From: Polytrichum commune
Taxonomy: Eukaryota; Streptophyta; Polytrichopsida; Polytrichales; Polytrichaceae
Assembly (NCBI GenBank): GCA_950295325.1
Contig: OX485806.1
Location: 21,392,001 to 21,456,000 of the forward strand
Length of the DNA: 64,000 bases
Direction of reading: 5' to 3'
The notes under the pieces were generated by a model. The model saw only the letters and a list, made by a program, of their open reading frames with translations. It was not told the DNA's origin and did no database searches. Position 1 is the first letter of the stretch. Every line of letters begins with the position of its first letter. This document shows positions 1 through 64,000 of this stretch, piece by piece. Made by a program: the position numbers and the translations under genes.

Positions 1-1181
1 GAGATGTCGGTTAGTACGGTCTCGTTGTCAGACCAAACCACCAATGTCTTCCACACCTTTAGCTTCTCCTTTTGGTTATTGGGGTCGTCCCACTCGGTCA
101 TCAGCTGAATTTTTTTAGAGGCCTCCACACTGTGCTGGCCGTCAATCAGCCAGAAGTCGCCTTTGCATATTGTCGGCCACATTTCAGGTGTCGGCATTCT
201 CTTCAGGCCTTGGGGCATGACAACAATTGTCTGCATGTCGTCTTTGAATTGCCCTCCCAAGATCTGAGCGACCATCCAGTCGACGTAGGCGTCCTCCTTA
301 GCTCGGACACACTTCTCAGGTGGCGCAAGGTGGCACTGTGCAATGTTCACCTCGAACTTGAAGTCCCTGCCCATGAAGAAGCAATGCAGGCACTTCGTCT
401 CGAAGTTATCATTGATTTTCTGTATCTCGCCTGCATCCACCTCTTGGCCAGGTTTCGGCATCCGCAGCTCCGGGGAAATTGGCTCGGTGGTCATGACGGA
501 GGACTCTCTCGCCCTCTTCGACGGGGTCGTCTGCCGGTTTCCGGACGGCGTGGGCGTCTCGTTGTCAGCCGGCGTTCCTGTAGTGCTAGTCCGTCTGGAG
601 TCTGTAGGGACCGGACGTGGCTTCCTCACAGTTTGGGGTCTGGACGACCCTGCGCCTTCTTCCGCCGTTGCCTTACGCCTCACAGGCTGCTGCGTTTTGG
701 CTTTACTTTGCAGCGCCTTGTTGAGGACCGTGATAGCCTGTTTCAATTTTGTAAACCTACTTGCAACCTTCGTGTTGGTTACATTGCCATCTATGAAAAT
801 TGTCTCCGGTTTAATTGTTTCAGGCTCCACGCATGACTCCTTGGCGTATATGGTGTCGAATGACTCGGAGAACTGGTGCATGAACATGTGGGCGTTCTGC
901 ACGGCGGAGTTCTCGAGAATTACGTCCACGTAATCTCCGAGGGCTTGGACGGACGCAACCTCCCATCCTGTCAACGTTGTCCAAGTGTGGTTCTCGTGGG
1001 TCCCTACTTTTACCACGAACAGGAGCTTAAACTGGGAGCCCTTTACAACCTGAACTGACCACGCAAGGACGAGCCCATCCTTGGGCACGTATGAGTCATC
1101 CTGGGGAGTTTCATACTCCTGCCATATTACGTCTGGCGCGAGCATAAAGAACCTTTCTCCAGGTATCTTCTTGGGGGCCAT
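1..1181 (-). CDS. DGQH-motif (ParB/DndB-like) protein, N-terminal 393 residues, runs off window
   Basis: An uninterrupted reading frame runs from an ATG at 1181 leftward to the window edge with no stop, giving 393 codons plus two bases. The protein begins MAPKKIPGERFF. Residues about 1-150 look globular. Residues about 165-245 form a Pro/Thr/Arg/Ser-rich basic linker, which would suit a nuclear protein. The rest is globular again and contains WLIDGQHSVEASK, with D347, G348, Q349 and H350. A DGQH motif after a hydrophobic strand is typical of ParB-like/DndB (DGQHR) folds, which in bacteria act in DNA or nucleotide-dependent processes; the role here is unknown. The bases just before the ATG on the coding strand read TTACAG, a good splice acceptor, so an upstream 5' exon is possible and the palindrome array 1205-1745 may lie in a 5' intron or leader. 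The sense-strand frames of the same interval are shadows. I am confident that this is coding, less so of the family. Confidence 0.62.
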   Translation of the reverse strand, partial: MAPKKIPGERFFMLAPDVIWQEYETPQDDSYVPKDGLVLAWSVQVVKGSQFKLLFVVKVGTHENHTWTTLTGWEVASVQALGDYVDVILENSAVQNAHMFMHQFSESFDTIYAKESCVEPETIKPETIFIDGNVTNTKVASRFTKLKQAITVLNKALQSKAKTQQPVRRKATAEEGAGSSRPQTVRKPRPVPTDSRRTSTTGTPADNETPTPSGNRQTTPSKRARESSVMTTEPISPELRMPKPGQEVDAGEIQKINDNFETKCLHCFFMGRDFKFEVNIAQCHLAPPEKCVRAKEDAYVDWMVAQILGGQFKDDMQTIVVMPQGLKRMPTPEMWPTICKGDFWLIDGQHSVEASKKIQLMTEWDDPNNQKEKLKVWKTLVVWSDNETVLTDI

Positions 1182-1204
1182 CTGTAAGTCCAAAATGGAA
1201 ACTA

Positions 1205-1745
1205 TTAGTTTCGGTCGATCGACCTAAAGTAGTCGACAATGCATTTAGCATTTGATGGAATGGAACAAATGTATTTTATTGACCATCCCGAATTCAAGGT
1301 TTGGGTCGATCGACCGAAACCTTGACCACTTGGTGGCTCGTATTCTTTAAATGTTGAGGCTACAGTGTTTGGGTCGAGCGACCCAAACATTTCATTAATT
1401 TTAAAGCTGATTTCAAGTGTTTCAGTAGATTTGAAATTGGGGTTTGGGTCGAGCGACCCGGACATGAGGCTCTGGGGTTTGGGTCGAACGACCCAAACAT
1501 GAGGCTCTGGGGTTTGGGTCGCTCGACCCAAACATTTTATTAATTCTTAATCTGGTTTCAAGTGTTTTTTTATATTTTGAATTGGGGTTTGGGTCGAGCG
1601 ACCCAAACATGAGGTTGCAATGTTTGGGTCGCTCGACCCAAACATGAGGCTTTGGGGTTTGGGTCGATCGACCCAAACATTTAATCAAATTTCAAGCTGA
1701 TTTTAAATGTTCCATTACATTTTAAATTGGGGTTTGGATCGCCTC
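1205..1745. repeat. Palindrome array 1 (half-site GTTTGGGTCG), upstream of the DGQH gene
   Basis: At least eight copies of an inverted motif, arms GTTTGGGTCG and CGACCCAAAC around two central bases (AG, CT, AA or AT), lie at about 1298-1321, 1367-1388, 1442-1463, 1477-1498, 1512-1533, 1587-1608, 1622-1643 and 1657-1678, with decayed copies near 1209-1228 and 1731-1745. Neighbouring copies are either 35 bases apart, separated by ATGAGGCTCTGGG, or separated by an AT-rich block ending in TTTGAATTGG or a variant, so there is a higher-order repeat. The array starts 24 bases before the minus-strand start codon at 1181. Short open frames across it (repeated GRSTQTP-type peptides) are read-through of the repeat and not genes. 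Confidence 0.85.
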
Positions 1746-1789
1746 CCGAAACTACTCAGTTTCCAGAGGCATGTTTAATGTTTAAACAT

Positions 1790-1811
1790 CATATACAATG
1801 CATTGTATATG
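1790..1811. repeat. Perfect 22-base palindrome
   Basis: CATATACAATG is followed directly by its reverse complement CATTGTATATG with no spacer. It lies just beyond array 1 on the upstream side of the DGQH gene. It could be a binding site or a chance AT-rich palindrome. Confidence 0.5.
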
Positions 1812-2274
1812 AAACATGATCGTAAAGGAACTGAAGCAAATTGTGTAGAGTGAAATGATATACCTTGTGTTTGAAACTCTTGTAAGCTGCTCTTACAAGC
1901 TGATTCTTATAACCAGAATCCAGAAACTCTGTGATATCACTAAAAATCAGCACTCAGAAACACCTAAAAAACACTATGAATCTCACAAGCACTCTGAAAC
2001 CCTCTCACAAACACCCTGATTCTTGCAAGCCTTCTGATCACTACTAATAACAACCTGAAATCACTCCACAACAACAACAAAAGTCTGATGTCACTCACTG
2101 CTACCACTCTACAACAAGAAAGACGCTCAACTAATCCGCTGTGAACTCACTCAATGCGTGCACTCTGGACCAAGAAGAAAGAGTGAGCATATCATCCGAG
2201 AAGAGGAGGAAAAGCACCAGAGAGGTGGAGACGAAGAATGAGAAGGAAGAAGTGAAGAGAAAGACAATGAGGAA

Positions 2275-2391
2275 AGCGGCGCTTCGCGAGAAGCGGCGCG
2301 TCCAAGCGCAAAAAAAAAAACCACAAAAGAAGCGTTTGGCACGTCGCTATGGAAAACGGCGGCGGCGTTTCCAATAGCGGCGCTTCGCGCG
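2275..2391. repeat. GC-rich inverted motif cluster (GGCGCTTCGCG)
   Basis: GGCGCTTC, GCGA, GAAGCGGCGC forms a hairpin at about 2277-2299, and AGCGGCGCTTCGCGCGG recurs at about 2375-2391. Such GC-rich hairpins occur in subterminal regions of some plant DNA transposons, but no matching ends were found, so no element is claimed. Confidence 0.4.
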
Positions 2392-2398
2392 GAGGGAG

Positions 2399-2447
2399 AG
2401 GAGAGCGAGAAAGAGAGAAAGAGAGAAAGAGGAGGGGAGAGAAGGGG
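2399..2447 (-). promoter_or_regulatory. Polypyrimidine tract on the minus strand, possible leader of the DGQH gene
   Basis: The plus strand is almost pure purine (GAGAAAGAGAGAAAGA type). Read on the minus strand it is a CT-rich tract of the kind common near plant transcription starts. Its orientation fits transcription toward the gene at 1-1181. Suggestive only. Confidence 0.22.
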
Positions 2448-3233
2448 AGAGCCGAAGGGGTTCCCCTTCAGACAATCCTGGCCATGCGATTGCTCGGGCC
2501 CATCAACGGCCCAGAAGCCTCGCGGGCCAAAACCCTGCTAGGTGTCCAAACCTCCTTGGTGGAGGTGGTTGCCCGCGCGGCTTCTGGTGTTGACACATGG
2601 CACCCTATGGACATTGCCTTCGGGATTGTCCTTGCCCGTAGGGGCGGGACATAGGACGGGTCGGCGCCTCTCTTGGCCGCCCGGCCCCGGCCTTCTAACC
2701 CAGTATGAATTCATTACCGGCAATTCAAATACATTCAAAAAGCTACATAGACTAAGGTGTTGCACAATATTTACACCATCGCCAACTCTGATTTTAATGG
2801 TGTTGAATTGAATGATCGCCCATTGGAATTGATAACATCGTAGCCATTATTTGTTTTGGTATTTCAATAATGTAGTCGTATGGAATCATATGAGATTGTT
2901 ACAAAATCTAAGAGGAGTAATTCATAATTATATTGCAATCTTCAAAGGCAATTACACGGTGCAATAATATAAATATGATAACCGTTCACATGGTTAAGGG
3001 TATTGGGTTATGTATTCTAATTTCTATGATGGTTGTTGGTGGAGGACAAAGCTCTAGACTACAATGGATACCCTAACAAGTAGCATTAGAGTGAACATTA
3101 ACATATGTACTTAGAAGCTCAAATTTGAAGTACATGGGAAAAACAAAATGATAACAAATGTATGTACTTCAACCCCATGGACTTCACATATCATATGAAG
3201 CCATTTAAACATTCAGTTTGAAGTTCGATGATG

Positions 3234-3254
3234 CCTAAACCCTAAACCCTAAAC
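3234..3254 (-). repeat. Interstitial telomere-like repeat (CCCTAAA)3
   Basis: About three units of CCTAAAC, the complement of the plant telomere repeat. Confidence 0.75.
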
Positions 3255-3964
3255 ACCACAAACCATATTAAATGAATGGCACACACGTCAAATGACAGGG
3301 CCTTGGTGCTTGTAGTTCTCAATACAAATGTATATTGTCATCAGAACATCGTAATTCATGAAAGAATGAACTCACAAATGTCATTTGTGATTTATGGTTC
3401 CATTAATGACTTCCACATACGCAGGTTAATGTCACACTTGCATGCTTGAGGATGGAGCAATGTTGTGTGCACACATTACAAACAACATATGTTCTTTTGA
3501 TTAGTGCAAATTGAAAGTTGGCCAAAATATTCAACTTTGTCATGGCATCAATTCCTTGTTTTCAAAATATAAGTCCTCATGTGAGGGTCTAAATAATTGT
3601 ATTAACTATTATATTTAGTGACTTTTAGTATATGAGGTTTTATAATATTGGCACCTCTTTTGTCAATATATTGTTTGAATTATACCACAATGTTTGACTC
3701 CAAGTAGAATAAAACCCCTTAGATATAATCTTACATATTGTCATAGTGATATTGGTAATTAGTGTATGCATTCATATTTAGTGTATCAAACTCTATATAT
3801 CCAATTTAGTTTTATCTAGTCAATGAAAGTGTTGTAGTGTCACTACATTGAATATGATAATTACACTCAATATGATAGTTAGTGTTTGATACACTTAATA
3901 AGAACGTTTAAAATAGATGTTGTTTGTATATGGGGGCATCAGTGAACCACTACTAAATTTTGGT

Positions 3965-3993
3965 GTTTAGGGTTTAGGGTTTAGGGTTTAGGG
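3965..3993 (+). repeat. Interstitial telomere-like repeat (TTTAGGG)4
   Basis: Four consecutive TTTAGGG units on the plus strand, oriented opposite to the tract at 3234. Confidence 0.8.
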
Positions 3994-4059
3994 GATAGGG
4001 TTATAACATATTAATCTATCCAATGTCAATGTATAACATTGTCTTACTCGTGAGAAGAG

Positions 4060-4555
4060 TCTTATAGGAAGGTTATAGTGAAGACGATCTTGTGTTTATT
4101 TGAGACGTTTAAACGCGATATATTGATTGGTATTGTGTTTATTCAAATAACATGAAATATTGTGGATGTTAATAGGGGCTAGGGGTCCAACTTTGGATGT
4201 TTCGCTCACTTTAGGGAATCACATATTAGTCGCTAATAAACCATCGTTCATGATGTATTTAATATATGGAATGTGATGTAAAAGTAAATCGGAGAAGCAC
4301 AACATCATGTTGTTATTCATTGTTCTCTCCACGTGTATTAGATAATGGAGGAAGATATAACAAATATTGTTTGCATAATATGAAGAAGAGTCTAATCGGA
4401 AGGTCATAGTAAATACAATCTTGATCATGTTAATATGTTATATGGGACGTTTAAACATGATATCCTAATTGGTTTTGTATTTAGTGAATGCGTATTTCGT
4501 GTTGTGGATGTTATAAGGGTTTAGGGTCCAATCTTCGATGTTTTGCTCTCACACA
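4060..4555 (+). repeat. Diverged direct repeat, two copies of about 160-170 bases
   Basis: The segments about 4060-4215 and 4385-4555 share the order GGAAGGT(T/C)ATAGT, GACGTTTAAAC, ATTGG, TTGTGGATGTTA, GGTCCAA and CACATTAG. The first copy lacks the telomere-like GGGTTTAGGG present in the second. Part of a local low-copy repeat, not coding. Confidence 0.55.
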
Positions 4556-4701
4556 TTAGTAAACTTGAAGTGAACTTGAGGATGGATTCATGTAACATTA
4601 AAAGATTGAACTAAAAAGGGACATTGGTAGTTAGTATCCCCTTAACAACGTCCACATACGTTCGTCATTGCCACTCTTGCATGCGAGATAATAGAGCAAG
4701 G

Positions 4702-4723
4702 TTCTAGGGTTTAGGGTTTAGGG
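4702..4723 (+). repeat. Interstitial telomere-like repeat (TTTAGGG)2-3
   Basis: CTAGGG followed by two TTTAGGG units. Confidence 0.7.
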
Positions 4724-5111
4724 GAGACAAATAAATAATTCTATTCATCATGACAATGGCCTCAAGCCTTGGAAACTCTCTCATAATTGCAGCCTCCAAA
4801 TGGCCCAAACCCCACCTAAATAGGTTTACACTTGAAAGCATTGAATGGAGTTGTGTTTGGGTCTACATATTGGTTAAAATATACCTTGATGATACTTGAA
4901 AAAATTAATGTGGCCGCCACCCTTCCTCCCAACGGCGTATGTCATATCCACACAAAAGAAAATAGATTAAATATCATACACTAAGTCATATGACGGCTGG
5001 GGTATGAGAGGGGCATTGATAGATGCGCATTTTCTACTATAAACAGAAAACAAGGAATTATGTCAGGAGGTTTGAAATAACCTCTGCAGGAGAACAAGGC
5101 GGGAAAGGCAT

Positions 5112-5152
5112 CCAATGAGGAAGTCGGAGAAACGGAGGTGGATAGTATAAAG
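5112..5152 (+). promoter_or_regulatory. Candidate CCAAT/TATA promoter of the DUF7869-type gene
   Basis: CCAAT at 5112 is followed by TATAAAG at 5146-5152, with a pyrimidine-rich CTCTTCTCCCACTCTTG near 5185 where transcription could start. This leaves a leader of about 800 bases that includes palindrome array 2. Placement is by consensus only. Confidence 0.35.
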
Positions 5153-5389
5153 GGACGCACCCCCCAAAAGTCTGTCCTTTTTTGCTCTTCTCCCACTCTT
5201 GAATTCGTAGAGAGAACTCTTAGTCGGATCTATACTTCAAGGTTCGTGCATGCTGCCGTTCATTAGCACTTATCCACAGCATGCAAGTTCATGAGCACCT
5301 ATCCACAGCATGGAAGCCCACCGGAAACTTTGCAATGAGCTCAAAATCATATGGGATTTCGGATTATCTGCCGCATTATCCGCCGGATT

Positions 5390-5826
5390 TTGAGGGTTTT
5401 AGTGTGACTCTTATCAGGTTTGGGTCGGTCGACCCAAACCCCTCCGCTAGTGTGGGCGGGTTTCAGCCTGACCCTGATCAGGTTTGGGTCGGTCGACCGA
5501 AACCCCTCCACTAGTGTGGGAGGGTTTCAGCCTAACCCTTACCAGGTTTGGGTCGGTCGACCGAAACCCCTCCACTAGTGTGGGCGGGTTTCAGCCTGAC
5601 CCTTACCAGGTTTGGGTCGGTCGACCGAAACCCCTCCACTAGTGTGGGCGGGTTTCAGCCTGACCCTTACCAGGTTTGGGTCGGTCGACCGAAACCCCTC
5701 CACTAGTGTGGGCGGGTTTCAGCCTGACCCTTACCAGGTTTGGGTCGGTCGACCGAAACCCCTTCACTAGTGTGGGCGGGTTTCAGCCTGACCCTTACCA
5801 GGTTTGGGTTGGTCGACCCAAACCCC
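5390..5826 (+). repeat. Palindrome array 2, seven units of exactly 64 bases
   Basis: GGTTTGGGTCGG begins at 5417, 5481, 5545, 5609, 5673, 5737 and 5801 (last copy one mismatch). Every unit is 64 bases: the palindromic core around GGTCGACC (a SalI site), then CCTCCACTAGTGTGGG and GTTTCAGCCTGACCC, with small changes. The first and last units keep the symmetric end CGACCCAAACC, matching array 1. The five inner units have CGACCGAAACC. The array ends about 165 bases before the ATG at 5992. Peptide-like open frames across it (VGRPKP repeats) reflect the repeat. Confidence 0.9.
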
Positions 5827-5991
5827 CTCCCAAAAATTTTTTTGGAACTTGCGCAAAGTATCCGGAGTTCACATTGTAGTTGTGTTGCAAATGTCTTCAT
5901 CCTCGGTGTCCCCATTGATCATGGTGTCTTGCATTTTACGATATTTGATTCTTTTGGACCCTTACATTATTTCCATGTGTGTTGAGGTTTG

Positions 5992-8900
5992 ATGTGCATG
6001 TGTGTAGGCGAAATGGAGGGAGTTGGTGGAAGAGGGGATGCCTTCTCTGAAGACATGGGCAACTCCCATTCTTCGTCTGGGGATGACCTAGACATTGTCG
6101 GGGAGGATAGTTTTGGTGACAGTGCAGATGAAGGTCATTTGGGGAGTCCTTCGCCATCTGCCCCTTCTTGCCCCACTGTGGAATGTGCTGGGCTTTCACG
6201 AGCTTCATGGGTGAATTTGGATGTGGTACTTGTTAATAACAGTGGAGTTGCTGTGGCGGAGGGTATTTGTCGTAACACACATCCACAAGATTGCATTGAT
6301 GAAAACCCCCTTGGCACCGACGATGTTGGAGTTGTTATATTGGAATCACTCGTACATTCCGAAGTAAATCCAACTCATAGGTTCTCGTTGCGAAGGTGGC
6401 CGTTGAGGAATGTGACAATTGATGGGGTTAATTTGCATGAGCATGAGCGACGACACATCCAAATCCAACAGGAGTTCCAAGCAAACATTCGGCCACGCAA
6501 AGGCCTACGGAAGTACGATACATTGGCACGTCCTACTCCGTCTGCAAATGAGTGTAAACGTCAAAGGTTGCTCTGTGAGGAGTCTATTAGAGAAGTTGCC
6601 ACAAAGGATTGTTGTGTACATCGTTGTTGCCAATTGTTCCCAAGGGATAAATTGAAGGCCGTCCGCGAGGAAATGTGGCTTGGAGATTTCCGTCTAAGAT
6701 CAACCAAAAAGCTTGATGTCCATAGGGCGATACATGTGAACGGAGCGGGTTGCAAGGTCATCACCCTTGAGAGCATAGACGTGTGTTGTACGGCATGGTA
6801 CACCATTCACGGTGTGTTGAAAACGGAATTTTATAGACAAGCCGCGTATGCCAAGGAAGGACGCCGGTCCCGTCACCATGAGAATACGGGCTTAAAGAAA
6901 CCAAGGGAAGCAACGAGACAAGCAACATCCACTCTGGCAACCATCATTGTCCCCCTTGCCGATGCAATGCCGCACAAAACACGCACACTCTCAACCGGTG
7001 AAAAGATTGTGGAGAAGGTTCTTCCTACAGGCACGAAATGGAAAGACATATTGTTGGATGTAAATGCAGTTGGCGAGAAGGCTGGGTTGGACCCTATTTC
7101 ATTGTCGAAACTGAGTGCAATAAAAAAATCAAACTTTAGCGAATACATCACAAAAAGACGAGGCGACAAATTTGCCCGTTGTTCCAAATGCGAGAAGTTG
7201 AAACGCCTTCGAGATGCACACACGATGGGGACAGAGTCCTATGCCGCACATCAAATGAACTATTTCAAGCATGTGAACATGCAAGAGGCACACCGTAATG
7301 ATTACTACACAAATAGAGCTTTGTCCATCTCTAGGCCTTTGGAGGTCCTTACAATCATCCATGACAAAATGGACCATGCCAAAACAGCCTCACCATGTTT
7401 TGCAAATCGAATAAAAGCCACGGACGGCCTTTTTAAGCTTCCTGTATCGGTTACAAGTGAATTCGATAACAATTGCATTGCATTACCTGAACACAAATTT
7501 GTGCTTTTAGGTTTGTACTTGGAGCCATAGATGTACACCATGTGAATTTTTTGGTGTTATAGTTGAATATTAAACCATTGGGTTGGCTTTGCAGGGATGA
7601 TTGCACATGGACATGGGGATGTCAAGTATGCTCATTATGCTCTTGATTTGTATCCGGCGGATTCAAACCATACGATAGGGTCATTTGCAAAGCTTTTACG
7701 TGATTTGGAGAAACCGCCGTCCTATTCATCAAGATTGTTATTTGAAAACTCGGGATCAACACCTCTATATGAAGCGGTCTTGGATGGAAGAGATGTATGC
7801 GTGCACTCCTTGCCGGAGCCACCAAGTGAAGATGTGATTGCCAAGAATTTGCCCCCAACTCTGCGTGTCCAATTGGACAATTGTGCGAAGGACAATAAAA
7901 GTAGATATGTTTTTGCATATTGGTCGTTGTTGGTTGCGAAAGGCATTTTCAAGGAGGTTTTTGTGTCCTTTCTATTGGTAGGCCACACGCACGACGATAT
8001 CGATGCATCTTTTGGGCGGTGGAGCATGAAGTTGCGCGAGGAGGATTTTCCAACAATCCCATTGTTGATGAAGTCGTACATGGATTTGGAGAACATTCCC
8101 GTCATCCCCCATATGATCGAGGAGGTTCCCGACTTCAAGGCATTTATAGAACCTTATATTCGAAGCGGAGCTCACCGTTTGATCGGACATACGAAGGCAC
8201 AACAATTTCGGTTCTACGTGCGTGACGATGGTGTCCCCGCCATGCAATACAAGTTGTTGTGCACGTCACAAGACTGGAGCCCGCTGGAGGGTCTCCTTGT
8301 ATGGCGTGTTGATGGGGAGGGAAGGACGATGTTGCTTGACGGAGAGCCTAAGCCTTGCAAACCAATACCCATGAAGAATTTGGATGACATTTGTAAAGGC
8401 ATATCAGGCTTCATACAATATTGGGAGAGTTTGAGGGTAGCGGATGTTGGTGGATCGTGTTGGCTTCGTTACGGAAGTTGGATACAATATTGGACACGTG
8501 TTCGTGGCGCTTTGGCTAACCTTCATCAAGATACACCCCTTACTTTAAGGCATGGGTTTTGGCCACAAACACGTGTCAATGTACAAGCGTCGGAGGCTAG
8601 TCTTTTGGAAAATGGAGAGGTTCGAGAGGAATTTGATGTGGACGACCATTACGTGGGGCCTGCTAGTAGTCGTCCGCCACCATCTTTCCGCATTGCAGTG
8701 GATTGTCATGAAGGTTATATGCTCATTTTGCGTCCTGGAGATGAGACATATGCAAAGCCAGTGTGGGTGGCAAGAGCTTTGTCCAATCCAAATTTTGTAA
8801 TTTCCAGCCCTCATTTTCGACAAATACAAGTAGAGTACTACCGACCGACAGCACGGAATGAAGATGTTGTTCGGCATTATACAGGCTGGGATACAAACCA

Positions 8901-9081
8901 ACACTTTCGGTGGAAGGTGGATTCTGAGCACGGTCCATCTTGGGTAGATACAGATTCCATATTCATAGCATGGAAACCACGGAAAAATCATAGTGGATCA
9001 GTGTCCATCCCTCAAAAGTACATAACTTTTGCAAAAGACAACCTTGCTCGGATCGCAGAAGAAGCAACCCACGTTGAATGA
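5992..9081 (+). CDS. DUF7869-type protein, two coding exons (5992-7456, 7595-9081)
   Basis: Exon 1 is open from ATG 5992 (an in-frame stop at 5983 precedes it; ATG 6013 is an alternative, after a TGTGTAG acceptor-like site). A 138-base intron, 7457-7594 (GTGAAT...TTTGCAG), joins codon A|GG so that KLPVSVT runs into MIAHGHGD. The product is about 983 residues. Visible features are an acidic Ser-rich N terminus, CCVHRCC near 206-212, DVCCTAWYTIHG, CSKC near 396, QLDNCAKDN with D583, and GHTHDDID at 618-625, followed by a C-terminal part with VWVARAL and YTGWD. The DN..(N) and GHTHDDID signatures are what I know from DUF7869 proteins, which are abundant in some streptophytes, oomycetes and animals and behave like repeat-associated genes. 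A DDE/RNase H-like transposase role is possible but unproven. Both exons are intact. Confidence 0.75.
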
Positions 9082-9637
9082 GAAGTTGGTAGGATTGTGT
9101 TAGCATGATTATAGTGTAATATGTAATTCGACCAATATATATTACTCATATGTGTGCTCCTCAAACTTGGGGCAAAGTTTGGGTAGAGCTTGCGAATGCT
9201 ATATTGTTTGGGGTTGGATGAATATCCATTTATTATATTTCAATACAGTTGTGAAGTTCATTTTTTTTATTAAGTTTGGGACTAAATTTTCCATTGAAGA
9301 AAAATGCATTTATTGCATGCACTTTGTATGTTGCAATGTCTATATTTTATTGACCATGCTAATAATAAAAATCATTTTATATGTTTCTTGGGTGAAACTA
9401 GTTTGGAGTGCTCTACCCAAAGTGTTTTTGTTGATGAAGTTGGTGTTGACTGCTCTACCATATGTGCTTATGTCCACACATAATAGATTTGGGATATTAG
9501 AACATATAATATATTTGAGATTGTTCGCAATATAGTTTCGGAACACGGAATGTTGTTTGATCCATATATTAATTTGAGACTAGAGAAAGTCTCAATTTAA
9601 CGAATATAATGTTATCTATGTCATGCATTTGCCATAA
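9082..9637. other. 3' flank of the DUF7869-type gene, nothing recognised
   Basis: AT-rich sequence likely to include the 3' untranslated region. An open frame at 9152-9535 is Leu/Ile-rich low-complexity translation with no domain. Confidence 0.4.
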
Positions 9638-9815
9638 AACTGACATTTAAGTATATTCAAACAAATCACTTGTCCAAAAATAATAAGAGATGTGCACTTG
9701 TGGGGACAAAAACCTCAAATGACAAAAAATTTAGCAACAATACAAATACCCCAACTTTGAATGTTTGTATTCCATGTTCACCAACCATCATATTTGTGTA
9801 GTTTTGTTATTTAGT
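9638..9815 (+). repeat. MITE family R1, left part only
   Basis: Starts AACTGACATTTAAGTATATT and shares CACTTGTGGGGACAAAAAC and CTTTGAATGTTTGTATTCCA with four full copies (11555, 19941, 27578, 35785). The right terminal inverted repeat is missing. Confidence 0.6.
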
Positions 9816-9916
9816 GTACATCATCAATGCACACAACATGCACCCAAGCCTAACCCCTCAAATCCTTGACAAACACCTACCATCAAAATCTTGCAACACT
9901 TCAAAACTAAAGCATC

Positions 9917-10677
9917 TTAGGGGGCATTCACGGTTGGGGTACTACTTTTGGGTGTCTAACGGAAAAATGACTTTTTAGGATAACTTCACATGCTTGGTAT
10001 GCTTAGATTTGTATTGTGAAGCATATTTTGGATCATACCTACATTTCATACTCCATATTGAGTACACCGACAAAGTTAATTTAGAAGGAATACTAAGGTC
10101 ATCTAAGATATCATTTTGATTCCTTAAAGGACATTTAGGAGTGTTGTCTTAATTGTTCACCTTAGGATCAAGGAATGAAAATGACAACAAGAATCAATCG
10201 AAACGATCCCAAATTTTTTCCTCACAATCATCGTTCAAGTGTGTACCAATAGAACCAAGTATGTATTGAATACCAATTGCCCAATTTTACATGAGGCACC
10301 AAACATGGCCAAAAATACATATAATTATGGCCACACGTAAAAGGAACGTCTAGTATTAGAATTGGACAAAAAAATTATATGAACGGACACATGACATTTA
10401 TACCAAGGTACTAAGATGCAAAACAGGAAATAATTGACCTCCAATGCATACCTAAATAGCAAAAAAATGCCATTGATGTGGTTTAGGGTTTAGGGTTTAG
10501 GGTGATTATTAAATAATAATAAAAATCTTTCTTGATAAAGCTTATGAACTATCTACTTATTTATGTAAATTTATTGATCAAATAATAGTAAATCATGATA
10601 AACACCAAGATCAATGCGACATAGTCCTTAAGTCCTTTGTCCCAAAAGTAGTACCTCAACCGTGAATGCCCCCCTTA
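9917..10677. mobile_element. Tourist-like (PIF/Harbinger type) non-autonomous element
   Basis: The left end GGGGGCATTCACGGTTGGGG (9920) and right end complement GGGGGGCATTCACGGTTGAG (10674) form terminal inverted repeats of about 34 bases that include GTACTACTTTTGGG. Both are flanked by TTA (9917-9919 and 10675-10677), the target duplication typical of PIF/Harbinger MITEs. The body is 755 bases with no transposase frame. A telomere-like tract lies inside. Confidence 0.75.
10481..10503 (+). repeat. Telomere-like repeat inside the Tourist-like element
   Basis: Three TTTAGGG units within the element at 9920-10674. Confidence 0.75.
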
Positions 10678-11100
10678 CAACACTTCACTTTACTAGCATT
10701 AAAATTCCATGTACTATTGTTGAAGGTAAGATTATTCCTTTGACAATTTAGTCTCAAAAAATTAGCGGTTGAAAAACTTGCCAAAAATAATCTCACATCT
10801 AAATGCATTCACTGTGGTATAAGATCTGGGTCCTTGTTGTGGGCAATTCCAACTCCACAAACAATTTCAAATGTTGAATTGGCTCGAAGATGGTCTGAAC
10901 CAATCCCCAACCAATTAGCAATTGCGAACCACAAAAATATCATTGTTGACAAGCAACACCTCTAGGACCTGAAACTAAGATATCTCCTCAAAAAACGGAG
11001 AATTCACTAAAACTAGACTAAATGAGTTGGCCAACTTGGTAGTATGGGTGGAATCACCAACAGGAGTGCATATGCTTGTTACGATAATCTGTTAAACCAA
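10678..11100. other. Intergenic, nothing recognised
   Basis: No frame, repeat or domain that I could support between the Tourist-like element and the start of tandem unit A. Confidence 0.4.
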
Positions 11101-11554
11101 TATCATATCATATATATAATGCATAATCTTATCATGAAATTTTAATATCTAATATTTAGTTTAGCCTGGAGATGTTTCCATCTTGAAGGACAACTAGACC
11201 AAATTGACATTGTATGGCGTGGAGTGAACGATAAAATTTGATAAACTGACAACTTTATATCAGATTCTCATAAAATTGTCTAGATCCAGTGATCCAAGAT
11301 CTCTAATTGTTCAATTAAAATAAGAGGTTTCAAATCTAGCTTGATTTTCACAAATTGAGGTCCTAACTCTTCACCATTTGGTTTTGTCAACAGTGATGCT
11401 CTTTAATTTGGTTTATAATGATTCCTCCTTCAACTTTAATCAGACTTGCAGAGTGAATGTGGACCCGTGCTTGGACTAGCCCTTTGGATTCGCTTTCACA
11501 AGGATTTTAATTTGATGCTTCACTCATAGCTTGATGTGAAGGAATGGGGAAGCA

Positions 11555-11781
11555 AACTGACATTCAAATATATTTTGACAAACGGCTTGTTCAAAATAAT
11601 AAGGGGTGTGCACTTGTGGGGACGAAAACATGTAATGACAATAACAAAGCAACAACAACTTTGAATGTATGTATTGCCAATCACCATATTTGTGTAGTTT
11701 TGTGATGTAGTGTTATGTCATATTAGGTGTTGGAGTTGTCCAAAATTCATTCATAAAATGAAATATACTTAAATTCTACTT
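11555..11781 (+). mobile_element. R1 MITE, copy in unit A (left)
   Basis: Left end AACTGACATTC. Right-end complement AAGTAGAATTTAAGTATATTT. Flanks AGCA and AGTA fit a 4-base target duplication with one change. Unit C lacks the insert at the matching place (near 42635). Confidence 0.65.
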
Positions 11782-12656
11782 AGTAGAAGACTTGTGTCAT
11801 TAAAGATAAGGGTGATCATGATGTTGAGGAAGTTTGCTTGAGATTACAACATGTACATTCGGATTTCACTCGGTTGTGCTCGTGCATTTTCCCACAGAAA
11901 ATACATTGGTGAAATGCATTATGCAATGCAATACAGTGGTCCTAGTGCATTCCACATGTAAGAATCTCCTAGGGTTTGTGTCTTGAGACTCACAACGGAT
12001 GTGAAAAACTTATCTTGTGTACGAAGGCAATCCACAAGGATTATGAAGGTTGGGGTGAGGGGGAAGAAAACATTTTAATAAAAAAGAAAATAAAAAACAC
12101 AAAGAAGGTTCAAAACTCTATTCCTAACTACATTCACACAGGTGCTACGAGCTAGATTCATGCGGTGTTACCTGAGACATTACTTAATATGTACATATGC
12201 GATGGGTTGGGACGGCATGGGTTCAAACTAGTTTACTACATTAGGTAAATCATGGAAAATGTTGAAAGCAAATTATGCTCACGTGTGAAATATTTCGTAC
12301 CTTGGGCGGCAATATGAAATGTTGCTCATGCAAGCACATTGAGTGCCCTATACATACAACCTTAGTTGCTACCTCACTACCCCTTCCCTTATTGAAGGCC
12401 CTACACATGCCTTATACAAGACATACTATCATGCACCCCTACTAGCTTAGCTCCGGTTGACATTAATTTTAAGAATTTGACTTCAAAATCATAACATCAC
12501 ACATCCTATCAAACGTGCTCTCTACCTAGACTTCTCTTTCACGCTAAGTTCTAAGTACAACTTCAACAAGCACAACCAGATGCAAGTTCAAATAATGAAC
12601 AGCAACAACATCCCGCCCGGCTTTTGTTCCAGAACAGCCCTAGCCTGCATTCCGAG

Positions 12657-12882
12657 CAGTGTCCGGGGAGGATTTTGGGTATAATCGGTTGACGTCCTTG
12701 TGTTTCCAAGTCCAACCGGTTACATGTTGACATCTTCTGGTTTGTCTTTATTAAATTGGGGTATATTCTCTAAATTCCTGTAAAATGATCAGTAATTTTC
12801 CTGAAGTCTTGAACTTCAACCGGTTATTTGTCGAACTCAACCGGTTAAACTGTAACTCGCAGCCGGCCCTCTCCGTTCGTTG
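12657..12882 (+). mobile_element. hAT-like MITE, 226 bases, in unit A
   Basis: Flanked by a perfect 8-base duplication ATTCCGAG (12649-12656, 12883-12890). The ends CAGTGTCCGGGGAG and complement CAACGAACGGAGAG match the hAT-type CAGTG start. The interior is rich in AACCGGTT. Unit C shows the empty site as one GCATTCCGGGTAAGAG near 43641-43656. Confidence 0.85.
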
Positions 12883-13046
12883 ATTCCGAGTAAGACTATA
12901 GTAGGTTGGACTTCCTAAGTATGCAGTCATGGCGGTAGATGGCTTGCAGGTTCATTTGCTGCAGCAATATATTACTTGATGGTCGACACCCTTAAATTGT
13001 TGGGGCCAAAGCTCGAAGACAACGCAAGACACTGGACAATCAGCTC

Positions 13047-13712
13047 ATCCACAACACCCACAACACGCCAGCTCGATCGTAGGAGAGTGTTCATGCAAGG
13101 ATGAGAAACTCCTACAGATTCTACGTACACAGAGGCATGCAAGACGAGTGATGAGTCTAAAACAAGCTGACCAAAATCTGATCATACCTCACATTATCAG
13201 TTATCAGTGTTGCTCCGGAGCTGGTCATTATTTAGATATAAATAGTTGTGAACATAAATATCTAGCTCGGAGATTCCAGTACTGCTGGACTCCGAAGAGT
13301 AAATCTCACATGGAATTCCATCAAACACTTCAGAGCCTCACCAAACCTCACAGACCAAGCTGAGCACCACAACAATGGGGTCAACACTGGCCAGATCCAC
13401 ACCGAGACTCACAATCCACTGTGTCCGTAATGAACACATTCGGCAAAACAACGAAGCTGCTATACGTACGTATATGTCACCTCAAGCTGCCACCTCCGTC
13501 CTCATATAGCTGCCTTCTGTACACCTCCCTGCTCCCGGACTTGAACAGTTTTGCTGACTTTGTTTCACGGTGGAGTTCATGCTTGCTTGCAACCTCTTGA
13601 TTTGCTGCAATTACTTATTGCCTGATACTGAATGTGGTCCAACGAAAAGCAGCTCGGAAACAACACAACACATTGAAGCTAGGTAGTTTCAAAGTGACGA
13701 GCGGGCCACCAA
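13047..13712. other. Segment kept in A and C but deleted in B
   Basis: Unit C has the matching sequence (about 43808-44460). Unit B runs straight from GGACAATCAGC to CCAATAACCCGG at about 29561. The segment has no recognisable gene. Confidence 0.65.
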
Positions 13713-14703
13713 CAATAACCCGGGGTGTGCATCAAAGTTTGGTGGTCTGCATGAGTTCGGCTACCTTTAACAAAATAGTCATTCAAGGATTTCTGAATCT
13801 GTATTGCACCGTGTGAAGAGCTTAGACCAGATTCTCCGTTCTGCACATTATTCTGCACAACTCTCCAGATTGGTTTCTGAATTCAAGGTCACTGCGTGCA
13901 GAGGACCTCGCAGTCCACCACCACCTGCAAAGTGGTGTGCACCTCATCCACAGCAAAGTCTGAGCCTGGATTAGTCTGCAGTACATCAAACACATGAAGA
14001 AGTCAGATCACTACATGCATCAAAGGGAAGTCAGTAATTCTCACGTATTCAACACAGAATGTATCTATCTGTAGCACTTTCTGTAGCACGTCCTGCATGA
14101 ATCAGCCCTAGTTTGGAGCTGCTTTGGTACTGTAGGCATTCCTTAAGCCTTTAGGTTTAATAAAACTTTATAAATGTCTCTTAGAAGTGAAAACAATTAC
14201 ATCCCTAGGGGGTGAGGGTGGTAACCACTGCTTCAGAAAAACCGCTTCTAAAAACAAAGTTTCAAAAACATCGACAGTTGAAGGTGCCAACCATTTCCCA
14301 AGTCAGACACAAATGGCATCAGTGGGTTCTTCTCGACGCCCTCTTTCCAAGCATGTTGTTCCCCTTCGGGAACCGATAAAATTATAAAAACCTACAAAGC
14401 ATTATAAGGGAGAAGTGGTTTAGAGATAGGTGTTCTACCGCTGGGAGGATCAGTTGCACCCCAAGTAATACAATCAGAATTCGCCTAAACAGGCTAACAT
14501 TTCCCGCTTGGACTATGTATCCTTCAGAATGCTAGTAGTCTAAGACGTCAATGACTTATTAAATCCAGAGACCATGTAATATACAAAACATTGAACTGCC
14601 GGGAATGGATCATCACATGTGTAAATGACATATCCCATAGATCCTTCAAAATTATGTCGAATTCATCATTAAGATCATGACCAGAGCATGTAAAATATTA
14701 AAT

Positions 14704-17138
14704 TTATACCTGGCCATCCAGGCTGTATGACGCGGCAAACGTCACTGTGGAGATGTCGAGATGGACCATCTGAGGCCGGCAATGGCAGCTTGCGTTGATC
14801 GCACTCGATAGAAATCCAAGAAAGAGACGATGAAGACCGCGAGCCTCCTCGGGGCTGTGGATGATGATCGACATTTGACCGAGGCCCGATACATGCACAC
14901 GCACACTGGCAGAGAAGTGAGCAGGAGGCATTGCGGGCAAGAAGTTTCGTGATTGACGTGCTGTTTTCAGTTCTTCCAGAATCTCTTCCACCCGGCCCTC
15001 CAATAACAGGATGCGATTTGTGGCTTCCAACACCACGGACGCCTTGTCTGTCTGTAGGATCGAGCAAGTCATCACATGACGAGTCAAGCAAGCAGTCCAC
15101 CCCAACAAGTTAACACTCAAGATGGTAATGTTATGTGCATCGAGATGCAAAGGTTATGGCTAAGCGGATTACAACAAGGGAGAAAATCGTAAGATGATAA
15201 TGAAGATGGTAATGAACCGATCGGTGTGCATGACAGAGAAATTAGGTACTTATCGTGACTCGTTAAGAAAGGTGCAAGGGAGAAAGTGTGAAGTTAAGGA
15301 TTACAATGGTCATTGACTAACCTATCGGCGCGCAACGGAAAACAAAAGTTATGCTACAGCAAATTGCTAGGGAGACAATACGAACTTAGAATCAAGATGG
15401 TAACATGAAACCGATCGGTGTGCTTAGACGCACCAAGGTTATGGTTAAGCTAATTGCAACAAGGGACAAAACGCGAAGTTTTCAAGAATCCATTTGGCAA
15501 CAAACCGATAGTTGTGCATCGACAAACCAAGGCTATGATTAAGCAAACTGCAACAAGGGAGAAAATGCGAAGATCAAAAGAGTTGAGATGGTCGTAAACA
15601 ATCGGTGAAGCATTGACATACAGAGGTTATCGCTATGAAAATTGCAATAAGGAAGAAAATGCCCACAAAATGAGGAGTCGACGGTTTGAGCAGACAAGAT
15701 TATACCCTCGCGGAAATTTCCGAAATCTCCGGCTGGAACAGCTCACGCAATGTATCGTGGAGAACGATTATCGCCTGACGGCGTCCGCTTTCGAGCAATA
15801 TGTGGATTCCTGTCTGCGACGCAGGGAGTCTGGCGGTGGGAGCCTTCTTCTTAAGCCGGGCATTCACTGTCTTCCGTAACCCCAGCACGGATCTTTCAGT
15901 GCATCTGCTTTTCTTCTGTTGGGTCCGCTTCGTTGGTCCAACTGTGTCTTGTTTCTGCTGACGTACGTCGACTCCGTCACTATTGGCAGTCGTGGTGGCC
16001 AAACCAGGCGGTAAGGTGGTTAGCCGCTGTTCTTGTGAAGGGACTTCAATCTCACTACTCCCCATAAAGTGCTGCTGACCTGGAATAGAACAGACCTTTA
16101 GAAACATATCGACGTGGGCCTCACGAACATAGACATTTTATGTGAGTACTCTCGAAGTGTGTTCGCCATACAGATCGATGACATAAATGATGGAGCACGC
16201 AATTGTTATGGCGCTCGCAAATTCTTCCCACCTCAGACACCTCACTCATCCTCACATTTGACAAACTTATTCGGAGGTCCTTAAACCTTAGCGCCCATAC
16301 ATTACAGAAAAATTGCGAAACGGCGAAAAGCATTAGTTTTTAGCTGCTGTGCAATCGGTCACAAAGACACGACTGTGGGACCATTGTGTGTTTAACATTG
16401 CGTCACATATCCTACAGTCAAATCTACAAGCAGGTTCAGAGTCGAAATTTTAGCATCACATAACATTGCTTATGTCGTCGTTGTTCTTTCTGCGAACCTG
16501 TAGAAGAAGCTTCATCAGAATAATCACCGAACGAGACGCATCACTTGCAACAGCGCATCGGTGCTAGCTGCTTTTACACAGCTTGCACAGATTCGGTGAA
16601 CCTCAAACCTTCCGAGGGTTAGCCACCTTCGAATATTCAACAGAGAACATCTCACACCCCACTTACACTCATTATCGACTGCATTATCGACGAAGTTTCC
16701 ACCGACATTAAAGCAAAGTGCATCTCTCTGGGCGAAATCGCGGCCCTGCTGCCTGCGCAAGGGTAGCCAACGTGTGCCTACAGGCTGAGGAAAGGTATGA
16801 AACTGCTGAGCATTAATCATCAACTCCCGAGGTGGTAATATTACTGCCTCATCATGATGATCATGTGCAGGCACTGTAAGGGCAGTTTGTGCATCCCGCA
16901 CCGCCTCCGGTGGCAATATCGAAGGGCAGACGTGATCATCATTCTCCTCCGCCTCAGGTACACCAAGAATGTCCCAGCGGGCGTTAATGGCAGGCGAATG
17001 ATGCAAGTCTGGAACTCGAAAATCCTCAAGATTGACAACTTCTGTATAATCCTCACGAGGATTGTTGAACAAAGGAGCCGGCCCCATAGGGTTGACAAAG
17101 TAGAGCCTTTGTTGGCCGAATGATCCCCAATCAGGCAT
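14704..17138 (-). CDS. bHLH transcription factor with ACT-like C terminus, copy A
   Basis: Coding exons on the minus strand are 17138-16667, 16079-15706 and 15051-14710. Introns begin GTAAGT and GTATAA and end TTCTATTCCAG and CTACAG, and the three exons join in frame (396 residues; reading on gives one Val then a stop at 14704). The start is ATG 17138, because upstream frames are closed. Exon 2 ends with the basic region and helix 1 (HILLESGRR, H250, E254, R258; then LHDTLRELFQ). Exon 3 opens with helix 2 (TDKASVVLEATNRILLLE), then an ACT-like segment (SVRVHVSGLGQ, HSPEEARGL). H5-E9-R13, the E-box contact triad of bHLH proteins, is present, but the ER(E)RR core reads ESGRR. The last intron donor (CAG|GTATA) may lead to a short fourth exon. 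It should be a nuclear DNA-binding dimer; targets are unknown. Confidence 0.75.
15113..15665. repeat. Intronic minisatellite, bHLH copy A intron 2
   Basis: About six degenerate units of 80-95 bases with the recurring order AAGATGGTAA, AACCGATCGGTGTGC, ATCGACA, AAGGTTATGGTTAAGC, AATTGCAACAAGGGA and AAAATGCGAAG. They fill almost the whole intron between 15052 and 15705. Confidence 0.75.
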
Positions 17139-17367
17139 TGTCACCTGGAACTCCAACCACTTGATGCTTCACAATTTCTCCGAACAACTTCACCCTGCCA
17201 TTGCAAACCGACCATTAGCCAGATTGGAACATACAGGACAATCTTCAACATTCCAAACAGCCTTAATTAGAACCACAAACTTCACAACCGTTGACACAAC
17301 AGTAGTATCACTGGCACAAACATAGGTGAAACGGAGTGAGCAGTTGTAAGTACTGGTTGCAACTCTT

Positions 17368-17395
17368 CGAAGCCCGAAGCCCGAAGCCCGAAGCC
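17368..17395 (+). repeat. 8-base microrepeat (CGAAGCC-C), variable among units
   Basis: Four units here, about three in B (33217-33237) and two in C (near 48074). It lies upstream of the bHLH start. Confidence 0.5.
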
Positions 17396-17775
17396 TTTCC
17401 TCTTATCGGGGGGTTGGTGGGTTGGAATAAGAATGCTATGCACTGCTCTTGCAAGAGTATTGTATGTATGCGGGAACTATCAGTGCTTTCGGGGGCATCA
17501 AGATGCCACCACATCTTCCTCTTGGGCTGTGCTGATGACGGCGCTCAAAGCTGGCCTGCTATGGGATGCAAATGTAAAGTTACAACACCAAGCTCACGAG
17601 TTAGTGATGCATCCGCCACAGTCAAATGCCGTGATCGATGTAAGAAAGTGAGATTAGTTTTAGTTAATCGATAAAGGGTGCCGTAACCGTTATGTGCGGC
17701 AAGGCCCTACGTCGGGTTAAGCTTGATGAGATGATGAGCCTGCACAGCTTACATGCATCTCTGACAGAGATTGTG

Positions 17776-18000
17776 TCAGAGATGGCACGGTCTGCAATAT
17801 GCAGCAGCCACCTCCAGGTTCCGACCGCCTCCCTGGATTCTGCAACCTACTGGAGCATGCTCGGTTACCGGTTCGGTAGGTGTTTCCAGTTTCCTGATCG
17901 TTTCCAGAATCCAGATCATTGCATCATTTGCTTCACTCTTTACAACAGGCAGATATATCTTCAACTGCTGAATGCATTTCAGAACATCATTTTCCTTCAA
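17776..18000 (-). other. Exon-like open frame upstream of bHLH copy A
   Basis: The minus frame reads MKENDVLKCIQQLK, then EANDAMIWILETIRKLE, and looks helical and protein-like. Unit B keeps it open (33617-33841) with few substitutions, but A and B are so recent that this is weak evidence. Unit C breaks off here. No family recognised. Confidence 0.2.
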
Positions 18001-18039
18001 ATGAAGACAAAGTCACCTAAAGTTACTAGGTTTTGATAA

Positions 18040-19936
18040 ATATAGGAATCGTCATGCTATGTTGGAGGATAGAAAAGAACCTACTCTTCCAAAGGTTGGC
18101 ATTACCATGCTTTTATTTCATAAGTAATCACGGCCAGGGTAAGGATGACATGCTCATATTCCACATCAGTATATGAATATCGATTTTTATTTTTTCTGAT
18201 TGATTGATTGATTTATTTAATTTAGCTTCTTTCCCACGGGGGACAGAGGAACAAGTAATGTTATGGGTGATTAGATGTGCCCGTAAATCGTGATTGAGCA
18301 TCGTTGAGAATTGGATCTTAAACAGAGGAGATTGTTGCCTCCCACAAGGCATCATCGAAGTTGTTCATGACTTCTTCATAGTTGATAGCCACCTCCATGC
18401 TTTCAAAGATCTTGGCTTTGACCTCCTACAAAATTTCATCTCAACTCTAATTGTGAATCTTTAAATGAGAATGTTTGCAATTTGCGATTGCTAAGTGCAT
18501 GAGATAATTCGCGATCTGACCAACAGGTGCCCAAATTGTTTGCGGAGTTGAAATTGCTCACAACAGGGCCACTTACATACCCTTAACCATGAACAAAATG
18601 GGGTCTGGCTTTGCGATGCTTTCGACAAGTAGGAAGACAAATATAATATGAACTTTTCTCAGCCAGTTGGCAATGAAATGATGAGCAGGCTGCGGCAGAA
18701 AGAGGAAGGTCCTGGAACTCTGCAAGTTTGTCCCTTTATCAAGTACTTATCTTCTTCATTTCATGTGGAGAGATTCATCAATCAACCCTAAATCTGACAC
18801 CCTTGGAAGGACAACTGATATTAAGAGTCCATGAGTGTGAGAATGTCAAATCTACTTTCCGTATTACTCATCTTAATTTCTTCAGTGTACAGCAATGAGT
18901 AACATGTACAGTTGAAGAAAGCAGACCCCATTCACCAAATTTAGATGGTGGGAAGGCCAAAGCACTCCAGTGGATCAACTCCGCAAAACGATAAAAAATA
19001 GGTGAAGTTGAGCTCACATTTTGAGGTTCAACGTGCCTCTATTTTGTAAATCGAACTGCATGAGCCTTAGGCACCCTATACTTGGCACATGGCCAAAAAT
19101 ATCTTCAGATGCTCGAATGAAAGGGATCAAAAGTATAGAACAAGTATAATTCTTGAATTCTTACAGCTTCATAAAATGTCTTCAGGAAGATGATATTGTA
19201 CGGTTTCTGAATTGGGCAGGAAGAAATAAGATGGTTCAAATCCAATTGGAAAAATAAGGGACTTTTGTCATTCTGAGCCTTACTATATTTGAGCATCATG
19301 TGCATTTATCACCAGGAACTACAAAAGGAACATGAAATCTTGAAAAATGTTATGTTATTCAGTATATCATTTGCTATATATACAGCACTAGGTTCCTACT
19401 AAGCATAATGAACCTATTGCACCATATGTGTGGCGTTCATTAGTGTTCGCATTCATTATGTATTTTGCACCCCCTCGAATATAATTTTCTTCTTTAAAGA
19501 AGGTTTTTATACAAGCATGTCAAATAGACATCCATGATCTATGCTCCTTGCTAACAACAACAACAACAACCCCTCCCCCATTTAACTTTCTAACTCCCCA
19601 TTGCAACGACCTGTCCTAATGCAAGGCAACCATGCACTAGTACACTATAACGAAGGACAATTTCCCATATGATACAAGGCCCAACATGCTCATCCTCATG
19701 TCAATGACAACCTACATATTCTTTTCTTGCTCCTCATAGATTGACCAATTTGACACACATGTATGAAAGGACCATGTTAAAGTAGATCATATAAATGTTT
19801 AATATCCTAATAATACAAATTGGCAAATGTATGCAGAACTGCACAAGGATTCTAGACCCATGCACTTACAATGATATCTTGTCACTTGGGGATATGCTAG
19901 AAGAGAAAGTTTAGTATGACGTCTACATTCATGCAC
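18040..19936. other. Unit A spacer, nothing recognised
   Basis: Matches unit B closely (about 33880-35780). From about 19500 it also matches C (55270 on). It includes a GATT microsatellite near 18196. Open frames are short and shared only through duplication. Confidence 0.4.
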
Positions 19937-19940
19937 AATC

Positions 19941-20186
19941 AACTGACATTTTAAGTACATTTGGATAAACAACTTGTCGAAAATAATAAGGGGTGTGTAC
20001 TTTTGGGGACAAACACAACAAAAAACAATAACGCAACAATAACACAACAGCCACAACTTTGAATGTTTGTATTCCATGTTTACCAACCACCATATTTATG
20101 TAGTTTTGTGATCTAGTATTATTCATATTCATGGATGGAATTGTCCAAAATTCATGTATAAATCCAAGTATACTTTAATCCTAGTT
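19941..20186 (+). mobile_element. R1 MITE, second copy in unit A
   Basis: Left end AACTGACATTTTAAGTACAT. Right-end complement AACTAGGATTAAAGTATAC. Flanked by AATC on both sides (19937-19940, 20187-20190). Confidence 0.7.
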
Positions 20187-20190
20187 AATC

Positions 20191-23100
20191 CATCAACGCA
20201 TTTATAGTTCAAGAGTAACTCATATACTTATGCTAAAAATAATATTCTAAATAGTAATTACATATACTACTACTAGCATTCATTTCCTTAATAAACTATA
20301 ATATACTACATGTAATCTGTTTCACAATGGCTTTCTCACCGGGTTTGCACTAGTTCCCATGAGGTGGTTGTATTTTTTATTCCATTTTCTTGCAATTGAA
20401 ATTCCAATTTGTATCCAAAACAAATATTAAAAAAAAGGTTTCCCACCCAATCAACCGTCATATGTAGAATGGAGGTCCTTCAAGTCTAGTAGATAGAACA
20501 TGAACTTTTCAAGGTATAATTTCTCAGTAGTAGGGATACTTACATTTAGACATAGATCCATACATTGATGGAGTTATGATTGAGCCTCATACGGACGGCC
20601 AATCTAAGTGCTATGGTCAAGGCCCATGAAATCACGAGGTACTTGAAATCTCATCCAAAGTCCATCCCATGGAGGATTGAATTGGTTGTGTGGACACGGG
20701 TCTTCAGGTGTAAATAGTAAAGACATATGGGATCACATTCTCAAGTTGAATTTGCTATTTCAATACTATTCATGTGGTCCCTTTGACACAAGTCAAGTAG
20801 CATAAATCAAGGATTTGCGGGATGTAAAGGTAGCATGGCCTTCCAATTATGTGTTAGACTTACTTCTTTGAGGTGTGCTTGATGAAGATTCTAGTAGCCC
20901 ATGAAAAACTTTTTCAATTTTATGTCATACATGTAGGATCCCAAGGGTGGAATCTCTATACCACGTACAAATTAACATGAATGTATGAAGGGGTATTATT
21001 TGAGGTGTCAAGGTACATATTCTATATGAATTAGATGTATTGTTTTTTTTGTTTTTTTTTCTTAGTACATTTTTAAATGCTTTTAAGAATTTTGAACTAC
21101 AAGTAGATGCACAAAAAGGTCCCATAAAGTTTAGAGGGAGAATTGACAATGTATGGGTTGATTTCATCTAATTTACCTTATTTCATCTTAATATTTTATG
21201 ATGTGTATTTTAAAGTTAGATGATTATGAGTTATATCATATGGATGAAAAAACAATTTCAATAATCTTCTCATTGGAATGTGAAAGTGGATTATATATGT
21301 GTTAAAGGGCCATTTATTACACGGTTTACATTTTGTGTGTATAGTGTAGGTATCTATCAATATGAAATGAAAGCTTAGTATAAATACATGAATCCATTTT
21401 CTAGCCTACCGTTAGTACATATACATTTTTATTCTCTATAATGTCTTGTATACAAGGGGTTTCATTTCATAATCACCCACACACGTCATTTAAGTTTCCA
21501 ACGGAGAGTCCAACCCCCTAGGTGTAGGACTTCATGCAAGTTTGTTGTCTATGCAAACTTCTAGCCCCAAGGACCCTTAGGCCCTCAAGCTCTAGTGTAA
21601 AGTGAAGTGAGACAGTGTTGATATTCTCCACCAAAAATTGGTTTTAGATCTCAATGGTCACATACCTTCAAGCTCTACTGGAAGGTGTCCTGAAGTTTTG
21701 AAGCACTAGAACTCAACTACAATTTATCTGTATAATGTGGGATATGGTGAACACAAGATTACCATGACAATTACCTACGTAAAAAACATTGACATATAAT
21801 GGAGCCATTGTGAAATATGAGTAAATATAAGATGTGTAGAGCAAGTTCTATGAATGAACAAATCACATTCACTCATATTATAGTAACGAGATAATACCAT
21901 GTACATGAAGGATGAAGTCAATAATGTAGATCCTCAATTAAGTCTTCAAATGATTCATGAATTCTCTCAACCCATATCATTTAGCATCAACTTAGTTAGG
22001 GAGCCATGCAAGTCCCCTCCCACATATTTGTAGACTCTAATTAAGAATTGTTCCATATGCCAACCTTTTAATTATCCTCAACAAACATGCACAAACATGA
22101 TAATTATGCTGGCAATTTGAATATACCTATGTTGAATTATGACTTTCTCTCACGAAGAAACCATAGTTTGCATTTGGTTGCTATGGAATCATGCCTTGTG
22201 AAAGGTGTTTAGATCCAACTTCTTTGGATCTGGAGCTTGAACTTGTCAAGTGTTGGGCAAGTTTTTGAATGTTCAAGAGTGAGATGTAGAAAGTCACTAT
22301 GCTCCATTTGAGTGGTACTTATTTGAATAGCAATATTAATATGTAGGGCCATGTCCAAACCTATTAAGCTATGTATTTCTAAAATCAACACCTAGTTACC
22401 TTAGTACTTAAGGCAAACACACAAAAATCCTAGAAAATGACACCTATGCTTAAAACTTTAACCCTTATGACTTTTGCAAGTAATTTGTGGATGATGAGTT
22501 CTTTCATGCATTATAATCCTCTTGAACTTGCTAAAAAGATGATATATACATTTGATCATTATAATGATAATAGCAATGGGGCTCGACACTTGTTTGTTAG
22601 TTTTGAGGTGCTTACCCATAGAATTCAAAATTATTTGTGCGGAATATAGATTCAATCAAATGATTATGTCTAATTGTGAAGCTTCTCACTTGGTATATAG
22701 ATCCAAAAGGTATTGAAACAAATATAATGCTAAACACCTATACTCTATTGATACAATGAGAAATTTTCTTGGGTCGGTCACTTAGGAAAGTGAGAAAACC
22801 ATGTGCAATCAAACATAGGGCACCTTTTATTCTTCTGAGATGATTGTTTGAATGTTTTTAGGGAAATCAAGCCGCTAATAAAATATGAGAGTCAATGTAA
22901 GACCTAGGGGTGCACTATGCTAAACACGTACAAGTATACGTGAGTGCACAAAAAGGGTATTAATTTGAACTTTTCCATACTACGTATACATATGCACACA
23001 AATTATAACTTATAGTTATGTACATGTATGGAGGACCTTTCAAACAATACAACACTTGTACTTGTATGGTTTGTGTCACTAGATTGTATACAATGTAAAT

Positions 23101-23300
23101 CTTTGTATATTGGCTTTTGTTGGTATCAAAAAGGAACCAAGAACAAGTGGATATACAATCCTACAAATCATTTGATGATAAACTTATAAATAATAACTGC
23201 ATTAACTTTTATGAAATAAATTGTAAACTTCGATGCTTACAAGTTACATTCATGGGGTGATATAGTCTTCAACAAGTGTATTGATGAATGTTAGGATTTT
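20191..23300. other. Unit A spacer, nothing recognised
   Basis: Low-GC sequence matching B and C in blocks. Around 22283 unit A carries about 2 kb, up to 24290, that B lacks. C keeps parts of it (58215-58620), so B has probably lost it. Confidence 0.4.
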
Positions 23301-23316
23301 GCATGATACAAATGAT

Positions 23317-23780
23317 AGGGGTTGATTGTTATTGAAAAAATATATTTATATATTTATGTTAATGACTATATAAATTTAATTATTTTAAGTATGCATATTG
23401 TCACTTGTATTTTTATCATTGAATTTATATGTGTATTGCTTAACTGTACAAAAGAAACTTGCATATAAGCACTTTCAAGAATATGTTGTGAACGGACGTA
23501 GTGATTCTTTATTTAAATGAGAGGTGCACCCCCTAGGGTGTATAAAAACATAGGGGTTGATTGTTATTGAAAAATTTATTTGTATATTTATGTTAATTAC
23601 TATATAAATTTATATATTTTAAGTATGCATATTGTCACTTGCATTTATATCATTGAAATTGTATATGTATTGCTTAATTCTACAAAAGAAAACTTGTATA
23701 TAAGGGGTTTTAATATGTTGCAAGCACATGTGATTCTTCGTTTAAACAAGAGGTGCACCCCCTAGGGTGTATAAAAACAT
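23317..23780 (+). repeat. Tandem duplication of about 235 bases
   Basis: Two diverged copies (23317-23551 and 23552-23780) start AGGGGTTGATTGTTATTGAA and end GAGGTGCACCCCCTAGGGTG followed by TATAAAAACAT. AT-rich, not coding. Confidence 0.75.
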
Positions 23781-23789
23781 AGGGGTATG

Positions 23790-26200
23790 ATTATTTCACA
23801 TATTTTCTTACATTTTTAAAACAACAAAGGATATGAACATAGAATGGGAGGAAAACCCACCTACATGTGACAGTTGGTTTCATGTACAAGAGTATAGATG
23901 AATGAAAACAATCCATTTTCATCCACGACCATGAATGATTTTGAAGACATATTTCTTCCTCGTCATCCCGAGGGTTTGTGCCTCTATGCTTCTATGATCT
24001 ATCATTCTCTTTTCTATGGCCAAGTACATTTTTATAGTGACTTTGAATGGGTCTTTCAAGGAAGGGGATTTTTTTCAAAAAAAAAACAAAAAAACAACAT
24101 ACCCCTCAATCAATATAGTGCATAATGTTTTTCTAATTAACTATACAATACCATCAAATATAAAAACAACATTTACTTGATGACTTTAGGGGTTCGAAAA
24201 ATACTACCATTTTCCAAACTACCCCCCATTCAATTACCCTTTGAAGCAAAATGTATGCATGAAAACATGCTAAGTGATCGACTCAGGGAATTCCTCATTA
24301 TAGATACCTGAACGATTTCAAAGTAAGACATACCACACCAACACTGGTTTAAGCATATTTACATGCATGTTAGCTATATTTCTCAAATGTCATGTTGATC
24401 AATCAACAAGAGCTTTTAGGCCTGACTATCAGCTAAGGTTTTATGTAGTTTCAAGATCTTTTATATTAAAAGTAAAATTTTGCAAGCTTGCTTATGTAAC
24501 ATTCATGAGCAAAAATATTGACACAAAGTCAGAATACACATCCATGCAAATGGATGTCCTATATAAGGTCATGTGAGCTTCATGTAAGCATTCATTCTTT
24601 TGCAAAAACTTAAGAAAAACTCCATGAAATAGAGATAAGTTATGACATAACCTTATTTGGATATTTTGTAAAATTGTTCTTATGATGAAGACTTATGAAA
24701 GATCTTAAAATCCATAAAAGAATATTTTCATAATATGTATAGAGTGTGAACACCATTTCCCAATTTTATTGAAAAATGGTCATTGAATTTATCAAAGATG
24801 GTTGTAACTTGTTTGTAACATTTTACTTGCATATGTAATCATGATTTTTGGTGCTACACAATTGAAATTTGAAACAAAAATGATGCATTTGGAAATTCAT
24901 ATGAATGATTTGCGTTCAATCATTTAAGTTTAACATTCAGATGCTCATACTATATATTTTATATTATTTCAATTGTTACGTGAATGAAGAAAATTATTCT
25001 CAAAAACTTTTCAATAGAGATAAATACCATTTGAGGATTGAGAGGTAATATCTTCATGAATATAGCAATTATGTTGGGAAAACCTTTCACTTGATGGGAC
25101 GTCAGTCATGAGCTCAATGAAGAACCACATGTAATATGTTTAAACCTAAATCTCCTTTTGAAAACTTCATCATGAAGTAAACTTTGCACATTCCCCCCAA
25201 AAAATATTCTCCTCTTAAAGTGGACCTCCAATCATGCTAAGAAAAGGCTAGCCTGATTAGACACCCGTGACCTCTTTGAATTGGGCCCCTCACCAACATA
25301 TATCCAAGATGAAAGTGTCATCAATCATATTATAGCATGTATTGTTTCAAGTGATCTGAACTCGCGTTAACATTTCAGGCCTTGAATTAATATAGAAAGA
25401 CCCACTTTAAATAAATTAACCACAAATGTACAGGGGTTAGGTTTCCACTAGACTCCCTTGACCTCGATAATGTTGGTGGGACCCCAACTCAAGGAGATGA
25501 GTGTCTAGACCTGACCCTAAGGGACTTGAAGAAACAATGTGCCACTAGAATGTGGTCTCTAGGTTCATCAAGGGTTGAGGGTCAAGTTAAACATGAATAT
25601 GAATCCACGTGCAAGCCTTCGAAGAGCAGAGTCCGCTTTTTGGACATGGGTCATGGCAGGTTTCTCATTTCTAACATAAATTTATGTTCTAGTGGAGTGC
25701 TTGCCAAGGTTAGCTCCAAGCTTCACATTCTCCCACAAGATCGAAAGCCAGCCCCCACTTAAGTTACCTTATGCCAGAATAATTCGACCTCTAAACTTTT
25801 TGTGAATGAAGTTCTTACGGTTCATACCCTCTTCACATCTGGGCTGGGGCGAAACAACCCGTACATTGGTTCCTTGGAGGCAAGGGTTTAGGCATCCAAC
25901 AATGAAAGAGTGTATGGGTTGCTTCGCCCAAATCCTTCACATATTAGGTTTGTAGGCTACCAGATGATGGGAGGGATTTCAGGAAAGTGGATCTTAAACA
26001 AACACTTTGAAGGGTGCGTCCACTTTCTCCTAGCATATGGAAAGAGGTGAGTGGTGAGAGATTTGTGATTAGCATATCCAAATTACAGCCATAGTCTTCT
26101 TCCAAGTCATAGTTTTTGGAGCTCATATGACTATCTTATTTGCTATCACTGTCAAGATTCTTAAATCCACACGCCACTGAAATAAGCGTGCACACTTAAG
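23790..26200. other. Unit A distal part, no supported gene
   Basis: Open frames such as 25526-25762 recur in B (to 40946) but are broken in C, so they are not supported as genes. Confidence 0.35.
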
Positions 26201-26236
26201 ATGAAAAACCAAATTAGGCTTGTTGGGGCCCGCAAC

Positions 26237-26806
26237 CCCTTAGCAACATCATCTTGATGCAATCAAAAGATTTCTCATGTATGTGAAGGGACAATAAATC
26301 TGGGGTTTTTCTTTTCAAACAACTCGCAAGACACTCTAGTAGGCTCTATAGATGGGGAAGAGACTTAGATAAGAGAAAATCTACCACATGAATATTATTT
26401 AAATTGATGACTCTCCTCTACATTGGAGTCGTGAGTTATAATCAATAGTTGCACTATCAATAACTGAGGGAAAGTACAGAGCCCTCTCTCAGGTACCCAT
26501 AGAGACAACACGGATTAGCTCTCTTTTAGGAGAAATGAGGGTTAGGCAAAGCATACATATTGAGCTATTTTGCAACAATCAAAGTGCTCTAAAGCTAGTG
26601 AAGAATCCAATGCACCATGCCATAACTAAGCACATAGAAATCCAATACTATTACATCAAAGTAAGGGTCGAGAATGGAGATGTAGAATTACAATATATCC
26701 ACACTATAGAACAACAAGCAAACACTTTCACAGTGCCATTGGGAAAGATTAGATTCCAGTTACTTAGAGAACAAATAGGGGTATATATGACGTTGAGAAA
26801 TTCTTA
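26237..26806 (+). pseudogene. Ty1/copia retrotransposon fragment, RNase H region
   Basis: Broken frames read DAIKRFLMYVKGTINLG (the copia RYLKGT region), then VALSITEGKYRALSQ (TEAEY-like, with E to G change), and from 26535 an open piece with LFCNNQSALKLVKNPMHHAI, TKHIEIQYYYI and QANTFTVPLGK. These are the hallmarks of the RNase H end of plant copia polyproteins. A stop and frameshifts near 26350-26450 and loss of integrase and most reverse transcriptase show a dead fragment. It lies where unit A stops matching unit B. Confidence 0.85.
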
Positions 26807-27241
26807 GCAAATTCGGCACTTTCTCAAATTGGTGGCACTTGAATCATAGCTAGAATTGTTATCCACTAACTTGCTTCATTCATCAGAATCTATTATTATT
26901 ATTATGATTTTCTCTCAATGACCTCTATTATTGTTGGGTTCTCTATTGAATTGGGTCAAATCTTCCTATGCCAAGAACCTAAAGCAAACGAGTTCATGAC
27001 AATATCAATTGGTTAAATTCAAGGGACCGAACCAAATACAATACCACAAAACACTATATTAATTATTTCGGGACTTTCAGGATTCCCAAAATATGAAAAT
27101 GGTCTATATTGTGCATATGGGAAGAAATCTATTGCGAATATGAACATATTACGGCTTTGTGGGAACGTGGGAACATTAAAATCGGAACATATGAATGTTG
27201 TGTGCTCACATAGTAACATGTATATGGGAACGTGGAAACAA
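26807..27241. other. A/B junction segment downstream of the copia fragment
   Basis: Matches neither unit. TGTTGGGTTCTCTATTGAA near 26932 could be the start of a decayed copia 3' LTR, but no second LTR was seen. A short ATT microsatellite lies near 26890. Confidence 0.35.
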
Positions 27242-27577
27242 CTTGGCATGGAGTGAATGATAAAATTTGATAAACTGACAAGTCCATATTTCATAAAATT
27301 GTCTAGATCCAGTGATCCAAGATCTCTCATTGTTCAATTAAAATAAGAAGTTTCAAATCTAGCTTGATTTCCACAAATTGAGGTCCTAACTCTTCACCAT
27401 TTGGTTTTGTCAACAGTGATGCTCTTTAATTTGGTTTATAATGATTCCTCATTCAACTTTAATCACACTTGCAGAGTGAATGTGGACCCATGCTTGGACT
27501 AGTCCTTTGGATTCACTTTCACAAGGATTTTAATTGGATGCTTCACTCATAGCTTGATGTGAAGGAATGAGAAAGCA

Positions 27578-27806
27578 AACTGACATTCAACTATATTTTG
27601 ACAAACCACTTGTTCAAAATATTAAGGGGTGTGCACTTGTGGGGACGAAAACATGTAATGACGATAACAAAGCAACAACCATAACTTCGAATGTATGTAT
27701 TGTCACACACTGTATTTGCGTAGTTTGTGATGTAGTGTTATGTCATATTAGCGGTTGGAGTTGTCTAAAGGTCATTCATATATGCAAATATACTTAAATC
27801 CTACTT
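27578..27806 (+). mobile_element. R1 MITE, copy in unit B (left)
   Basis: Same position as 11555 in A. Flanks are an exact AGCA duplication (27574-27577, 27807-27810). Confidence 0.7.
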
Positions 27807-28255
27807 AGCAGTAGACTTGCATGATTAAAGCTTAGAGTGATCATGATCTTGAGGAAGTTTGCTCGAGGTTACAACATGCACATTTGGATATCACTCGGTT
27901 GCGCTGGTGCATTTTCCCACATAAAATGCATTGGTGAATGTATTATGCAATGCATCATGCAATGTAATACAGTGGTCCTAATGCATTCCACATGTAAGGA
28001 TCTCCTAGGGTTTGTGTCTTGAGACTCACAAGGGACGTGGAAAATTTAACTTGTGTACAAAAGCAATCCACAAGAATTCTGAAGGTTGGGGTGAGGGGAA
28101 AGGAAATGAATTAATAAAAACAAAAACAAAAACAAAAACAAAAAGAAGGCTCAAAACTCTATTCCTAACTAAATTCACACAGTTGCTATAAGCGGTGGTA
28201 CCTGAAACATTACTTTATATGTACATATGCAATAGGTTGGGACGGCATGGGTTCA

Positions 28256-28945
28256 AACCACAGGGAGGTCACTCCATTATCGGACGACACTCCTATGTGA
28301 GCGGTGAGCGAAGAGCAGAGAGCGGAGAGCGGAGAGGAAGTAAATATAATAAACTTCCTAGACTAAATTTAGAAATATTTTCAAAAAGATTCAAATATAC
28401 TCGGAATAAGCCTGATTCTCCCAAAAATAATAAAAATTTGTGACCTATTTCCGTGGAATGTATAGGTCATAAATTAAATAAAAAGGCCCTGAATTTGAAA
28501 TGGTCATATTGAGTTTGGAAACCGTGAAGTGCTAAAATGATAGGAAAATTGTGATATAATAGATAAGTAAATGATTAAAACCACAATTTAAGACGATACA
28601 TATTCTCAAAAGACAATACCCCGGACATGTTGTCCTGATTATGAGCTATTGATTATTTGCCAAGCTATTGAGCTCCACAATTTAATTAACTCAAGACATT
28701 AGAATGATAGAGAACTCCCAAAGAAAGGACAAAATCACTCACGACGAATGAGCACCAATGAACCATTAAGAATGAATGAACTAAATGAAAAAGGGAGTAA
28801 AAGGTGAAAAAAATCATAAAATGTTATTAGATGTCTTAATCCAATGTGACATTAACCCTTATAAACACTAACTCAACCTTCCTTGTGACCTAGTTCCTTG
28901 AGTTGTTTTTCTTTGGAATATTTTAGTGATGGCAAAAACCTAACT
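28256..28945. other. Segment unique to unit B replacing A/C sequence
   Basis: A and C share different sequence here (A about 12238-12440, C about 43000-43120). B carries a GAGCGGAGAGCGGAGA purine tract, then AT-rich DNA. No gene, and no clear ends or target duplication. Confidence 0.5.
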
Positions 28946-29171
28946 ATATACCCCTACTAGCTTAGCTCTGGTTGACATTAATTTTAAGAATTGGACTTCA
29001 AAATCATAACATCACACATCCATTCAAACGTGCTCTCTTCCTAGACTTCTCTTTCACGCTAAGTTCTAAGTACAACTTCAACAAGCAAAACCAGATGCAA
29101 GTTCAAATAATGAACAGCAACAACATCCCGCCCGGCTTTTGTTCCAGAACAGCCCTAGCCTGCATTCCGAG

Positions 29172-29397
29172 CAGTGTCCGGGGAGGGTTTTGGGTATAAT
29201 CGGTCGACGTCCTTGTGTTTCCAAGTCCAACCGGTTACATAGTGACATCTTCCGGTTTGTCTTTATTAAATTGGGGTATATTCTCTAAATTCCTGTAAAA
29301 TGATCAGTAATTTTCCTGAAGTCTTGAACTTCAACCGGTTATTTGTCGAACTCAACCGCTTCATCTGGAACTAGCAGCCGGCCCTCTCCGTTCGTTG
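29172..29397 (+). mobile_element. hAT-like MITE, 226 bases, in unit B
   Basis: Same site, length and ATTCCGAG duplication (29164-29171, 29398-29405) as the copy at 12657, so it was inherited through the A/B duplication. Confidence 0.85.
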
Positions 29398-30557
29398 ATT
29401 CCGAGTAAGAGTATAGTAGGTTGGACTTCCTAAGTATGCAGTCATGGCGGTAGATGGCTTGCAGGCTCATTTGCTGCAGCAAAATATTACTTGATGGTCG
29501 ACACCCTTATAAATTGTTGGGGCCAAAGCTCGAAGACAACGCAAGACACTGGACAATCAGCCCAATAACCCGGGGTGTGCATCAAAGCTTGGTGGTCTGC
29601 ATGAGTTCAGCTACCTTTAACAAAATAGGCATTCAAGGATTTTTGAGTCTGCATTGCACTATGTAGACAGCTTAGACCAGATTCTCCGTTCTGCACATTA
29701 TTCTGCACAACTCTCCAGATTGGTTTCTGAATTCAACGTCACTGCGTGCGGAAGACCTCGCAGACCACCACCACCTGCAAAGTTGTGTGCAGCTCATCCA
29801 CGGCAAAGTCTGAGCCTGGACTTGTCTGCAGTACATTAAACACATGAAGAAGTCAGATCACTACATGCATCAAAGGGAAGTCAGCAATTCTCACGTATTC
29901 AACACAGAATGTATCTATCTGTAGCACTATCTGTAGCACGTCCTGCATGGATCGGCGCTAGTTTGGAGCTGCTTTGGTATTGTAGGCATTCCTTAAGCCT
30001 TAAGGTTTGAGGAAACTTTATAAATTTTCTTAGAAGTGAAAACAAATACTTCCCTAGGGGGTGAGGGTCGTAACCACCGCTTCAGAAAAACCGCTTCTAA
30101 AACGTAGTTTCAAAAACATCGACAGTTGAAGGTGTCAACCATTTCTCAAGTCAGACACAAATAGCATCAGTGGGTTCTTCTCGACGCCCTCTTTGCAAAC
30201 ATGTTGTTCCTCTTTGGGAACCAATGAAATTATAAAATCCTACGAAGCATTACAAGAAAGAAGTGGTATAGAGATAGGTGTTCTACTGCTGGGGCGATCA
30301 GTTGCACCCGAAGCAATACAATCAGAATTCGACTAAACAGGCTAACATTTCCCGCTTGGACTATGTATCCTTCAGAATGCTAGTAGTCTAAGACGTCAAT
30401 GGCTCATTAAATCCAGACACCATGTAATACACAAAACATTGAACTGCCGGGAATGGATCATCACATGTGTAATTGACATATCCCATAGAACCTTCAAAAT
30501 TATGCCGAATTCATCACTAAGACCATGACCAGTGCATGTAAAATGTTAAGTACATAC

Positions 30558-32986
30558 CTGGCCAACCACGCTAAATGACGTGCCGAACGTCACTGTGGAC
30601 ATGTCGAGATGGACCATCTCAGGCTGGTAATGGCGGCTTGCGTTGATCACCCTCGATAGAAATCCAAGAAAGAGACGATGAAGACCGCGAGCCTCCTCGG
30701 GGCTGTGGATGATGATCGACATTTGACCGAGGCCCAATACATGCACACGCACACTGGCAGAGAAGTAAGCAGGAGGCATTGCGGGCAAGAAGTTTCGTGA
30801 TTGACGTGCTGTTTTCAGTTCTTCCGGAATCTCTTCCACCCGGCCCTCCAATGACAGGATGCGATTTGTGGCTTTCAACACCACGGACGCCTTGTCTGTC
30901 TGTAGGATCGAGCAAGTCATCACACGAGAAGTCAAGCAAGCAGTCCACCCCAACAAGTTAACACTCAAGATGGTAATGTTTTGTGCATCGAAATACAAAG
31001 ATTATGGCTAAGCGGATTACAACAAGGGAGAAAATTGTAACATGACAATGAAGATGGTAATGAACCGATCGGTGTGCGTGACAAACACATTAGGTACTTA
31101 TCGTGATTCGTTAAGAAAGGTGCAAGGGAGAAAGTGTGAGGTTAAGGATTACAATAGTAATTGCTTAACCGATCGGCGCGCAACGGAAAACAAAAGTTAT
31201 GCTACAGCAAATTGCTAGGGAGACAATACGAACTTAGAATCAAGATGGTAACATGAAACCGATCGGTGTGCTTAGACGAACCAAGGTTATGGTCAAGCTA
31301 ATTGCAACAAGGGACAAAACGCGAAGCTTTCAAGAATCGATTTGGCAACAAACCGATAGTTGTGCATCGACAAATCAAGGCTATGATTAAGCAAACTGCA
31401 ACAAGGGAGAAAATGCGAAGATAAAAAGAGTCGAGATGGTCATAAAAAATCGGTGAAGCATTGACATACAAAGGTTATGGCTAAGCAAATTGCAACAAGC
31501 AAGAAAATGCCCACAAAATGAGGAGTCGACGGTTCGAGCAGACAAGATTATACCCTCGCGGAAGTTTCCGTAATCTCCCGCTGGAACAGCTCACGCAACG
31601 TATCGTGGAGAACGATTATCGCCTGACGGCGTCCGCTTTCGAGCAATATGTGGGTTCCTCTCTGCGACGCAGGAAGTCTGGCGTTGGGAGCCTTCTTCTT
31701 AAGCCGGGCATTTACTGTCTTCCGTAACCCCAGCACGGATCTTTCAGTGCATCTTTTTTTCTTCTGTTGGGTCCGCTTCGTTGGTCCAACTGTGTCTTGT
31801 TTCTGCTGACGTACGTCGACTCCGTCACTATTGGCAGTCGTGGTGGCCAAACCAGGCGGTGGGGTGGTTGGCCGCTGTTCTTGTGAAGGGACTTCAATCT
31901 CACTACTCCCCATAAAGTGCTGCTGACCTGGAATAGAACAGACCTTTAGAAACATATCGACGTGAGCCTCACGAACATGGACATTTTATGTGAGTACTCT
32001 CGAAGTGTGTTCGCCATACAGATCGACGACATAAATGATGGACCAAGCAATTGTTATGGCGCTCGCAAATTCTTCCCACCTTAGACACCTCACTCATCAT
32101 CACGTTTGACAAACTTATTCGGAGGTCCTTAAACCTTAGCGCCCATACATTACAGAAAAATTGCGAAACGGCGAAAAGCATTAGTTTTTAGCTGCTGTGC
32201 AATCGGTCACAAAGACACGACTGTGGGACCATTGTGTGTTTAACATTGCGTCACATATCCTACAGTCAAATCTACAAGCAGGTTCAGAGTCGAAATTTTA
32301 GCATCACATAACATTGCTTATGTCGTCGTTGTTCTTTCGGCGAACCTGTAGAAGAAGCTTCATCAGAATAATCACCGAACGAGACGCATCACTTGCGACA
32401 GCGCATCGGTGCTAGCTTCTTTTACACAGCTTGCACAGATTCGGTGAACCTCAAACCTTTCGAGGGTTAACGACCTTCGAATATTCAACAGAGAACATCT
32501 CACACCCCACTTACACTCATTATCGACTGCATTATCGACGAAGTTTCCACCGACATTAAAGCAAAGTGCATCTCTCTGGGCGAAATCGCGGCCCTGCTGC
32601 CTGCGCAAGGATAGCCACCGTGTGCCTACAGGCTGAGGAAAGGTATGAAACTGCTGAGCATTTATCATCAACTCCCGAGGTGGTAATATTACTGCCTCAT
32701 CATGATGATCATGTGCAGGCACTGTAAGGGCAGTTTGTGCATCCCGCACCGCCTCCGGTGGCAATATCGAAGGGCAGACGTGATCATCATTCTCCTCCGC
32801 CTCAGGTACACCAAGAATGTCCCAGCGGGCGTTAATGGCAGGCGAATGATGCAAGTCTGGAACTCGAAAATCCTCAAGATTGACAACTTCTGTATAATCC
32901 TCACGAGGATTGTTGAACAAAGGAGCCGGCTCCATAGGGTTGACAAAGTAGAACCTTTGTTGGCCGAATGATCCCCAATCAGGCAT
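30558..32986 (-). CDS. bHLH transcription factor with ACT-like C terminus, copy B
   Basis: Exons 32986-32515, 31927-31554 and 30899-30558 have the same lengths, phases and splice signals as copy A and join in frame to 396 residues. The donor after exon 3 is CAG|GTATGT, a better consensus than in A, so a short fourth exon with the true stop is likely; retention would add Val-Cys-Thr before a stop at 30546. The basic region reads GTHILLESGRRQAI with H, E and the last R in the E-box contact positions, then LHDTLRELFQ. Helix 2 is TDKASVVLKATNRILSLE, then the ACT-like segment. Substitutions relative to A are scattered and create no stop. ATG 32986 is chosen because TAG closes the frame just upstream. 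Confidence 0.75.
30962..31520. repeat. Intronic minisatellite, bHLH copy B intron 2
   Basis: Same units as in copy A (GAACCGATCGGTGTGC, GTTATGG(C/T)TAAGC, GCAACAAGGGAGAAAAT). It fills intron 2. Confidence 0.75.
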
Positions 32987-33879
32987 TGTCACTTCGAACT
33001 CCAACCACTAAATGCTTCACAATTTCTCCGAACAACTTCAACCTGCCATTGCAAACCGACCATTAGCCAGATTGGAACATACAGGACAATCTTCAACATT
33101 CCAAACGGCCTTAATTAGAACCACAAACTTCACAACCGTTGACCGAACAGTAGTATCACTGGCACAAACATGGGTGAAACGGAGTGAGCAGATGTAAGTA
33201 CTCGTTACAACTCTTCGAAGCGCGAAGCCCGAAGCCTTTCCTCCTATCGGGGGGTTGGTGGGTTGGAATAAGAATGCTATGCACTGCTCTTGCAAGAGTA
33301 TCGTATGTATGCGGGAACTATCAGTGCTTTCGGGGGCATCAAGATGCCACCACATCTTCCTCTTGGGCTGTGCTGATGACGGCGCTCAAAGCTGGCCTGC
33401 TATGGGATGCAAATGTAAATTTACAACACCAAGCTCACGAGTTAGTGATGCATCCGCCACAGTCAAATGCCGTGATCGATGTAAGAAAGTGAGATTAGTT
33501 TTAGTTAATCGATAAAGGGTGCCGTAACCGTTATGTGCGGCAAGGCCCTAAGTCGGGTTAAGCTTGATGAGATGATAAGCCTGCACAGCTTACATGCATC
33601 TCTGACACAGATTGTGTCAGAGATGGCACGGTCTGCAATATGCAGCAGCCACTGCCAGGTTCCGACCGCTTCCCTGGATTCTGCAACCTGCTGGAGCATG
33701 CTCGGTTACCGGTTCGGTAGGTGTTTCCAGTTTCCTGATCGTTTCCAGAATCCAGATCATTGCATCATTTGCTTCACTTTTTACAACAGGCAGATGTATC
33801 TTCAACTGTCGGACGCATTTCAGAACATCATTTTCCTTCAAATGAAGACAAAGTCACCTAAAGTTACCAGGTTTTGATA

Positions 33880-35780
33880 AATATAGGAATCCTCATGCTA
33901 AGTTGGAGGATAGAAGAGAACCCACTCTTCAAAAGGTTGGCATTACCATGCTTTTATTTCATAAGTAATCACGGCCAGGGTAAGGATGATATGCTCATAT
34001 TCCACGTCAGTATATGAATATCGATTTTTATTTTTTCTGATTGATTGATTGATTTAATTAATTTAGCTTTTTTCCCATGCATTGGGGGATAGAGGAACAA
34101 ATAATGTTATGGGTGATTAGATGTGCCCATAAATCGTGATTGAGCATCGTTGAGAGTTGGATCTTAAACAGAGGAGATTGTTGCCTCTCACAAGGCATCA
34201 TCGAAGTTGTTCATGACTTCTTCATAGTTGATAGCCACCTCCATGCTTTCAAAGATCTTGGCTTTGACCTCCTACAAAATTTCATCCCAACTCTAATTGT
34301 GAATCTTCAAATTGGAATGTTTGCAATTTGCTATTGCTAAGTGCATGAGATAATTCGCGATCTGACCAACAGGTGCCCAAATTGTTTGCGGAGTTGAAAT
34401 TGCTCACAACATGGCCACTTACATACCCTTAACCATGAACAAAATGGGGCCCGGCTTTGCGATGCTTTGGACAAGTAGGAAGACAAACATAATATGAACT
34501 TTTCTCCGCCAGTTGGCAATGAAATGATGAGCAGGCTGCAGCAGGAAGAGGAAGGTCCTGGAATTCTGCAAGTTTGTCCCTTTATCAAGTACTTATCTTC
34601 TTCATTTCATGTGGAGAGATTCATCAATTAACCCTAAATCTGACACCCTTGGAAGGACAACTGACATTAAGAGTCCATGAGTGTGAGAATGTCAAATCTA
34701 CTTTCTGTATTACTCATCTTAATTTCTTCAGTGTACAGCAATGAGTAACATTTACAGTTGAAGAAAGCAGACCCCCATTCACCAAATTTAGATCGTGGGA
34801 AGGCCAAAGCACTCCAGTGGATCAACTCTGCAAAACGATAAAAATCAGGTGAAGTTGAGCTCACACTTTGAGGTTCAACGTGCCTCTATTTTGTAAATCG
34901 AACTGCATGAGCCTTAGGCACCCTATATTTGGCACATGGCCAAAAATATCTTCAAATGCTCGAATGAAAGGGATCAAAAGTATAGAACAAGTATAATTCT
35001 TGAATTCTTACAAGTTCATAAAATGTCTTCAGGAAGATGATATTGTACGGTTTCTGAATTGGGCAGGAAGAAATAAGATGGTTCAAATCCAATTGGAAAA
35101 ATAAGGGACTTTTGTCATTCTGAGGCTTACTATATTTGAGTGTCATGTGCATTTATCACCAGGAATTACAAAAGGAACATTAAATCTTGAGAAATGTTAT
35201 GTTATTCGCTATATCATTTACTATATATACAACACTAGGTTCCTACTAAGCATAATGAACTTATTGCACCATATGTGTGGCATTCATTAGTGTTCGAATT
35301 CATTATGTATTTTGCACCCCCTCGAATGTAATTTTCTTTTTTAAACAAGGTTTTTATTCATGCATGTCAAATAGACATCCATGACCTATGTCCCTTGCTA
35401 ATAAAAACAACAACAACCCCTCCCCCATTTAACCTTCTAACTCTCCATTGCAGCGACGTGTCCTAGTGCAAGGCAAGCATGCACTACACTATAACAAAGG
35501 ACAATTTCCTAGTATATGATATAAGGCCCAACATGCTCATCCTCATGTCAATGACAACCTACGTATTCTTTTCTTGCTCCCCATAGATTGACCAATTTGA
35601 CACACATGTATGAAAGGACCATGTCAAAGTAGATCATATAAATGTTTCTACTAATAATGCAAAGCGTCAAATGTATGTAGAAATGCACAATGATTCTAGA
35701 CCCATGTACTTACAATGATATCTTGCCATTTGAGGATAGGCTAGGAGAGAAAGTTTAGTATGACATCTACATTCATGGAC
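33880..35780. other. Unit B spacer, nothing recognised
   Basis: Counterpart of 18040-19936 with few changes. GATT microsatellite near 34040. Confidence 0.4.
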
Positions 35781-35784
35781 AATC

Positions 35785-36028
35785 AATTGACATTTTAGGT
35801 ACATTTGGATAAAAAAATTGTCCAAATTAATAAGGGGTGTGCACTTGTGGGGACAAAAATAACAAACAACAATAACAAAGCACTAAGAAAACAACCACAA
35901 CTTTGAATGTTTGTATTCCATGTTTGCCAACCACCATATTTATGTAGTTTTGTGATCTAGTGTACTTCATATTGACAGATGGAATTGTATAAATCCATGT
36001 ATAAATCCAAATATACTTAAATCCTAGT
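35785..36028 (+). mobile_element. R1 MITE, second copy in unit B
   Basis: Left end AATTGACATTTTAGGTACAT. Right-end complement ACTAGGATTTAAGTATATTT. Flanked by AATC (35781-35784, 36029-36032), as in A. Confidence 0.7.
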
Positions 36029-36032
36029 AATC

Positions 36033-38080
36033 CATCAACGCATCTATATTTCAATAGTATCTCATATGCTTATGCTTAAAATAATATTATGATTCATATT
36101 CAACTACTAGCAATAATTTCCTTAATAAACCATTATATACTATATGTAATCTATTTCACAATGGTGTTCTCAACCGCTTTGCGTTGGTTCTCTTAAAGTG
36201 GTTGTATTTTTGGTTCCGATTCTTACAATCAATTTTTCAATTTGTAATTTTTTCTTAGTTCTAAAAAAATTCCACCTAATCAACCGTCATATGTAGAATT
36301 GAGGTCCTTCAAGTCTAGTAGATAGAACATGAATTTTTCAAGGTATAATTTCTCAATAGTAGGGATACTTACATTTAGACATAGTTCCATACATTGATGG
36401 AGTTATGATTGAGCCTCATACTGATGGCCAATCTAAGTGCTATGGTCAAGGCCCATGAAATCACGAGGTACTTGAAATCTCATCCAAAGTCAATCCCATG
36501 GGGGATTGAATCGGTTGTGTGGACAAGGGTCTTCAGGTGTAAATAGTGAAGACATATGCTGTAAATAGTAATAAATCAAGGATTTGCGAGATGTAAAGGT
36601 AGCATGGCCTTCCAATTATGTGTTAGACTTACTTTTTTGAGGTGTGCTTGATGAAAATTTCAGTAGCCCATGAAACACTTTTTCAATTTTATGTCATACA
36701 TGTAGGATCCCAAGGGGTGGACTCTCTATACCACATATAAACTAATATAAGTGTATGAAAGGGTATTATTTGAGGCGTCAAGGTACATATTATATATAAG
36801 GGAGATGTATTTCTTTTCTTCTTTTTTCTAGTGTGTACATTTGAAACTAGTATTAAGAATGTTGAACGACAAGTAGATGCACAAAAAGGGTCCCCAAAAT
36901 TTAGAGGGAGAATTGACAATGTATGGGTTGATTTCATCTACTTTTAATTATCTTATTTCATCTGAATGATGTGTATTTTAGGGTCAGATGATTATGAGTT
37001 ATATCCTATGGATGAGAAAATAATTTTGTTAATCTTCTCGTTGGAATGTTAAAGGGGACTATACATGTGCTAAAGGCCCATTTATTTCACGGTTTATATT
37101 TTGTGTATATAGTGTAGGTATTCATCAATATGAAATGAAAGCTTAGTATAAATAAATGAATCCATTTTCTAGTCTACCGTTAGTACATATACATTTGTAT
37201 TCTCTATAATGTGTTGTATACAAGGGGTTTCATTTCATAGTCACCCACACACATCATTTAAGTTTCCAATGGAGAGTCCAACCCCCTAGGTGTAGAACTT
37301 CATGTAGGTATTTTGTTTACGTAAACTCCTAGCCCTAGGGTCCCTTAGGCCCTCAAGCTCTAGTGTAAAGTGAACTGAGACATTCTCCACCAAAAAGAGG
37401 TTTTAGATCTCAATGGTCACATACCTTCAAGCTCTAGTGGAAAGCGTCCCTAAGTTTTGAAGCATTAGAACTCAACTACAATTTATCTGTATAATGTGGG
37501 ATATGGTGAACACAAGATTACCGTGACAATCACCTACGTAAAAAATATTGACATATGATGGAGCCATTGTGAAATATGAGTAAATATAAGATGTGCAGAG
37601 CAAGTTCTATGATGAACAAATCACATTCACTCATATTATAGTAACGAGGTAATACCATGTACATCAAGGATGAAGTCAATAATGTAGATCCTCAATCAAG
37701 TCTTCAAACGATTCATGATTTCTCTCAACCCATATCATTTAGCATCAACTTAGTTAGGGAGCCATGCAAGTCCCCTCCCGCATATTTGTAGATTCTAATT
37801 AAGAAATGTTCCATATGTAATTTTGTAATCATCCTCCACGCACAATGCTTAGTTTGGTATGTGAACACAAACATGATAATTATGTGGGCATCTTTGTATA
37901 TACCTATGTTGAATTATGACTTTCTCTCACGAATAAACCATAGTTTACATTTGGTTGCTATGGAATGCCTTATGAAAGGTTTTCAGATCCAACTTTGTTG
38001 CAACTTTCAATTAGACTAGTTCATTAGGAGGCAAAATCCGTTTCTCAAAAAACAATTCTCTTGAGTTCAAGTTTTACATT
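36033..38080. other. Unit B spacer, nothing recognised
   Basis: Counterpart of 20191-22225. About 100 bases shorter near 36555. No supported gene. Confidence 0.4.
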
Positions 38081-38082
38081 CA

Positions 38083-38311
38083 TAGTTCCACCAGTTATGG
38101 TATTTAGTGTCACTTACTGCTTGGAGTTATGCAATGCCAAAATTATAGTTAATGTAATTCTTTACCGAGTATAGATGTTAATGTACTATAATGTGCAAAT
38201 AACTTATTTGCCCTTAAGTTTGTTTGTGAAAATTGAGATGCTCCATAAATAGTTGTAGCATTGCATAGTTATGAATAGTAAGTGACACTAAATACAATAA
38301 GTGGTGGAGTA
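38083..38311. mobile_element. Stowaway-like MITE, about 225 bases, in unit B
   Basis: Inverted ends of about 50 bases: left GTTCCACCAGTTATGGTATT, right complement CTCCACCACTTATTGTATTT, both continuing TTAGTGTCACTTACT and ending near TATGCAATGC. TA flanks both ends. Not seen at this place in C. Confidence 0.7.
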
Positions 38312-38474
38312 TTCTACACAATGTTGTGTGTGACTCTACATTATTCTAAGACCAAAGAAGGAACCACTAGAGTCTTAGAGCTATGCATGTTGTTTTACAT
38401 ATACCTCTTTGAATCTGGAGCTTGAACTTGTCAAGTGTTGGGCTAGTTTTTCGATGTTCAAGAGTGAGATGTAG

Positions 38475-39680
38475 ACCAGGGGATTCCTCATTATAGACAC
38501 CTGAATGATATCAAAATAAGACATACCACACCAACACTACTCTAAACATGGTTTCATGCATGTTAGCTATAGTTACTAACTATCATATTGATCATTGAGC
38601 AATAGCCTGAGGCCTTTTAACCCTAACTATCAGCTAAGGTTTCATGTAGTTTCAAGAGCTTTTATATTAAAAGTAAAGTTTTGCAAGCTTGCTTATGTAA
38701 CATTCATGAGCAAAAATATTGACACAAAGTCAGATTACACATCCGTGTGAATGGACGTCCTATATAAGGTCATGTGAGCTTCATATAAGCCTTTATTTAC
38801 TGCGAAAACTTGAGAAATACTCCATGAAATGGAGATGAGTTATGACATTACCTTACTTGGATATTTTCTAGGATTGTTCATATCATGGAGACCTCTGAAA
38901 TATTTTTCAATCCATAAAAGAACATGATCATATGTACAGAGTGTCAACACCATTTCTCAATGATTGTGGTGATAATAGTCATCGATTTTTATCAAAGATG
39001 ATGGTTGTAACTTGTTTATAACTTTTTCACTTGCATATGTAATCATGATTCTTGGTGAAACACATTTCAAATTTGAAACAAAAGTGATGCATTTGGAAAT
39101 TCATATGAATTATTTGCTTTCAATCATTTAAGTATAACATTGAGATATTCTATTTATTTTATTTTATTTTATTTTTACGTGAATAGACCAAACCATTCGC
39201 AAACTTTTCATTAGAGATAAATACCATTCGAGGATTGAAAGGTAATATTTTTCAAGAATATAGCAATTATGTTGGGAAAACCGGCCATGAGCTCAATGAA
39301 GAACCATACATAATATGATAAACCTAAATCTACTTCTAAAAACTTCATCATGAAGTAAACTTTGCACAATCCCCCAAAAAGTATTATCTTCTTAAATTGG
39401 ACCTCCAATCATGCTAAGAAAAGCTTGACTAGCTAGATACCCACACCTCTTTGAGTTGGGCCCCCCACCAACATATATCCAAGATGTAGTTAATCAATTT
39501 ATGGCATGTATTGTTTCAAGTGATTTGAACTTGGGTTAACATTGGGAGTCTTCAATGAATATAGAAAGACGCACTTTAAATAAATTAACCACACATGTAC
39601 AAGGGTTAGGTTTCCACTAGACTCCCTTGACCTCGATAATGTTGGTGGGGCCCCAACTCAAGGAGATGAGTGTCTAGACC
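38475..39680. other. Unit B distal part, no supported gene
   Basis: Resumes the match to A at 24290. AT-rich, no domain. Confidence 0.35.
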
Positions 39681-39682
39681 TG

Positions 39683-40705
39683 ACCCTAAGAGCAAGCTAG
39701 CCCAGTCATTCTTGGATCTGCATCTGCATCCGGGATTGAAAAGTGGCCTCCCTCCAGGATGCAGATGCAGACCCAGGCAAAACTCCCACTCATCTTGGAT
39801 CATTTTGGATTTCTTCTAAAATGATCGGTAATTTTCTGAAGGCATGAACATTTGTAAGTATGATTTTTACTGTGCACCCTAATCAATCTGAGCCGGTCAC
39901 GGATTAAACTCTGTAAGTGTCATTTTCTGTAAGTATGATTTACACTGTGCACCCTAATCAACCTTAGCCGGTCACGGATCAAACTCTCAACCTAAACCGG
40001 ATCATCTGTAAGTATCATTTTCTGTAAGTATGAATTCTACTGTGCACCCTAATCAACCTCAGCCGGTCATGGATCAAACTCTAAACCATGCTTAATTAGC
40101 AACAAAGAGTGTTTGTCGCACAAAATTTGGCAGAAGAAATTACGATGTCAAAGATCGTAATTAATCACAAATATTGCAAATTGCGATTTCTCATACAACT
40201 GACTAATGAGTATGACAGAAAGCTTGGTTAAAGACTCATCGTCTTTGACGAAGCACTGCAAAAACTGCACAGGTTTCCCCCAAAATGTGAATACATTGAC
40301 TTGTGCACCCTAATCAACCTCAGCCGGTCACGGATCAAACTCTCAACCTAAACTGGATTATCTGTGAGTGTCATTTTCTGTAAGTATGAATTTTACTGTG
40401 CACCGTAATCAACCTCACCCGGTCACGGATCAAACTCTCAACCTAAACCGGATCATCTGTAACTATCCGGTTAAACCTCAACCAATTATTTCTAAAACAT
40501 CAATAAAGTTGTTTGTCTTTAGTTGATAGTAGGCTCCCTGCATAAATCGAGGAAATGCAGGGAGTTTTGCACCTCCTGGAAAGTTCTTCATCCATATTTG
40601 AGTTTTGCCAGGTTGAGTGGGGCACTTCCCTGCATCCACATCTGCATCACGGATGTAAAAGTGCAGATGCAGATGCGGATGCATGGTGAGTGGCCTTGCC
40701 CTAAG
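39683..40705. mobile_element. 1.0 kb DNA element unique to unit B, with internal CCGGTC repeats
   Basis: Unit A has one GACCCTAAGGGA at 25510-25521. B splits it, leaving ACCCTAAG (39683-39690) and GCCCTAAG (40698-40705), an 8-base duplication with one change. Both ends contain GCAAG and (GG)ATCTGCATCTGCATC or GCATCCGCATCTGCATC in inverted orientation. No transposase frame. Hence a non-autonomous hAT-like element is likely. Confidence 0.65.
39868..40480 (+). repeat. Five internal repeats of about 75-95 bases
   Basis: TGTGCACC(C/G)TAATCAA followed by CCGGTCACGGAT(C/T)AAACTC starts near 39872, 39947, 40042, 40303 and 40398. Between them come CATTTTCTGTAAGTATGA and AACCTAAACCGGATCATCTG. Confidence 0.75.
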
Positions 40706-41470
40706 GGAATTGAAGAAACAATGTGCCACTAGAATGTGGTCTCTAGGTTCATCAAGGGTTGAGGGTCAAGTTAAACATGAATCTGAATCCACGTGCAAGC
40801 CTTTGAAGAGCAGAGTCCGCTTTTTGGACATGGGTCATGGCAGGTTTCTCATTTCTGACATAAATTTATGTCCTAGTCGAGTGCTTGCCAAGGTTAGCTC
40901 CAAGCTTCATATTCTCCCACAAGATCAAAAGCCAGCCCCCACTTAAGTTACCTTATGCCAGAATAATTTGACTTCTGAACTTTTGTGAATGAAGTTGTTA
41001 TGGTCTGTACACTCTTCGCATCTCAGGTTTGCAGGCTGCCAGATGGCGGGAGGGATTTCAGGGAAGTGGATCTTAAACGGACACTCTCAAGGGTGCGCCC
41101 ACTTTCTCCATGCATATGGAAAGAGATGAGTGGTGAGAGGTTGGTGCTTAGCATATCCAAATCTCAGCCATAGTCTTCTTCCCAGTCATAGTTTTTGGAG
41201 CTCATATGACTATCTTATTCACTATCAATGTCAAGATTCTTAAATCCACACACCACTGAAACAAGCGTGCACGTTGAAGATGCAAAACCAAATTAGGCGC
41301 GTTGGGGCCCGCAATCCACTCACCTTATTGCATACAAGCGTACCCCATTCATCTAATGAAGACACCCTAAAATAGTATATAAGGGTTAGAGGTTTTTTTT
41401 TGGGACATGGGAATTAGCTTCAAAGACCTTGAATCAATGTACACTCTAACTCCCTAATATCATGTTTGTA

Positions 41471-42180
41471 GCAACCAAAGTGCACATGATTTACACTGAG
41501 CACATCCATTCCCTAGGGTTTTGGAATATAAGAGAGAGAGAGAGTGACATTATGTAGGGTGAGTCATGACATTATGGAGGTCAGGGTGTGGCAAGATGTA
41601 TTTGGTGTAAATCAAGTACAGATCTTTAGGCCGTATTAAATATTTAACACATGTATGGATGAGATGTGTGCTTATGTGTCATTTGCCAATGAAATTAAAT
41701 CTTGTTTTGTTTGTCTTCAAACAGAAAGAGAGGTACACTTATGTACATGCAATAATTTCTCTTGTCCCATATCAACACAATTGACCACATGCCACATCCA
41801 TCCACCCACACACCCAATTATCACTACATCCACACATATTCTTATATCCATACGCAACCAAACACCACTCAAAATATGTTGGATAAGTAACCAAATTAGG
41901 CACGCTTATGTGATAAGTATCTTCAAGTCCTTATTGGGTTTGAAAGATCAAAGTCACGTTTCACTAGAAGAAGTTTGGTGGACTGCTATCATCTAAAATG
42001 ACTCAATCCAACATATGTGCCTATCATTTTGCTATTGTTTGAATTTGTGGTTACAGTCACTTGTAGTGAAATTGAACACATTGTGATGAACAATGCTTGG
42101 GGGAAGATGCCATGTCACCTCTTTTCTAGGCAGGGTTGGGTTCATTGTTATTAAGAAGCATATTATATATTGAATTTAGA
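41471..42180. other. B/C junction spacer, nothing recognised
   Basis: A GA microsatellite lies near 41531-41545. An open frame at 41655-41996 has no recognisable domain. Confidence 0.35.
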
Positions 42181-45100
42181 ATCTTATCATCTTAATTCAA
42201 AATATCCATTATTCAAATTAGCATGATGAGGTCTCCCCATCTTGAAGGATACTTAGAGCATACTGACGTTACAATATGGTGTGTCTTAAATAAAACCATT
42301 GGTACCATAGAGTAAATGACAAATCCAGGTTTCATAAATTTTTCTAGTTCCGCTCATTTAATTTGAATAAAGTCTCATTTGATCAAAACAATAGACTTCT
42401 AATCTCTTTTGAATTCTAGAAATTGAGATTTCAACTCTCCACCATTTGGAGTGGTACGCAGTGAGCATTACCATGAATTTTATTTTGGTTTGGGATGACA
42501 CCTCCCTCAACTTTTAAAATTATGAAGTGAATGTCTATCCATGGGCTGTGCTTGGACTAGTCTTTGGTTTTGCTTTCTCAAGGATTTTCATCCGCTGCTT
42601 CAACTCATACCTCGAAGTGAAGGAATGAGAAAGTAGTAGCAAGTAATTGAATATCAGAAGTGATCATGATGTTGAGGGAGCTTGCCAGAGGTTACATGAT
42701 TATGCAGTTTTCACTTGGTTTTCACTTGGGTGTGCCGGTGGGATTTTCCCATACGGAATGCATTGAGATCAATGCATTATGCACTCTAGTGTAGTGATCC
42801 TATTGCATTTCACATGTAAGAATCTCGTAGGGTTCCTGCCTATGAAAACTACTCACAAGGGACTCATAATACATAACTACTGTGGGACAGCAAGCAAAAA
42901 TAATAACAAAATCTAATACATTGGATAAGAATGGACAAAGTTGACAGCAATACACACGTTTGACATGCTTCCAACCTTGGGTGCTCTGAAAGTCACGCAT
43001 GCAAGCATATTAAGCATCACGGTCCATGTACATACAACCTTAAGTTGCCATCTCATCATCCCTTCCCCTCTATTGAAGATCCTATAATTGTCTTATACAT
43101 GTATAATTATGTACCCCTACTACTTGTAACACAGTTTACACCTACTATTGTGGGTTAAAAGTTAAGGTGGGTAACAACATCTTATCAGATCATGTTGTAA
43201 TTGTTTAGAAAATATTGATATTTTTGGCATACTATTGATATTATATTGATATTAAAATTTTCAGACCATTTTAGTAATTCATGGTCATGTAATTCAGAAC
43301 GCTGAGTTCCATATTCTTATTTTTGAACATACAATACCATGGACTCAAACAGGCCTGGGTTAACAGTAGTCACATCGACCAAATTTACCGTTGCATGTCA
43401 AACTAATAGTGGGCCACAGTTATAGGTGTGACAGGTGTAGTTCCGATTAACATTGTTTCTAATGAGCTTGAATTCATGGTCATAACATTTCACATGATCC
43501 ATGGAAACGTGCTCTCTTCCTAGACTTCTCTTGCACGCTAGGTTCTAACAACTTCAAGAAGCATAACCAGATTCAAGTTGAACTAATGAAAAGTCACAAC
43601 ATCCGACCAGACTTTTTTTGTTCTCGGGCAATCCTAGCCTGCATTCCGGGTAAGAGTGTAGCTAGGTTGCCAGACTTCCTAAGTAATGAAATCATGGTGG
43701 TAGCTAGATGGCTTGTGAGCTCATTTGCTGCACCAATATATACCTTGATTGTCAACACCCCTCAACCACTGAGGCCAAAGCTCGAAGACAACCTAAAATA
43801 CTGAACATTCAGCTCATCCGCAACACCAACAACACGCCAGTCGAATCCTAGCAGAATGTTCAAGCAATGATGCGAAACTCCTACAGATACTACATACTTA
43901 GAGGCATTCTGAAGCAGTGATAAGTCTGAAACAAGGGGACCAAAATCTGATCCCGCTTCACGCAATTAATTACTACTGTTGCTCTGAAACTGATCATTAT
44001 TCAATTATTAACAGTAGTGAAAAGAACATCTAGATTACAGATCCCAGTACTGCTGGACTCGGGAGAACGGAATTCCACCACACACTTCAGAGGCTCACTG
44101 AACCTCACAGAGCAAGCAGTCTATCACAACAATGGGGTAAACACTAACTATGTCCACACCGAAACTCACAATCCATTGTGCTCACAATGAACTCAATTCA
44201 ACAAACCTATGAAGCTGCACAGATATATATATAACCTCAAGCTGCCACCTCACTCCTCCTATAGCTGCCTTGTGTACCTCTCCCTGGATCCAGACTTTCA
44301 GCAGTTTTGCTGAGTTGGAGTTCACGGTGGAATTCATGCTTGCTTGCAACCTCATGATATTCTGCAACGTATTACTTCGTAGTTAATGAGGTCACACAGC
44401 TCGGAGACAACACAATTTTGAAGCTAGGTAGGTTCAAAGTGCCAGCGAGATATCAACCATAACCCTGCATGTGCATCCAAGTATGGTGGCCTGCGTAAGT
44501 TTGGCTACCTTTAATACACCTGAAAAAATAGGATTTTTGGGATCTGTAATGCACCATGTAAACTTCTTAGACCAGATTCTCCGTTCTGAACATCATTCTG
44601 AACAGCTCTCCAGATGGGTTCCTGAATTCAAGGGGCCCGCATGCGGACGAGCTCGCTGTTAACAACCATCTGCAAAGTGGTATGCAACTCATCCACGGCG
44701 AACACTGAGCCTGGAGTTGTCTACAGCACATTACACACAATAAAAAGTTAGATCGTTACATGCAGCTCATGAAGGTCAATATTTCTCACGTCATCAACAC
44801 AGCCCGGGGTGGCATATATCTGTAGCACGTCCTGCATGGAATCAGCCCTAGTTTGGAGCTGCTGTTGTATTATAAACATTTTTTAAGCCTATGGGTTTTA
44901 GGAAACGTCAAAATTTCTCTTAGAAGGGAATTTAAATATATACCCAGGAGTCAGGGTGGTGGACACTGCTTCAGAAAAACTGCTTCTAGTAAGTAGTTCT
45001 AAAAACATCAACAGTTGACAGTGTAAACCTTCTCTCTTAAGTGAGACATAAATGGCATCAGTGCATTCCTCTCCACACCCTCTTTCCAGACATATTGCTC

Positions 45101-45442
45101 CTCTTTGGAAAAATAAAAAATAAAAAATCATAAATTTATTTTGAGCATTATAGTATGTGATCTAGCAACAGGTTTTCTAAAGCTGGGCAATCAGTTGCCA
45201 CCCCAAGCAACAGAGTCAGAATTGGATTGAACAGGCTAACATTTACCGCTTGGACTATATATCCTTCAGAAATGCTTGTCTAAAACCTGAATGACTTAAT
45301 CAATCCACACACAATGTGATACACTAGAGGTCGAACTTCCGGGAATGGATCATGACATATGTAGATGACATTGCCAATAGATCCTTCAAAACTTAATCTT
45401 CTCCAAGATCATGACCCGAGCATGTAAGTGAAAAATTCATAC

Positions 45443-47857
45443 CTGGCAATGCAGGGTGTAGAATCTTGTGAAACCCACTCTAGAGACGTTGAGATGGACA
45501 ATGTCCAGGTGGCTGCGGCTTGCGATCACCGTCGTTACAAGTTCAAGCAAGCGATGACGAAGTTGGCGAGCCTCCTCAGGGCTGTGGATGGTAATCCACA
45601 CTTGACCGAGGCCCGATACATGCAGACGCACATTGGCAGTGAAATACGATTGGGGACGCACCAAATTCGGAAGAGATGCAACTGGAGCTGTTGCTGTTGC
45701 CGTTGCCGTTGCTGTTGCAGGTGAGGAGTTTCGTGATCGTCGTGTTCTTTTCAGTTCTTCCAGCATCTCTTTCGCCTGGGCCTCCAATGACACGATGCGA
45801 TTTGTGGCTTCCAACACCACGGTCGCTTTGTCTGTCTGTAGGATTGAGCAAGTCGTTACACGTCGAGTCAAGCAACCAGCCACCCGAACAAGATAACAAT
45901 CAAGATGGTAATGAACCGATCGGGATTCTGTTTTGTCCATCGCCATGCGAAGTTTATAGTTAAGATGATTACAACAAGGGAGGAAATGCGAAGTTGAGAA
46001 TGAACATGGTAATGTTACCGATCGGTGTGCATCGACATACATAGGTAATATTCCCGATCCGTGCGCATCGGCATGCATGAGCTTATGGTTAAGTAAATTG
46101 CAAGGGAGATAATCCGAAGTTAAGAGTGGAGAGGGTAATAAACCGAAGGGTGCGCAATGGCAAACAAAGGTATTAGCTAACCAAACTGCAAGGGAGAATG
46201 CGAAGTCAAGAATCAAAATGGTAACAAACCGGTCGGTGAAAATCGACATACCAAGGTTATGGTCAAGCAAATTGCAGGAAGGGAAAATATGCGAAGTTAA
46301 GCATCAAGATGGCAACAAACACATCGGTGTGCATGCATCGACATACCCAGGTTATGGTCAAGCAAATTGCAACAAGGAAATGTCAAGACAATGAGGAGTC
46401 GACAATTCGAGAAGATTAGAAAGATGTTTACCCTTGCGGTTATTTCCGAATTCTCCAGGTGCAACAGATCACGCAATATATCGTAGGAAGTGGTCATCGC
46501 TAGACGGCGTTCTCTTTCGAGCAATATGTGGCTTCGTCTCTGCGACTCAGGGCGTCTGGGGGAGGGAGCCTTCCTCTTCAGCCGGGCATTCACTGTCTTC
46601 CGTAACCCCAGCACGGCTTTTGCAAGACATCTCGTTTCCCGTGGCGGTCTGGAGTTCGTTACATTAACTGGCCTTTGTTTGTGCTGACGTAAGTCGACTC
46701 CGTCAATGTTGACGGTGGTGGTGGCCGGAGCCAGCGGTGTGGAAATCGGCCGCTGTTCTTGTGAAGAGACTTTGATGTCGCTTGCGGTAAAGTTTCCCTG
46801 GCCTGTCATAGAACCGACCTTAGTAACCGATCGACACGAGCCACACCGACATTTGCAGTTTATTTGAACACTGTCGAAGTAATTTCGACACACATATCGT
46901 TGACATACGTGATGGAGCAAGCAATATATACAGCAGCGCTACAATTTCTTCCCACTTCAGACGCTTTACTCATCACGTGTGAGACACTCATTCGGAGGTC
47001 CTTCAATCTTAGTCCCCCATACATCACAGGAAAATTTGCAAAACAGCGAAAAACATCAGTGCTGCTGTGCAATCGGTCACAAAGACACGACTATGGTACC
47101 ATGGTCTGTATAAGATTGCGCCACATGTCCTATTGCCAAATCTGCTGGCAGCTTTAGGGTCGAATTCTGAGCGTCACATAATAAATTCGGTAATGTCGCC
47201 GTTGTTGTTTCTGCCGACTCGGGAAAGAAGATTACAAGAGTTAATACCAAAGAAGACGTATGACTTGCAATAGGGCACAGATGCTAGCTACTATATTCTG
47301 TTACACAGGTTGCACCGACACGGTGAACCTCAAATCTTCCGGAGGGTTAGTAAACTTCGAATATTCAACAACAAGCATCTCACACCCCACTTACACTCAT
47401 CATCGACTGGATCATTGACATAGTTCTCACCAACATTGCAAACTGCGTCTCTTTGCGCGAAATCACGGCCCTGCTGCCTCCCCAAGGATTGCCACCATGT
47501 GTCTAAAGGCTGAGGAAAGGTATGAAACCGCAGAGTATTCATCAACCCCTGGGGTAGTAATCTTACTGCCTCGTCGTGATGAGCATGTGCTCTGCGGGCA
47601 TACTGATGTTTATCATGATGATCATCCCGCACCACCTCCGCTGGCATCGAATGGCAGACGTAATCATCATTCCCCTTCAGGGAATTAAGGGAATCCCAGC
47701 CCGTGTTCATCACTGGCGAATGATCCAGGTCTGGTATTCGAAATTCATCTACATTGACAACTTGTGTGTAATCCGCACGAGTGTTGAACAAAGGAGCCGG
47801 CTCCATAGGGTCGACAAAGTCGTGCCTTTGTCGGCCGAATGATCTCGAATTATTCAT
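45443..47857 (-). CDS. bHLH transcription factor with ACT-like C terminus, copy C
   Basis: Exons 47857-47395 (donor GTAAGT), 46802-46432 (acceptor TATGACAG, donor GTAAAC) and 45835-45443 (acceptor CTACAG, donor GTATGA) join in frame to 409 residues. Phases equal those of A and B although lengths differ, which argues for coding constraint. The basic region is the most canonical of the three (RRSHILLERERRLAM), followed by YDILRDLLHL, helix 2 TDKATVVLEATNRIVSLE and an ACT-like segment (SVKLHVS-type; here VRLHVSGLGQVWITIHSPEE). Exon 3 has an extra Ala-Thr run encoded by GTTGCCGTT-type repeats between helix 2 and the ACT-like part. This copy may be nearest to the ancestral protein. Confidence 0.75.
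45898..46395. repeat. Intronic minisatellite, bHLH copy C intron 2
   Basis: Five or six units with ACCGATCGGTGTGCATCGAC and GGTTATGGTCAAGCAAATTG, the same consensus as A and B but independently degenerated. Confidence 0.75.
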
Positions 47858-48217
47858 TGTCACCTGAAACTCCAACTCAATGGTTCACAATTCTTCCGCG
47901 CAACTTAACCCTGCCATTGCAAACCGACCATTAGCCATCGAAACACACAAAACAACCTTCAACCTTCCCAACGGCCTGACCTCAAACTTCGCAACAGTCG
48001 ACACTAAAGTAGCACCACCATATGCACAGACTTGGGAGAAACAGAGTGTCGAGTAATTCTACCGGAATCTCTTCGAAGCTCGAAGCCTTTCCTCCTTATC
48101 GGGGGGTTGGTAGATTGGAATAAGAATGTTGCGTACTGCTCCTGCAAGAGTATTTATGCATGCCGGAATCTGTGCTTTTGCTGTAGGGCACAATGATGCC
48201 ACCACCTATTCCTCTTG

Positions 48218-48240
48218 TGCTGCTGCTGCTGCTGCTGCTG
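48218..48240 (+). repeat. CTG microsatellite
   Basis: Seven or eight TGC units upstream of bHLH copy C. Confidence 0.8.
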
Positions 48241-48713
48241 ATGCGGGCGCTCGAAGATGGCCCGCCATGGGGATGCAAATGTATGGCCATGGGGTGCAAA
48301 TATAAATGTTACTATACCGAGCTAGCGATTGAGTCAGTGATGAATCCGCCATAGCCCAATCGCCGTGATCGATGGTAAGTAAGTGAGATTGGTTTAGTTA
48401 ATCGATGTAATTAAGTTGGGTTAAGCTTGATGAGCTGATCAGCCTGCATGTGCATGCTCACAAGTGTGTCAGAGATGGCAGGGTCTCCAATCTGCAGCAA
48501 ATGCTGACCGGCCGGCTCCCTAGATTCTGTAACCGGCCGGAGGAAGGTAGTTCGGTAGGCAGGTGTTTCCCATTTCCAAATCATTTCCAAATCATTTCCA
48601 AATCATTGCCCAGCGGCCCATTGAGGCCGTCGCCCACCAGATTCTACAAAATAGTGGGTCAGAGATGTTCGCATGTACTTTAGGGCAAGCTACCATCCAA
48701 CCACATTCTGGCG

Positions 48714-48939
48714 CAGTGATCGGGGAGATTTTTGGGCATAATCGGTTGAGATCCTAGTGTTTGCAAGTCCAACCGGTTACATGTTGACATCCTCCGGTTT
48801 TCCTTTATTAAATTGGGGTTCATTTTATAAATTCCTCTAAAATGATCGGTAATTTTCCTGCAGTCTCGAACTTCAACTGGTTATTTCTCAAACTCAACCG
48901 GTTCATTTGTAACTAACTGCCGGTTCTCCCCGATCATTG
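48714..48939 (+). mobile_element. hAT-like MITE, 226 bases, in the interruption of unit C
   Basis: Perfect 8-base duplication TTCTGGCG (48706-48713, 48940-48947). Ends CAGTGATCGGGGAGA and complement CAATGATCGGGGAGA. Same length and AACCGGTT-rich interior as 12657 and 29172. Confidence 0.88.
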
Positions 48940-50413
48940 TTCTGGCGGTCCGCTAGAATGTGGAAGGTCATGGACACGGGCCGCTAGACTTTCATGCGTT
49001 CATTAGAGAATCTTCAACGTACAAGCGCTAGTCATTAAAGGTTTTGAAGAGTAATTTAAAGAGGAGGTGGTTTTAACCTGGAGGAGGAGGTTAATAAGTG
49101 GGCTCGGGTTTAAGAAGATGGGAGTAGCTAGTTGGCACATACAAACCCTACCCCACTACGTTCCCTCTAAATTTGGACGGGTTTGTTCTTATACGTAGTA
49201 GAATTTGGTGAGCGAACAGCCTGCATGAAAATTCACCCTAAATGCATTTGGGCTCATGTATGACCCCAAATTTGGTAAAACCGTGGATTTGGTGGCTTAA
49301 ATTTGTTGAAATTAATCTTTTCCTTTTTTGAGAAGTTGTCAAGTGGGTCCTACCACAAATCGTCTAAAAAAAACTAGAAGCAATTAACTCCTTGGCCTCC
49401 ACAATTTTCAATGGCCCTCTTGTTGGTGCAATTAGGCAGGCCCATGACCAAGTGTGCTTGTTCGTCATGTGGTAAAGCTATCCTTACATGAAACCTTTCC
49501 AACACTACAATTTTCCTTGTCACCGCCTTGTACACTAGAATCATCAATGAGTGTTTGATCATAATCACAATCTCATCCTCGTCCATACTTTCAAATAAAT
49601 GATCCTCAATAAGTGACCCTATCATACAAGTACAAATGTTGTATATTTCCTAGAAGTCCTCTATGCATGTACATAATTTCGAGTTATAATTTGTGTAGAC
49701 ATGTATACGTAGTACAAAAAAGTTAAAAGTAACACCCCTTTTGTGCACTCTCGTATACTCATACATGTAATCCAAAGTGCACGCCCGAGAACTAGCATCA
49801 GTCATTAGTTTGGTCGAGAAAATCCGTATGCAAGAGGCCAAGATCACAACCCCTTTTTGTTTGAATGTTGTGTTCGTCTCTACACAATTCACCCACCACA
49901 TTGTCACAAGATATGCCCCGTTTGCTAAATCTCGCAAAAAAATTCCACGGTTGCACATCACATTTGTCACGGATACTACCCCCTCCACCCACAGACTAGT
50001 GATTACATGCCCTTGGTTGCAGTGATCGTGGCTTGGCTAGAAGACTATGGCGCTTTGGACATGTTTTGACAAAGCTCAACAACGAATTCCTAATCGACGT
50101 GCCCGGCAGGCTCTTCATGTTGAACAAAATCCCTAAGACCCCTTACACACAGATCAGCATAAGGTACACGTTTCCAAGGCAGGTGATATATATATATGCC
50201 CTTTGCTGGGCCTTCGACAAAAGTTCCCAGTGCACATTGACCAAGAGATCCATGAGGTGTTGTGGCCAAATCTAGCTACAAGAGATAGACAGTAAGGACA
50301 ATTATATAGAGGAGCATTTTTTTGACACACTCCACTAGCTTGTTGTGCAGGCAAGCATTGAAGAGCTGCCCCCCTACCACTTTAAATTCAACGACAATGT
50401 GGATCACCAGGAG

Positions 50414-51452
50414 CAGGGTTCGGGAGATTTTTGAGCTCAACCAGCTAAAATCCGCCCCTTCACAACTTCTACCAGTTTTTTCAGGATTTGACCGGTTGCA
50501 AACTTGTTGCCATTAATTTGGACCGGCCAATATCTTATATTATTTTTCAAGTGCTGGTTAATTTCCTCTTCATTGTAATGACAACCGGTCAAAAACTTGT
50601 GCATTGATAAGTAAGCCGGTTTTCCAATGTAGCAAAATTATATTTACAAACAACACACACCATTCAACAACAACGTTCAAAGAACATATCACCATACAAC
50701 AATAATAATATGTAATGATATCAACATCCAACAACAATGATCAACAATTCAATACATACAAGAAACAACAACAATGATCAATAATTTATCCATAGCAGGA
50801 GTTGAACCTAAAATAACCCATCAACCGGTTGATGGCCATGGATTTGGTCTTCTATCATACCTAGGTCTTAAAACCTCATATTAGATTTGAGGCCACAGCA
50901 TGATAAAAGAGTAACCTAACAAACCATACTATATACAAAAATGAAATTCATCAACTACTAGAGTCAAAATTAGCAGTATCATCTTCACCTTCAAGAGGAA
51001 AACACCCTAAAAGGTATCTCTGTGGATGTGAAAACAACCATCTAAACTTTGTAGAGTTCCTTCATAAAGCTATGGCTTCCATAAGTACGTTATCAAGATC
51101 ACCACGAAGATCTTCCATAAACACGCACATAATATATTCTAATTGCTAGCCATCAACAATGAAATGCAATAATGAAGCAAAAGCTTCGCATGTCTGGCAT
51201 TTACCAAATCGCCACAAGCCTATAACGAACAAATAACCTAAACCCTAGAACCAAATGATATCCGGCCCTAGATGAATCAAACCGGATGAAATCCGCCTAT
51301 TTCACAATTCATCCGGGTAAAAATCCTCCTCCTCAAAATGATTGCCAATTGAAAGCACCGGTTTCACATCCTCCACTTTCCCAATTCAACCAGACTTTTC
51401 ACAAAACCAACCGGCCGCCATTACACTAAATACTAGTTCTCCCCGGACATTG
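50414..51452 (+). mobile_element. 1,039-base hAT-like element related to the 226-base MITE
   Basis: Left end CAGGGTTCGGGAGATTTTTG. Right-end complement CAATGTCCGGGGAGAAC. Flanks ACCAGGAG (50406-50413) and ACCTGGAG (51453-51460), an 8-base duplication with one change. The interior has several CCGGTT and AAC/CAA-rich stretches and no transposase. Confidence 0.7.
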
Positions 51453-51460
51453 ACCTGGAG

Positions 51461-53720
51461 GAGCTTCTTCACTGAGGTGGAGCTACATCTTGGGGGTGAA
51501 AATGGGAACAAGAATTCTGGTGACACCATGCCAATCGACTCCGGAGATTCCATCCAAAACAAGGTCAAGAATTCGGGCACACCCACTCAATTTGTGGAAT
51601 TGAGCTCGCATTCCGTTCCTAGGGTCGCACGATTGAGTAAGTCTCAACCAATTGCGCCGAATGAGGATGAGGTTGCAATCGGGAAGCCCCTAGTTGTAGT
51701 TTCCATTTGGGATTCAAGTGGGTCTTAGTCATATATATATAAACGTTAGCTCCAAGGCGGAGTGAGCATAACCGAAGAGCCTCTTCACCCTCGGGTTACT
51801 TCCCCCTTTTGGGGGTGGGCTCAATGTGTGGTATCCAGACAATGGTTGTCACTAGGTCATGGAATGTATTTTAAAGGCCATGATCATGTGGATTTGGTCA
51901 CCTTGGGGCTGAGAAGTTGGTTGGTGGGTGTTGTGGTGTAACGTTTGTGAAGGTTCAGGCTTGAAACCCTAAGAGATTCCTTAGGAAGTGAGTGTCGTAG
52001 GAAACTGCTATCCGTTAACTGAGTCTAAATGGCAACACCCATCAACTACATTGGTAGTTTTCGGGTTTCGTTGCGGGTTGTGGGGGCAAGTGTAAGGGGT
52101 GAGTTTTTGTTTCAAGTTGTCATTTGTTGAGAATTAATTCACACAATGATCTAATGGCGGTTGTGTGTAGGTTTTTTTGGAGGGTAGTATTTATGGTGGG
52201 GGGAATTTGAGTTGAGCAAAGAAAATGTTGAAATTGTCTCTATGGGTTCCACCTCTTGGCCATGCAATCATGATGATGAGTGCTTGGACTCTCTACTTGT
52301 GTGCAGCAATGGCAATCATAGGGGGTGTATTCCTCCCATTTGTGTTGAATGGCTAACTCTAGAAATTTGTGATCATGGCAATATGTACATTCAATAAATT
52401 GGAGAAAGGTATTGGAGGGGTGTGAGGGGGCCGGGACATGTGTGGGGAGGCCATTGTAGACTAGAGAGAATTTGTTTTAGGGAAACACATGGTGTTTCGC
52501 TACAATTTGTCTAGCTTCTCAAAGATGTTATAGGTCCTACCAGTAATAAATTACATCCCTCAACACTCTATGAATCACCTAGCAACTTTGAATTCTCTCT
52601 TTTATTATTTAGCTTTACTATATTCATTTGTATGCTTACCCTCCATTCCTACATATCAAAGAATGAAATTTCAGCCCAATACTACTTTTAAACATCAAGT
52701 GATGATTTTGGCCACATCAAATATAAATCCAATGGCTATTCATGGCTATTCATGAATGAAAGTCCACATCTAAGAATTGGTTACCGATTAAGGGGTGAGT
52801 CCCGAAAGCAAAGTAGGAGGGTTGGTTCCCTTCCTATGAACTATAAGGTCTGGGGTAGGAGGAGCTAACCATTAGCATGGTGGAATGTGAAGGGTTAGCG
52901 CTTGTAACTTTTGCTAGAAATAAAAATTGGCAAGATTGTTAAGGGGGCTAACAAGGGTTGCGACACATATAATATAGGGGGTTTTAAAATCGTGAATCGT
53001 GTTTACATGTAAAATATTATCACATATAATGGCCTCTTTTATCTAGTTAGTACATGTAAAATAACGTGAAAACAATTACTAGGGGTAGCAAGTCTAGGGT
53101 AGGGCTTGTGCTAGTGGATGAAAAAAAAACAATTTTATGTTGAAAGTGCTTGTATGGATGACTTCGCACATTATCTTGCTTGAACGTTATTGAATCAACG
53201 GTTCCAATGTGGAGTTAATGGTCTCTACCACGTGCTACGAGGGAAATTTTTGGCGCTTTGTTTGACTTTATTTCATAGTCTAAGATAATGCTTTAGTTGC
53301 ATGCCTTTGCCTTAGGTTTATTGTTTTGTTTTAGTTCATGTGAGTTTAGCATTATGGCTGAACTTCACTATTCATGGTTTTAAGAAGAGAAATGTCCTTC
53401 ATGAAAAAAAATGTCACTTACTGAACCAAAGAAAAATGGGGTGTACGAAATAAAATACGGTTTAAGAAAAAAATGGACAATAGTCAGGCATTGAGGGAGA
53501 AAAATTGGGGTAAAGTCAAAAACATTTATTACTTGGGGTATAAGAAAAAAAGTGTAGTATAAATAAATTAGGTTATTTTAAAATAATGCCCCAAAAATTT
53601 ATAATGATTGATAGGGTGTATTAAAATACAAGCATTTACCTTTATTTTGAAAAATACCATACCTTACGTTTTGCAAGGTAGATAGCCCCCCGATAAATAG
53701 GTCCTAAGCACACGTGTATG
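51461..53720. other. No supported gene
   Basis: Low-complexity, T-rich sequence. The frame at 51342-51728 crosses the element boundary, so it is not a native gene. Confidence 0.35.
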
Positions 53721-53722
53721 CA

Positions 53723-54060
53723 TTAATTAAAGAGGGAGTGACCTCCCCGTGGTGGAAATATATGGACGAGGTCGCCATTGAAAGTAGCATCGGGATGGCT
53801 AACCCCTGTTTTTGTTAATTTGCCGACTTTCTCATTGCCTTTAATTCCAATGTGGGATCGGATTTTGTGTATGTGGATTGGGTGAGGGTATTTGGCAATA
53901 TTGGTGAGGTTTGCGCTAATATTGGTGTCAATCCAGGTGGTGGCAATGGGCATAAGGAGAGTTTTTACATAACATCATAAGTTGCTATTAGGTGTTCTAT
54001 TCTAATAATATTTAGTGACAGTGTCTTATCTGAATTTATCAAGCTCAATCTGCTTCGACA
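53723..54060 (-). pseudogene. LINE (non-LTR retrotransposon) RNase H fragment
   Basis: The minus frame 53953-53723 contains PIHIHKIRSHIGIKGNEK and a following LTK, matching the RNase H domain seen at the end of plant LINE polyproteins (KVKSHIGIxGNExAD). The usual AD is VG here. Upstream on the same strand the frame is broken by stops. No reverse transcriptase is recognisable nearby. A decayed fragment. Confidence 0.7.
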
Positions 54061-57000
54061 AACATGTCTAAGGTAAAATCCTAGCACCTCACATGACACT
54101 TTCCTGATCCCATGATGATCGTGTGGGCCGTTCTTTTGCAATAAGCTAAGAAGACTCATGATGGAACATCATGTTAATGTATAATCGTTTAAGAACTACC
54201 ATGTCTCATTAATGTGCTCGGTTAAGCCCTCAAAAACTTATTAAACCCCTCTCTCCTATGATTTGAACATAATTGCTTATGGAGTTAAGAGATTTCAATC
54301 TTAATTATCTTCACTCTCAACATAAGGCTCATTGATTATGAGTGGGCTTTTGGAGGTGTATCAATATCCTAAAGTTCCATCCATATCATATTGAACTAAG
54401 TTACATTGATCAATATCCTTGATTGTTGATGACAAAGGAGTCTTTGAAGTCTCGATTAAGTTTTCATAAAGAAGTCAAGCTCTTAGTTTACTTTATGACT
54501 TCCATAATAACATACACTATTCAATGTCAACTCATTCATATAGGTAATTATATCAATTCAATATAGTATTTATGAAAACATCATATTCACATGTGACATT
54601 TCTCTTTAAGGCCGACTTGGTTTGTAGTCTTGTGGAATGCAGTTGCAATATTTAAAAAGTTGTAGTTGGCAACAACACCTCCTAAGACCAGTTCAAACCA
54701 GCCCTCTTTGCATTCAAGAAAACGACATAAATGATATTTTTACATGTCATGTGATGTTTTCACAAATACCATGTTCACATGATCAACCCCTAACTTTATT
54801 ATAAGAGCATGTTATTGTGCATAATACCAAATTATTTTCTTGATAAGTTATAGTAATACTAAAAATTGAATGTTAATAGTTTAAGTGGTAGAAGATGCAT
54901 GTTCATGTGTTTTTCTTATGTTAGCTCAAGTGTTATCACTTAGTTTATAAATAGGAGATGTGTGTATATATTGAGAGAGAGATAGAGAGAGAGATGGTTC
55001 TCACCTCATTCCCCTAGTTCCCAATGGGCTTTGGTGACTTAGATGTTGCCAATTTCCACTTGTTGGTTGTTGGATTTTGGTGTTGGCGCCCTCCTTGATC
55101 GTTTTGTGGTAGTTTTCTTGACCCCTTTCTTGCTTTGAACTCTAGTATTAACATGTGGTGGTGCTATCACCCCATCCAACCTGACCACTCAATTGAATAA
55201 TGTATGTAATTAATATGGACATGCATAATATACTCTAAAAATAGTTGTCCTTTAAACACAATTTTCATTTTTAACAAGTCCTTTATACATATGTTTCAAA
55301 CAGATAGACCTTATTTATGCCTCTTGTCGATCTTCCCCCCCTCCCCCAGGTTATCCTTCTAACTCTCCACTTTCTCGAGCTCGACTAGTAAAAGGCATAC
55401 ACTACACCCTACACTATAACAAGGGACAACCTCCGGACTTGATATAAGGCTAACGTGTTTATCTTCATATCGATGAGAATCTACTTTTCTTGCCCCACAT
55501 AAATTAATCAAATTTTACACATATGTTTAAAAAGACCATATCAAAGTAGACCATGTTTCTATTAGTGTTACAAAGTGACAGAGCTTATGCAACTTTTGGG
55601 CTATAATCATACTAATTTCTAGGTTGCATATTATTTCAAGGTTTTTAAGTGGAATTGAATAAGAGGTTCGCTTTTGCATGGACATGGGCCTTCAGGTTGA
55701 AATCGGAATGACATATGACATCGGATTGTCCACCAAATGCTATTGCATTACCTTCCATAATCTTGGTATTCATGGGTTCCCTTGTATAAAATAATTGATA
55801 ATAAATCAAGGGTTATGAGATTTTTAAATATCTTGGTCTTTAGGTTTTGCGTTACACCAGTTCCTCTTTGAGGTGAGCGTGACACAAATTTAAACAATAT
55901 TAATTTAATGTCATTTAGGACTCCATGCAGGTATTTCATCTATGCAATTTCCATGAATCCATCGGGCCTTCAAGCTCTAGTGTAAAGTGAAAGTTGGACG
56001 GTCTTTGACATTCTCTACCAACAAGGTTTTAGGTTACAATGGTCACACCTTCGAGCTCTGGTTTCAAGTGCCCCTAAGTTTTTGAAGCATTAGAATTCAA
56101 CTACAATTTATTCATATAATGTGGGTTCTGGGGGTTTTAGATTACCACGATTACAAAGTTCAAAGATTTGACATATAATGGAGCCATTAATTGTGGTTAT
56201 ATGAGTAGATTTAAGGTGCTCTTTTGGGGACAAGTGTAGACCATGTTCTATATTTGATGAACAAATTACGTTTACTCATCTTGTAGTAATGAGGTAATAA
56301 CATGTACACTAAGGAAAGGAATCAGGATGAAGTCAACAATAATCTTCAATCCAGTGCTCAAATAGTTCCTTCAACACATATCATATAGCACCAACTTAGT
56401 AGTAAGATTATTTACTAAGCCATGTGGGTCACTTCCATTGACCCTGGAATGACGCAATAATTATATTCTATGAGTTCCCGAATAAAGTAGTAATATTTGG
56501 TTATTGTCCATACATTCATGCCGATACTTGGAAATATGGGTGGAGTTTTATAGCTGGCATTATTTATAGGAAGCAATGTTCATCCTGACATTATTCACTA
56601 AAATATTTAACATTATTCATAATATTCACGCTATTCATACCCGCATCATTTTTTTCCTACTATCTAAATTTCTTTCCATGAAGAGTAAGATAGTAGAGGC
56701 CCATATCATATGCTAAATATAGAAAAAAAAACTCAACCATAAAATTGAGTAACATTATGAGCCATGCAAGTCCCTCCCACATATTTGTAGACTTTAACTT
56801 AGCTAAGATATTGTTCCATATGTTAAGGTAGTCATCCTTTATGCACAATGCTGAGTACAACTTGAGAATACAAAATGAAAAGTATTCAAGTGGTTTGTGT
56901 ATACCCATTATGTTGAATAACTTAAAGCTTGCTTGTACGGATAAACTATAATTTATTTTTTGTTGCTATGAAATATCTTGTGAATTTTTTTTGATTGGAA

Positions 57001-57271
57001 GTTTTTTTGCAACTTTAAATTAGACTGGTGCATTAGGAGACAAAAGTTGTTTCCCAAAACAACTCTCTTGAGTTCCATTTTTTTTTTGGGGGGTAAAAAT
57101 TGAACAAGTTCAATCGCAAAAGGTAAGTGAAACAAACTGTTGTGGGGAAAAACCTCACCAAGGACCCATGGGGCATCAGGTGATAATACCTATCCTAGGT
57201 CTAATATTTTAAGAAACCACTAAATATATTTCTAGTGGCAATAAGGTCTTTGACACACCACACCTTATCAA

Positions 57272-57951
57272 AACCTTTTAAAAGAAAGAAAGAGAAAGAA
57301 AGAAAGAAAGAAAGAAAGAGAAACTCCGGTCCCTTTTTAGCAAGGGGCCGGCGTGAATAAAGTGTCCGTTCGTAATGCCAATGACCCGATGCCCACTAGA
57401 CAAGGGGACATTGGGACAATACTACTCTCCCCTTTCGAGGATGGATACTATAGTGACACACTATACTAGTTCCTAGCTAGCCACTAGTGCCTTGAAGATA
57501 CCGGACATGGTATCCCCCCAAAGGGCTTTGAGGTACCCATACAACAAGGTCCAACTCTCCCCTTTCGAGGATGGATACTATAGTGACACACTATACTAGT
57601 TCCTAGCTAGCCACTAGTGCCTTGAAGATACCGGACATGGTATCCCCCCAAAGGGCTTTGAGGTACCCATACAACAAGGTCCAACTCTCCCCTTTCGAGG
57701 ATGGATACTATAGTGACACACTATACTAGTTCCTAGCTAGCCACTAGTGCCTTGAAGATACCGGACATGGTATCCCCCCAAAGGGCTTTGAGGTACCCAT
57801 ACAACAAGGTCCAAGGACCCCCCACCATAGTTGGGTGGACTAAGGTGGTGAGCACCACGCCGGCATGGGGAATAGAACCCACAACCTCCTCATTGGGGGC
57901 CATGAGCCCTAACCACCAAGCCAAGGCCCGTGGTGCCTTAACCTTTTAAAA
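57272..57951 (-). mobile_element. tRNA-derived SINE with internal triplication
   Basis: Minus strand, body 57939-57284. The head contains TGGCTTGGTGG (A box) and GGTTCTATTCC (B box) at tRNA-like spacing. The tail is a (CTTT)n run at 57284-57320. A 12-base duplication AACCTTTTAAAA flanks it (57272-57283, 57940-57951). All this fits a Pol III-transcribed, LINE-mobilised SINE. The body is 656 bases because a 130-base segment is present three times. Confidence 0.85.
57425..57814. repeat. Three identical 130-base tandem units inside the SINE
   Basis: CTCTCCCCTTTCGAGG starts at 57425, 57555 and 57685 with no difference seen among units, so the expansion is recent (or an assembly artefact). Confidence 0.85.
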
Positions 57952-58860
57952 CATCATCATAAGCAACATCAAGTGCTTTCACTAGAACCTTAAGGGTCTT
58001 TTGCCATTCAATCTTGCCATAGTCGAGGAGAGCATCCTACCATCTTGAGGTCAACTTTCAACTTATAGGTAGATACTTTGCATACTATTGTGTGACTCTA
58101 ATGCCAATACCAAAGAAGAAACCATTGGAGTTTTAGAGCTCCAAATATATTCTTACAGTATACCTCTTGGGATCTGGCGCTTGAACATGTCAACTGTTGA
58201 GCAAGTTTTTGGATGTTCCAATAGATGTAAAAGATATGCTCCATTTGAGTGGTACTTACTTGAATAGAAATATTACAGTAGGGCATGTCTAACTAAAATA
58301 AGATATGTATATCCAAAACCAACATCTATTTTATTGAGTAACACAAACACACATAAATGTTGTAAAGTAAGCAACTATCCAATTTGAGGATGTATACCAC
58401 TGGAACATCTGATATAAAATTAATGTTGAAAAGTTTACATCACCTATGAATATAAAAATTTAACCCTTTTTACATTTGCATACAATTCAAAATGATGTGT
58501 TCTTTCCCATGTGACTGTGTTGGAATCCCTTTGTAAATTGCTATAATATAAAGAAATAAAATAAAACATTGTTATAACACAACACTATTGGTATCAAAAA
58601 ATGCGAAATTCTCCTTATAGATACCCAAGTGGTATCCAAACAAGACAATACCATTCCATTAATGCTTTAAACATGTTTTCATACATGTTGGCAGTGTGTA
58701 AAACCACCACGTGGATCATGCAACGATAGCTTGAGAGTTTTAAAGCTGCGTTGAGTTCGACCTGAAACTGAAACAGCAAAATCCACGTGCAAGCCTATCC
58801 AAAACTGATGAAGAGGAGAATTCGCTTTTTGGACATGGCTCGTGAGGGCCTTCTCATTTC

Positions 58861-59463
58861 CAGTGCCCAATGTTCAAGATTGAAGCCCTCATATGAGTTT
58901 CATTTTGAAGGGCTCTCAAATTTTAGCCCTTCAGTGGAAGGGTTGGTTCAAATCCAAGACGTCAATCTAAGAACATAGAAACGAAACGCAAAACTCATAT
59001 TAAACTTGTGCATGAATCATATAGTACATGTCGCTAATACAACGTGAAGAATTAAGAATCAACCATCTAATTCCACTTCTTGTAGTGACAATGCCCTACG
59101 CTTGTTGGTTCTTGTGGTGGACAGATTATGTTGAGGACTTCAAGTGACGTCTTCATTTTCAATTTGAAGTTGCGTTTTGTAGGGTTGTTTTAAGAGAGGT
59201 ACATTTTGAAGGGCCAAATCGCATTTGAAGGGCATCGAAGACTTCAATCTTGAACACTAAGAGATTTTGGGCATAATCGATCAAAAATCTATTGTTTCCA
59301 AGCCCAACCAGTTACATGTTATGATCTTTCAGTATTTTCTATAATTAATTTGAGGTATATTCCACGTATTCCTCTCAAACGATCGGTAATTTTCCTGTAG
59401 TCTTGAACTTCAACCAGTTGTTTCTCAAGCTCAGCCAGTTCATCTGTAACTAGCAGTCGGTTC
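58861..59463. mobile_element. Composite hAT-like insertion in unit C
   Basis: Starts CAGTGCCCAATG. An inner inverted pair TGTTCAAGATTGAAG (58871-58885) and CTTCAATCTTGAACA (59242-59256) bounds about 385 bases. It is followed by a 226-base-MITE-like body from GAGATTTTGGGCATAATCG to CAGTCGGTTC with terminal bases lost. The flanks CTCATTTC and TTCATTTC may be an 8-base duplication. A and B have plain TTTCTCATTTCT here. Confidence 0.5.
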
Positions 59464-59785
59464 TTCATTTCTGACCTTAACTCATGCCATAGTTTGAGTG
59501 GTTTGCCCCAGTTAAGTTAATTAACTCCAAGCTGCACATCCTCCCAGAAGTTTGAAAGTCGGCCCACTTACGTTATGCCAAAAATATTCGACCTCTTGAC
59601 TTTGTGGTGAATGAAAGTTGTTGCAATTCGTACTGTACCCTCTTCACATCTCAAGTTTGCAGGCTGCCAGATGGCCAGAAGCAATTAAGTTAAGGTAAGC
59701 AGGTCTTCAATGGACACTTTCAACTTTGCGGCCACTTCCCCAAGAACATGGAACGAGGGAGTAGTGAGAGCCGATTAGCACATCC

Positions 59786-60162
59786 AAATCACGGCCTTGG
59801 GCTAGATCACATCTTCATTCAGCTGGGTCCCGCCCCTCCCACGCTTCCTTCACTGCCCAGTCTTCTTACCTGCACCCATGTGGAAGCTCCTCTATGTTGG
59901 GAACCAATGTGACAATACCCGGTCACTTAAGTCATTAAGCTTATTTGGCATGTGAAGAAACTCCATCAATTAACTTGGGAATAATGAAAGTCCTATCAAC
60001 TTGAATATTTTGTAATCTTGACCAGGTATTGTCACATTGGTTTCCAATGAGGAAGAGTTTCCACGCAGGTGCGGGCAGGAAACCCGGGCAGTGAAGGAGG
60101 CGTGGGAGGGGCAGGGCACAGCCGAATGAAGATTTGATCTAGCCTGGGGCCAAATCACGGCC
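59786..60162. mobile_element. Fold-back, Mutator-like MITE with 11-base duplication
   Basis: AAATCACGGCC flanks both sides (59786-59796, 60152-60162). Arms of about 130 bases (59797-59927, 60021-60151) are inverted copies: GGCTAGATCACATCTTCATT against GGCTAGATCAAATCTTCATT, CCCGCCCCTCCCACG against CCTGCCCCTCCCACG, and ACCAATGTGACAATACC in both. A and B have a single uninterrupted CCATAGTCTTCTTCC site. A 9-11-base duplication plus long arms is typical of MULE-related elements. Confidence 0.8.
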
Positions 60163-60430
60163 ATAGTCTTCTTCCGAGTCATAGTTTTTGGGGCTCATAT
60201 GAATATCTTGTTTGCCAAAGTCAAGATTCCTAGATTCACACACCACTAGAATACTTGTGCATGTATAAGATGAGTAACCGAAATAGGTTTGCTCGACTTA
60301 TTGTTTACAAGCCTACCTCCCATTCATCTAACGTAAACGTCGTTAAATAGTATATAGGTTGGAGGTCATTTCATTTTGGACATTGTGATTAGCTTCAAAG
60401 ACCTTGAATTGGTGTAGTAGGGTGTATTTT

Positions 60431-61769
60431 GAATGAATTAAATAGAAAATTACAGGGGTGTATATATGGAACATTGGACACATTTATAAATTTCCAACGA
60501 GGGCATACATTGACAAAGGATTTTAGAAAGTTAGGTAGGGTTTAAGTTGGAGATAATCACCCAACATCTTCATGTTTCACTAACTCTATGCAATTTGGAT
60601 GTCTCTTCCACCATCACCAACCCAACACCCTAGGGGTCGGGGTTTGGATTCGAGGTTTTGAGAGGTTTAGAGTAAATATCAGAAGTCAAGCAGCTCCACA
60701 TGGAGTTATGGTTATGTTCGTATTGAATATGAGAGTGGGATCAGTATATGTCTTGTGAATACATCACCAACTCCTGCAACCCCCAAATTTTATGTTCAAG
60801 TGTGACTCACATTGTCCAAGGATAGGCTCACTAGTATTGAGTCTTATATGTTGTAGTGAGCTTGATGATTTGACGTATGTCAAACCTAAATTTCCACTAT
60901 CTAGAGCCAGGGATAATGATTATTCATTGAAATTAGGATGTGATTAGACAATATCATTTTTCTCTCAAGGAATAGTTGAAAGAGTCAAGAAAAGAGGGGA
61001 AAAAAAGGCAAGTTGGCCAAAACATTAACCACCAAGATTTGGTAATTGGGAAGGGTCTATAGGATAACCTACAAAATTGGCAATTGGTGGATTGAGTATT
61101 GACAACCAATTGACCTCTTGGACCAGCCTTCCAATATGGAAAAAAGGCTATGTTGGCATCAAAATAAGAATGGGTTAATGTGGACCTATGATTTCATGGA
61201 TCATTTCATGGTAGAGTTAGACCATCATTGCAGTAGCTACAATAACTTATATTGGAGACACAAATTTGCATGAGTTACATCCAATGGATGAACGAGTGTT
61301 CATTGAATTAATTAATGATGAATAAATATGTCTTGCTAAGAGTATTTTAGCCATATTTTTCACATAATCTTTTTGGCGTATACGTTTGATTGAGGTCTAA
61401 ACAACATATTTACTTTTCACTTGTGCATGAATTCGAAGGGATTTTCTAGCTATATATATATATATCAATTTTATGAGGAAAAAATCTTATATATTAGAGA
61501 TATTGATTTCATGATCATGCATGCATCTGGTTCCCGATTCTAACAATGACTACACCCCCTGAGGTGTGAAGTGACCCTTCAAGACCTCATTTTATAGGTC
61601 ACATGTGTTTAGCTCTTTGAAGGTCGCTCTCTATATTTGCAAACTTGAGCTACTTCACAACTACTTTTATCGTGATAACGGTCATGAAAGCCATCGTGAA
61701 CTTGATGACATCACCATATAGGACCTTCCTTCCACCCTCACCCCTCCCCCGCTCTCCTTTATATGTGTC
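60431..61769. other. No gene recognised
   Basis: AT-rich, no domain in any frame. A TA microsatellite lies at about 61450-61466. Confidence 0.4.
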
Positions 61770-61930
61770 AAGCTTATCTCGAATTCCGTGCACCCACGTA
61801 GGGATTACCAAGATACGCCATGCTTTGCAAGCACCCGTGCATGGGCTTCGTAACCCAAGGTAGCCACAATAAACCCTAGCTTCCTAGGGACATCTCTAGG
61901 TCGCATTTAGCACATGCTTACAATGCACCC
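61770..61930 (+). repeat. Dispersed inverted repeat, left arm
   Basis: Contains ATACGCCATGCTTTGCAAGC, TAACCC and CCCTAGCT..CCTAGG, which recur in inverted orientation at 63210-63370. Confidence 0.6.
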
Positions 61931-63209
61931 GAGGTTGTCGAGGTACCCTCACAAGTATTTTTGGGCAGCTTAGGTGAAATAATGTATGGGCACCTCAAAA
62001 TAATTTCTTGGACAACCCGAATTTAACCATTTGGGGGAAAAGAAGGAAAAGAGGATGAAGTAAATAAGCATTTTCAAAGACAACCTTGTCTTCGAACATC
62101 ACCACCTGTTACAATGTCCCTTTGAGTCATCAGCTTTAACATCCTCAAAATGGTCATAAATGATTTTAATTTCTTTTTTTTAATTTCTTTGATTGTGTGT
62201 GATTTGAAATTTTCTAACATTTCCTTCAAATAATTATTCCAATGCAATAGAAATTACCCGAACATCAATTGGGTTGGTAAATGCTTGCGAATAGGAGTTT
62301 AACCATTAAACGCACTTGGGCATTTTGAGGTGAATTCGGGTGAACACAGTGACTTTGGGTTTAGACATGGCAATTGATGCATACTTAACCCATGTTTAGT
62401 GAGAACTAACCCTATGGATGTGAGCTATTTGTTGTTTAGTTTGTTTTGTACGTGTATGTGCCACCTGTAAGTACAATATAGTATTTTCTATAGGAGGTGG
62501 TTTTGGAACTTGCAATATTGGCAACTTTTTTTTGAAGTGAAAGAATGACAACTTCCCTATCAAACTAATATAATTTGCTAAAAACAATATGGAAAACCTC
62601 TTCAACAATTCAAACCCAATGCACTAGGAAAGACCAACCAATGAATCACTTGCCTTAACCATGCTAAATGTTGTCTCCAATAAGCTCATAGGTTTAACCT
62701 AATAAATGGACACTTTATTAATACAATTGGAAAATCCAAACGGAGGATGTTTTTCAAATGCCAATTTCTACGACCAAACAAAATTCCAACCCAATCGAAC
62801 AAGATATACTATGTGAAATCAAGTACCAACACATGAAACCTCAAACATTTGCCTTGGTTTTGTGAGGTGTCACCACACGATTCGTTGACCTATTGATTGG
62901 TGCTAGTTCGAACGCATGCCCTAATGGGATGGTGGAACCCTCTTCCCACATAATTTTTCCCTAGCCTGCTTACTTAAATGTTTTCAGAACCTTTTTTGGG
63001 AGCTCAGATACTTCAAAACCATATATAACTTTTGACCAAAATACATACCATTTTGGACATATTAACTCTAAAACATTAAAACAAATATGGATCGTATATG
63101 ATCCAAATGCATTTAGGGATTAAAGTGCTAGAAACAAGGACAACCTTCATTCTTGATTCTTGACAAATCGGGCTGAGGGTGTGCCCAATGTTTTTGTATA
63201 GTATACCCT
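61931..63209. other. Between the inverted arms, no gene recognised
   Basis: AT-rich. Open frames up to about 70 codons, without domains. Confidence 0.4.
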
Positions 63210-63370
63210 ATGAGGCAACCTAGGGTGCAAAAGTTAGCATGGGCTCATTCCTAGGCGAGCTAGGGTTATGGACACCGCACAAGGATGCTTGCAAAGCATG
63301 GCGTATTTGGTAGTCCCACGCATGCAAAATTGTGGTGGGCATTGCATGTAAGGTTTGTGAGCCTAAAACA
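63210..63370 (-). repeat. Dispersed inverted repeat, right arm
   Basis: TGCTTGCAAAGCATGGCGTAT at about 63285-63305 is the inverse of the left-arm core. Flanking similarity extends over about 150 bases with gaps. Confidence 0.6.
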
Positions 63371-64000
63371 ACTTACTTTTCTCAAAATGGTTACCAATGT
63401 ACAACACTCCTAGATTTGTATCGTAGGATGAGGAGACGTGTTACAATTTGGACGATTTAGAGTTGCCTTTTGGTTTACACTCACATACCTTGTAGCCATT
63501 TGTTTTGTGAGGGTGAGCTAATTGGTGGGGACTAGGTCACACATTGCATATGATTGAGGAGACGTCCCCCACCAAATAAGGTCAAAAGGAAAGTATCGCA
63601 TATGAGTGTCTAAGAAATACGACTCAACCTGAGCTTGGCGTGAGTGAGAGACACTTCACCCTTAATCAACGGCTTAGCTCATGTGTAAGTGATACCCATG
63701 ACATGTTTATAGGTTCCATATGAGTGTCCCTCACAAACATCTATGTTAAATACCCACATTCTTGTAGTTTCAACCTTTAAAGGCCCGAATGGCCCATTAT
63801 GGTTCACCTACACAACCACATTTTTAGTGAACCTTGCAAAGTACGGCCCACAATCAAATTGTATGATTCACCTTCTAGAGATGTCAAAATTATTAAAATG
63901 TTCAATCTCAAATGTTGAATACATGTTGTATAAACTAGTGTATTTAAAAGACAACAAAACTTTGACCATTCAAACCCATGAAATTTGGTCCAATCATCAC
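63371..64000. other. Window end, nothing recognised
   Basis: No supported feature. Confidence 0.4.

What the first reader, a model, noticed from the sequence alone, without database searches (positions are those of the whole stretch)
1205..5826. Two divergent genes, each headed by an array of the same palindrome
Array 1 ends 24 bases from the start of the DGQH-motif gene (minus strand), and array 2 ends about 165 bases from the start of the DUF7869-type gene (plus strand). The arrays differ in layout but share the half-site GGTTTGGGTCG and its inverse. The outer units of array 2 have the same symmetric ends as array 1. Shared sites upstream of both genes suggest either a common regulator, autoregulation by one of the two products, or subterminal transposase sites of a large element that carries both genes.
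Basis: partly seen in the sequence, partly recalled or inferred. Interest (0 to 1): 0.8.

Follow-up and report, generated by a model that had tools for sequence, protein, structure and literature searches.

The report
Palindrome arrays within a large transposon
The two palindrome arrays belong to one large, many-copy DNA transposon in what looks like a plant genome, and they look like landing sites for a protein that the transposon itself encodes, perhaps used to keep its own genes switched on.

Summary
Confirmed and extended. The arrays are real: 16 sites at up to 3 mismatches, 0 in shuffles. Both genes and both arrays lie in one repeated element of about 17 kb ("A") with 25-bp terminal inverted repeats and 4-bp target duplications. 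The genome has about 11,000 sites; backward-pattern control 2-5. In the fully mapped copy they are internal, not subterminal: upstream of both genes, in inferred introns, two in coding DNA. Over 59 flank contexts the 22 bp are near-invariant and the flanks nearly random.

The first 100 listed sites form 11 clusters: 5 are element A, 6 an unrelated 11-kb MULE-like element B, with a divergent gene bearing a similar DGxH motif found at 5 of the 6. Of 21 more distant relatives of B's gene, 15 carry one of four other inverted site types, none two of them; 6 carry none.

Best reading: clade-specific binding sites for element-encoded DGxH proteins, working like Arabidopsis VANDAL/VANC anti-silencing but with an unrelated protein, which in B has a DNA-methyltransferase-like region. 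Binding, function and fold are inferred, not shown.

The parts
1208..1678 (.). Array 1: 9 copies of the 22-bp site, upstream of the DGQH gene
   Evidence: layout
5418..5823 (.). Array 2: 7 copies of the 22-bp site in 64-bp units, upstream of the DUF7869 gene
   Evidence: layout
1..1181 (-). First exon of the DGQH gene (continues left of the window to about -140; two more exons and a NIF-phosphatase exon lie further left)
5992..7530 (+). First large reading frame of the DUF7869 gene (no Pfam hit in this part); the start codon is a guess
7567..9081 (+). Second reading frame of the DUF7869 gene with PF25273; the frame is open from 7567, the exon start was not fixed
9589..9613. Right end of element A: diverged copy of the 25-bp inverted repeat (position read from the sequence printed)

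Best explanation
The arrays are clusters of a 22-bp binding site (two inverted 10-bp half-sites with a free 2-bp centre) inside a roughly 17-kb transposon (TIR 25 bp, TSD 4 bp) that carries a DUF7869 gene, presumably its transposase, and, divergently, a DGQH gene. Shown: one repeated element; sites upstream of both genes, in inferred introns and in an exon; strong conservation of the site. Inferred: the element's own DGQH protein binds the sites as a dimer and acts on the element's two genes, as autoregulation and probably as sequence-specific counter-silencing of the whole element, as VANC proteins do for Arabidopsis VANDAL elements. A MULE-like element B without detectable relatives of A's proteins uses the same site next to a DGNH gene, and relatives of that gene sit beside other sites of the same design.
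For: One element: divergent pairs recur; three copies align with the window at about 94-97% in the long blocks; TSDs AAAC/AAAC and ATCT/ATCT in the two copies whose both ends were fetched; 1045+1043 TIR matches, control 0. Site as unit of selection: 59 flank types, 1.3-2.0 bits at the 20 site positions, 0.4 and 0.1 in the centre, mostly 0-0.3 in flanks; 7 of 7 aligned sites are 20-22 of 22 identical between subfamilies, differing only in NN, against 71.3% outside, where 101 of 1573 windows of 22 columns reach 20 identities; dS between these subfamilies is 1.6 or saturated in the DGQH exons. Not RNA pairing: 131 changed pairs in 234 sites, 0 compensated. Element B: 10-bp TSD in 2 of 2 copies. 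Clade-specific sites: 15 of 21 C-type loci carry one of four other types, none carries two; an unfetched gene at C2:1340867 has the L033-type site 0.4-0.7 kb upstream; 18 of 21 C-type loci have a tandem array of period 61 bp or more within 1.5 kb upstream. In one pair (L016, L027) the DGxH protein changed faster than the transposase: dN 0.574 against 0.145.
Against: No binding, expression or methylation data. A's and B's DGxH proteins share only the motif: hhalign probability 1.2 and 3.9, no convincing blastp hit. They use the identical site although B and C proteins at about 45% identity use different ones, so one element may borrow the other's protein, or something else reads the site. 6 of 21 C-type loci (3 of 8 protein groups) show none of the five site types. 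The patterns were derived from the same loci, and the GGGKTTCGG pattern pools two protein groups (L033; L029 and four others). B has a second palindromic array. In 2 of 3 compared copies window 1341-3909, most of array 1 included, does not align, although those copies have an array of the site in its place. The DUF7869 protein was not shown to be a transposase. Counter-silencing rests on analogy.
Confidence: 0.5

Rival explanations
1. A host DNA-binding protein reads the palindrome, and both elements have recruited it to drive their genes.
For: Elements A and B have the same site but DGxH proteins with no detectable similarity beyond the motif.
Against: Relatives of B's gene sit beside other sites of the same design, one type per locus; a host factor would have to exist for each.
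Confidence: 0.2
2. Hitchhiking: only one of the two elements encodes the reader of GTTTGGGTCG; the other has acquired the sites to exploit it, its own DGxH protein doing something else.
For: Identical site in unrelated elements; in Arabidopsis the VANC6 motif occurs in AT9TSD1, which is unrelated to VANDAL (passage of PMC5735166).
Against: A is the richer in sites (31 and 34 in two full copies) and keeps a DGQH gene under purifying selection (dN 0.11-0.15 with dS 1.6 or saturated).
Confidence: 0.15
3. The sites are bound by the transposase (DUF7869 in A, the MULE-like protein in B) as part of the transposition complex.
For: In A an array stands upstream of the DUF7869 gene; CACTA elements use repeated transposon-protein sites (recalled).
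Against: Sites are kilobases from the ends; two different transposase types share the site; L027's transposase is 76-82% identical to B's, yet its locus has another site.
Confidence: 0.1
4. The palindromes are passengers: tandem repeats that expand without function.
For: Array copy number and unit vary between copies.
Against: 59 flank contexts with one conserved 22-mer; conservation at saturated dS, also in coding DNA.
Confidence: 0.05

Closest known systems
VANDAL/VANC anti-silencing system of Arabidopsis (Hosaka 2017, PMC5735166, 12 passages read; Sasaki 2023, PMC10398659, abstract and outline seen)
   Same: Short motif accumulated by tandem repetition upstream of the transposase gene and in introns of the element's other genes; motifs differ between families; a motif also found in an unrelated element.
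   Different: Here a 22-bp inverted repeat (VANC6: 8-bp motifs); the accessory gene is of another class (no DUF1985/DUF287 hit); no functional data.
CACTA/EnSpm elements with TNPA-binding subterminal repeats (features recalled; soybean CACTA paper PMC2613891 seen only as a listing)
   Same: Repeated motifs inside a large plant DNA transposon with an accessory gene.
   Different: TIR does not begin CACTA, TSD 4 bp, sites internal.
Bacterial ParB/Srx proteins on palindromes and ParB-plus-methyltransferase proteins (recalled; DndB called ParB superfamily in passages of PMC10853773, where the word DGQHR does not occur)
   Same: DGxH motif, inverted-repeat sites and, in B, a DNA-methyltransferase-like region.
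   Different: No Pfam ParB hit, no confident fold, transposon of a eukaryote, DPPY motif not recognised.
Retrotransposons carrying DNMT genes in dinoflagellates and charophytes (PMC5890265, abstract and outline seen)
   Same: Mobile elements with a DNA-methylation-type gene.
   Different: Those are C5 cytosine methyltransferases in retrotransposons, without a described site array in what I saw.

Membership tests
Cut-and-paste type DNA transposon (element A) | Terminal inverted repeats and target-site duplication | tested here: met
   25-bp TIR, TSD AAAC or ATCT, in 2 of 2 copies with both ends fetched; 1045+1043 TIR matches, control 0.
Cut-and-paste type DNA transposon (element A) | DDE-type transposase | tested here: inconclusive
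   DUF7869 domain only; no PDB sequence relative; its structure was not predicted.
CACTA/EnSpm | TIR beginning CACTA; subterminal repeats | tested here: not met
   TIR AACACTATATTCG..., TSD 4 bp; sites internal.
VANDAL/VANC | VANC protein with DUF1985/DUF287 | tested here: not met
   Not among Pfam hits at E up to 10 for 6 A frames, 7 B frames, 8 members of A2 or 2 spliced readings.
VANDAL/VANC | Motif in tandem repeats in noncoding parts, differing between families | tested here: met
   6 of 21 C-type loci without a recognised site; in A two sites are coding.
VANDAL/VANC | Protein binds the motif and causes loss of DNA methylation | not testable with these tools
   No binding or methylation data.
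MULE (element B) | TSD of about 8-11 bp and MULE transposase domain | tested here: inconclusive
   10-bp TSD in 2 of 2 copies; SWIM-like motif by eye (recalled); no Pfam hit.
ParB/Srx superfamily (DGxH proteins) | Fold or profile match | tested here: inconclusive
   No ParB hit; AlphaFold pLDDT 35 and 48; Foldseek 0 matches at E 0.001. The label rests on a recalled motif.
N6/N4 DNA methyltransferase (B's gene) | Profile match over the domain | tested here: inconclusive
   phrog_67 E 7.8e-8; PF01555 E 3.6e-4, 21 bits, cutoff 26.7. For A no match.
N6/N4 DNA methyltransferase (B's gene) | Catalytic DPPY motif | tested here: not met
   Not seen by eye in the translations; the PF01555 match starts at profile position 30. 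The gene model is by eye, so an exon could be missing.

The most novel reading that the evidence does not exclude
DNA transposons of two unrelated types in a plant-like genome carry bacterial-style ParB/Srx-plus-methyltransferase-like proteins that have lost the catalytic motif and become sequence-specific readers of palindromic arrays spread through the element. Each protein clade has its own site; the protein loads at the arrays and keeps the element free of silencing marks. This would be an independent invention of VANC-type anti-silencing, with elements A and B sharing one code.
Probability: 0.25. Interest if true: 0.9.

Novelty: new variant of a known kind. Interest (0 to 1): 0.75.

Why it matters
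If right, sequence-specific counter-silencing by transposons is not a peculiarity of Arabidopsis VANDALs but has arisen with another protein class. The protein clades with their own palindromes would be a natural experiment on how a DNA-binding protein and its site change together, and each pair can be tested in vitro. Such pairs could also serve as tools for local epigenome work.

Tried and rejected
Subterminal transposase sites: not supported, the sites are internal in the two full copies mapped. RNA hairpins: not supported, no compensated changes. Arrays tied to DUF7869 elements only: rejected, 6 of 11 clusters are element B. Structure of the DGxH domain: two AlphaFold jobs gave pLDDT 35 and 48, and Foldseek on the second found nothing at E 0.001; no conclusion drawn. 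A-B homology: hhalign aligned only the motif; blastp gave only short chance hits and peptides encoded by the palindrome itself; the phmmer output was cut by the script and only partly seen. PDB sequence searches gave nothing useful. NCBIfam hits were below the cutoffs. The MAFFT alignment of A with B/C did not line up the motif and was not used. Papers: DUF7869 in 0 papers, on ParB or methyltransferase genes with transposons, listed 5 and 8 papers, none on such elements by title and start of abstract; for a Polytrichum genome listed 0; some searches gave the listings from which the cited papers came. Repbase, subscription journals and preprints were not searched, so the element may have a name. 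Tandem arrays in matched random 1.5-kb stretches were not counted; the only background is the window's own table, with four places of period 61 bp or more in 64 kb, two of them the arrays. In one search the DUF7869 first-exon comparison with L015 (94 codons, dN 0.068, dS 0.046) is short and odd, and was left out of the argument.
Full report
OBSERVATION. The palindrome GTTTGGGTCG-NN-CGACCCAAAC occurs 16 times in the window at up to 3 mismatches, 9 in array 1 (1208-1678) and 7 in array 2 (5418-5823), with 0 in 100 shuffles. The layouts differ. The plus-strand gene contains PF25273 DUF7869 (E 8.4e-42); the minus-strand exon hits no Pfam family at E up to 1.

ONE ELEMENT. The window is C4:21392001-21456000 of a 407.8-Mb genome in 64 contigs. 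C1 to C7 add up to 406.1 Mb (lengths). TTTAGGG-type repeats in the window suggest a plant; a moss with seven chromosomes is only a guess. The DUF7869 protein gave 87 scored matches of 1864 first-look candidates, 96-99% identical or better; the DGQH protein gave 105 match rows from 104 scored candidates of 1022, at 87-97% over nearly the whole query apart from itself. Both lists are capped. Besides the window, 7 places in these lists have the two genes as divergent neighbours. Three such copies align with the window at about 94-97% in the long blocks, from window -5822 to about 9614. In two of the three, window 1341-3909, most of array 1 included, does not align, but those copies have an array of the same site in its place. 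Extending two copies gave the ends: TIR AACACTATATTCGTTAAATTGAGAC, TSD AAAC in one and ATCT in the other; lengths about 16.8 and 17.2 kb. The TIR occurs 1045+1043 times at up to 3 mismatches, backward control 0. The window copy lacks its left end and has about 1.5 kb extra at -3774 to -2278 that the three other copies lack.

ANATOMY. In the C4 copy the minus strand carries the DGQH frame, two further frames that look like exons 2 and 3, and a frame with an NLI-interacting-factor phosphatase domain (PF03031, E 1.1e-14); the plus strand carries the two DUF7869 frames. Gene models are by eye; whether the phosphatase frame belongs to the DGQH transcript is unknown. The 31 sites of this copy (up to 3 mismatches) lie between 2,870 and 13,047 of 16,846 bases: one just past and two inside the exon 3 frame (encoding FGSxDPN), groups in both inferred introns, groups upstream of DGQH (array 1) and of DUF7869 (array 2), and one alone in the spacer. 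The splice signals around the introns were read.

THE SITE IS THE CONSERVED UNIT. Sixteen of the sequences held (six pieces of A copies, nine C1 loci, the window) have 234 sites at up to 3 mismatches. Grouped by flanks they make 59 types; information is 1.3-2.0 bits at the 20 site positions, 0.4 and 0.1 in the centre, and 0-0.4 in the flanks except 0.6 at the base next to the site. Sites were picked by pattern, so high information inside is partly built in; but of 242 matches at up to 4 mismatches 132 are perfect, 75 have one mismatch, 23 two, 4 three and 8 four. Against subfamily L021, 7 of 7 sites in the exon 3/intron 2 region are 20-22 of 22 identical, differing only in NN; the rest is 71.3% identical, and 101 of 1573 windows of 22 columns outside reach 20 identities. 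Between A subfamilies (window, L015, L021, C4) dN in the DGQH exons is 0.11-0.15, with dS 1.6 or saturated. In the 234 sites 131 base pairs differ from the consensus, 0 compensated on both sides, 35 G-T, 96 broken: a DNA site, not an RNA stem.

WHERE THE SITES ARE. The genome has 11,146 forward and 11,163 reverse matches to GGTTTGGGTCGNNCGACC at up to 1 mismatch, controls 2 and 5; many sites are counted on both strands. The first 100 listed places, all exact and all in C1 0.4-7.9 Mb, fall by my grouping into 11 clusters. Five are element A: L015 and L021 by tblastn; those at 0.616, 2.1 and 3.96 Mb were not fetched and are assigned by DGQH, DUF7869 and TIR matches. The other six (L013, L014, L016, L017, L018+L019, L020) have no protein of A but match each other over kilobases: a second family, B. 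L013 and L014 might be parts of one interrupted copy. The sample is 8 Mb of one chromosome.

ELEMENT B. Two copies show 10-bp target duplications (acttttccac, caccatggct) and ends sharing GCTATCTTATGAGCG; one spans about 11.3 kb. A transposase-like gene on one strand has a CxC motif that recalls SWIM fingers, with no Pfam hit. Sites lie between its two frames and just upstream of a divergent gene. That gene reads FIWDGNHRFLAW and was found at 5 of the 6 B clusters (the L013 stretch covers only part of a copy). Two later exons, joined by eye, match DNA methyltransferase profiles (phrog_67 E 7.8e-8; PF01555 E 3.6e-4, below its cutoff), without a recognisable DPPY motif. A stretch of A's exon 2/3 recalled methyltransferase motif I to me, but no profile supports it.

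OTHER CLADES. The B protein search also listed 26 places at 44-47% identity; I fetched 21 of them (four with about 5 kb upstream; 17 with 1.5 kb). At 80% identity they form 8 protein groups. 18 of 21 have a tandem array of period 61 bp or more within 1.5 kb upstream (L032, L039 and L046 do not). Inverted sites with a 2-bp centre stand out in most: GTGTCTCGG in the 7 loci of one group, GGGKTTCGG in the 5 loci of another and in L033, TATTGGCGG in L046, GAGTCTCGG (imperfect) in L027. In a count of five site types over 28 fetched pieces (4 pieces from 3 A copies, 3 B, 21 C) each piece with a site has one type only; 6 C loci in 3 groups (L026, L032, L039; L028; L030, L031) have none, and so has window 9701-64000. 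The types were derived from these loci, so only the exclusivity is a test. An unfetched gene (C2:1340867) has the L033-type site 0.4-0.7 kb upstream. Genome counts per strand at up to 1 mismatch: 1832 (control 13) and 303 (control 1) for two types. L027 has a transposase 76-82% identical to B's, while its DGxH domain is 45% identical; dN 0.145 against 0.574. For L026, L028 and L029 no such transposase was seen in the stretch fetched.

MECHANISM. Shown: one element, internal sites, strong site conservation, one site in two element types, other sites of the same design beside relatives of B's gene. Counter-silencing is proposed because the layout matches VANDAL/VANC: motifs in tandem repeats upstream of the transposase gene and in introns, different between families, one also present in an unrelated element (passages of PMC5735166; abstract of PMC10398659). 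Plain autoregulation of transcription would look the same in sequence.

AGAINST. A's and B's proteins share only the motif in every comparison made. So the argument from the shared site is weaker than it looks: B and C proteins at 45% identity use different sites, whereas A's, not alignable, uses B's. Either A and B converged or exchanged sites, or one borrows the other's protein, or a host factor reads the site. The fold of the DGxH domain stayed unresolved, and the DUF7869 protein was not shown to be a transposase.

NOVELTY. No paper held mentions DUF7869; the searches listed none on ParB- or methyltransferase-like genes in such elements. Repbase was not available. I file it as a new variant of a known kind: transposon-encoded, site-specific regulation.

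Noticed in passing
window 11215-25840 and 27244-41314; further copy about 43438-48942: Large tandem duplication (7-kb core at 94%), with a more diverged copy at about 76%.
   Followed up: no
window 57424-57814: 130-bp unit repeated three times with 100% matches.
   Followed up: no
L003 2025-2873: NLI-interacting-factor-like phosphatase domain (PF03031) inside element A, possibly a captured gene.
   Followed up: partly
L016 about 5377-6400: Element B has a second palindromic array, CCTGTGCGTT-AACGCACAGG, partly in 64-bp units; reader unknown.
   Followed up: no
L003 3612 and 3681: Two palindromes sit inside an open coding frame and encode FGSxDPN; they are 22 of 22 identical in subfamily L021.
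   Followed up: yes
window -3774 to -2278 (in L001/L002): About 1.5 kb present in the window copy and absent from the three other copies compared; not identified.
   Followed up: no
L018+L019, 7507-11320 of the joined piece: About 3.8 kb of a 64-bp-spaced tandem array inside one B copy.
   Followed up: no
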